Notes: a model not told the origin generated them from the letters alone. Counted from the stretch's first letter, positions 1 to 37,664 are shown. The stretch is 37,664 bases of DNA from Candidatus Melainabacteria bacterium RIFOXYA2_FULL_32_9 (GCA_001784615.1 MFRQ01000107.1:1-37664), one strand, 5' to 3'. Numbers and translations are program-made.

Positions 1-390
1 TCGGCCTTATTCCCACCAACTTGAATATTTTACTTAATTTACTGATTTTATTTTTCTTTATTTAACATACAAGCAATTCGAGTTATTCAGAATAAGTGTT
101 AAAGTTACAATATTGTAAATAAGTGTAAACATTACATTAAAAATTAGCACACATTTAAATTTTTTAGTTTTATAATAAGTGACATAGAAAGATATGACCT
201 CTAACTCTCTATTTTGGACTTAAACCTCTAACCCCCTTGGAGGTTTTTTTTTGCTTATTTTTTGGTAATCCATAGTTTAAGATTAATTTAGATATCTAGT
301 ACTTTAATTTAGAAAGTCCGGGAATAGATTACAAAACAAAGTTTATCAGACGATAAAGTAAATTTACTTTAAAATCTGAGAGCAATATAT
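1..390. other. Non-coding left edge of window
   Basis: No convincing gene is visible here. It holds a Rho-independent terminator (222-250), which implies a plus-strand gene just outside the window. A partial direct repeat, ACCTCTAAC, occurs near 198 and again near 225. A 16-bp perfect palindrome (355-370, AAAGTAAATTTACTTT) lies just before the glycosyltransferase start. A 15-base stretch at 70-84 weakly resembles the right terminal repeat of the small element near 33.4 kb (11 of 15 by eye). No clear -35/-10 pair is seen. Confidence 0.5.
222..250 (+). terminator. Rho-independent terminator of an upstream gene
   Basis: The stem AAACCTC (222-228) pairs with GAGGTTT (240-246) around an 11-base loop, and a T-tract follows. 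It points on the plus strand and therefore ends a gene that lies to the left of the window. Confidence 0.75.
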
Positions 391-1350
391 ATGTATAATA
401 TTTCTGTTGTAATTCCCGTTGAAAAACAAACTAAAGAGTTTAATAAAGTAATTCAATCGGTTTTGAATCAAAATTATCAGGATTTTCAGATAATAGTGGT
501 TTCAAGCTGCAAAATTGACAATCCTGTTATTAACCCTAAAATTCAATATATCAGTTTATATCACGCAAAAAGCACTCCAGAACTACTAAATAAAAGCATT
601 CATTATATAAATTCCAATCTTGTTTGCTTCTTAAATCCAAATGATTTGCTACTATATAATGCTCTTAAACTCAGATATGAAAAATTTATCCAAAATCATT
701 CCCTGGTGGCATGTTATGGATTTGGCATAGATACAGATTTAAATTATCAGGTTAAATGCAACCAAAACTATGAATATTTCTACAAAAATGAACAATTGCC
801 ACATAATAGCTTAAAATCTATTCTTTCTGGAAATATAAGACCATCAATTTCATCTTTGATGATAAAAACTGATGTTCTAAAACGGCTAAACTTTAATCAA
901 AACCTAAAATTTAACTTTACATGGGACTTTTTTATCAAGTTATTTAGAAATTTTGATGATAATATTTGTCAAATGCAAGAAGCAATATACATTTCAAGAA
1001 ATGAAGAGCTATTAATTAATGAGTACGATAAAAGCTACTTTACAAAACAAGTAAAAGAGACTCTTCTGGTCCTTGATAACTTCTTTGAAAAAACATTTGA
1101 AGATAATTCAGCTAGATATAAGGTTTATAGAGATAATTATTCACACTTCTTCTCAATTTTAACCGAATATTATCCTTACAATTACTGGTTAAGAGTATAT
1201 CTCTTAACTTCTTATATTCGAAAAAATAAAGAATTAGGCAATAAAATTCTGGATTTATGGTTTTTATCAGTATTATTAAACAGTATAATAGCTGCAAATA
1301 AGCCTGATATCCTTAATAATTTGAATATGGTTAAAAAAGCAAGCTATTAA
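391..1350 (+). CDS. Family 2-like glycosyltransferase with degenerate active-site motifs
   Basis: This 319-residue protein has the fold signature of GT2 (GT-A) enzymes. The N-terminus ISVVIPV is followed by a helix with SVLNQNYQDFQIIVV, and a TWDFFIKLF element sits where GT2 enzymes carry the D-W/Y-D/E motif near residue 195. The usual nucleotide-sugar residues are altered. The first motif (normally V-D-D-x-S-T-D) reads VSSCKID, and the metal-binding D-x-D region (normally L-D-S-D-D) reads FLNPNDL. Activity may therefore be reduced or lost, or the substrate may be unusual. The ribosome binding site is weak (GAGAG about 10 bases upstream). It is followed 14 bases later by folP on the same strand, probably in one transcript without functional connection. 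The GT2-like fold is fairly sure; enzyme activity is doubtful. Confidence 0.75.
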   Translation: MYNISVVIPVEKQTKEFNKVIQSVLNQNYQDFQIIVVSSCKIDNPVINPKIQYISLYHAKSTPELLNKSIHYINSNLVCFLNPNDLLLYNALKLRYEKFIQNHSLVACYGFGIDTDLNYQVKCNQNYEYFYKNEQLPHNSLKSILSGNIRPSISSLMIKTDVLKRLNFNQNLKFNFTWDFFIKLFRNFDDNICQMQEAIYISRNEELLINEYDKSYFTKQVKETLLVLDNFFEKTFEDNSARYKVYRDNYSHFFSILTEYYPYNYWLRVYLLTSYIRKNKELGNKILDLWFLSVLLNSIIAANKPDILNNLNMVKKASY

Positions 1351-1364
1351 TGTAAAATAATAGA

Positions 1365-2564
1365 ATGCAAAATAATTTTTATATTAGAAAAATAACACCG
1401 CAAAGTGCTGAGTCAGTTATGGAAGATGTAGGTTTTGACAAACACTACATTAAAACTGCTTTATCAAAATATCAGTTTGAATTAGTAAAAATACACAATC
1501 TTAGTTCCCCAGCAGCTAATATAATAAAGCAATTGGCCCTCTCTATTGGAGCAGATGCAGCTGTACATAGAGAAGTTATTACCTGTAAAGTAGGAAAATC
1601 AGATGTACTACTTGGATGCACACAGGCACAATTAAAATATTTAGCCGAAAAACTAAAATACCAGCCATTTAAATTAAAAGATCTATCCTCACAGCTTCTA
1701 GAATTGCTTCAAAATGAGTTTATTCCACCTTTAAAAGTTAGGGATACCGTTTTTGACTGGTCAAAGAAAACTTATATAATGGGAATTCTAAATGTAACAC
1801 CCGATTCTTTCTCTGATGGGGGAAAATTTTTAAATATTGAAGCAGCTGTAGCTCAAGCTAGTCAGATGATTGACTCAGGAGCTGATATTATTGATATTGG
1901 AGGAGAATCTACAAGACCAGGAGCTGTGGAAATTTCGCCAGAAGAGGAATTAAAAAGAGTATTACCTGTTATTAAAGCCATTAGAGAAATAAATAAGTCT
2001 GTAATTATTAGTATAGACACAAGACATTCAGAAGTAGCCAAGGAAGCTGTTATACAAGGAGCTGATATAGTAAATGATGTAGCAGGCTTTGACCATGACC
2101 CAGATATGATAAAAGTTACAGCTGAACTGCGTTGTCCTGTAATAATAATGCATAGTCTTTCTGATCCCACAACTATGCAAATTAATCCTACTTATCCAGA
2201 GAATGTAGTAGATTCAATATTTAAGAGCTTGTATGATAAAACTCAAAAAGCCCTTGAAGCAGGTATACTGAAAGAAAATATCATTATTGATCCGGGCATT
2301 GGATTTGGCAAAACTCTTGAACACAACATTGAAATCGTGCAAAGAATTAGTGAATTTAAGTCTTTAGGCTATCCATTATTAGTGGGGGTTTCAAGAAAAT
2401 CAATTATAGCAAGAATCCTAGAGCTACCTCCAGAGGAAAGAGAAGAGGCTAATATAGCAATAAACTCCTATCTTGCCGCAAATGGGGTAAATATAATAAG
2501 AGTTCACGATGTTGAAAAACACTATAAAGCATTTAAAGTTTTAGATAGAATAATTAAAGATTAG
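1365..2564 (+). CDS. folP: Dihydropteroate synthase, long form
   Basis: The enzyme condenses 6-hydroxymethyl-dihydropterin pyrophosphate with p-aminobenzoate in folate synthesis in the cytoplasm. The TIM-barrel catalytic domain runs from about residue 137 to the end of the 399-residue protein. It shows MGILNVTPDSFSDGG, DIIDIGGESTRPGA, IDTRHS, NDVAGF, IDPGIGFGKT and VGVSRKS, all standard DHPS motifs. The first ~136 residues are an extra domain absent from the roughly 280-residue E. coli-type enzyme. Comparable N-terminal extensions occur in long-form DHPS of several anaerobes; the extension's role is unknown to me. The ATG lies 14 bases after the previous stop with no clear Shine-Dalgarno, which fits translational coupling. 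No other folate gene is in the window. Confidence 0.96.
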   Translation: MQNNFYIRKITPQSAESVMEDVGFDKHYIKTALSKYQFELVKIHNLSSPAANIIKQLALSIGADAAVHREVITCKVGKSDVLLGCTQAQLKYLAEKLKYQPFKLKDLSSQLLELLQNEFIPPLKVRDTVFDWSKKTYIMGILNVTPDSFSDGGKFLNIEAAVAQASQMIDSGADIIDIGGESTRPGAVEISPEEELKRVLPVIKAIREINKSVIISIDTRHSEVAKEAVIQGADIVNDVAGFDHDPDMIKVTAELRCPVIIMHSLSDPTTMQINPTYPENVVDSIFKSLYDKTQKALEAGILKENIIIDPGIGFGKTLEHNIEIVQRISEFKSLGYPLLVGVSRKSIIARILELPPEEREEANIAINSYLAANGVNIIRVHDVEKHYKAFKVLDRIIKD

Positions 2565-2589
2565 TTACTATGACGAGGGGAAGCTGAGA

Positions 2590-2814
2590 ATGAAACTAAA
2601 TCCTGTTAATTTTAATGAAAAGATTACTTTAGCAAGATTAAACAAGGGAACAAGTTCTAGTGGTATTTTAGTCAATTCACATAACATTGGCTCAATTAGG
2701 GAAGAAAGTTGCGACAATTATCGAGTATCAGATTGCAATGGGGAAATGCTCGGTTGGTTTGCAGGTAAAAGTAATCTTGATAAACTCGCCAAGGTTATTG
2801 ATTTAACTCGTTAA
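2590..2814 (+). CDS. Small hypothetical protein (74 aa)
   Basis: I do not recognise this protein. It starts at an ATG preceded by GAGGGG about 8 bases upstream, 25 bases after folP, and is probably cotranscribed with it. It is soluble, with no membrane segment. The order NIGSIREES, then YRVSDCNGEMLGWFAG, looks like a small beta-rich fold. Two cysteines (in EESCDN and SDCNG) are not arranged as a metal site. The good ribosome binding site and tight spacing argue for a real gene. It ends 16 bases from the end of the converging minus-strand gene. Confidence 0.65.
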   Translation: MKLNPVNFNEKITLARLNKGTSSSGILVNSHNIGSIREESCDNYRVSDCNGEMLGWFAGKSNLDKLAKVIDLTR

Positions 2815-2830
2815 CTTACAAATCAATATA

Positions 2831-3445
2831 TTATTGAATATCGCACCAGCCAAATACTAATCTAAATACGCCCGGTTCTGGTGAGGTTAATATATTTTTT
2901 CTTACCAGATAATTAACTCTGGATGAGATTTCTTTTAGTTCTACATCCTCAAAACCCTTGCCTGATTTAGGTTGTTTGACCTTATTTTCTACTAAATAAT
3001 GCTTAATGTCAGCAGTTGTGGCTTGTCCTGAGCTAAAGACTATACCTTTATAAATTTCATAATTCAAATTATTATTTGTACGCAAATAATTTCTGACTTG
3101 AGAAATTGCTTGATCTGGTAAAAATATTTTACGTGAATTTTCGTCATCTTCTTTACTTACGTTAACAGCAATTTTGACTTCAGCATCTTCAATATTATTT
3201 TCACCAACTTCATTTTTATCACGCTTGCTTTTATTAACGTCGGTATTTTTAACCAGACTTTTTAGACTTGCAATCAATGAGTTTAGTTTAAATTTTTGTT
3301 CGTTAAGTTCAACTAACTTTTTTTGACATTCTTCTAAATAAGCAATTTCCGGTTGGATTTTTGCAAGCTCGTTTTCGGCTTCTATTATTAAGCCTTGGAT
3401 TCTTTCGTTGCTCGCTATGGACATAATTTTCTCTGCTGCTTCCAT
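2831..3445 (-). CDS. Coiled-coil plus winged-helix-like hypothetical protein
   Basis: This 204-residue protein has no family I can name. Residues ~15-65 form a long amphipathic, probably coiled-coil helix rich in E, K and L. A charged linker (~70-105) follows. The C-terminal ~95 residues read like a helix-turn-helix or winged-helix domain: YEIYKGIVFSSGQATTADIK, then a second helix region, then SSRVNYLVRKNIL and a final strand pair, the usual 'reader helix plus wing' order. It is transcribed divergently from the MnmD-like gene across a 268-base gap packed with ACGT-centred motifs. It could be a DNA-binding protein that acts there, which is inference. The start ATG at 3443-3445 has GAGGGAAT upstream. 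Confidence 0.7.
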   Translation of the reverse strand: MEAAEKIMSIASNERIQGLIIEAENELAKIQPEIAYLEECQKKLVELNEQKFKLNSLIASLKSLVKNTDVNKSKRDKNEVGENNIEDAEVKIAVNVSKEDDENSRKIFLPDQAISQVRNYLRTNNNLNYEIYKGIVFSSGQATTADIKHYLVENKVKQPKSGKGFEDVELKEISSRVNYLVRKNILTSPEPGVFRLVFGWCDIQ

Positions 3446-3713
3446 TCTTATTCCCTCAATTATTTTACTGATTTAAATCAATTATATAATATGACGTGAG
3501 AAATTGGAATACTTAATTTAGATTAGATAACTTAAATATTTTGCGTATGCTTATTTCTTACGTGCGCTATACGTAATAAAATTATTGACGTAAATATGGA
3601 TATTAAATTTTAAAAATATACTTAAAATCGACGTAACTTTTAAACAATTTTTAACGTCAGAATTTTATCGTTTGATATATAATTGTACCGATCAAACTAT
3701 TTAAGGTATAAAT
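3446..3713. promoter_or_regulatory. Divergent promoter region with clustered ACGT motifs
   Basis: This 268-base gap separates two divergent genes. It contains six ACGT cores at 3494, 3560, 3571, 3588, 3631 and 3654, mostly in the context (T)GACGTAA or its complement TTACGT(C). Base composition predicts fewer than one. Two cores are 11 bases apart (about one helical turn). The arrangement suggests several operator half-sites for one regulator, possibly the winged-helix protein encoded on the left. Exact promoter hexamers are not clear. Confidence 0.45.
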
Positions 3714-4754
3714 ATGAACTATTTCTACCCAATAAAAACCGAAGATGGCACTATAAGCTTATTTAATACAATAGTTAATGACGTTTATCATAGTAAAATT
3801 GGCGCTTATACTGAAGCACTGGAAAAATTCGTTATACCTTCTGGAATTCTAGAATTTATCAAAAATAATAATAACGTAAATATACTGGATATGTGCTTTG
3901 GGCTTGGCTATAACAGTAAAGCAGCAGTCAGTGAGATCTGGAAAATCAATCCAAACTGCAAAATAAATATTACTGGACTTGAATATGACCCAAATGTATT
4001 AGCTTTTTCTACGCTAGAATCTCCTAACTACGTTGATAGTAAAGTAAATGAGATTTTTAATACAACCATATCCAGCGTCATAGACATAGAAGCTTTTGCT
4101 AATGATTATAAATATGACGTGAATTTTACACGCCCTGATTTGGGGCCTGATTTTTCTGGGGGGTCTAATTCTATATGCATGGGCTTAAAAAATAACTCCT
4201 TACATAATATATATTATCGGTCTATTTCTAATAGAAATAATAGGGTTAAGATTGCTGAATATAAGAGCGATTTACTGAATATAACCATTTTTATCTGTGA
4301 TGCCAGACAAGTAATAAAAGACCTAAACCATTGCTATGACTATATATTTCATGACCCCTTTACCCCGTCTAAATTACCAACACTGTGGACAGTAGATATA
4401 TTCAAAGAGTATTATAGACTATTAAAAGAAGATGGAAATATCACAACATATAGTGCAGCGGCACCAGTACGTGCAGGATTAATTGATGCTGGTTTTTATA
4501 TTGGTAAAACAGATCCTATAGGAAGAAAAGAATCTGGAACTATAGCTGCTAAGAAAAATGAGCTAATAAAAATAAAATTATCCGACAAAGAAGAGGGGTT
4601 AATTAATACTAACGCCGGTATTCCTTATCGTGATCCTAATTTTCAATATAATACAGAGCAAATACTTAATAATAGAGAAGAATCACAAAAAATATCAGGC
4701 AGAATCTCTACCAGTAAATATTTAAAGAATTTTTCTAATGGCAATATATCTTAA
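3714..4754 (+). CDS. mnmD: MnmD-like SAM-dependent tRNA methyltransferase (DUF752 family)
   Basis: The 346-residue protein matches the methyltransferase half of MnmC, which methylates nm5(s2)U34 in tRNA to mnm5(s2)U. Visible features are the N-terminal SLFNTIVNDVYHSKIGAYTE region typical of DUF752, the SAM-binding motif I LDMCFGLGYNS (~58-68), acidic GLEYDP (~88-93), and the diagnostic FHDPFTPSKLPTLWT segment. This is followed by SAAAPVRAGLIDAGF. There is no C-terminal FAD oxidase domain, so it is a stand-alone form as known from other phyla. A central insertion (~110-170) is longer than I expect. The start ATG has AAGG about 8 bases upstream. The gene is alone on its strand, divergent from the coiled-coil protein. 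Confidence 0.82.
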   Translation: MNYFYPIKTEDGTISLFNTIVNDVYHSKIGAYTEALEKFVIPSGILEFIKNNNNVNILDMCFGLGYNSKAAVSEIWKINPNCKINITGLEYDPNVLAFSTLESPNYVDSKVNEIFNTTISSVIDIEAFANDYKYDVNFTRPDLGPDFSGGSNSICMGLKNNSLHNIYYRSISNRNNRVKIAEYKSDLLNITIFICDARQVIKDLNHCYDYIFHDPFTPSKLPTLWTVDIFKEYYRLLKEDGNITTYSAAAPVRAGLIDAGFYIGKTDPIGRKESGTIAAKKNELIKIKLSDKEEGLINTNAGIPYRDPNFQYNTEQILNNREESQKISGRISTSKYLKNFSNGNIS

Positions 4755-5106
4755 AAAGCAAGATATCAAGTAAGTTAATAATTAATAGCTAGCTTATAAC
4801 AAAGCATATAAGATAATTATCGGTTTGTGTATAGTTATTATGTACCGTATTATGTATAATCCAATGGCACAATACACCTAATCCCTTTATATCGTACAAC
4901 ATTATTTTTTTGCTCTCCTAACTATCCCTGACTGAGCAAGGAAATTTATATATATTTCTGCAAGAATATACTCTTAACTTGTACAGCTATATCTAATTAA
5001 CCCTAAAACCCTGTCTTCCAGGAATTTCAGAATAGTTAATAAGTGAATAATAACAAAATAGAAAAATTTAGAGTAAGTATGCACATATGAATTGAGAGGT
5101 TGGAAT
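4755..5106. other. Non-coding stretch between mnmD and glycosyltransferase
   Basis: No gene, RNA or clear terminator is seen. A TATAAT hexamer sits at 4855-4860 but lacks a good -35 partner. An upstream TTG (5092) could extend the next gene by five codons. I reject that start because the Shine-Dalgarno GAGAGG (5094-5099) lies inside the extension. Confidence 0.4.
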
Positions 5107-6156
5107 ATGAAACCACTGATTAGCATATGTATACCCAATCATAACTATGAAAATTACATTCGTGAAACTATTGATAGTGTTTTAGCGCAAACGTATCAGA
5201 ATTTTGAGATAATCATAGTTGATGATGTATCTACTGATAGCTCGGTTGATATAATTAAAAGCTATGATGATCCTAGAATAAAACTATACCAAAATGAGAA
5301 AAACCTTTATACATTTAGAACAAACAATAAAGCTATGGGCTTAGCGCAAGGGGAGTTAATTGCTATTCTTCATTCAGATGATAAATATGCACCAAATTTC
5401 CTTGAAGAGATTGTGAAAGCCTATAATGAATATCCAAAGCACAAAGTATTTATTACTGATGTATACTTTTATCACTCAGATAATAAAAAGCTAATACCAT
5501 GGCATCCATATAATAAAGGTGGAATTAAGTCACAGCAAGAAGTATTAATCAGACTATTCCATCAAAATAATATAGGCAACGGAGTTAACGTAGTATTTCA
5601 TCGTGATTGCTTAAATGAAGTAGGGATGTTTTCTGTTGAGTACAAATATATTGCCGATTACGACTATTTACTAAAACTTGGTAATAAATACGAATTCGTA
5701 TATATACCCAAACTTCTGACATATTATAGAGTACATAGTTCAAATGCAACCTGCAATAACATTAGGCAAGAAGACAGAGATGACGAAGTTTATAAGATAA
5801 TAAACAAAAATTTGTCTGAATCTGAAATTATATATAAGGAATTGCACGACAAGCTTAGCTATTTTTCTACCAGTAATAGTATTCATAAAGCATTCTATAT
5901 GGGAACCAAATTCAACTCAGGACATTTAACAAGATTTATGCTGAATTGTAAAAGAAAACTGGATCCAAACATAGTCGCCGATCCATACTGGCATTTAATT
6001 TTCTTACATAGTTTTCTAATAAATGAACGACTCCCTAAACTATGGTTAAAACTAGCATCAAGACTCGGCAGATTAATGCTGTATCCTAATAAATTATACG
6101 TAAATTATTTAATTGAGAAGATGATTAATTCAATTTCTAGCAAGTCTTTTTCCTAA
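5107..6156 (+). CDS. Family 2 glycosyltransferase (paralogue of the gene at 16.0 kb)
   Basis: This 349-residue GT2 enzyme transfers a sugar from a nucleotide donor, probably for surface polysaccharide or protein glycosylation; the acceptor is unknown. It has an N-terminal ISICIPNHNYE, donor motif IIVDDVSTDSS, D-x-D region ILHSDDKYAPNFL, and an acceptor-side IADYDYLLKLG. The C-terminal ~110 residues form a second helical domain with no visible transmembrane segment. The ATG at 5107 is chosen because GAGAGG lies 7 bases upstream. It is clearly homologous along its whole length to the gene at 15999-17045; both share the DNA word GCGCAAGGGGAGTTAATTG. It stands alone and converges on rex with a shared terminator. 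Confidence 0.92.
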   Translation: MKPLISICIPNHNYENYIRETIDSVLAQTYQNFEIIIVDDVSTDSSVDIIKSYDDPRIKLYQNEKNLYTFRTNNKAMGLAQGELIAILHSDDKYAPNFLEEIVKAYNEYPKHKVFITDVYFYHSDNKKLIPWHPYNKGGIKSQQEVLIRLFHQNNIGNGVNVVFHRDCLNEVGMFSVEYKYIADYDYLLKLGNKYEFVYIPKLLTYYRVHSSNATCNNIRQEDRDDEVYKIINKNLSESEIIYKELHDKLSYFSTSNSIHKAFYMGTKFNSGHLTRFMLNCKRKLDPNIVADPYWHLIFLHSFLINERLPKLWLKLASRLGRLMLYPNKLYVNYLIEKMINSISSKSFS

Positions 6157-6167
6157 AAGAAAAGTAA

Positions 6168-6196
6168 AAAAAGAGCCATAATGGCTCTTTTTTTTA
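6168..6196. terminator. Bidirectional Rho-independent terminator
   Basis: The stem AAAGAGCCAT/ATGGCTCTTT is flanked by an A-run on the left and a T-run on the right. It can end both the plus-strand glycosyltransferase (stop 6156) and the minus-strand hydrogenase/rex transcript (rex stop at 6209). Confidence 0.88.
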
Positions 6197-6208
6197 CTCA
6201 TATAGTTA

Positions 6209-6832
6209 TTATCTTTCTGAAATTAGTGATGAAAATACTACGAAGCTTGCAGCAAGATCCTGATTGGATATTAACACGTAATCAGGAACTTTGAGATTTG
6301 CAGGGGCAAAATTCCATATTGCTCTAATACCTGATTGAACAAGAAAATCTGTAACATCCTGAGCAACTTCTGATGGTACAGCAAGTATAGCAATCTGAAT
6401 ATTCATTCTTCTAACTAAATCCGGCAGCTTAGAAAGGGCAAAAACTTCTTTTTTGCCAACTTTAAGGCCAACTTTATGAGGATCAGTGTCAAATAAAGAA
6501 AGAATATCAAGTCCATATTTTTTAAATCCATCATACTTAGCCAGTGCTATTCCCAGATTTCCTGCACCGATTAGAAATGCTTCTTTTGTATTATTAAAGC
6601 CAAGAAACTCTTCAAGATGAGCCTTGAATTCTTTCACATCAAAACCGACTTTAGGCTTACCTACATACCCTGTTGCAGCAATGTCTTTTCTTACCTGGGT
6701 ATCATCTATATCCAACAACTGTGCAATTTTTGCACTTGAAATATATTTCTCTCCAGATTCCAGTGCCTGACAAATTATGTTGTAATAATTTGGCAGCCTT
6801 TTTAAAGTCGGTACTGATATTTTCTTGCTCAT
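6209..6832 (-). CDS. rex: Redox-sensing transcriptional repressor Rex
   Basis: This 207-residue protein is full length for Rex. The N-terminal winged helix (~1-80) contains the family motifs PTLKRLPNYY and ISSAKIAQLLDIDDTQVRKD, the DNA-reading part. A Rossmann domain follows with GAGNLG (89-94) for NAD(H), FDTDPHKVG, and a C-terminal domain-swap helix. Rex binds DNA when NADH/NAD+ is low and lets go when NADH accumulates. It is the last gene of the hydrogenase run, 53 bases after hydA on the same strand. A matching operator lies upstream of the first gene of that run (14792-14805), so an autoregulated redox loop is likely. Confidence 0.96.
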   Translation of the reverse strand: MSKKISVPTLKRLPNYYNIICQALESGEKYISSAKIAQLLDIDDTQVRKDIAATGYVGKPKVGFDVKEFKAHLEEFLGFNNTKEAFLIGAGNLGIALAKYDGFKKYGLDILSLFDTDPHKVGLKVGKKEVFALSKLPDLVRRMNIQIAILAVPSEVAQDVTDFLVQSGIRAIWNFAPANLKVPDYVLISNQDLAASFVVFSSLISER

Positions 6833-6885
6833 TTACATACCTTATTCCGTTTAAATACTATATTTAGAATTTTAACATAAGATAT

Positions 6886-8919
6886 CTATTCGAGGTTAAA
6901 TTTTGAGGCGATATACTTTTCAAAGATTTCTCCTGCTTTTTCAGGTACTGCATTTGATACTAATTCACCATCTACTGATATTGTAGGACTCTTGCCACAA
7001 TTTTCAAAGCAAAATGTAGCTTTTACTTTTACTTTATCTTCAAGGTTATTATCTTTTATTCGTTTTACTAAACCTTCCATAAAGTCATAAGAACCCTTAA
7101 TATAGCAACAAGTGCCAACACATACAGCAATTTCTGATTTCTTTTCTTCTATGTCGCCAGAAGTTAGCTCAATATTCTCACCTGAAATTCTTCTTTTGCT
7201 CTTATAATGAGTGTGGAGAAGTTCGTGAGCAATTTTACTATTCGGACTTTCAAGCCACTTTTTATATAAGTTTTGTACTTGTGGATTTTCGTGAGATTTA
7301 TGAATTGGTAATTCTACATCAGCTTTATAAAGACCTTTTGATCTATTTTTCTTAATAGAAGTATCTTTACAACTCTGCGGCTGACCGGCTCCACCAATAC
7401 ATCCACCTGGACATGCCATTACTTCGATAATATCATAATGGGCTTCACCTTTCTCGATTCTTTCGATAAGATCATTTGCTTCCTGTAATCCATTTACAAT
7501 AGCTATTTTGACTTTTAAGCCTTCAATGTCTACAGTAAGCTCTTTGAATTTATCTAATCCTCTTGCTTCAGTTACAGCAAATTTTTCCAGCGGTTTACCG
7601 GTAACCATTTCATATGCTGTTCTAACTACTGCTTCTGAGACCCCGCCAGATGAACCAAATATTACTCCTGCTCCTGTTAAGATACCAAAAGGTGTATCTA
7701 ACGGTTCAGGTTCGATATTACTAAAATCAATGCCTGCTTCTTTGATCATTCTGATTAATTCTTGAGTGGTCAAAACAATATCAACATCCTGAATGCCGTT
7801 ATTTTTAAACTCATTGCGTTGAGCTTCAGCTTTTTTAGCTGTACATGGCATTATTGATACGACTGTAAGATTTTCAGGATCAATATTATATTCTTTTGTC
7901 AGGTATTTTTTAGCAATTGAGCCGAACATTTGCTGTGGTGATTTGCAAGTAGAAAGATGCTTCAATAATTGAGGATATCTAAACTCTGCAAACCTTACCC
8001 AGGCAGGGCAGCAACTTGTAAACAAAGGAAGTTTTTCCTTATTTTGGAGTCTTGTTATAAACTCTGTTGTTTCTTCCATAATTGTCATATCAGCAGCAAA
8101 AGATGTATCAAAAATCTGATTGAAACCTATTTTCTTTAACGCTGCAACGATTAAACCAATTGTATTTTCTCCGGGCTTAAAACCAAATGCTTCACCAAGA
8201 GCAACTCTAACGGCAGGTGCAATTTGTGCTACAACGACCTTTTGCTGGTTCAAAACAGCTGCCCATGCATTATCGATCTCTGACTTAATAGTTAAAGCGC
8301 CTGTTGGACATACAGAAGTACATTGACCACAATATACACAGTCAACGTCACCCATATTTTTACCATACGCAGGAGATACTACTGTTTCAGAACCCCTATT
8401 AACGAAGTCGAGAACATTTTGTCCCTGAACTTCTTTACACATTCTTACGCAGTCACCACAAAGAATACATTTATTTGGATCTCTCACAATAGACGGATTA
8501 GAGTCATCAATAGGAAGCTCAATTTCCCTTTTACCAAATCTAACATCTCTAATACCCATCTTCTGAGTAAGCTCTTGAAGTTCACAATTATTACTCTTCT
8601 CACAAGTTGTACATTCTCTGTTATGATTGGCTAAGAGTAATTCAAGAGCAACTTTTCTGACTCTTCTTGTTTTCTCTGTATTAACTCTGACTTTTAAACC
8701 TGGTTCTGGAGGCACAGAGCAACTTGCCTGAACACCTCTACCTTCGATCTCAACAACGCACATACGGCAACCGCCATATATGGTAAGATCAGGTCTATAA
8801 CAGAAAGTAGGAACTTCAATTCCGGCTTTTCTTATAACTTCAAGCAAATTTCTTTCGTCCGTGTAAGTAGCTTCACGGCCATCTATATATAATTTATTTT
8901 TTACTAACGTTTCTGTCAT
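6886..8919 (-). CDS. hydA: [FeFe] hydrogenase catalytic subunit, HydA of a HydABC complex
   Basis: This 677-residue cytosolic enzyme reduces protons to H2 at an H-cluster. Domains in order are: 2Fe-2S ferredoxin (C40, C51, C54, C67), the His-Cys cluster HNRECTTC with C112, two 4Fe-4S sites (CILCGDC with C161; CVYCGQC with C204), and the H domain with TSCCPAW (301-307), MPCTAKK (357-363) and MACPGGCIGGAGQP (501-514). A C-terminal 2Fe-2S thioredoxin-like domain carries C600, C604, C637 and C641. All catalytic residues, including the proton-relay cysteine of the CC pair, are present. The length and extra C-terminal cluster match the electron-bifurcating HydA of Thermotoga-type trimers, which couple NADH and reduced ferredoxin oxidation. 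HydB and hydC lie just upstream. The maturases HydE, HydF and HydG are not in the window. AAAGGAG precedes the ATG. Confidence 0.97.
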   Translation of the reverse strand: MTETLVKNKLYIDGREATYTDERNLLEVIRKAGIEVPTFCYRPDLTIYGGCRMCVVEIEGRGVQASCSVPPEPGLKVRVNTEKTRRVRKVALELLLANHNRECTTCEKSNNCELQELTQKMGIRDVRFGKREIELPIDDSNPSIVRDPNKCILCGDCVRMCKEVQGQNVLDFVNRGSETVVSPAYGKNMGDVDCVYCGQCTSVCPTGALTIKSEIDNAWAAVLNQQKVVVAQIAPAVRVALGEAFGFKPGENTIGLIVAALKKIGFNQIFDTSFAADMTIMEETTEFITRLQNKEKLPLFTSCCPAWVRFAEFRYPQLLKHLSTCKSPQQMFGSIAKKYLTKEYNIDPENLTVVSIMPCTAKKAEAQRNEFKNNGIQDVDIVLTTQELIRMIKEAGIDFSNIEPEPLDTPFGILTGAGVIFGSSGGVSEAVVRTAYEMVTGKPLEKFAVTEARGLDKFKELTVDIEGLKVKIAIVNGLQEANDLIERIEKGEAHYDIIEVMACPGGCIGGAGQPQSCKDTSIKKNRSKGLYKADVELPIHKSHENPQVQNLYKKWLESPNSKIAHELLHTHYKSKRRISGENIELTSGDIEEKKSEIAVCVGTCCYIKGSYDFMEGLVKRIKDNNLEDKVKVKATFCFENCGKSPTISVDGELVSNAVPEKAGEIFEKYIASKFNLE

Positions 8920-8997
8920 AATTAAATCGTCTCCTTTATAGAAACCTTCAACTTATCCTGAATAGTAATGTTTTTGCCTTTAAATTTATTTAACACA

Positions 8998-10851
8998 TTA
9001 CACCTCTTTAATAGCTTTAAATGGACAAGCATCAATACAAGCACCGCATTTAATACACTTATTCTGATCAATTATAAACGGTTCTTTTACTTTTCCTTCT
9101 ATAGCATTAACAGGGCATTGTCTTGCACATTTTGAGCAACCTTTACAGAGATCTTTTATAATTTCTATCTTCTTAAATGCCTGACATACGCCAGCTGGAC
9201 ATCTTTTTTCAACAATATGTGCCAAATACTCGTCCTTGAAATACTGTAATGTTGACAATACAGGATTTGGAGCTGTTTTACCAAGCCCGCATAATGAACC
9301 ATCTTTTACAGCCAGAGCTAATTCCTGTAATATTTCAAGATCTTCCATTGTTGCTTTTCCACCAACAATTTTTTCAAGAATTTTCAGCATATTTTTAGTA
9401 CCTTCGCGACAAGGAACACACTTACCACAGGATTCATTCTGAGTAAAGTTCATAAAGAATCTAGCAATCTCGACTATGCAAGTATCTTCATTCAGTACAA
9501 CCAATCCGCCAGAACCTATCATTGCTCCTGCTCTTGTTAATGAATCATAATCAAGCGGCATATCAAGATGTTCTTCTGTTAAACATCCACCAGAAGGTCC
9601 ACCAATTTGTACAGCTTTAAATTTCTTGTCATTTCTTATTCCACCGCCAATATCAAATATGATTTGTCTTAATGTAGATCCCATTGGAACCTCGATTAAT
9701 CCGGTATTTCTGACTTCACCAGTTAAAGCAAAGGTTTTAGTGCCGGCATTATTTGCTGTACCTAAATCTTTAAACCACTGAGCACCATTATTGATAATTA
9801 GTGGGACATTAGCAAAGGTTTCTACGTTATTAATTAAAGTGGGTTTTTCAAATAACCCTTTATTCGCAGGAAATGGAGGCTTGGGTCTTGGCATGCCTCT
9901 TTCGCCTTCAATAGATGCAATAAGCGCTGTTTCTTCACCGCATACAAATGCTCCGGCTCCCTCTTTAATATGAACAATAAAGGAAAAATCTTTTCCTAAA
10001 ATGTTTTTACCAAGTAAACCATACTGTTCAGCTTGCACAATTGCTTTTTTTAATCTGTCAACTGCAAGAGGATATTCTGCACGTACATAAATATAACCTT
10101 CATCTGCGCCAACTGCGTAAGCTGCAATTGCCATACCTTCTAAAATTCTATGAGGATCACCTTCCATAAGGCTTCGATCCATGAATGCGCCCGGGTCACC
10201 TTCATCACCGTTACAGATTACATATTTCTTATCACCCTCAGCAATACGTACGAATCCCCATTTTCTACCAGTAGGAAATCCACCGCCACCTCGGCCTCTT
10301 AATCCACTTTCGATCATCTCATTACAAACTTGTTCAGAAGTATAACCATTTAAGATTTTCTCTAATGCCTGATATCCTGAGCTTGCAATACATTCATTTA
10401 TATCTTCTGGATTAATATGACCACAATTAGACAATGACGTCCTCTTTTGTTTAGCATAGAAGTTGATTTCATCATTATTTTTTATAGATTTATTAGTAGC
10501 AGGATCTCTATAAAGTAGTCTTTCTACTATCTCGCAGCCAATTAAGTGTTTGCTTACTATTTCATCAACATCTTCAGGTTTTACTTTTGCATAAGTCACA
10601 TGTTTTTCAGGAATCATCACTAATACACCGTTTTCGCAAAAACCATGACAACCAGTTTTTATCGGGGTATACTTTTCTTCCTTTAATTCCACATTAGCAC
10701 CAAGTTCCTGAAATCTTTTATAGACTTCAAGTGAACCATTAGCAACACATCCTGTTCCAGCACAAATTAGTACTCTGGTGCCCATTTCCTGAAGATATTG
10801 CTTTGCTTTCTCTTTTTCTTTTTTTAAATCTACTATCGTATTAGCTATCAT
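8998..10851 (-). CDS. hydB: HydB, NADH-binding flavoprotein subunit of the hydrogenase
   Basis: This 617-residue NuoF-like subunit takes electrons from NADH via FMN. An N-terminal thioredoxin-like 2Fe-2S domain (ICAGTGC...GCHGFC) is followed by the NuoF core, with GLRGRGGGGFPTGRKW (NADH/FMN binding), CNGDEGDPGAFMDR and CGEETALIASIEG. The 4Fe-4S site ESCGKCVPCREGT follows. The C-terminal extension has two 4Fe-4S motifs, CKGCSKCARQCP and CIKCGACIDACP. Complex I NuoF lacks both the N- and C-terminal additions, so this is a hydrogenase subunit. AGGAG precedes the ATG, 14 bases after hydC. A 78-base gap separates it from hydA. Confidence 0.97.
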   Translation of the reverse strand: MIANTIVDLKKEKEKAKQYLQEMGTRVLICAGTGCVANGSLEVYKRFQELGANVELKEEKYTPIKTGCHGFCENGVLVMIPEKHVTYAKVKPEDVDEIVSKHLIGCEIVERLLYRDPATNKSIKNNDEINFYAKQKRTSLSNCGHINPEDINECIASSGYQALEKILNGYTSEQVCNEMIESGLRGRGGGGFPTGRKWGFVRIAEGDKKYVICNGDEGDPGAFMDRSLMEGDPHRILEGMAIAAYAVGADEGYIYVRAEYPLAVDRLKKAIVQAEQYGLLGKNILGKDFSFIVHIKEGAGAFVCGEETALIASIEGERGMPRPKPPFPANKGLFEKPTLINNVETFANVPLIINNGAQWFKDLGTANNAGTKTFALTGEVRNTGLIEVPMGSTLRQIIFDIGGGIRNDKKFKAVQIGGPSGGCLTEEHLDMPLDYDSLTRAGAMIGSGGLVVLNEDTCIVEIARFFMNFTQNESCGKCVPCREGTKNMLKILEKIVGGKATMEDLEILQELALAVKDGSLCGLGKTAPNPVLSTLQYFKDEYLAHIVEKRCPAGVCQAFKKIEIIKDLCKGCSKCARQCPVNAIEGKVKEPFIIDQNKCIKCGACIDACPFKAIKEV

Positions 10852-10865
10852 AGCTTATTCTCCTA

Positions 10866-11384
10866 TTAGCATTCTTCTCTCTTTTGAAGCTCATCAATAA
10901 TGAGCTTGATAGCGTCCGGTGTCATTTGTGGATATACTTTTTCATTAATCACTACTACAGGAGCAAGCCCACAAGCACCCAGACAACTCACAGTTTCAAC
11001 ACTAAATTTAAGGTCATCTGTAGTTATTTTTCCGTTATTTAAGCTTAATTTCTCTCTAATGGCATTTAATACAGGCATGCTTTTTCTTACATGACACGCT
11101 GTACCATCACAAACCTTAATTTCGTATTTTCCTTTCGGATTTAAGCTAAATTGGCTATAGAAAGTTGCAACACCATATACACTTGCCGGTGAAATTCCCA
11201 TTGTTGTTGCAATATACGTTAAAATCTCTTCCGGTAAATAACGATATTCTTCTTGCACTTTCTGCAAAATTGCTATTAAATTTGATTTTTTATATTCGTA
11301 TTTACGAATAATCTCATTAACTTTGTTAAATTTTCTTTGCTGTTCCATCAATTCTTCTGTTCTATCGTGCTCTAGTTTTGCCAT
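10866..11384 (-). CDS. hydC: HydC, NuoE-like 2Fe-2S subunit
   Basis: The 172-residue thioredoxin-like ferredoxin passes electrons between HydB and HydA. It has an N-terminal helical bundle (IIRKYEYKKSNLIAILQKVQ, then YLPEEILTYIATTMG) and SPASVYGVATFYSQF. The four cluster cysteines are in CDGTAC and CLGACG. Full length for the family. AAAGGAG lies before the ATG. A 211-base gap with an inverted-repeat element separates it from the upstream phosphatase gene, so hydCBA-rex may also have its own start site. Confidence 0.95.
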   Translation of the reverse strand: MAKLEHDRTEELMEQQRKFNKVNEIIRKYEYKKSNLIAILQKVQEEYRYLPEEILTYIATTMGISPASVYGVATFYSQFSLNPKGKYEIKVCDGTACHVRKSMPVLNAIREKLSLNNGKITTDDLKFSVETVSCLGACGLAPVVVINEKVYPQMTPDAIKLIIDELQKREEC

Positions 11385-11416
11385 ATTCTGCTCCTTTGTT
11401 TATGTATTCAAACTTA

Positions 11417-11446
11417 TTTATAGTTAATTAAAGAAAAGCCAGTCAT
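11417..11446 (-). promoter_or_regulatory. Possible hydC promoter overlapping the end of a repeat element
   Basis: Read on the minus strand, ATGACT (complement of 11441-11446) is followed after 18 bases by TATAAA (complement of 11417-11422), 33 bases before the hydC start. The -35-like hexamer is the terminal repeat of the inserted element. It matches TTGACA at only four of six positions, so this is tentative. Confidence 0.3.
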
Positions 11447-11573
11447 TGTGAGGTGGCTAAGCCACATTATCAAGTCATCAATCGTTCCAATAACACCACT
11501 ATTATTCTGTGTTGGCTATGCTATATTCTATAGATCAATTACTATTTCAGAATTAGCACCCCTCACAATGACT
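11441..11573. repeat. Small inverted-repeat (MITE/REP-like) element
   Basis: Perfect 13-bp terminal repeats AGTCATTGTGAGG (11441-11453) and CCTCACAATGACT (11561-11573) bound a 133-base unit. Pairing continues inward imperfectly to about 20 bp. The left end also folds on itself (GTGGCTAAGCCAC, 11453-11465). The left end resembles the widespread intergenic repeats of the form GTCATTGCGAG followed by GAGCGAAGCGAC. No coding capacity and no obvious target duplication are seen. Confidence 0.7.
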
Positions 11574-11595
11574 TAACGGCTAATAAATGGAGGCT

Positions 11596-12834
11596 TTAAA
11601 AATACTCGATTTCAACTTCTTTGCCATGCCTTTCAAGCTTCTCCTTAAGTTCATTAATTAATTTGAGCTTTATACCACTTTGTACCGAGAAATTTGGATT
11701 TTGATGAGCAGGATTAATTGCTCTTCCAACTATAAATTTGATCTTATCTGCTTTTTGTAACTCACAAGCAAGTTCTTCAGCAGGATTTTCTGGAGTGTAG
11801 TCAATTTTCTTTACCGTATTTTCTAACAACGTTTGAGCCGTATCTTTAGCTCCATAAAGCTGATAAATATTCTGCATTCCATGATTAGTTTTTTTAATTG
11901 TGTATTCTTTTACTTTGTCAATTAACTCTACAACTCTGGATAAGGTTATAACTCCCTCAGTAACCAGGTCTATACCATCAATCACAGCCTTTGGCGGAAC
12001 GCTTAAATCTTTATTTCCCAGAATTACATGTATATCTTTATTTAAATATCTGGCAACGATATTTGCTGTTGTTCCACCACAAATGACTTTTTTTCCAGGT
12101 GAATGCATAAACATATCTACCATTTCAGAATCTCTATTTTTATTTAGCGGAGGACCGACTGCAACACTGAGGTTTCTTTTATCTCTTGCTTTAATTACAA
12201 CTATTGAAGTGTCATCTCCAATATTTCCTTGATATAACTCATTTGCTATAAATAGGAGTTTGTCAGCTATTACAGATGCGTCAACATCATCAATCGCATT
12301 TCTCTGAATGAAATTACCTATTTTGTCCCATCCCCAGCCAAGCTTAATCATTCCGCCTAGTCCGGCATGAATTAAACCATCACTGACAAGCACTATAAAA
12401 TCATCTTTTGATAACTTAAACTTGCTTATTTTTATATTTTTGCCGGCTATATTCGTATAATCAGATTCAAAAGGGGTTAGGCATCCTTCATGGATAAAGA
12501 AAGTATCAGGATTATCAAATTCGACAAGTTTAACCTCGTTATTATCAAATATTTGAACAATAGTGAAAGTTGAATATGCTATTTTTCTTGACTGGCAAAT
12601 AGGAAGAGTATTTACAATAGTTTCGACTACATCTTCTATTTCCATACCATTAGAAAGCATCGTAGATGCTATTTTCTTTGTTAATGTAGAGAGAATATTT
12701 GCCTTTACACCGCTTCCTAAACCATCAGACAGTACAATGACAGTATTATCCGGATTTTTAACAATTTCTACATTGTCTCCGCATAGTTCTTCACCGTTCT
12801 TATTTAGCTGTCTTATTTCATACTCAATATACAT
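11596..12834 (-). CDS. SpoIIE-type PP2C serine phosphatase linked to HydS
   Basis: The first ~220 of 412 residues are a PPM/SpoIIE phosphatase domain. Acidic metal-binding motifs are VIVLSDGLGSGVKAN (~33-46), LVSDGLIHAGLG (~150) and GNIGDDTSIVVI (~205). Such enzymes dephosphorylate serine or threonine on partner-switching proteins. The remaining ~190 residues form a second domain containing VICGGTTANIVARYL, and I cannot assign it a function. The gene lies 6 bases after hydS. Phosphatases of this kind are known neighbours of HydS hydrogenases in clostridia, where they are thought to relay the H2 or redox signal. No anti-sigma factor, anti-anti-sigma factor or serine kinase is visible nearby, so its substrate is unknown. 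Confidence 0.88.
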   Translation of the reverse strand: MYIEYEIRQLNKNGEELCGDNVEIVKNPDNTVIVLSDGLGSGVKANILSTLTKKIASTMLSNGMEIEDVVETIVNTLPICQSRKIAYSTFTIVQIFDNNEVKLVEFDNPDTFFIHEGCLTPFESDYTNIAGKNIKISKFKLSKDDFIVLVSDGLIHAGLGGMIKLGWGWDKIGNFIQRNAIDDVDASVIADKLLFIANELYQGNIGDDTSIVVIKARDKRNLSVAVGPPLNKNRDSEMVDMFMHSPGKKVICGGTTANIVARYLNKDIHVILGNKDLSVPPKAVIDGIDLVTEGVITLSRVVELIDKVKEYTIKKTNHGMQNIYQLYGAKDTAQTLLENTVKKIDYTPENPAEELACELQKADKIKFIVGRAINPAHQNPNFSVQSGIKLKLINELKEKLERHGKEVEIEYF

Positions 12835-12840
12835 AATCTA

Positions 12841-14532
12841 TTATTCCTGTTGAAGGATCTTAACTAATTGACCTAATAAAACTTTTGTTTCTGCTGTCGT
12901 CTCACCAAGCAGTCCTGCAATTTCTTGAGCTACCCGCATTTGCTTGTTTATTACTTTTTGAGCTCTTTCTAATGTTTCTTTCCTAACATTAATCAAGGCA
13001 GCTTTATGAGCTTCTATATCAGTTATATCGACGAATATACCGGTAATAAGTTTCTTATCGTGCACGTAGAAAACTATTCTCTTTATTTCTTTATCTTTAT
13101 AAATCGTTCTTGATTCGAATATCTCATCATTATTTTTTTGAACATCCTGAAAAGGCTGCTCATCAATAAATAAAGAGATATGCTTTCCTATCAGATCAAC
13201 TTTATTAAGCTCAATTAACCTTAGAAAAGCAGGATTAGCTTCAATTATATTCAAGTCATTATCTAAAACGACGACACCATTTGGAGTAGCATCAAGAACT
13301 ATAGAGGAGAATTTCTCTGCCTGACTTTTCATAAATGGTATACACATTTCTTTTTCTGCCATGCCAAGAATTACAGCCTTAGCTTTTTCTTTACAGCTGT
13401 CATACCCACAAGCACCACAATTATGTTCATCTTCAGGCCTGGTTTTACCGATAGATGCTAAAACTATTCTTATTTCTTCTTCAGCAGGTTCAGCTATTTT
13501 CAATGAACGGTCTGTATAATATCTTGCTGTCGCTTTTTCTGCAAGAATGTCTTGATCAAGCTTATATTTTTTTGTTTCAGAAAATGTACTAATTATATTA
13601 GTTTTTAATTCATAATAATTTGTTTCCTGCTCGGATTTTGGTCTTGCTGGACCCATAATACATCCACCATGACAGGCTAAAGTCTCAATAAATCTGGCTT
13701 TAAGTCTATTAGTTTTTAACGCATCTAATACTTCCTGTACATTTTCAACTCCATTAACAGAAAGAAGTTCATTGTCTAAATTGCTGTCATCTAATCCAGC
13801 AGCCTTAATTAAACCGCCTAAGAGTGGAAATAGTGAAGAAGTTCTCGAATAAAAAACGTCAAAAAAAATGGGTTCAAGATTGTCAATATCTAATTCTTCC
13901 TGCTCAATCCATTCATCTAACTCAGAAAAAGTAATACAAGCAGCTATATTGGTCCCTTCAATTTCTTGCTTTTTCGCAACACAGGGGCCAATAAATACCA
14001 TATCAAAATCTTTATAGTGCTCTTGCTCCAGAATCTTATAATGAGCTACCATCGGACTTACTATAGGTGCAAGATTTGGAATTAATTCAGGATAATATTT
14101 TTCAACTAAATTAACTATAGCAGGGCATGAACTGGTTATTACAGCTTTATCAGTATTTTTATATAAGTCAAAATGAGCTTTTGCAACAGTATATGCGGCT
14201 CGTGATGTCTGCTCAATATGATTAAATCCCAAATATTTGAGAGCTGTAAGGATTTTACCTCTTTTAGATTCGCTGTAATATGCAAAAAATGATGGAGCTA
14301 CGCTTGCTATGACATTATTACTTTGCTTTATAACGTTCTTAGCAATTTCTATATCATTTCTTATTGATTTCGCATTCTGGGGACATACTTTATAACAATT
14401 TCCATCTAATATACATCTATCTGGATCAACCTGGGCATGTCCGTCAGCTACTCTAATCGCATTTAATGGACAGTGTCTTACACACTTGTAGCAATCCTTA
14501 CAATTCACTTTATTTGTAGTTAATATGCTCAT
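12841..14532 (-). CDS. hydS: Sensory [FeFe] hydrogenase HydS with PAS domain
   Basis: This 563-residue group C-type hydrogenase is believed to sense H2 or redox state rather than make H2. Domains: two 4Fe-4S sites (CKDCYKCVRHC 11-21; C40, C46, C50), H domain with L1 TSSCPAI (133-139), L2 GPCVAKK (182-188) and L3 ACHGGCIMG (286-294), an extra 4Fe-4S domain NCGACGYDSC (371-380, plus C397), a PAS domain (~407-505) with VVLDNDLNIIEANPAF, and a C-terminal coiled coil (~509-540). All H-cluster ligand cysteines are kept. In L1 the first cysteine of the catalytic CC pair, which relays protons, is serine. That is typical of low-activity sensors. It is packed between the 2Fe-2S protein (1-base gap) and the phosphatase (6-base gap). 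Confidence 0.93.
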   Translation of the reverse strand: MSILTTNKVNCKDCYKCVRHCPLNAIRVADGHAQVDPDRCILDGNCYKVCPQNAKSIRNDIEIAKNVIKQSNNVIASVAPSFFAYYSESKRGKILTALKYLGFNHIEQTSRAAYTVAKAHFDLYKNTDKAVITSSCPAIVNLVEKYYPELIPNLAPIVSPMVAHYKILEQEHYKDFDMVFIGPCVAKKQEIEGTNIAACITFSELDEWIEQEELDIDNLEPIFFDVFYSRTSSLFPLLGGLIKAAGLDDSNLDNELLSVNGVENVQEVLDALKTNRLKARFIETLACHGGCIMGPARPKSEQETNYYELKTNIISTFSETKKYKLDQDILAEKATARYYTDRSLKIAEPAEEEIRIVLASIGKTRPEDEHNCGACGYDSCKEKAKAVILGMAEKEMCIPFMKSQAEKFSSIVLDATPNGVVVLDNDLNIIEANPAFLRLIELNKVDLIGKHISLFIDEQPFQDVQKNNDEIFESRTIYKDKEIKRIVFYVHDKKLITGIFVDITDIEAHKAALINVRKETLERAQKVINKQMRVAQEIAGLLGETTAETKVLLGQLVKILQQE

Positions 14533-14533
14533 T

Positions 14534-14776
14534 TTAATCCTTTTTTGCTATTTCTTTCAATAAAGTTTCTGCCTCTTCAGGAGTTGTTATATGTTTTATA
14601 TTGTCATTAATACTTATTGCTATTCCATCACCACAGTTGCCAAGACAAAATGCACCTGCAAGCTCAATATCAGCATTAATATCTAATTCATTTATGACTG
14701 ATTGCAAATGCTGAATGATCTTTTCTGCACCTTTTAAATAACAACTTGACCCAACACAAATTTTAACTTTTATCAT
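14534..14776 (-). CDS. 2Fe-2S thioredoxin-like ferredoxin (HydS-associated)
   Basis: This 80-residue protein is a single thioredoxin-like ferredoxin domain. Its cluster cysteines are in ICVGSSC and AFCLGNCG, the same pattern as the C-terminal domain of HydA. It probably passes electrons to or from HydS. A similar small gene accompanies HydS and a phosphatase in clostridial loci (called TrxU in Ruminococcus). First gene of the minus-strand run, with only a weak ribosome binding site (GAG) and a Rex-like operator 16 bases upstream. Confidence 0.9.
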   Translation of the reverse strand: MIKVKICVGSSCYLKGAEKIIQHLQSVINELDINADIELAGAFCLGNCGDGIAISINDNIKHITTPEEAETLLKEIAKKD

Positions 14777-14791
14777 ATTTTTTTCTCAACC

Positions 14792-14809
14792 GTGAATTAT
14801 TTCACTATA
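14792..14809 (-). promoter_or_regulatory. Rex-like operator overlapping a -10 box
   Basis: GTGAATTATTTCAC (14792-14805) is a perfect dyad of GTGAA, four bases, TTCAC. This is the core of the published Rex consensus TTGTGAA-N4-TTCACAA; the outermost bases do not match. On the minus strand it overlaps TATAGT (complement of 14804-14809), a plausible -10 hexamer; no good -35 is seen. Binding here would block the trxU-like, hydS, phosphatase and possibly hydCBA-rex transcript. Assignment to Rex rests on the motif and on rex being in the same run. Confidence 0.68.
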
Positions 14810-15019
14810 CAATCTTAGTTTATCACTCTGAAAAAATTTTTCAAGCCCTTTCTTAACTTTTTTAAACTCAATTTTCCAATGATTTTTAAAATCTAACTTT
14901 TGCAGATAATAAATTATCTTTATGATTTACCCCTTTTATATGCTAACTATCGCTTACTGACTTATAGATTTAATTAATACTTTTTTTAATCATATTTTTA
15001 GCAAGTCGAAGGAGGAATT

Positions 15020-15979
15020 ATGAGGAAGCCCAAAGTTTCAGTCATAATTACAACTTATAACAGATTAGATTATCTTGGTTATGCAATTGAATCAGTTCTT
15101 AATCAGACATATGACGATTTAGAGTTGATTATTGTAGATGATGGGTCAACAGATAACACCAGAGAATTTGTAAATTCATACTACGATGACAGAATAATTT
15201 ACCATTATCAAGAAAATAAAGGACAGAATCCTGCAAGAAATAAGGGAATGGAACTTGCACGGGGAGAATACATCGCCCATTTAGATTCTGATGATACTTG
15301 GACCTCTACTAAACTTGAAAAACAAGTAAATATTTTAGAAAATAATGCAGATATCGGCCTGGTATACTGTGGAACACTTCTTATTGATAAACAGAATAAT
15401 AATATTGGTACACAACCAATGATAATTCATAACGGCAATGTCTTAGATAAACTCCTTATGACTAACTTCCTATATAACGGTTCGTGTGCTCTTTTCAGGA
15501 AAGAATGTCTTGAAAAAGTAGGATTATTTGATGAATCGTTTAAAAGAATGACTGACTGGGAATTCTACTTAAAATTTGCTATATATTATAAGTTTTATGG
15601 CATAAATGAGTATTTATTGAAGTATAGAATTCATAATGAAACGATGAGTAAAGATTTCAAAAGCTATGAAACATATGGCATCAAGATTTTAGAAAATATT
15701 TTTAATCATAAAGATTTGAATAATAGATATCTTAAATATAAAGATAGAGCATTTGCATTAAGGCACAGATATCTCGGCAGAAGATATTTCGAAAATAATT
15801 ATCCAGTAAAAGCAAGAAAAAGCTTTAAAGAAGCGTTGAATACGGATCCAACTTTATTATTTCAAAGTAATAGTTTCATTCTATTAATACTAACTTATCT
15901 CCCATTAAATCTGGTTGAGCATTTAAGAAACTTAAAAAGAAGCTTAAAAACAAGAAAGTTAGTTTACAAGGTTAATTGA
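15020..15979 (+). CDS. Family 2 glycosyltransferase
   Basis: A complete GT2 enzyme of 319 residues: VSVIITTYNR, IIVDDGSTDNT for the nucleotide, ARGEYIAHLDSDD with the metal-binding aspartates, FRKECLEKVGLFDESF, and MTDWEFYLKF as acceptor-side/base motif. The C-terminal 90 residues are helical; YLGRRYFENNYPVKARKSF resembles a TPR helix pair. No transmembrane span is clear. GGAGG lies 7 bases before the ATG. It is 19 bases ahead of the next glycosyltransferase and probably cotranscribed. It likely builds a surface glycan; donor and acceptor are not predictable. Confidence 0.94.
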   Translation: MRKPKVSVIITTYNRLDYLGYAIESVLNQTYDDLELIIVDDGSTDNTREFVNSYYDDRIIYHYQENKGQNPARNKGMELARGEYIAHLDSDDTWTSTKLEKQVNILENNADIGLVYCGTLLIDKQNNNIGTQPMIIHNGNVLDKLLMTNFLYNGSCALFRKECLEKVGLFDESFKRMTDWEFYLKFAIYYKFYGINEYLLKYRIHNETMSKDFKSYETYGIKILENIFNHKDLNNRYLKYKDRAFALRHRYLGRRYFENNYPVKARKSFKEALNTDPTLLFQSNSFILLILTYLPLNLVEHLRNLKRSLKTRKLVYKVN

Positions 15980-15998
15980 GAAAATATAAGGAGAAAAT

Positions 15999-17045
15999 AT
16001 GAAACCTTTTATCAGCATTTGTTTACCAAATTACAATTATGAAAAATTTTTGCGAGAAGCAATAGAAAGCGTATTAGAACAAACTTTTACAAATTTTGAG
16101 TTAATCATTGGCGATAATGCTTCAACCGATAGTTCAGTCGAAATAATAAAAAGCTATAACGATCCAAGGATAAAATTTTATCAAAATGAATCAAATATTT
16201 CACTTTATGCAAACATTAACAAGTGCAAAGATCAAGCGCAAGGGGAGTTAATTGGAGTTCTTCATTCTGATGATAAATATCATCCTGATTTCTTACAGGA
16301 AGTAGTAGAAGCATACATAGAAAATCCTAATCATAAGGTATTTATAACTGGCGTTAACTTCTGGCATCACGAGAAAGATGAACTAATTCCGTGGCATCCA
16401 TATAAGACCGCAGGAATTATATCGAAATACGAAGCTTTAATGAGACTAACTGCTGAAAATAACATAGGAAATGGAATCAACGTCATTTTGCATAAGGATT
16501 GTTTTAAGAAAGTAGAAATGTATCCAAATAGATATAAATATGCAGCTGATTATGACCTCTGGATGAGGCTGGCTGAAAAATTTGAGTTTGTCTACATACC
16601 TAAAGTACTTGCTTATTACAGAATTCATGACTCAAACCTCTCTCATAAAGTAAATAAAAACTTAGATATGTTTAAGGAAGGCCTTGAAATAACTGAAAAA
16701 AATATAATTCAATCTAACGTAATTCCTAGAAAAATAAAAAATGAGTTAAACCATATTTCCTTTAAAAATGCTACTAAACAAGCTTTTTATATTGGTATTA
16801 AGTATAAATCAGGCACTACATCAAGAAATATGCTGAATTATGTAAAACATACTAATCCAGATATTAGGTTTGAACCTAGCTGGCATTTGACATACTTACT
16901 TAGCTACTTAATTCATGAAAAATTATCAAAAAATTGTCTGAATTATGTTGATTTATTAGGTAAAGCTGCTTTATATCCACACAAACTTTATATTAAGAAT
17001 TATATTGATAAATTAATTAGAGAAGTCACTCCAGCTATTGAGTAA
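15999..17045 (+). CDS. Family 2 glycosyltransferase (paralogue of the gene at 5.1 kb)
   Basis: The 348-residue enzyme begins ISICLPNYNYEKF, with IIGDNASTDSS, VLHSDDKYHPDFL and AADYDLWMRLAEKF as GT2 motifs. The first aspartate of the usual V-D-D-x-S-T-D motif is replaced (G-D-N), while the D-x-D region is intact. Closely similar to the 5107-6156 protein along its full length, including the C-terminal helical part (WHLTYLLSYLIHEKL against WHLIFLHSFLINERL). AAGGAG precedes the ATG. It is followed by a terminator. Confidence 0.93.
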   Translation: MKPFISICLPNYNYEKFLREAIESVLEQTFTNFELIIGDNASTDSSVEIIKSYNDPRIKFYQNESNISLYANINKCKDQAQGELIGVLHSDDKYHPDFLQEVVEAYIENPNHKVFITGVNFWHHEKDELIPWHPYKTAGIISKYEALMRLTAENNIGNGINVILHKDCFKKVEMYPNRYKYAADYDLWMRLAEKFEFVYIPKVLAYYRIHDSNLSHKVNKNLDMFKEGLEITEKNIIQSNVIPRKIKNELNHISFKNATKQAFYIGIKYKSGTTSRNMLNYVKHTNPDIRFEPSWHLTYLLSYLIHEKLSKNCLNYVDLLGKAALYPHKLYIKNYIDKLIREVTPAIE

Positions 17046-17063
17046 TTTACATTAACATACTAG

Positions 17064-17100
17064 AAAAAGCTGTCAGATAAAGTAATCCGACAGCTTTTTT
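17064..17100 (+). terminator. Rho-independent terminator after the glycosyltransferase pair
   Basis: AAAAAGCTGTC (17064-17074) pairs with GACAGCTTTTT (17089-17099), an 11-bp perfect stem with an inner GAT/ATC pairing, and a T-run follows. Confidence 0.9.
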
Positions 17101-17264
17101 ATTTGCTCATAAATGTATCATTCATACATATTAAGAACTGTTAAAGTTTATATGTATAAAATCGTATTTTCCGAAATCACTATTCTAGTTCATCTAAAAG
17201 AGACTTATAATATGTCATAGTAAAATAAATAATTACTAAAATAATATGACAGAAAAGGAATGAT
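17101..17264. promoter_or_regulatory. Leader of the pilus operon with an inverted repeat
   Basis: An inverted repeat TGTCATA (17213-17219) and TATGACA (17245-17251) brackets the region 13 bases before the first gene of the operon. It may be an operator. No confident -35/-10 pair is visible. Confidence 0.3.
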
Positions 17265-18905
17265 ATGCACAAAATCAAGTTAAGAGGGATTATCCTGCCA
17301 TTAGTAATAATAATTCTAGGAGCAGTACTATCAATTATAGTAACTTTAATTCCAAAGCTTGTAATTACTATAAAAGTTCCTTTGTTATTAACAGGAGTGT
17401 TTGCTGCTTCTTCTGCAATTAACTTTTTGTTATTCAAAAAGGCTTCCGCTAATCAAGTCGTGGGGCTATCCTTTGCCAATACAATATTTTTTATAATAAT
17501 AACTTTATCGTCCCTGTTTTGCCTTGATATTATCGGAATTAAAGAAATAAACTTTTCATCAAATCTCAATATTAATCCATTTCTTATAATCATAAATTTA
17601 TTAACAAGTACGCTCACTCTATTTTTACTTATCAAACTTGAAGAAAATAAAGTTAATAAGAAATATATCCCAGCGATAACAAATGAATCACCCATAAATA
17701 TTCAAGAGAATAACTCAAAAGAAAATGAGACTGAAATTATCAGTATAAAAAATGCTCTTCAAAATGCTGAGTTAACGTCTTATACTGCTAAAAAATCCGA
17801 TGAACAGACATTTAATGATGATTCTTCTGATAAAAACAATGAAATATCAACTGAAGAATCATTTCTCGAAGATGCTATCATTACAAATTCAACTAATAAC
17901 ACCTTTAATAATAAATGTACAGAACAATCTCTTGATAATAATTTGGGAAATCTTCCTGAAATAAGTTTGGAAAAAAATACAACAGGATACAAAGATAAAA
18001 ATATTTCTCAAAATATGTATAATACGTCCATATTTGAGAATCAAGACCAGTTCATTCCTGAAAATGTACGTTTGGTTGAGAAAGCAGCTCCTAAAAAAGT
18101 AGGGGAAACATCAGCTCACATATCATCTATAGGAAAATTACTGGTTAATTATAAAGATATTGAAAATATTATTGAATTAAATGAATTTTCACAATCTGAA
18201 AATGAAACTGATAATGCAAATATAATTCCAAAAGAACTAGGAGAAAAATTAAAAGAAATCCTTACACAAATAGAGAAAGAATTTCCTCAAATTAAGAATT
18301 CAACTATATCAAATAAAGCAGGTTTCACTATTGCTAGCCTTATCAATGATAACAGAGCAGAACAAACTATAGGGGCACTGGCATCAGGTGCCTTTATGAC
18401 CTCACAGAATTATTTATCCCGACTAAATATAGGACAACCTTTAAAGATATTTTTTGAAACTCAAGTAGATATTCATATATTAATAAAAGTAGAGAACTTT
18501 ATTTTCTATTTCAATTGTAATAAAGAGTTTGAACCAATTAATCATTCATTATTAAGAGATACAATTGAACAAAATGTTTTTTCAAATCAAGATTTATCAG
18601 TTATAAAAAATATAAAAGGCATAACAGAAGCTGCGATTACTGATAAAGACGGTAATCTAATAGGATCTATTAACTCTGAAAACCCTCAAAAGATGGCATC
18701 AATTACTTCCGCTATATTTGAAAACCTAAAAGTATTCATTTCCAACATTCAACCAGCAAAATTAAATAAAATGATAATATTTGCCAGTGAAAAAATAATA
18801 ACTATAAAAAAATACAATGATGCAATTGCATCACTATCAAGTACACTTGAAGGACCTATAACAACATCAGAAAAAATTATTAAAATAGAAGGGTTAATTA
18901 AGTAG
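17265..18905 (+). CDS. Membrane-anchored protein with two Roadblock/LC7-like domains
   Basis: The 546-residue protein starts with four probable transmembrane helices (~8-30, 36-55, 64-88, 104-124). A long polar, Asn/Glu/Ser-rich linker (~130-320) follows. Two C-terminal domains (~328-425 and ~443-546) each show the Roadblock/LC7 order of helix, the strand-turn NSTISNKAGFTIAS or EAAITDKDGNLIGS, a small-residue helix (TIGALASGAFMTSQ; MASITSAIFENLKV), and two final strands. Bacterial Roadblock proteins such as MglB control small Ras-like GTPases and pilus polarity. This gene opens the operon, 16 bases before pilB, so a role in placing or tuning the pilus motor is inferred. The Roadblock call is from pattern only and is the weaker part. 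AAAGGAA precedes the ATG. Confidence 0.7.
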   Translation: MHKIKLRGIILPLVIIILGAVLSIIVTLIPKLVITIKVPLLLTGVFAASSAINFLLFKKASANQVVGLSFANTIFFIIITLSSLFCLDIIGIKEINFSSNLNINPFLIIINLLTSTLTLFLLIKLEENKVNKKYIPAITNESPINIQENNSKENETEIISIKNALQNAELTSYTAKKSDEQTFNDDSSDKNNEISTEESFLEDAIITNSTNNTFNNKCTEQSLDNNLGNLPEISLEKNTTGYKDKNISQNMYNTSIFENQDQFIPENVRLVEKAAPKKVGETSAHISSIGKLLVNYKDIENIIELNEFSQSENETDNANIIPKELGEKLKEILTQIEKEFPQIKNSTISNKAGFTIASLINDNRAEQTIGALASGAFMTSQNYLSRLNIGQPLKIFFETQVDIHILIKVENFIFYFNCNKEFEPINHSLLRDTIEQNVFSNQDLSVIKNIKGITEAAITDKDGNLIGSINSENPQKMASITSAIFENLKVFISNIQPAKLNKMIIFASEKIITIKKYNDAIASLSSTLEGPITTSEKIIKIEGLIK

Positions 18906-18921
18906 GGAATAAATACAGTTT

Positions 18922-20916
18922 ATGATAAAAAATAATCTAAATGATCTTTTGCTGGAAACAGCTATTCTAACCTCAGATCAGCTAAAAAAAGCAATTATAG
19001 AAAAAGATAGAGCAAGAAAGTCACTTTTAGAAGCAATTTGCGATCTTGGATTTGTTTCTAAGGAAAATCTTTATGATCAGCTTAAAACTGCTCTTGAACT
19101 TCAATATGGAGTAAATTTCTTACAATTACACGAAATAGAAATCGATCAAGAGCTACTTAATACGTTTCCTGAAGAATTAATTATTAATAACAAAATTATT
19201 CCGATAAAAAGAAGCGAAAATTTATTTACATTTGCTATGGTCGACCCTGATAATCTGGCAGCAGAAAAAGAAATTAAATATAGATTAAGTGAAATTAAAG
19301 ATTTAAAGATCAAAAAAACCGTAATTCTTGAAGATGATTTCAATAAATTTATAGAAAACCAATTTCCTAAAAAAGAAGAAATTCCTGAGATTATAGAACA
19401 AAGCACTGATGAACTGCTTACATCATTAGGAATTGATCTGGTAGAATCCAGAATTGATGATCTTGATATTGCAGATTTAACAGATTCTGCACAAGAGGCA
19501 CCTATTATTCAGTTAGCAAACAGCATATTAGGAATAGCAATAAGAAGAGGCGTAAGTGACATACACGTAGAACCTCAGGAGAAAGATCTTTTTGTCAGAT
19601 TTAGACAAGATGGGGTTTTAAGTATTTACAAAAAATTACCTAAAAAGATTCAAAATGCACTTATTTCACGATATAAAATTATGTCAGAACTTGATATATC
19701 AGAGCGAAGACTGCCACAAGATGGCAGAATTCGTGTCAAAATAGTAAATAAATTTATTGATTTTCGTGTATCAACATTACCAAGCAAATTTGGTGAAAAA
19801 ATTGTAATGAGAATTTTAGATAAATCAAATATATCTTTTGGATTGGATCAGCTCATTACAAACCAGGAAACCTTAAAAATTGTTCACGAAATGATAAGCA
19901 AACCGTTTGGAATAATCTTCGTAACAGGCCCAACCGGTAGCGGTAAAACAACTACATTGTATAGTGCTTTAAGTGAAAGAAATACTCCTGAAGTAAATAT
20001 ATCTACAGCTGAAGACCCTATAGAATACGATCTTGAAGGAATAACTCAGTCTGAAGTTAATAAATCAATTGGTATGGATTTTGCAAAAATATTAAAAGCG
20101 TTTTTAAGACAAGATCCAGATATAATGCTAGTCGGTGAAACCAGAGACAAAGAAACAGCCAAAATAGCTGTAGAGGCAGCACTTACAGGCCACCTGGTAT
20201 TTACAACACTGCACACAAATGATGCACCAAGCTCAATTATTCGACTTCAGGAAATGGGAATAGAACCATTCCTGGTATCAAGCACAATAATTGGGATAAT
20301 CGCCCAAAGGCTTTTGAGAAAACTATGCCCACACTGTAAAGAAGCATATACACCGGATAAGCAAATCCTTGACTATCTGGGAGTAGGAATGCTTGAAAAT
20401 AAAACATATTATCATGGTATTGGCTGTGAAAAATGTAACGGTACTGGATATAAAGGCCGTATCGGGGCTTATGAAGTCATGAAAATTAATGATGAAATAA
20501 AAGATTTAATTGCAAAAGATGCCAATACTTCAATAATAAAATTTGCTGCCCAACAATCAGGAATGAAAACCTTACTTGAATATAGTTTTGAACTTGCAAG
20601 AGAAGGATTAACTACTTTAGAGGAAGTAATCAGAGTTACACTATCCTCAGATTGCATGTCCTCGGTTTGTCCTGGATGTGGAAGACCTATCGGAGATGAA
20701 TTTTATAAATGTCCATTCTGTCAATACGAACTCAAAAAGATTTGTCCACGCTGCAAAGTTATTATACAAGAAGGATGGATATCTTGCGCAAAATGCGGTT
20801 TAAAATTATTAGATCATAAAGCCGATACTACTTGTAACAATTGCGATGGTGAAGTATCATTAGAAATGCACGAATGTCCTTGGTGTTGTCAGCCTATTTC
20901 CAATAACAATGTATAA
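18922..20916 (+). CDS. pilB: PilB-type pilus assembly ATPase with three C-terminal zinc ribbons
   Basis: This hexameric cytoplasmic ATPase drives type IV pilus extension. The N-terminal GspE/PilB domain (~1-150) leads to the motor: GPTGSGKTTTLYSAL (Walker A), TAEDPIEYDLEGITQSEVN (Asp box), DPDIMLVGETRD (Walker B) and HLVFTTLHTND (His box). The usual LCPHC...CEKCNGTG metal site of the family follows. Unusually, an additional ~82 residues (583-664) carry three more CxxC pairs of pairs: CPGC/CPFC, CPRC/CAKC, CNNC/CPWC. These are three zinc ribbons in tandem, and the typical ~560-residue PilB has none. No ideal Shine-Dalgarno (AGGGAA 13 bases upstream). Pil order is Roadblock-pilB-pilT-pilC. Confidence 0.95.
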   Translation: MIKNNLNDLLLETAILTSDQLKKAIIEKDRARKSLLEAICDLGFVSKENLYDQLKTALELQYGVNFLQLHEIEIDQELLNTFPEELIINNKIIPIKRSENLFTFAMVDPDNLAAEKEIKYRLSEIKDLKIKKTVILEDDFNKFIENQFPKKEEIPEIIEQSTDELLTSLGIDLVESRIDDLDIADLTDSAQEAPIIQLANSILGIAIRRGVSDIHVEPQEKDLFVRFRQDGVLSIYKKLPKKIQNALISRYKIMSELDISERRLPQDGRIRVKIVNKFIDFRVSTLPSKFGEKIVMRILDKSNISFGLDQLITNQETLKIVHEMISKPFGIIFVTGPTGSGKTTTLYSALSERNTPEVNISTAEDPIEYDLEGITQSEVNKSIGMDFAKILKAFLRQDPDIMLVGETRDKETAKIAVEAALTGHLVFTTLHTNDAPSSIIRLQEMGIEPFLVSSTIIGIIAQRLLRKLCPHCKEAYTPDKQILDYLGVGMLENKTYYHGIGCEKCNGTGYKGRIGAYEVMKINDEIKDLIAKDANTSIIKFAAQQSGMKTLLEYSFELAREGLTTLEEVIRVTLSSDCMSSVCPGCGRPIGDEFYKCPFCQYELKKICPRCKVIIQEGWISCAKCGLKLLDHKADTTCNNCDGEVSLEMHECPWCCQPISNNNV

Positions 20917-20937
20917 TTAATGTTGAGGAATAAATTT

Positions 20938-22020
20938 ATGTCATTAGATGATCTGCTTAAGGTTGTATTTCAAAAAGGTGGGAGTGACTTACATATTTCA
21001 GTTGGATTACCTCCCATCATAAGAATAGACGGCAAATTAATTAGAACCGATCATCCTCCACTCACAAAAGAAGATGTTAATGGGCTAATTTTTAGCATGT
21101 TAACAAACGAACAAAGAAGAACTTTGGAGCAAAACTGGGAACTGGATTGCAGTTATGGAGTTCAGGATATTGGACGATTCAGGGTTAACGTTTATAAAGA
21201 AAGAGGTAGTTATGGTGCGGCTCTTCGTTCTATCCCTACTCAACCACCATCTTTCAATGAATTAGGTCTACCAAGCATAATCAGAGAAGTAGCAGAACGC
21301 CCCAGAGGTTTAATACTAGTAACCGGACCTACAGGTAGCGGTAAATCTACTACACTGGCTGCAATGATAGACTTCATTAACAGCAATAAAACAGAGCATA
21401 TTATTACAATTGAAGACCCAATAGAATATATTCACAATTCAAAAAGAAGCGTTGTCCACCAAAGAGAGTTAGGAGAAGATACAAGAAGTTTTAATAACGC
21501 ATTAAGAGCTGCTCTTCGTGAAGATCCGGATATAATCCTGGTTGGTGAGATGAGAGACCTTGAAACTATACAGCTAGCATTAACAGCAGCTGAAACAGGT
21601 CACCTTGTAATGGGAACATTACACACATCATCTGCAAGTCAAACTGTTGACCGTATAGTTGACGTGTTTTCTGCTGAACAGCAACAACAAATTAGAATTC
21701 AGCTATCTAACAGTTTAATTGCAGTATTCAGCCAAACACTTATCCCAAAAGTTCAGCCAGATGGCCAGAAAAAGGGTAGAGCACTTGCTCAAGAAATTAT
21801 GGTTGTCACACCTGCTATTGCAAACTTAATTAGAGAAGGCAAAACTGCTCAGATATACTCTGCAATTCAAACTGGTGGAATGCATAAAATGCAAACTCTT
21901 GAGTCATCTCTTAAAGAACTGTATCAAAAGAACCTTATCACTCAAGAAGATGCTATAGCTAAAACAAGCAGGCCTGAAGATTTTAAACGTATGATTGGTG
22001 GTTTTGCCCCCACAATGTAA
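20938..22020 (+). CDS. pilT: PilT, type IV pilus retraction ATPase
   Basis: A 360-residue ATPase that powers pilus disassembly and twitching motility. N-terminal PAS-like part (GGSDLHISVGLPPIIRIDG), then Walker A GPTGSGKSTTLAAM, TIEDPIEYIH, Walker B DPDIILVGEMRD, HLVMGTLHTSSA, and the PilT signature ANLIREGKTAQIYSAIQTG near the C-terminus. I choose the ATG at 20938, which gives the standard PilT N-terminus and has GAGG about 10 bases upstream. An ATG at 20920 would put that Shine-Dalgarno inside the gene. It follows pilB by 21 bases. Confidence 0.96.
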   Translation: MSLDDLLKVVFQKGGSDLHISVGLPPIIRIDGKLIRTDHPPLTKEDVNGLIFSMLTNEQRRTLEQNWELDCSYGVQDIGRFRVNVYKERGSYGAALRSIPTQPPSFNELGLPSIIREVAERPRGLILVTGPTGSGKSTTLAAMIDFINSNKTEHIITIEDPIEYIHNSKRSVVHQRELGEDTRSFNNALRAALREDPDIILVGEMRDLETIQLALTAAETGHLVMGTLHTSSASQTVDRIVDVFSAEQQQQIRIQLSNSLIAVFSQTLIPKVQPDGQKKGRALAQEIMVVTPAIANLIREGKTAQIYSAIQTGGMHKMQTLESSLKELYQKNLITQEDAIAKTSRPEDFKRMIGGFAPTM

Positions 22021-22029
22021 GATTGATAG

Positions 22030-22061
22030 CCTAATGTTAGTAATCACTTACTAATTTTAGG
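22030..22061 (+). promoter_or_regulatory. Intercistronic hairpin between pilT and pilC
   Basis: CCTAA and TTAGTAA pair with TTACTAA and TTAGG, 12 pairs with one two-base internal loop and a TCAC tip. Only a short T-rich stretch follows, so it may be an RNA processing or partial attenuation site rather than a full terminator. Confidence 0.45.
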
Positions 22062-22111
22062 TTAATTTTACAATTAATACTTCCTAAGATTAAATAAACA
22101 AGGAGTAACTT

Positions 22112-23344
22112 ATGCCTCAGTTTCAGTATAAAGCAAGAGATGGACAGGGAACATTACATAAAAATACAATAATATCTGAAAATGAAACCTTGGCAAGAAA
22201 TCAATTAGCAGAAAAAGGACTCTGGGTAATTGAGATTTCAAATGCAGATGTAAAAACAAAAAACTTCCTTGATTTTGAACTTGATGGACTGCTTGCAGGG
22301 TTAACTGGCGTAGGATTAAAAGACCTTGTTGTATTTTGCAGGCAATTTTCTGTTCTGGTTAATTCCGGTGTAGCTATGATGAAAACTCTTACAATTCTGG
22401 CTGAACAGGCAGAAAATCCAAAATTTTCATCAATTTTAAAAGATATAAAAAATCAAGTAGAAAGAGGAATAAACCTGTCAGATTCATTTGCAAAACATCC
22501 AAAAGTGTTTGACAACTTATTTATCAATATGATAAAAGCAGGTGAAACTGGTGGTGTACTTGATGATGTCCTAAACCGACTTGCTAAATTTCTGGAAGAC
22601 AGAGCAAAACTTACTAATAAAGTAAAATCAGCAATGACTTATCCGACTGTGGTTACTATTCTTGCTACTATAATATTCTTTGTTATGCTTACAGTTATTC
22701 TTCCTAAATTTTCAGAAATATTTGAGCGTTTAGGAAGTGAATTACCTGCTTATACACAAACGTTAATCCATATAAGCAATGTTTTAAGATCACCATGGCT
22801 TCTGCTAATCATTTTCTTAATTGGCTGCTCAGCATACGGATTTAAGAAAATGTACTCTATTGAGAAAGGCAGATATATCATAGATAAAATAAGCCTAAAA
22901 TTGCCTGTATTTGGTGTTCTAATACAAAAAGTAGCCGTTGCAAGGTTTACAAGAACCTTAGGAACATTAATTAAAAGTGGTGTACCTATATTGACATCGC
23001 TGGAAATAGTTGAAGAAGCATCAGGAAACGCAGTTTTATCAAGAGTTGTCAGAGAAGTATATGAAGAGGTAAAACAGGGTGGCACAATAAATGCACCTCT
23101 AGAAAGATCCAAGGTTTTCCCTCCAATGGTAGTTTCTATGATTGCTGTTGGTGAAGAAACCGGAGAATTAGACTCAATGTTATCTAAAATCGCAGATTTT
23201 TACGACTCAGAAGTAGAAGCAGCAGTTGAAGCTTTAACATCCCTTCTAGAACCAATAATGATGGTGTTTCTAGGTGGCATGGTCGGCGCTGTAATTGTTG
23301 GCATGTATCTGCCTATGTTCAAAATGTTTGATGCTGTTAAATAA
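22112..23344 (+). CDS. pilC: PilC, inner-membrane platform protein of type IV pili
   Basis: A 410-residue GspF-family membrane protein that anchors the assembly ATPase. The N-terminus FQYKARDGQGTLHK is typical. Two GspF repeats are visible (~70-190 with FCRQFSVLVNSGVAMMKTL and GETGGVLDDVLNRLA; ~275-400 with FTRTLGTLIKSGVPILTSL and GEETGELDSMLSKIA). Hydrophobic helices follow each (YPTVVTILATIIFFVMLTVI; LEPIMMVFLGGMVGAVIVGM), plus a third near residue 230. CAAGGAG precedes the ATG. It ends the operon; no pilin or PilM-Q gene follows. Confidence 0.96.
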   Translation: MPQFQYKARDGQGTLHKNTIISENETLARNQLAEKGLWVIEISNADVKTKNFLDFELDGLLAGLTGVGLKDLVVFCRQFSVLVNSGVAMMKTLTILAEQAENPKFSSILKDIKNQVERGINLSDSFAKHPKVFDNLFINMIKAGETGGVLDDVLNRLAKFLEDRAKLTNKVKSAMTYPTVVTILATIIFFVMLTVILPKFSEIFERLGSELPAYTQTLIHISNVLRSPWLLLIIFLIGCSAYGFKKMYSIEKGRYIIDKISLKLPVFGVLIQKVAVARFTRTLGTLIKSGVPILTSLEIVEEASGNAVLSRVVREVYEEVKQGGTINAPLERSKVFPPMVVSMIAVGEETGELDSMLSKIADFYDSEVEAAVEALTSLLEPIMMVFLGGMVGAVIVGMYLPMFKMFDAVK

Positions 23345-23387
23345 TTAGCTAAAAACTGTTTCAATACAAGTAATATGATAACTTCTA

Positions 23388-23426
23388 AAAGTAACGAAAC
23401 ACCTAAATTAGGTGTTTCGTTACTTT
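23388..23426. terminator. Bidirectional terminator hairpin between pilC and rplI
   Basis: A 39-base near-perfect palindrome: 19 bases on each side of a central A, with core AACGAAACACC/GGTGTTTCGTT. It lies between convergent genes and ends both transcripts. Confidence 0.85.
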
Positions 23427-23446
23427 ATTATTAAGCCTAAATGTTA

Positions 23447-23917
23447 TTAAGCTTCTTCTCTAATAATTTCTGAAGCAGCAACAACAACAGATATGTTTAC
23501 TGATACTTTAGAAGTTAATTTCACAACCATTTTGTATTCACCAACATGGTTTATTGGATTATTTAATGAAATATTTCTTCTATCAACTTCTATTCCTGAT
23601 TTTTCCTTGATTTCATCAGCCAATCTGCGTGTAGTTATTGCACCAAATAATTTACCATTCTCACCAGCTTTAGCATGAATATCAATTTGACCAAGAGCTT
23701 TAATTTTTTCAGCTTGCTCTAAAGCTTCTTGGTGAAGTTTTTCAGCTTTAGCTTTAATTCTAGCTATGTTTTGCTCTCTATTTTTTAGAGCGCCCTCAGT
23801 TGCAGCTTCTGCTAATTTTTTTGGTAAAAGGTAATTTCTAGCATAACCATCTGCTACATCTACTATATCTCCTGACTCACCCAGAGATTGTACGTCCTTT
23901 GTAAGTAAAACTTTCAT
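23447..23917 (-). CDS. rplI: 50S ribosomal protein bL9
   Basis: A 156-residue L9 with the N-terminal rRNA-binding domain (MKVLLTKDVQSLGESGDIV, DVADGYARNYLLPKKLA), the long connecting helix (~45-77) and C-terminal domain with NGKLFGAITTRRLADEI. Slightly longer than the common ~148-residue form. AGGAGG precedes the ATG. The gene abuts the GNAT stop codon, so translation is probably coupled. The usual neighbours rpsF, ssb and rpsR are absent here. Confidence 0.98.
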   Translation of the reverse strand: MKVLLTKDVQSLGESGDIVDVADGYARNYLLPKKLAEAATEGALKNREQNIARIKAKAEKLHQEALEQAEKIKALGQIDIHAKAGENGKLFGAITTRRLADEIKEKSGIEVDRRNISLNNPINHVGEYKMVVKLTSKVSVNISVVVAASEIIREEA

Positions 23918-24394
23918 TCATTCCTCCTGTTTTTCTTTATCTCTAAATCTTCCATTTTTATATCTATACATTCCAACTACTTTATTAAAATTAGTTTCAA
24001 AACCCAATTTACTATAAAAATCTTTTTTTGCCCACTCAGCATATAAAGTAATTAAAGATATATCACAATCGTCAAGTTTAGTCAGCATGGATTTTAGAAT
24101 TAACTTTCCAACACCTTGCTTCTGGTATATGGGTTTAACTGCAACATCCCATATTGTAACATTAAAAACACCATCGCCAGTTGCCCTCGCAATTCCGATT
24201 AACGTTTCTTCATCCCAAGCAGTAACAACTAATACACTATTGTTTAAAGAATTTTTTATATCCTGAATGTCCCTGTACTGCCAACCTATAGATATATATA
24301 AATCCTGAATGAGTTCTGACGATATGTCTTTATCATATTTAATTTTAATTTTATCCAGATTAATTTCTTTTTTACCTGAAACCAGTTTAAACAT
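23918..24394 (-). CDS. GNAT-family N-acetyltransferase
   Basis: This 158-residue protein transfers an acetyl group from acetyl-CoA; the substrate is unknown. GNAT features are VVTAWDEETLIGIARA (strand pair), IWDVAVKPIYQKQGVGKLIL (acetyl-CoA pyrophosphate loop, Q-x-x-G-V-G), and a C-terminal FYSKLGFETNF. Its stop directly precedes the rplI start. This placement hints at a ribosomal-protein or tRNA-related acetyltransferase, but nothing in the sequence proves that. Confidence 0.9.
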   Translation of the reverse strand: MFKLVSGKKEINLDKIKIKYDKDISSELIQDLYISIGWQYRDIQDIKNSLNNSVLVVTAWDEETLIGIARATGDGVFNVTIWDVAVKPIYQKQGVGKLILKSMLTKLDDCDISLITLYAEWAKKDFYSKLGFETNFNKVVGMYRYKNGRFRDKEKQEE

Positions 24395-24475
24395 TAGTCA
24401 ATACAAAAGCCCCCAAATCTAAGCAACATAAATCTCTCATTTCAGACTAATGAAAGATAAAATTATAAAATTCTA

Positions 24476-24589
24476 AATAAAGCTTTAAGTGGGACTCCAA
24501 CGTTAATTAATAACTTTAAGCTAAGTTTATCAGCTATAAAGACACCAAGCGTTAACTTAAGTTGGTTGATATTATCACCAAGCTTTATT
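24476..24589. repeat. Weak inverted repeat upstream of GNAT gene
   Basis: AATAAAGCTT (24476-24485) and AAGCTTTATT (24580-24589) are perfect 10-bp inverted repeats about 114 bases end to end. Inside, CACCAAGC occurs twice (24543 and 24576) and AACTTAAGTT (24554-24563) is a palindrome. The right end overlaps the stop of the rRNA methyltransferase gene. It could be a degenerate mobile element or terminator structure. Confidence 0.3.
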
Positions 24590-25958
24590 CTCGTTTTAAT
24601 ACAACAATTGATTCTATATGGTAAGTATGACAAAACATATCAATCGGTTGGGCATACTCGGGAATAAAACCGCTTTTCATTAATAGTTTGATATCCCTAG
24701 CTAAGGTGGTTGGATTACAACTTACATATATAATAAACTTATTGGTTAATCTTGCTACAGCATCAATAGCAACATCAGAGCAGCCTTTTCTTGGAGGATC
24801 CAGTATAGTTACATCAAAATTACTAGTTTGCTCTATTAAATCCTGCAAGACACGGTCTGCGTTACCTTCAAGAATATCTATATCAGCATCATTTTCTGAC
24901 TTATTTAACTTAATATTTTCCCTGACATCGCTGACTGCATTTGAATTTTCTTCAATTGCAGTGATTTTTGCAGCCAAATCTTTTAGCCATATGGAAAAAG
25001 TACCAACTCCCGCATATACATCAAGTATTGTTGGATTTTCTACCCTTTTCTTTATAATTTTATGAACTTCATTAAATATCTTAACCGCAGCAGCTGGATT
25101 TACCTGAAAAAAGCTACCCGCTGAGATCTTAAATTTTTTCCCTTCAAGATTTTCTTCTATATAATCCCTGCCACAAGCAAGCTCTGTTTTGTAAGACATA
25201 ATGATATTTGTTCCAGATGTATTAAAATTAACCAGCACTCCGGCAATTTCTTTAAAATTATCCTGTACACTTTTGCAAAGCTGTTTTAGTTTATCAGGTA
25301 TATCAAGAGAATTTATCACTACTATCAATAGCAAATTCTTATGGGATTGGCTATATCTATACACCAAATGCCTGATTAAGCCTTTCCCGGTTTTCTCATT
25401 ATATGCAGTTAGATTTAATTCTTGAGCTTTTTCCCTTGTAAACTGTGTAATTTGATTGATGATTTCAGGTTGTATAGGGCAAAATTTAATATTTACTATT
25501 TCATGAGTGCCTTTTTTATAATATCCAGCTAAAATTCTCTTTGAAACTTTAGTTTGCTGAACTGGAAACTGAATTTTACAACGATATTCGAGATTACAGT
25601 CACTTGAAATAACATCATGAACAGGAATATCGATATTCGCAATTTTTTTCAGACTTTCTTCAACAATCTTTTTCTTAGCTCTTAATTGCTCCTTATAGTC
25701 TATATGTAACCACTGGCATCCACCACAAACTTTAGCCAAAGAGCATACAGGACTTATACGATACTCAGAAGGCTTGATAATTTCCTGAATTATTCCTCGA
25801 GCATAATTCTTCTTTACAGAGACAATCTCAATTTTAAGATAATCACCAGGAACAGAATCAGGAACAAAAACTGTTATGCCATTCAGCCTACCTATTCCCT
25901 CCCCGCCATAAGCAAGGGTTTCAATATTAATCTCGAATAAATCACCTTTTTTAAACAT
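24585..25958 (-). CDS. RumA/RlmD-type rRNA (uracil-5-)-methyltransferase
   Basis: A TrmA/RumA-family SAM methyltransferase that makes 5-methyluridine in 23S rRNA (or tRNA). An N-terminal TRAM domain (GDLFEINIETLAYGGEGIGR, then VFVPDSVPGD) is followed by a 4Fe-4S motif with CSLAKVCGGCQW and a later CPIQ cysteine. A Rossmann core has LDVYAGVGTFSIWL, then LDPPRKGC with the ligand region, and the catalytic cysteine in YVSCNPTTLARD. The family has several paralogues, so U747/U1939/U54 specificity cannot be told. I prefer the ATG at 25958 (457 residues) over a GTG at 25994, because it begins at the TRAM domain. Neither has a good Shine-Dalgarno. Confidence 0.92.
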   Translation of the reverse strand: MFKKGDLFEINIETLAYGGEGIGRLNGITVFVPDSVPGDYLKIEIVSVKKNYARGIIQEIIKPSEYRISPVCSLAKVCGGCQWLHIDYKEQLRAKKKIVEESLKKIANIDIPVHDVISSDCNLEYRCKIQFPVQQTKVSKRILAGYYKKGTHEIVNIKFCPIQPEIINQITQFTREKAQELNLTAYNEKTGKGLIRHLVYRYSQSHKNLLLIVVINSLDIPDKLKQLCKSVQDNFKEIAGVLVNFNTSGTNIIMSYKTELACGRDYIEENLEGKKFKISAGSFFQVNPAAAVKIFNEVHKIIKKRVENPTILDVYAGVGTFSIWLKDLAAKITAIEENSNAVSDVRENIKLNKSENDADIDILEGNADRVLQDLIEQTSNFDVTILDPPRKGCSDVAIDAVARLTNKFIIYVSCNPTTLARDIKLLMKSGFIPEYAQPIDMFCHTYHIESIVVLKRE

Positions 25959-26161
25959 ATTAAGCACTAAAAAACTTTTTCTTACACTATTCACATTTTT
26001 ATATTATAATCGACCTGAAAAAAATAAACTCTGTTATTTAAAAATTCCTATATATAACAAAATTTATTAATATTTTGTAACAATTCAAGTAAAAAATAAC
26101 AACTTTTTGGCTTTATAAGTTTTTAATCATCAGATCAAAGTTTAAATAAGGAGAGTGTTAA

Positions 26162-27010
26162 ATGACTACCCTACAAAAAATAGGAACACCACAAGCAATT
26201 TTGCCTAAAGATCAGGGCAATGTACGTTTTAATCCGCCAATTAATTTTAAAGGTGAAGACGAATCTGAAGACACTCTAAATATAACAAATTCTCAAGATG
26301 AAAATGAAGTTGAAGCATCATCACAAGATAATAAAGCTAAAAAAGAAGAATCAAAGCCAGTTAGAAAACTTGATCTAACTGAAGCTGCAACAAATTTTGG
26401 AAAAGGTGTTATTTCACCAATAACATCAATGTTTTCTAGTCCTGAAAACTTCTTAAAAGGTGCAGGTGCAATAGCAATTGGCAATTACTTACTGAAAAAA
26501 ATTCCCAAAGTAGGTGGATTGTTAGTAGCTACTGGACTTGGTATTGGCGCAATAAGAACAGCTACAGGGTTGCGTGATGTAATTAAAGAGAAAGACCCGG
26601 CACAAAAAGAAAAAGCATTTTACACCATAGGAGAAGGCACTGGTATCACTCTAGCTTCAGCGTATGTAGCCAAACCTATTGCAAAAAATGCAGGACTTAA
26701 TGTAGAAGGGAAAGGCTTAGTAGGTTCTACAATTGAATGTATTAAACCTACAAATATAAAAAATGCTGTTGCTTCACTGTTTAAAGCATTAGAAGATCCA
26801 AATACTCTGAAAACAATAGTAACAAGAGATATTGGACAAATGTCCGTTGCATCAGGAACAACAGGTGATGCTACACCTAAAATAGCTGATCCTACAAACA
26901 ATGGAATGGAAAATGGAATACTTTCAGCAATATCCAAACTACTTCCTAAAAGTAAAACATTAGCAGGTGGTATGGCGATAAGAGAAGCAGCAGAAAATGA
27001 TAATGAGTAA
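26162..27010 (+). CDS. Hypothetical protein with N-terminal F-K-G motif
   Basis: I do not recognise this 282-residue protein. It has a short N-terminal segment ending in RFNPPINFKGEDE (~23-35) and an acidic disordered stretch (~35-65). A Gly/Ala-rich hydrophobic region (~95-130, with two possible membrane-associated helices around GAGAIAIGNYLL and GGLLVATGLGIGAI) follows, then another small-residue helix (~155-175) and a polar tail. There is no signal peptide. AAGGAG lies 8 bases before the ATG, and a strong terminator follows, so it is a real single-gene transcript. It shares the P-x-(x)-F-K-G-[DE] element with the protein at 35.9 kb. Confidence 0.8.
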   Translation: MTTLQKIGTPQAILPKDQGNVRFNPPINFKGEDESEDTLNITNSQDENEVEASSQDNKAKKEESKPVRKLDLTEAATNFGKGVISPITSMFSSPENFLKGAGAIAIGNYLLKKIPKVGGLLVATGLGIGAIRTATGLRDVIKEKDPAQKEKAFYTIGEGTGITLASAYVAKPIAKNAGLNVEGKGLVGSTIECIKPTNIKNAVASLFKALEDPNTLKTIVTRDIGQMSVASGTTGDATPKIADPTNNGMENGILSAISKLLPKSKTLAGGMAIREAAENDNE

Positions 27011-27034
27011 GAAATCTTAATAACTTCGTTAAAT

Positions 27035-27070
27035 AAAAATAAAACTCCTGAATTCAGGAGTTTTATTTTT
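27035..27070. terminator. Strong palindromic terminator
   Basis: A 36-base perfect palindrome with core AAAACTCCTGAATTCAGGAG, flanked by A-rich and T-rich ends. It ends the F-K-G gene (stop 27010). Confidence 0.9.
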
Positions 27071-27252
27071 AAGATTAATTCTGGAAATTTATTATTCAAC
27101 AAATAATAATAGCATATTTAGGCTAAATAATATGATTATAAAATTTAACGTTTTAACTTAATAATAACCAAATTAATACCTTAAAAGCAGATGTAAGAAA
27201 CATAAAAATTAATTATTATTAATGTAGCAAATAATTTTAATACTACACTAAT

Positions 27253-27287
27253 ACCAATACAGAAATGTATTGGTTTATTTTTTGCTC
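27253..27287. terminator. Second hairpin before the histidine kinase 3' end
   Basis: ACCAATACA (27253-27261) pairs with TGTATTGGT (27266-27274) around GAAA. A T-rich run follows only on the plus strand. It could help end the minus-strand kinase transcript, but its T-run points the other way, and 27.07-27.25 holds no plus-strand gene. Confidence 0.5.
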
Positions 27288-27294
27288 AAAATAT

Positions 27295-30200
27295 TTAAGC
27301 AACAGGTAAGGTAAAGTAAAAGGTTGTACCTTTATTTATTTCGGATTCAAACCATATTCTACCATTATGTAATTCAACAATTTGCTTGGATAAATACAGA
27401 CCAAGGCCTGTTCCAACTTCTCTTTTAGTTGTCGGATATCTTTGAAATATTTTAGGTTTCTCAACCTCAGAAACACCACGCCCATTGTCTTTTACTGAAA
27501 CTTGAACTTCATTATTTATTTTCTTAGCTGCTATAGTTATTTGTGTTCCTTTTTTATTATGCTTAATTGCATTGCTTATAAGATTGACTAAAACCCTGTT
27601 AATTTCAGTTCTATCCATCATAACCAGAGGTAAATCAGGCTCAATATCTACAATGATATTTGATTCTTCGGCCCTTGCGAGGTATTTTAAAGATCTTATA
27701 GCTTCTTCAATTACATTTTTTACATTACCAGGTTGAATATTCAACACAATCATTCCTGACTCATATTGATATACAGAAAGCATATTATTCACTATCCTTA
27801 GCAGTTCTTCATTAGTGTTATAAATATCTTCCAGATATTCTATATAATCTTTTAGCGGTGAAACTGGATCTCTTGAGGTCATAAACTCAATTGCCTTTTG
27901 CTCTGCAATAATAGGACTTTTCAAGTCGTGAGTCAAAGTTGCAATAAATGTTCTCCTGGTTTCATCGAGTTCCTGTCGTTGAGAAGCTTCAAAAAAGACA
28001 ATAGATGCAGCATCAATCATTAATTTAAATAGATCGACTTCATCTGATGTCCACTTTCTAGGGCTGGAAGAGGTAATTAGTGTAATTCCGGTAATTTCTT
28101 CATGTTCAGCCTCAAATACTCTTCTTGAAGTCGGATATAACAATAATGCCTGGATTTCATTTGACTTTAAATATTCTCTAAATTCGATATCCCGAATTTC
28201 CTCATCCACATTATTTATAGGTATGGCCTGTTCCGGAACAGGTCTGATTTCATTAATACACTCTGCACATAAAAGAGTTTGCTTATATAATGATTTATAA
28301 CGCTCTTTATCAGCTATATACTCATTTTGAATATATAAATTAGCCTTGTCATCCTCATGTAAGTGCAGGCTTCTATCAACGTTAAATGTTGGTGCTAATT
28401 TAGTTAATAAATAATCATATATTTGATCATGAGTCTCAAGCTTCCTAACCTCAATTATCATTTCTCGTACTATTCTTTCATTATCAAGTGATTTTTTTAG
28501 CCTCTCATTTAATCTGAATAAATTTATACCTATAGAAATTTGCTGAACTATTGGATTTAAAATATCAATATCCTCTTTTTCCCAGGCTTTTTTAGGGGTT
28601 GTATTAGTTATAACTAATACGGCAATTGAATTATTCTGATAAAAAACGGGTACAGCTATAGTGGATATGACTCCAAGCCTCTTATACTCTTCTCTTAATG
28701 GCTCAGGATATTTAGGATCATTAATATCATTAACTATTAGAGTATTTTTCTTATCAAAAAGCTCTGTTGCCAAATATTCATCTACTTCTTTTGGGTAAGA
28801 CCCCATTCCTATTGCTGATGGTACACTCTCATCCCTTTTATATTCCCCAACAACCTCAGAAAAAACTCTAAATGTTTCATCATAAAATCTAATGGCAACC
28901 CTATCTACATCAAATAAAATTCCTACTTCGAAAGTAATACTTTGAACGGCTTCCTTTAGGCTAGTGCTTGTTAATACCTCATTAATTATAGTTCTTAATA
29001 ATCTTTCTCTATCACTAGTTTCCTGAATTTGGTCATATAACTGAGCTTGATAAACAACTATAGATGACTGATTTGCTACAGCTGACATAAGATCAATATC
29101 ATTCTGATTAAACTGTTTGTAACTGTTAACATAATCAACAATGAGTAGTCCTAAAGGAATATCTCTATAGAACATAGGTGCAACTATAAAAGATTTTACT
29201 GCATATTTTTCTATTATATATTTTGTCTCATCAGGTACTTCAAGAGTTCTGGAGTCATTTACAGCTAAAACACGTTGTTGATCAATTACAATTTTTGTAA
29301 AAAGGCTCATTTGTTCTCTAGTAACATGTAAACCACCTACGTCTTTAAATATTAAAGACGAAATATAAGATCCATAACTTTCTACTGGTAAATACTCTTG
29401 TGTTTTAGCATTATATCCAATAAAGAAGCACCTATCAGCCTTAAATAATTCGCCAGTTTGTGTAACTATCGATTTTATTGCTTCTTTTGTACTTAATGAT
29501 CTTATAGATGTAACCATAATTTCCCGTAGAAGTTGCTCTCTCTGGGCAAGCATTTTTGTTGAAGTAAATAATTGAGATTGATATATAGCAATAGCAATTT
29601 GATCCACTATAGGAATCAAAGTATTAACATCCTCTTCAGTCCACTTTCTTTTATATTTAGTCTGCACAGCAAGTAATACTGCAAGAGGCTCTTCATTATG
29701 CAAAATAGGTAATGCTATTGCTGACTTAAGTTCATAGTTTCTTGCAAATTCTTTAGATTCCGCACCAAGATTTGATGCATCAACATCATCAATGATTATT
29801 GGTCTCATTTCCTCAAAAAGAACATGTTTTATAAGCTGATTTACCTCTTCAGGATATTGAACCTTTAAAGTAGATGGAATAGTAATATCAGCTCTATATT
29901 CACGCTGCCCGGGCTCAAGTTTTCCTGTCTGTGGATTATATAATCTTAGTACACAGTTATCCAGGTTAAGCAGCAAACCTACTTCTCTTGTTACTACCTC
30001 AAAAACATCGTTAATATCAAGTGAGGTTAATACGAGATTAATAATTCTTCTTAGTGTATACTCTCTTTTTGCAATATCATTTGTAGAAGTATAAAGTCTT
30101 GCTTGATAAATGACAGTTGAAATCTGAGATTCAAGAGACTTTATTAAGTTAATCGTACTTTTCGACCAATAATGAGATTTACTAAAATAACAAAGCATTA

Positions 30201-31713
30201 GGCAGCTTAAAATCTCATTTTTATAGCTCATTGGTAATATTAAAAATGATTTTATCTCCATTTTCTTAAAGAAACTCGTCGTATATTCATCAATATTCTC
30301 TTGTTCAAAGTCAGAAACTGCTATTAATTCTTTTTTTTCAATATTACTGTAGATTTGCTCTAATCCTTGCTGTCTTGAAAAGTCATACTTAGTTAGTGAC
30401 GGGATATCAGGTCCACTTCTATATTCATATTGAGTTGGATATAAATCACCTGTTTTATTATCAAGATTTAATATGATTACTTCTTCAGGCTTAAATGTGT
30501 CCCCAATTATGTTAACTACACCATTTAATACTTCATCAGCACTTAAAGCACTTCTTAACTTGTTAACTATAGATAAACGAATCCTATCCTGCTCCTGTTT
30601 TGACAGTAATTCCTGTGTATATTCCCAATTTAGCTCAATAATATCATTGATTCTTGCAGTCAACATTCCAATTTCATCTTGCGTACTTACAGGAATCTTT
30701 TCAGGTTCTTCACCAAGCTTAAATTCTTCTACTCCCTGAATAAGGTTATTAATTGGATCTATAAACCTATTAGACAAGATATATTGAACAATAATTGCAA
30801 TTATAAAAAACTCTATAAAAATATACGGTGCAAAAGCAGGGAACCTAATATTAAACACTACAGACGTTAAAGTAACAAAAAATAAATAAGATACGATCAA
30901 AAATAAAGATAAATATGCTGAGAATCTCTGCCTAAAGCTAATATAAGCAGACTCTAAAGGAATTTCTTTGATTCCAATTACAAGAAGCAAAAAACCTATT
31001 AATTGTGCAGCATGCCCATAAATACCATATAATGTCGTCAAGCCAAGTACAAATAAAGCAACAATGAATGTTGAAGCAATAGTACTTTTAGAAGTTAATC
31101 TTATATCTGCATATATAAACGCTGATAAGAGGTAAAGTGCCCTAATAGCTGTCTCTAAAGAAGCATCAATAAGTATAAATTTATACGTATATTCCTGCAC
31201 TAAAATAAGCAGAATGGGTCTTAATATAATGTCCAGTAATATAATTAAGAGCGCAAATACAAGAAAGCCTGTATAAACTTTTCTTCTAAAAAGTGGATCG
31301 GGTTTTCCTGAAGTATCTCTTGAATAAAATGTAGACATAAATATTGCAATTGCAAAGATCAAATCGCCAATCAAAAGATAAATGATTTCAGGATTAGCAG
31401 CAAAATTTTCAGCTGTTAAAACATCATATGGAAATTCAAATGAAGATAAAATATGAAAAACTTTAAGTATGCTTCCCGCTAAAAACCCACCGCTAATAAC
31501 TGCAATTCTTCTATCAGGAGTTCTCGAATATATTTGATTACCACTCAAAAAAACAAAAAAAGCCAATAAAGCTATTATTGCTTCAAAAACTCTATGGAAA
31601 AAAATATTAAACGAAAAAATCTCAAATAAATTAGCAGGAATAGTAAAGGTAATAATACCTGTAATCAAAACTAAAATAGCAAAAGATATATATAAAATTA
31701 CAAGTTTATTCAT
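27295..31713 (-). CDS. Large hybrid-free sensor histidine kinase with five GAF domains
   Basis: This ~1472-residue kinase begins with a multi-span membrane module (about 8 helices, ~1-325; the FFHRVFEAIIALLAFFVFLS region resembles MASE3). A HAMP segment follows (~325-375, IDPINNLIQGVEEF and QDEIGMLTARIND), then five tandem GAF-like domains, each introduced by a helix such as REYTLRRIINLVLTSL, REQLLREIMVTSIRSL or RERLLRTIINEVLTST. At the C-terminus are HisKA (phospho-acceptor H in ATLTHDLKSP) and HATPase with NLISNAIKHN, VKDNGRGVS, IFQRY and GTGLGLYLSKQ. All kinase motifs are intact. No receiver domain or response regulator is near. I prefer the ATG at 31713 (GAGG just upstream); an ATG at 31743 adds ten residues without a ribosome site. 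GAF ligands are unknown; the usual CH chromophore motif of cyanobacteriochromes is not seen. Confidence 0.93.
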   Translation of the reverse strand: MNKLVILYISFAILVLITGIITFTIPANLFEIFSFNIFFHRVFEAIIALLAFFVFLSGNQIYSRTPDRRIAVISGGFLAGSILKVFHILSSFEFPYDVLTAENFAANPEIIYLLIGDLIFAIAIFMSTFYSRDTSGKPDPLFRRKVYTGFLVFALLIILLDIILRPILLILVQEYTYKFILIDASLETAIRALYLLSAFIYADIRLTSKSTIASTFIVALFVLGLTTLYGIYGHAAQLIGFLLLVIGIKEIPLESAYISFRQRFSAYLSLFLIVSYLFFVTLTSVVFNIRFPAFAPYIFIEFFIIAIIVQYILSNRFIDPINNLIQGVEEFKLGEEPEKIPVSTQDEIGMLTARINDIIELNWEYTQELLSKQEQDRIRLSIVNKLRSALSADEVLNGVVNIIGDTFKPEEVIILNLDNKTGDLYPTQYEYRSGPDIPSLTKYDFSRQQGLEQIYSNIEKKELIAVSDFEQENIDEYTTSFFKKMEIKSFLILPMSYKNEILSCLMLCYFSKSHYWSKSTINLIKSLESQISTVIYQARLYTSTNDIAKREYTLRRIINLVLTSLDINDVFEVVTREVGLLLNLDNCVLRLYNPQTGKLEPGQREYRADITIPSTLKVQYPEEVNQLIKHVLFEEMRPIIIDDVDASNLGAESKEFARNYELKSAIALPILHNEEPLAVLLAVQTKYKRKWTEEDVNTLIPIVDQIAIAIYQSQLFTSTKMLAQREQLLREIMVTSIRSLSTKEAIKSIVTQTGELFKADRCFFIGYNAKTQEYLPVESYGSYISSLIFKDVGGLHVTREQMSLFTKIVIDQQRVLAVNDSRTLEVPDETKYIIEKYAVKSFIVAPMFYRDIPLGLLIVDYVNSYKQFNQNDIDLMSAVANQSSIVVYQAQLYDQIQETSDRERLLRTIINEVLTSTSLKEAVQSITFEVGILFDVDRVAIRFYDETFRVFSEVVGEYKRDESVPSAIGMGSYPKEVDEYLATELFDKKNTLIVNDINDPKYPEPLREEYKRLGVISTIAVPVFYQNNSIAVLVITNTTPKKAWEKEDIDILNPIVQQISIGINLFRLNERLKKSLDNERIVREMIIEVRKLETHDQIYDYLLTKLAPTFNVDRSLHLHEDDKANLYIQNEYIADKERYKSLYKQTLLCAECINEIRPVPEQAIPINNVDEEIRDIEFREYLKSNEIQALLLYPTSRRVFEAEHEEITGITLITSSSPRKWTSDEVDLFKLMIDAASIVFFEASQRQELDETRRTFIATLTHDLKSPIIAEQKAIEFMTSRDPVSPLKDYIEYLEDIYNTNEELLRIVNNMLSVYQYESGMIVLNIQPGNVKNVIEEAIRSLKYLARAEESNIIVDIEPDLPLVMMDRTEINRVLVNLISNAIKHNKKGTQITIAAKKINNEVQVSVKDNGRGVSEVEKPKIFQRYPTTKREVGTGLGLYLSKQIVELHNGRIWFESEINKGTTFYFTLPVA

Positions 31714-31893
31714 GTCCTCAAACTTATTAATAAATAAACACATTAATTTTCTTACTAAATATTGATAAATTTCATTAGACTTATAACTAAAATAACTAAT
31801 CTACTTATTAATAATCCTGATATAAGAGGTCTGAGGATTAATTCTTCTGTAAAAATGAAGTTAAATTAGGAAATTTAAACAAATTTTATGAGA

Positions 31894-31940
31894 TTGACAA
31901 AATTTTCAAGTTTGTTATACTAGTTAGTGAGCACTAACTA
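31894..31940 (+). promoter_or_regulatory. Promoter and operator of the TetR gene
   Basis: TTGACA (31894-31899), a 16-base spacer and TATACT (31916-31921) form a near-consensus sigma-70-type promoter. A 20-bp perfect palindrome (31921-31940; half-site TAGTTAGTGA) covers the -10 end and likely start site. TetR repressors commonly bind such dyads in their own promoters. Confidence 0.88.
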
Positions 31941-31956
31941 ACTTGGAAAAAAATAT

Positions 31957-32547
31957 ATGCAAAACTTAACAAAAAGACAAAATGAAATAATTAACGTATC
32001 GATAAAATTAATAGCAGAATCGGGTATTCAAAATCTAACTATAAAACACTTGTCTGAAAAACTTGGCATATCAGAGCCAGCTATTTATAGACACTATAAA
32101 AGCAAGCTTGATATTCTGTTAGGAATCTTAGACTATTTTCAGGATAGTACAAACTTAGGTTTTAACAGAATATATGAATCAAAACTATCTAATATAAAAA
32201 AACTTAAAGCAATATTCATCGAAAGATGCCAGGAATTTGCAGAAAGGCCGGAATTAGCTAAAGTCATATTTTCAGAAGAAATTTTTCAAAACGATAAAAG
32301 ATTGAGTGAAAAAGTAACCTCTATTATGAAAACTCATCACGTTATTATTCACAAAATAATTGAAGAAGCTCAAAAAAACAATGAAATCAGGTCTGATATT
32401 CCAAAAGAACATATAGCTCCAATAATTGTGGGAACACTTCGTCTACTTGTAACCAGATGGAGATTGAATAATTTCGAATTTGACATAACTCAACAGGCTA
32501 AAGATCAATGGAATTCAATTGAAAGACTGATAAGTAAGGAGAATTAA
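31957..32547 (+). CDS. TetR/AcrR-family transcriptional regulator
   Basis: This 196-residue regulator has the TetR helix-turn-helix at its N-terminus (~8-55: IINVSIKLIAESGIQNLTIK, LSEKLGISEPAIYRHYKSK). The C-terminal ligand-binding helical domain has no recognisable ligand motif. It lies 2 bases ahead of the ferredoxin-like gene and so probably controls it together with itself through the dyad at 31921-31940. Ribosome site weak (TTGGA). Confidence 0.93.
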   Translation: MQNLTKRQNEIINVSIKLIAESGIQNLTIKHLSEKLGISEPAIYRHYKSKLDILLGILDYFQDSTNLGFNRIYESKLSNIKKLKAIFIERCQEFAERPELAKVIFSEEIFQNDKRLSEKVTSIMKTHHVIIHKIIEEAQKNNEIRSDIPKEHIAPIIVGTLRLLVTRWRLNNFEFDITQQAKDQWNSIERLISKEN

Positions 32548-32549
32548 TT

Positions 32550-33368
32550 ATGAAAAGAAGTATTATAAAGGTTGATGAAGAAAAATGCACAGGCTGCGGG
32601 CATTGTATTCCAGGCTGCCCCGAAGGCGCTCTGCAAATTATAGATGGTAAAGCAAGATTAGTAAGCGATCTTTTCTGTGACGGTCTCGGTGCTTGCATAA
32701 AAGAATGCCCGTTTGGAGCTATGACTGTAGAAGAAAGAGAAGCTGAAGAATATGATGAATATAAAGTTATGGAAAATGTAATACAAGGTGGACCAAACGT
32801 AATAAAAGCACATTTAAAACACCTCAAAGACCATAATCAAGTAGAGTTTTTAAATCAAGCAATAAATTTCTTAAAGGAGAAAGATATGGATATTCCTGAA
32901 TACGAAGAAAAGCAACCCAAATTGGCATGTGGATGCCCTGGTACAATGACAAAAACCATAGAAAGAAAAACTGATCACGAAATATCTAACGTTAAACTAT
33001 CTTCAGAACTAAATAATTGGCCAATCCAACTGCAATTATTAAATTCAAATGCTCCATACCTAAAAAATGCAAATCTAGTAATTGCAGCTGATTGTACACC
33101 GTTTGCGTATGCAAACTTTCATCAGCGTTTCTTAAAAGACAAAGTTCTTATAATGTTCTGCCCCAAATTAGATAAAACTATAGATCAATATGTAGAAAAA
33201 CTTGCTGACATATTCAAAAATCAAGACATTCAGTCAGTCACAATTGTACATATGGAAGTACCTTGTTGCTCAGGAATTGAAATAATTATCAAAAAAGCGC
33301 TTGAACTTGCGCAAAAAACCATAGTTATTAAAGACTATACAATCTCAATTTCAGGAGAAATTATTTAG
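32550..33368 (+). CDS. 4Fe-4S ferredoxin-like protein, probable redox partner
   Basis: The 272-residue cytosolic protein has two N-terminal 4Fe-4S sites. The first is CTGCGHCIPGC (13-23). The second is CDGLGACIKEC (43-53), spaced differently from the classical CxxCxxC. The central and C-terminal part (~125-272) contains further cysteines (C127, C129, C182, C204, C239, C240) in ACGCPGTM, AADCTPFAY, MFCPKLD and EVPCCSGIE, conserved-looking and suggesting a third metal or redox site. Proteins of this form are found near hcp genes and sulfur/nitrogen stress genes; here Hcp follows after the Rrf2 gene. AAGGAG precedes the ATG. It overlaps no gene and ends where a small repeat element begins. Confidence 0.85.
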   Translation: MKRSIIKVDEEKCTGCGHCIPGCPEGALQIIDGKARLVSDLFCDGLGACIKECPFGAMTVEEREAEEYDEYKVMENVIQGGPNVIKAHLKHLKDHNQVEFLNQAINFLKEKDMDIPEYEEKQPKLACGCPGTMTKTIERKTDHEISNVKLSSELNNWPIQLQLLNSNAPYLKNANLVIAADCTPFAYANFHQRFLKDKVLIMFCPKLDKTIDQYVEKLADIFKNQDIQSVTIVHMEVPCCSGIEIIIKKALELAQKTIVIKDYTISISGEII

Positions 33369-33369
33369 T

Positions 33370-33504
33370 ATAAACAACTCGAGTTGCTACTTAAATAATT
33401 GTGAACGTCATTGCGAGCCATAAATCTTGACCTTAAGGAATAATCATATTTGCGTGACAATCTTAAAGCATAAATTTATGTATGTAGCAACTTGAGTTAT
33501 AAAC
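33370..33504. mobile_element. MITE-like element with target-site duplication
   Basis: Terminal repeats AACTCGAGTTGCTAC (33376-33390) and GTAGCAACTTGAGTT (33484-33498) match with one mismatch across 15 bp. Both are flanked by the same hexamer ATAAAC (33370-33375 and 33499-33504), which looks like a target-site duplication. The interior carries GTCATTGCGAG (33407-33417) and TGCGTGACAATC, reminiscent of common intergenic repeats. It is 123 bases without coding capacity. It sits directly after the stop codon of the ferredoxin-like gene. Confidence 0.7.
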
Positions 33505-33532
33505 AATATTTTACACTTATCGAGCAAGTTAA

Positions 33533-33570
33533 TTGACTTTTATCTATATTCTGGTATACTGGTACCAGAA
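33533..33570 (+). promoter_or_regulatory. Promoter and dyad operator of the Rrf2 gene
   Basis: TTGACT (33533-33538), a 16-base spacer and TATACT (33555-33560) form a good promoter. The dyad TTCTGGTA (33549-33556), 6 bases, TACCAGAA (33563-33570) overlaps the -10. Extra CTGG/CCAG copies (33559-33576) nest with it. The likely binder is the Rrf2 protein encoded immediately downstream. Confidence 0.82.
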
Positions 33571-33614
33571 TCCAGTAAACAATATTAATACAACATAATG
33601 AGGAATTTATAAAT

Positions 33615-34037
33615 ATGCAAGGCGTTATCAAAATATCAGAAGCAGCCACCTTAGCACTGCATACAATGTATTTTCTATCAATCAGTACTAATAGATTGGT
33701 TTCTACAAAAGAAATTGCATCGACTTTTACTATTTCAGAAAATCACTTGGCAAAAGTTCTTCAAAGGCTAGTAAAAGTCGGATTAGTTGAGTCCATTCGT
33801 GGACCTAAAGGCGGCTTTAGTTTAGCTAAAAGTAGTGAAAATATTACACTACTTGAAATCTATGAAGCAATAGAAGGCACATTGGAAATGTCTGATTGTT
33901 TACTAAATGAACCTATCTGCGGTGGTGGAGATAACTGCATTATATTTGGCGGTTTATTAGACAAGATAAATAAGCAAGTAAAAGATTACATGGAACAAAA
34001 AAAGTTATCTGAACTCAGAAATCTTTTTTCTAAATAA
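33615..34037 (+). CDS. Rrf2-family Fe-S transcriptional regulator
   Basis: A 140-residue winged-helix regulator of the Rrf2 type (IscR, NsrR, CymR). The DNA-binding domain carries STKEIASTFTISENHLAKVL and the wing RGPKGGFSL. Three cysteines, C95, C102 and C108, in DCLLNEPICGGGDNC match the Fe-S ligand arrangement of the sensing members. It is the likely NO- or redox-sensor for hcp, 75 bases downstream (126 to the chosen hcp start). GAGGA precedes the ATG. NsrR-like function is inferred from the hcp neighbour. Confidence 0.92.
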   Translation: MQGVIKISEAATLALHTMYFLSISTNRLVSTKEIASTFTISENHLAKVLQRLVKVGLVESIRGPKGGFSLAKSSENITLLEIYEAIEGTLEMSDCLLNEPICGGGDNCIIFGGLLDKINKQVKDYMEQKKLSELRNLFSK

Positions 34038-34110
34038 AATCTAAAAAAAGCAATATCAAAATTAATTAGCCTGTTGAATAATCTGTATCAATTGGTATAG
34101 GAGATATTTT

Positions 34111-34128
34111 TTGTGAATTTTTTAAAAA
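34111..34128 (+). promoter_or_regulatory. Possible Rex half-site in hcp leader
   Basis: TTGTGAA, TTTT, TTAAAAA matches one Rex half-site fully and the other at five of seven positions. It lies in the hcp 5' leader. An imperfect dyad CTGTATC-AATT-GGTATAG is nearby (34083-34100). Weak evidence. Confidence 0.25.
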
Positions 34129-34163
34129 AATTATTTAGTATGCAAGAAAAGGAGAAAAGAATT

Positions 34164-35816
34164 ATGAACATGTTTTGCTATCAATGCGAACAAACTGCTC
34201 AGGGAAAAGCTTGCTCTATACAAGGAATTTGTGGCAAGGATCCAGTAACAGCATCACTACAAGATCTCACAATCTATGCCCTTAAAGGATTAGCTATGTA
34301 TGCACATCGATTAAGAGAAATTGGTATAAAAGACCATGACATTGATGTTGCAACAGTTGAAGGCTTATTTACGACTGTTACCAATGTAAATTTTGACCCT
34401 GCTCGTCTACAAAAAATAATTCTAAAACTAGGAGAATTAAAAAATAGAGCGAAAAAACTTTATGAAGAGTCAGCTAATATTCCAGAGATACTTATAGGCC
34501 CAGCAAAATGGACACCAGTTGAAGATTTAAATGGACTTATTCAACAAGGACAAGAAACAACTATTAAAAAAAGGTTGGAGAAACTTGGTGAAGATGTAAT
34601 CAGCCTTCAGGAAATTCTTACTTATGGGCTTAAAGGAGCTGCAGCTTACGCAGACCATGCAATGATTCTTGGACGTGAAGATGATGAAGTATATGGATTC
34701 TTCCATGAAGCTTTAAATTTCCTAACACAAGAAGACCCTACCTTAGATGAATTAGTGGCAATGAACCTAAAATGCGGCGAAGTTAACCTTAAGATAATGG
34801 GATTACTTGATGCTGCCAATACAGGAACTTATGGGCATCCTGAACCAACCGCTGTAAGAACTGAACCCATTAAAGGAAAAGCTATTCTAATATCAGGGCA
34901 TGATTTAAGAGATTTAGCTGAACTATTAAGACAAACAGAAGGTTTGGGAGTAAATATTTATACCCATGGAGAAATGCTACCTGCAAATGCTTATCCTGAA
35001 CTAAAAAAATACAAACACCTCGTAGGAAACTATGGTGGTGCTTGGCAAGATCAGCAAAAAGAATTTGATGAATTTCCAGGTGCAATTCTTATGACAACAA
35101 ACTGTATTCAAAAACCAAGAGAAACTTATAGAGGCAGGATCTTTACCAGTGGTCTTGTGGCATGGCCAGGAGTAACTCACATTTCTGACAGCAATTTTGC
35201 CCCTATAATTGAAGCTGCTCTGAATTCAGAAGGATTTAAAGAAGATGGTCCAGACAAAAAAATTATGGTTGGATTTGGTCATAATGCAGTTTTGGGTGTA
35301 GCAGATAAAGTTGTTGAAGCTGTTAAAAATGGAGATATTAAGCACTTTTTCTTAATTGGAGGATGTGACGGAGCTAAAAGTGGACGTAATTACTATACAG
35401 ACTTAGCTCAAGCTGTCCCAAAAGATGCAGTAATCCTCACATTAGCTTGTGGTAAATATAGATTTAATAAACTTGAATTTGGTGATATTGGTGGAATTCC
35501 TCGTTTATTAGACATTGGCCAGTGTAATGATGCTTATTCTGCTATTCAAATTGCAGTTACGTTAGCTAAAGCATTTGATACTGATGTAAACAGCTTACCA
35601 TTATCAATGATTTTATCGTGGTACGAGCAAAAAGCTGTAGTAATACTTTTAACTTTATTACATCTCGGTATTAAAAATATTCGTCTTGGTCCAACCTTAC
35701 CAGCTTTTATAACACCAAACGTGTTGAATGTATTGGTAGAAAATTTCAATATTATGCCAACTACAACTGTTGAAAACGACTTAAATGCAATTCTTGGTGT
35801 GAAATCCAACTCATAA
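34164..35816 (+). CDS. hcp: Hybrid cluster protein (hydroxylamine/NO reductase)
   Basis: The 550-residue enzyme carries the hybrid Fe-S-O cluster and is linked to NO and hydroxylamine reduction in anaerobes. The N-terminal CYQCEQTAQGKACSIQGIC has spacing CX2CX8CX5C, as in class I (anaerobe) proteins rather than the E. coli class II type. Later hybrid-cluster ligands include the Cys/His/Glu residues in SGHDLRDL, YTHGEMLPANAYPEL, TTNCIQ, IGGCDG, LACGKYRFN and DIGQCND. I choose ATG 34164 because AAAAGGAG lies 9 bases upstream and this gives the usual N-terminus. A GTG at 34113 would add 17 unlikely residues. No hcr reductase gene is near; the ferredoxin-like protein may supply electrons. Confidence 0.97.
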   Translation: MNMFCYQCEQTAQGKACSIQGICGKDPVTASLQDLTIYALKGLAMYAHRLREIGIKDHDIDVATVEGLFTTVTNVNFDPARLQKIILKLGELKNRAKKLYEESANIPEILIGPAKWTPVEDLNGLIQQGQETTIKKRLEKLGEDVISLQEILTYGLKGAAAYADHAMILGREDDEVYGFFHEALNFLTQEDPTLDELVAMNLKCGEVNLKIMGLLDAANTGTYGHPEPTAVRTEPIKGKAILISGHDLRDLAELLRQTEGLGVNIYTHGEMLPANAYPELKKYKHLVGNYGGAWQDQQKEFDEFPGAILMTTNCIQKPRETYRGRIFTSGLVAWPGVTHISDSNFAPIIEAALNSEGFKEDGPDKKIMVGFGHNAVLGVADKVVEAVKNGDIKHFFLIGGCDGAKSGRNYYTDLAQAVPKDAVILTLACGKYRFNKLEFGDIGGIPRLLDIGQCNDAYSAIQIAVTLAKAFDTDVNSLPLSMILSWYEQKAVVILLTLLHLGIKNIRLGPTLPAFITPNVLNVLVENFNIMPTTTVENDLNAILGVKSNS

Positions 35817-35827
35817 ATATCCTAACA

Positions 35828-35869
35828 AAGAGAGATCCGAGATTACTGTAGTAATCTCGGATCTCTCTT
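35828..35869. terminator. Bidirectional terminator hairpin after hcp
   Basis: A perfect 19-bp stem (35828-35846 with 35851-35869; inner bases GATCCGAGATTAC/GTAATCTCGGATC) has a TGTA loop. It lies between convergent hcp and the F-K-G gene. The T-run is short, so efficiency rests on the stem. Confidence 0.8.
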
Positions 35870-35882
35870 CATATATAAGATC

Positions 35883-36527
35883 TTAAGTATTATTTGTGCC
35901 TAAAATTGATCCCAAAATACCTTTAAATAGGCTACCAATCATACTGGGTAATATTCCTGGATCTTTCAAAATTGCTTTTTGTACACCTTTTTGACCACCA
36001 TATCTTATTGAACTTATTAGGCCTTCTAACTCCTGAGTAGTTAACTCCTTTTTTGTATCGTCCAAAACACCTTTAAGAAGAACTTTTGTAATGCTACCTA
36101 ATTCTTTATCTGGAATTGAGTCAACGCCTCCTCGTATTGTAGCCATAATTACTCGTTCTAAATCCTCACGTGGAATCTCTTTTAATATTCTATTTGTAGA
36201 TCCAGTTGCTAGTGAGTTAATTATTTCTTTATTTCGTTCAGGTGAGAATCTTTCTGAAACATCATTTATAACATTTTCAGATACTGATTCTGTTAGCTTT
36301 TGTAATTTTTCAGGAGAAGTATCCCTGATAGCATTTTGAATAGTAGTTGAAAATGTATTTAATAGCTTATTATATCTCTGAATCATTTTATCTTTTTCAG
36401 CAGTACTTAAAGCTAGACGATCATGCCCGTACTCGCTAGTAAAATCCCCTTTAAAAGCAGGTTTATAATTAGAAATATTAGGTATCTTTTCTAAATTTGA
36501 GCCTGAAAATCTAATGTTATTCACCAT
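35883..36527 (-). CDS. Helical hypothetical protein with N-terminal F-K-G motif
   Basis: This 214-residue protein is unknown to me. The N-terminus has NYKPAFKGDFTSE (about residues 20-32), the same P-x-F-K-G-[DE] element as the 26.2-kb protein. Residues ~40-190 form repeated helix pairs (KLQKLTESVSENVINDVSER, LERVIMATIRGGVDS, LGSITKVLLKGVLDDTK), a solenoid-like pattern. The final ~25 residues (ILPSMIGSLFKGILGSILG) are hydrophobic and glycine-rich, a possible membrane-interacting tail. The ATG at 36527 is chosen because GGAGG lies 5-6 bases upstream; a TTG four codons earlier overlaps that Shine-Dalgarno. Confidence 0.78.
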   Translation of the reverse strand: MVNNIRFSGSNLEKIPNISNYKPAFKGDFTSEYGHDRLALSTAEKDKMIQRYNKLLNTFSTTIQNAIRDTSPEKLQKLTESVSENVINDVSERFSPERNKEIINSLATGSTNRILKEIPREDLERVIMATIRGGVDSIPDKELGSITKVLLKGVLDDTKKELTTQELEGLISSIRYGGQKGVQKAILKDPGILPSMIGSLFKGILGSILGTNNT

Positions 36528-36549
36528 TATAGCCTCCAAATGTATAATA

Positions 36550-36595
36550 ATTAAAAGTTATTAGTAACTTTATAAGTTAGCTAATAACTTTTAAT
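36550..36595. repeat. Long hairpin between protease and F-K-G genes
   Basis: About 21 base pairs with one bulge: ATTAAAAGTTATTAG (36550-36564) pairs with CTAATAACTTTTAAT (36581-36595), and TAACTT/AAGTTA closes the inner loop. Possible terminator of the protease transcript or leader structure of the F-K-G gene. The T-rich run lies on the plus-strand side, away from the expected direction. Confidence 0.6.
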
Positions 36596-36637
36596 TGCTA
36601 TTTTTAAATAAAAATTTAAATTTTATTAATGTAATTT

Positions 36638-37459
36638 CTAATTCTTTTTATCTAAATCTTTCTGGATAAGGGATTTCTTTATATATTCCTGCAAGTCTGA
36701 TGATACTTTGATATTTTGCAAAGACAGGTTATATTTCCCAATATCAGCAAGAATTTGCTGTTCTTCATGCAGGCTTTTTGCTTCTTCTTTTGAAACTGAA
36801 TTTAAAGCTTTATTAAAAGCATTCTCAGTGACTTGCTTATCTTTGTTTTCAAGCTTATAAATAAGATGATCCAATGTATGATCATTTGTTACTCTATATT
36901 GTGATAAAATTTCCTGACTAGTAGCTCCATAAGGGAAATTATACAGCCAGTTTAATGTCTTTTTATCTCCCTCAGATAAAGAAATAACACCATATTGATG
37001 AGGAACATACATAATATCATTTGGATACGGGCTATGATCTAAACCAACCGCATGACCTATTTCGTGCAGTATAGTATGATAAACCTCATTTTTATCCTGA
37101 TACTGTGAATGAATAACCCCGTCAGAAAGACCGATGCTTACTTCAGCAGAGAATAATCTTCCTTTAGCATCATAATTAAAGTAACAATGCCCCAATGATG
37201 ATCTTTCAACTCTTTTCCAGTCTAAATTTATTTGAGAATCATTTAAATTATTTACTATCTTAAAAGAAATCTTATTTCTGGATGCCTTATGCCATATATC
37301 CAAAGCATCAATAACCATTTGCTTATATAGATATCCTTCATTCTGCGACTTATACCATCTAAAAGGAGCAATATAAACCGTTAATGGCATGCAGTTATCT
37401 GGCCACCTCACTAATTTATCATTTTTTAAACAATTGTTTAAATATGAAATCAGCTGCAT
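36638..37459 (-). CDS. Matrixin-like zinc metalloprotease, no signal peptide
   Basis: A 273-residue protein with a metzincin-type zinc site HTILHEIGHAVGLDH (H-E-x-x-H-x-x-G-x-x-H, residues ~128-142 region) and a Met-turn DIMYVP shortly after, as in M10/matrixin peptidases. The N-terminal part (RWPDNCMPLTVYIAPFRW) and a helical C-terminal tail (~190-273) resemble predicted Zn-proteases common in Cyanobacteria (COG5549 type). No signal peptide or membrane segment is visible, so it is probably cytosolic or exported by another route. Start ATG preceded by GTAGG. Substrate unknown. Confidence 0.88.
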   Translation of the reverse strand: MQLISYLNNCLKNDKLVRWPDNCMPLTVYIAPFRWYKSQNEGYLYKQMVIDALDIWHKASRNKISFKIVNNLNDSQINLDWKRVERSSLGHCYFNYDAKGRLFSAEVSIGLSDGVIHSQYQDKNEVYHTILHEIGHAVGLDHSPYPNDIMYVPHQYGVISLSEGDKKTLNWLYNFPYGATSQEILSQYRVTNDHTLDHLIYKLENKDKQVTENAFNKALNSVSKEEAKSLHEEQQILADIGKYNLSLQNIKVSSDLQEYIKKSLIQKDLDKKN

Positions 37460-37664
37460 AAATACCTACTTTTAAAGCAATTATCTCCAATTGCTCACTT
37501 ATTAAACAAACTTAAAACAAGAATTTCATTTTGCAAAATATTCTTTAACCAATATACTAATTTTATAATATCCTTAAATAATAATCATGGATTTAATATT
37601 ACTAAAATAAATAACTTTTTCCAGTTACATATAATTATAAGAAGAAATATATAAATTAAGATAT
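37460..37664. other. Non-coding right edge of window
   Basis: No gene is seen. A small hairpin AGCAATT/AATTGCT with loop ATCTCC (37476-37495) lies about 17 bases upstream of the protease start and might be a leader structure. The rest is very AT-rich with no recognised promoter. Confidence 0.35.

Follow-up and report, generated by a model that had tools for sequence, protein, structure and literature searches.

A membrane-anchored tandem Roadblock protein in a type IV pilus motor operon and its co-occurrence with MglA

Pairs of MglA and a Roadblock protein are already known, as is the control of pili by MglA in M. xanthus (PMC11580455, PMC4316618). There, MglA works via SgmX, which recruits PilB in a manner not yet explained (PMC11580455); even for this organism, the route by which MglA-type GTPases get to pilus motors has yet to be settled. 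SofG positions PilB and PilT, and the GAP of SofG was unknown (PMC4316618). On the Roadblock side, the MglB dimer contacts one MglA via the alpha2 helix of both subunits (PMC6876712), and GTPase activity rises when the C-terminal helix of MglB docks at K181/K185 and L64/I67 of MglA (PMC6785124). A review of PilB regulation mentions neither Roadblock proteins nor MglA.

Here we analyzed a DNA stretch of 37,664 nucleotides (the window) from Candidatus Melainabacteria bacterium RIFOXYA2_FULL_32_9. The range 17265-20916 consists of pilB and, directly upstream of it, a gene for a 546-aa protein that we refer to as RBL (ORF 17265-18905, plus strand). The RBL family is apparently undescribed: searches of the open-access literature returned no account of a Roadblock protein that is anchored in the membrane and encoded in a pilB operon, or of linker repeats of the MglB docking type.

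Architecture of RBL and its place in the motor operon

The features of RBL, all on the plus strand, are as follows.

17265..18905, plus strand: RBL, membrane-anchored tandem Roadblock protein, 546 aa, ATG start (ORF, Pfam, AlphaFold2, homologues in relatives)
17292..17666, plus strand: four membrane helices, aa 10-134 (AlphaFold2; hydropathy)
17667..18122, plus strand: disordered linker, aa 135-286 (pLDDT < 50; motif scans)
18048..18191, plus strand: conserved segment, aa 262-309, I-R-L ... ISSIGKLLVNYKDIENIIELNE (14-homologue alignment; AlphaFold2)
18231..18545, plus strand: Roadblock domain 1, aa 323-427 (AlphaFold2; module profile against PDB)
18555..18902, plus strand: Roadblock domain 2, aa 431-546 (Pfam Robl_LC7 on the domain alone, 1.7e-4; AlphaFold2; profile comparison)

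An earlier note had read this protein as a pair of Roadblock-like domains joined by a long disordered linker to four membrane helices, an architecture that AlphaFold2, Pfam and hydropathy bear out. With an alignment of 14 members as input, AlphaFold2 predicted helices at residues 10-27, 38-56, 62-90 and 105-134 (pLDDT ∼80-90), which match four membrane segments in the hydropathy profile. The pLDDT was under 50 across residues 129-318, a disordered stretch, and complete Roadblock folds were predicted at residues 323-427 and 431-546 (pLDDT mostly ∼90), both with the element order alpha1-beta1-beta2-alpha2-beta3-beta4-beta5. Pfam matched whole RBL to Robl_LC7 (PF03259) with 34 bits (curated cut-off 23) and to MAPKK1_Int, the MP1/LAMTOR3 family, with 27.3 bits (cut-off 25), these matches covering residues 328-415 and 444-502; taken singly, the two domains scored 18.7 and 21.7 bits for Robl_LC7. 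A profile of the RBL module found Roadblock chains in the PDB at 2.6e-9, and the full-length alignment used as a profile found nothing better than 0.28. Foldseek with the RBL model returned Roadblock3 (9jue, 1.7e-5), dynein LC7, LAMTOR/MP1-p14, Mon1-Ccz1, and M. xanthus MglB (6hjm, 3.5e-4; rmsd 2-3 Å over ∼105 residues); MglB and LC7 are the proteins with which the earlier note had proposed to compare the predicted structure of residues 325-546. Given a profile match above cut-off together with the fold, RBL is a member of the Roadblock/LC7 superfamily. A model of the tandem alone reached a pTM of 0.76 with 57 of its 285 residues disordered, which suggests that the two predicted domains are packed in a defined way.

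The best-conserved stretch of RBL is the GKLL helix. I264, R269, I289, K291, L292, L293, E300 and I303 are invariant in the 14 homologues, and the K and L of GKLL are unchanged throughout the phylum sample of RBLs. In the AlphaFold2 model the helix at residues 296-309 is isolated, of low pLDDT, and unpacked against the Roadblock domains. By inference, the GKLL helix is also a candidate for docking, whether to MglA or to a motor. Its residue spacing does not match that of the PilB N-terminal (MshEN-like) motif, and a reading as this motif was set aside.

Downstream of RBL lie three pilus genes.

18922..20916, plus strand: pilB, T4aP extension ATPase (MshEN and T2SSE) with a C-terminal double zinc ribbon (Pfam T2SSE 3.9e-131, MshEN 1.5e-10, DZR 1.6e-5)
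20920..22020, plus strand: pilT, retraction ATPase (Pfam T2SSE 4.9e-51)
22112..23344, plus strand: pilC, inner-membrane platform, T2SSF (Pfam T2SSF 1.4e-74)

The top NCBIfam match of pilB was TIGR02538 PilB at 602.7 bits, under its cut-off of 675.65, and the pilT orthologues of relatives are 65-81% identical. The genes are separated by 16 bp (RBL stop to pilB), 3 bp (pilB to pilT) and 91 bp (pilT to pilC). PilM is also encoded in the host genome.

Homologues of RBL were found in 14 of the 60 relatives searched, the window's own genome counted. A further match in genome G006 (15.7 bits, in the membrane-helix region) was spurious, RBL being absent at that locus on inspection. In relatives, 12 loci have contig sequence beyond RBL, and at all 12 RBL is followed by pilB and then pilT, with pilC seen in 10. 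The linkage to pilB in relatives, which the earlier note had made a test of its proposal, therefore holds. Because homologues occur in 14 of 60 relatives and the RBL-pilB-pilT order is kept wherever the contig goes on, the operon is not a product of chance. A phylum-wide search added 13 genomes with an RBL module or an RBL-type Roadblock in a long frame. The order RBL-pilB-pilT-pilC was present in the examined Sericytochromatia, Tanganyikabacteria and allied loci where contig and ORF calls permit reading, and pheT lies upstream of RBL at several of them. RBL also follows pheT in family f12, where a divergent RBL adjoins pilT, and in the Obscuribacterales (f8), where RBL adjoins pheT and a peroxiredoxin-like gene and has no pil neighbours. 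The f8 matches were considered as artefacts of the low-complexity linker and proved on checking to be genuine module homologues. The order in the deep lineages, together with the pheT-RBL adjacency in f12 and the Obscuribacterales, indicates that pheT-RBL-pilB-pilT-pilC is probably the ancestral arrangement. In a scan of public genomes, well-matched RBL loci fell in Cyanobacteriota groups where labelled, and two Bacillota-labelled loci matched RBL over the Roadblock part only.

Co-occurrence of RBL and MglA

The earlier note had remarked that the operon lacks a GTPase. This is correct but misleading, for in the genome the suggested search for an MglA-like protein found one orthologue (192 aa, contig C61, phmmer 1.4e-61 to M. 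xanthus MglA) that retains the P-loop, R53, T54, T78 and PGQ82. The host genome, which is 99% complete and comprises 2.46 Mb in 171 contigs, belongs to the same class as family f8, and RBL is the sole Roadblock protein recognized in it, save for one chance-level 10-bit match. Most MglA/MglB pairs are gene-coupled (390 of 449; PMC4316618); mglA on contig C61 and RBL on contig C107 are unlinked, they lie on separate contigs in relatives too, and no adjacency of the two was present in any locus examined. Only 15 bp downstream of the host mglA, in a two-gene operon, is a gene for a sensor histidine kinase (HAMP-PAS-HisKA-HATPase). Such a kinase also closely follows mglA in 14 of 14 relatives of the window's order (all 15 genomes), and was not seen beside mglA in other lineages.

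Among the 60 relatives, MglA and RBL are common to 14 genomes, and G025 alone has MglA without RBL. Since G025 also lacks the main PilT, this exception is probably an assembly gap. In 240 genomes of the class we counted 51 with both, 4 with RBL only, none with MglA only and 185 with neither; the RBL-only genomes are one of f12 and three that are 65-82% complete. Across 386 phylum genomes, 14 had both, 4 had MglA only and 1 (f12) had RBL only, two of the four deep-lineage MglA genomes without an RBL match being 95-96% complete. MglA was present in all 13 deep-lineage RBL genomes checked and absent from 6 of 6 genomes of f12, the family of the divergent RBL. The two proteins are found together in 12 families with genomes of ∼2 to 9 Mb, and neither was found in the photosynthetic cyanobacteria sampled. 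Overall, gain or loss of MglA goes along with that of RBL.

Genomes without both are concentrated in a few reduced-genome families (f2, f6 and f7), and because presence and absence follow the tree, independent events are few. At five loci inspected in RBL-less families pilT stands alone, with pilB and pilC not beside it. Part of the co-loss of MglA and RBL could therefore stem from the disappearance of the entire motor operon, and for the same reason retention of PilT is a weak control for pilus loss.

Linker repeats, the MglA pocket and the Roadblock pair

The C-terminus of M. xanthus MglB, compared with PDB chains, reads EISDDDIDNLFSE and includes DDIDNLF. Linkers were scanned with the core pattern xx[IL]Dx[LI]F and the wider pattern xx[ILVM][DESNG]x[LVIM]F, and the motif found in RBL linkers shares its core with this docking helix. 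Sericytochromatia linkers carry 3-8 copies of (S/N)(A/S)LD(D/N)LF or near variants, as in the repeat peptide GGLDSALDDLFGD. Tanganyikabacteria and their relatives have one copy per linker, the Obscuribacterales have the motif in 23 of 25 loci, mostly as 3-6 copies of the xDIDNIF type (e.g. SDIDNIF), and a protein of f13 bears ISDNDMDKIFSEN. For the multi-copy cases, ∼0.03-0.2 copies are expected in shuffled linkers. In the window's order, the motif scan found no copy in any of the 13 RBLs. Where a lineage bears the motif, its main MglA has K181 together with K or R at position 185; in the window's order, K181 is retained and residue 185 is N in all 15 MglAs. Motif loss and K185N count as a single event on a single branch, though one that loss of a docked helix predicts.

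The Roadblock pair is arranged differently in the Sericytochromatia family f18, where a separate Roadblock gene of 108-110 aa sits between RBL and pilB. Profile scores pair domain 1 with the long f18-type Roadblock and domain 2 with the small f18 protein in both directions, by modest differences. Since f18 encodes the second Roadblock as its own gene, the RBL of the window looks most simply like a fusion of two Roadblock partners; the split gene and the profile pairing thus speak for the built-in dimer that had been proposed from the window alone. By analogy with MglB, whose dimer uses both alpha2 helices, a fused pair could offer one ready-made MglA site.

RBL as a candidate partner of MglA, and comparison with known systems

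Our preferred reading, which we regard as probable, is that RBL is a membrane-tethered MglB/Ragulator-like platform that, at the type IV pilus, partners MglA in the inner membrane. Its four helices would hold RBL in the membrane, it would be co-expressed with PilB, PilT and PilC, and the flexible linker would allow the C-terminal Roadblock pair, a joined MglB-like (hetero)dimer, to reach MglA, whose gene lies at another place in the genome. Several linker peptides that resemble the MglB C-terminal helix, present in most of the family, would bind at the allosteric MglA pocket and would therefore make RBL a multivalent MglA catcher; in the window's order, the docking peptides and the matching pocket lysine would both have been lost. 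RBL would gather MglA-GTP at the base of the pilus and probably also speed up GTP hydrolysis. In this way RBL, which may contact PilB or PilT, would place the access of these motors to the pilus machine under the control of the GTP cycle of MglA. For the window's order, the sensor histidine kinase whose gene follows mglA after 15 bp may feed into this cycle. Because the RBL family is almost confined to MglA-bearing genomes, RBL may provide the physical connection, so far missing, from the MglA switch to the pilus motor. Against this reading speak the separate positions of mglA and RBL, the divergent RBL of f12 in genomes without MglA, the four deep-lineage MglA genomes with no RBL match, and the lack of pil genes beside RBL in the Obscuribacterales. 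A wider reading is nearly as apt to be right as wrong: RBL would be a phylum-old membrane Roadblock scaffold with multivalent MglA-docking repeats that couples a Ras-like GTPase directly to pilus motors in non-photosynthetic Cyanobacteriota, was not found with MglA in the photosynthetic ones sampled, and was remodelled in the window lineage by Roadblock fusion, dropped repeats and MglA K185N.

Within this family of readings, RBL might be an exchange factor for MglA, or a passive Ragulator-like membrane scaffold, instead of a GAP, a sub-variant that does not exclude MglA binding and that we consider possible, if somewhat doubtful. Its membrane anchor and paired, non-identical Roadblocks would suit such a part, as would multivalent docking repeats, the MAPKK1_Int match over cut-off and the Foldseek matches to LAMTOR, MP1/p14 and Mon1-Ccz1, and GEF, GAP and scaffold roles are all known among Roadblock/longin pairs (PMC9481161, PMC10329633). 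However, MglB, the characterized bacterial MglA-binding Roadblock protein, is a GAP, with no GEF action in one study (PMC6876712). M. xanthus MglB scores a negligible 1-7 bits against RBL profiles, and a comparison by eye shows that RBL does not retain the small residues found in helix 2 of MglB, so that the sequence lends no support to a GAP interface. Since the likeness to MglB lies at the level of the fold only, GAP, GEF and scaffold roles can hardly be told apart from sequence.

It is unlikely that RBL is mainly a motor adaptor, an idea that goes back to the earlier note and in which the Roadblock pair or the GKLL helix would position or gate PilB/PilT directly and MglA would be dispensable or absent. 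This would fit a neighbour that is pilB in the window's order and the deep lineages (pilT in f12) and never mglA there, the RBL-pilT loci of f12 without MglA, and a GKLL helix that is as conserved and as free of the Roadblock domains as a docking peptide would be. It leaves unexplained, however, the near-perfect co-occurrence with MglA and the MglB-helix-like repeats that track MglA K185, and in the Obscuribacterales RBL has no pil genes beside it. That the co-occurrence reflects mere shared ancestry and genome reduction in gut-type families, with no functional tie, is more improbable still, for although absences pile up in f2, f6 and f7 and pilB/pilC are also gone beside pilT at the five loci, the linker motif and the MglA pocket residue change jointly and both proteins persist across 12 families of widely different genome size.

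For the MglA-partner reading, the combination of a Roadblock protein built into the motor operon, its co-occurrence with MglA and the linker repeats allows the link between RBL and MglA to be tested with peptides plus a pair of purified proteins; the repeats of the relatives resemble the sole MglB peptide that has a mapped MglA pocket.

Compared with MglA/MglB of M. xanthus and Thermus thermophilus, this system has an MglA orthologue with R53 and Q82 and a presumed Roadblock partner, and relatives of the window's RBL carry linker repeats like the D/E-rich ...DxLF docking helix, which are absent in the window's order. Whereas MglB is small, soluble and homodimeric, RBL is 546 aa long and membrane-anchored with two unlike Roadblocks per chain; MglB usually adjoins mglA and RBL adjoins pilB; and the docking helix comes after the fold in MglB but its putative counterparts come before it in the RBL relatives. 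The M. xanthus MglA-SgmX-PilB pathway (with MglC, RomR and RomY) resembles our proposal in that a Ras-like GTPase controls the access of PilB to the machine and two kinds of Roadblock protein interact, but it is connected to PilB by the TPR protein SgmX, whereas here a Roadblock protein is encoded within the motor operon. Actinobacterial conservons (CvnA kinase, CvnB Roadblock, CvnC, CvnD GTPase) likewise combine a histidine kinase with an MglA-family GTPase and a Roadblock protein, but in a single operon; here there is an mglA-kinase operon only, RBL is unlinked in the pilus operon, and no CvnC was seen. Ragulator/LAMTOR is a membrane-anchored pair of unlike Roadblocks, as is the RBL model, and holds small GTPases; its separate subunits, lipid anchor and eukaryotic Rag GTPases limit the likeness to an analogy. 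As such, RBL offers a compact bacterial counterpart of Ragulator-type membrane scaffolds for small GTPases.

Pilus genes and Roadblock variants

The PilB of the window extends past the point where a PilB usually stops, with a double zinc ribbon (DZR), and its alignment with relatives (~64-71% identity) spans nearly the whole length.

20668-20901: double zinc ribbon, C-terminal extension of PilB

In the Sericytochromatia (family f18), a separate Roadblock gene of 108-110 aa lies between pilB and the gene for RBL, the membrane-anchored tandem Roadblock protein.

Separate f18 Roadblock gene, by locus
L160: 6624-6950
L161: 7164-7496
L162: 6777-7106
L166: 8060-8389
L172: 771-1097

In family f12 (L091-L096) the gene immediately before pilT, with no intervening pilB, encodes a membrane protein that is RBL-like but divergent; MglA, the Ras-like GTPase, is absent from these genomes, and the protein is possibly an MglA-independent derivative. 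Where a family has lost both RBL and MglA, pilT is solitary, apart from pilB and pilC (loci L233-L237).

Other genes of the window

27295-31743, minus strand: histidine kinase of 1482 aa; its membrane sensor is MASE3-like, and it has several GAF domains
6886-14532, minus strand: hydrogenase-type cluster
12841-14532, minus strand: member of that cluster, a PAS-containing protein that resembles an [FeFe]-hydrogenase
11596-12834: phosphatase-like gene, beside the preceding gene
36638-37459, minus strand: Matrixin-type metalloprotease, HEIGHAVGLDHS (Peptidase_M10, 1e-10)

A hydrogenase-like protein that has a PAS domain and lies beside a phosphatase-like gene suggests a redox or H2-sensing regulator. 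An N-terminal F-K-G motif is common to unrelated small proteins at 26162-27010 and 35883-36539 (NFKGED, AFKGDF).

mglA and its kinase neighbour

Elsewhere in the window's own genome, mglA shares a two-gene operon with the gene for a HAMP-PAS sensor histidine kinase, the two being 15 bp apart (contig C61, L061:8893-11322, minus strand), and the kinase gene adjoins mglA in all 14 examined relatives from the window's taxonomic order. This GTPase-kinase pairing resembles that of the actinobacterial conservons.
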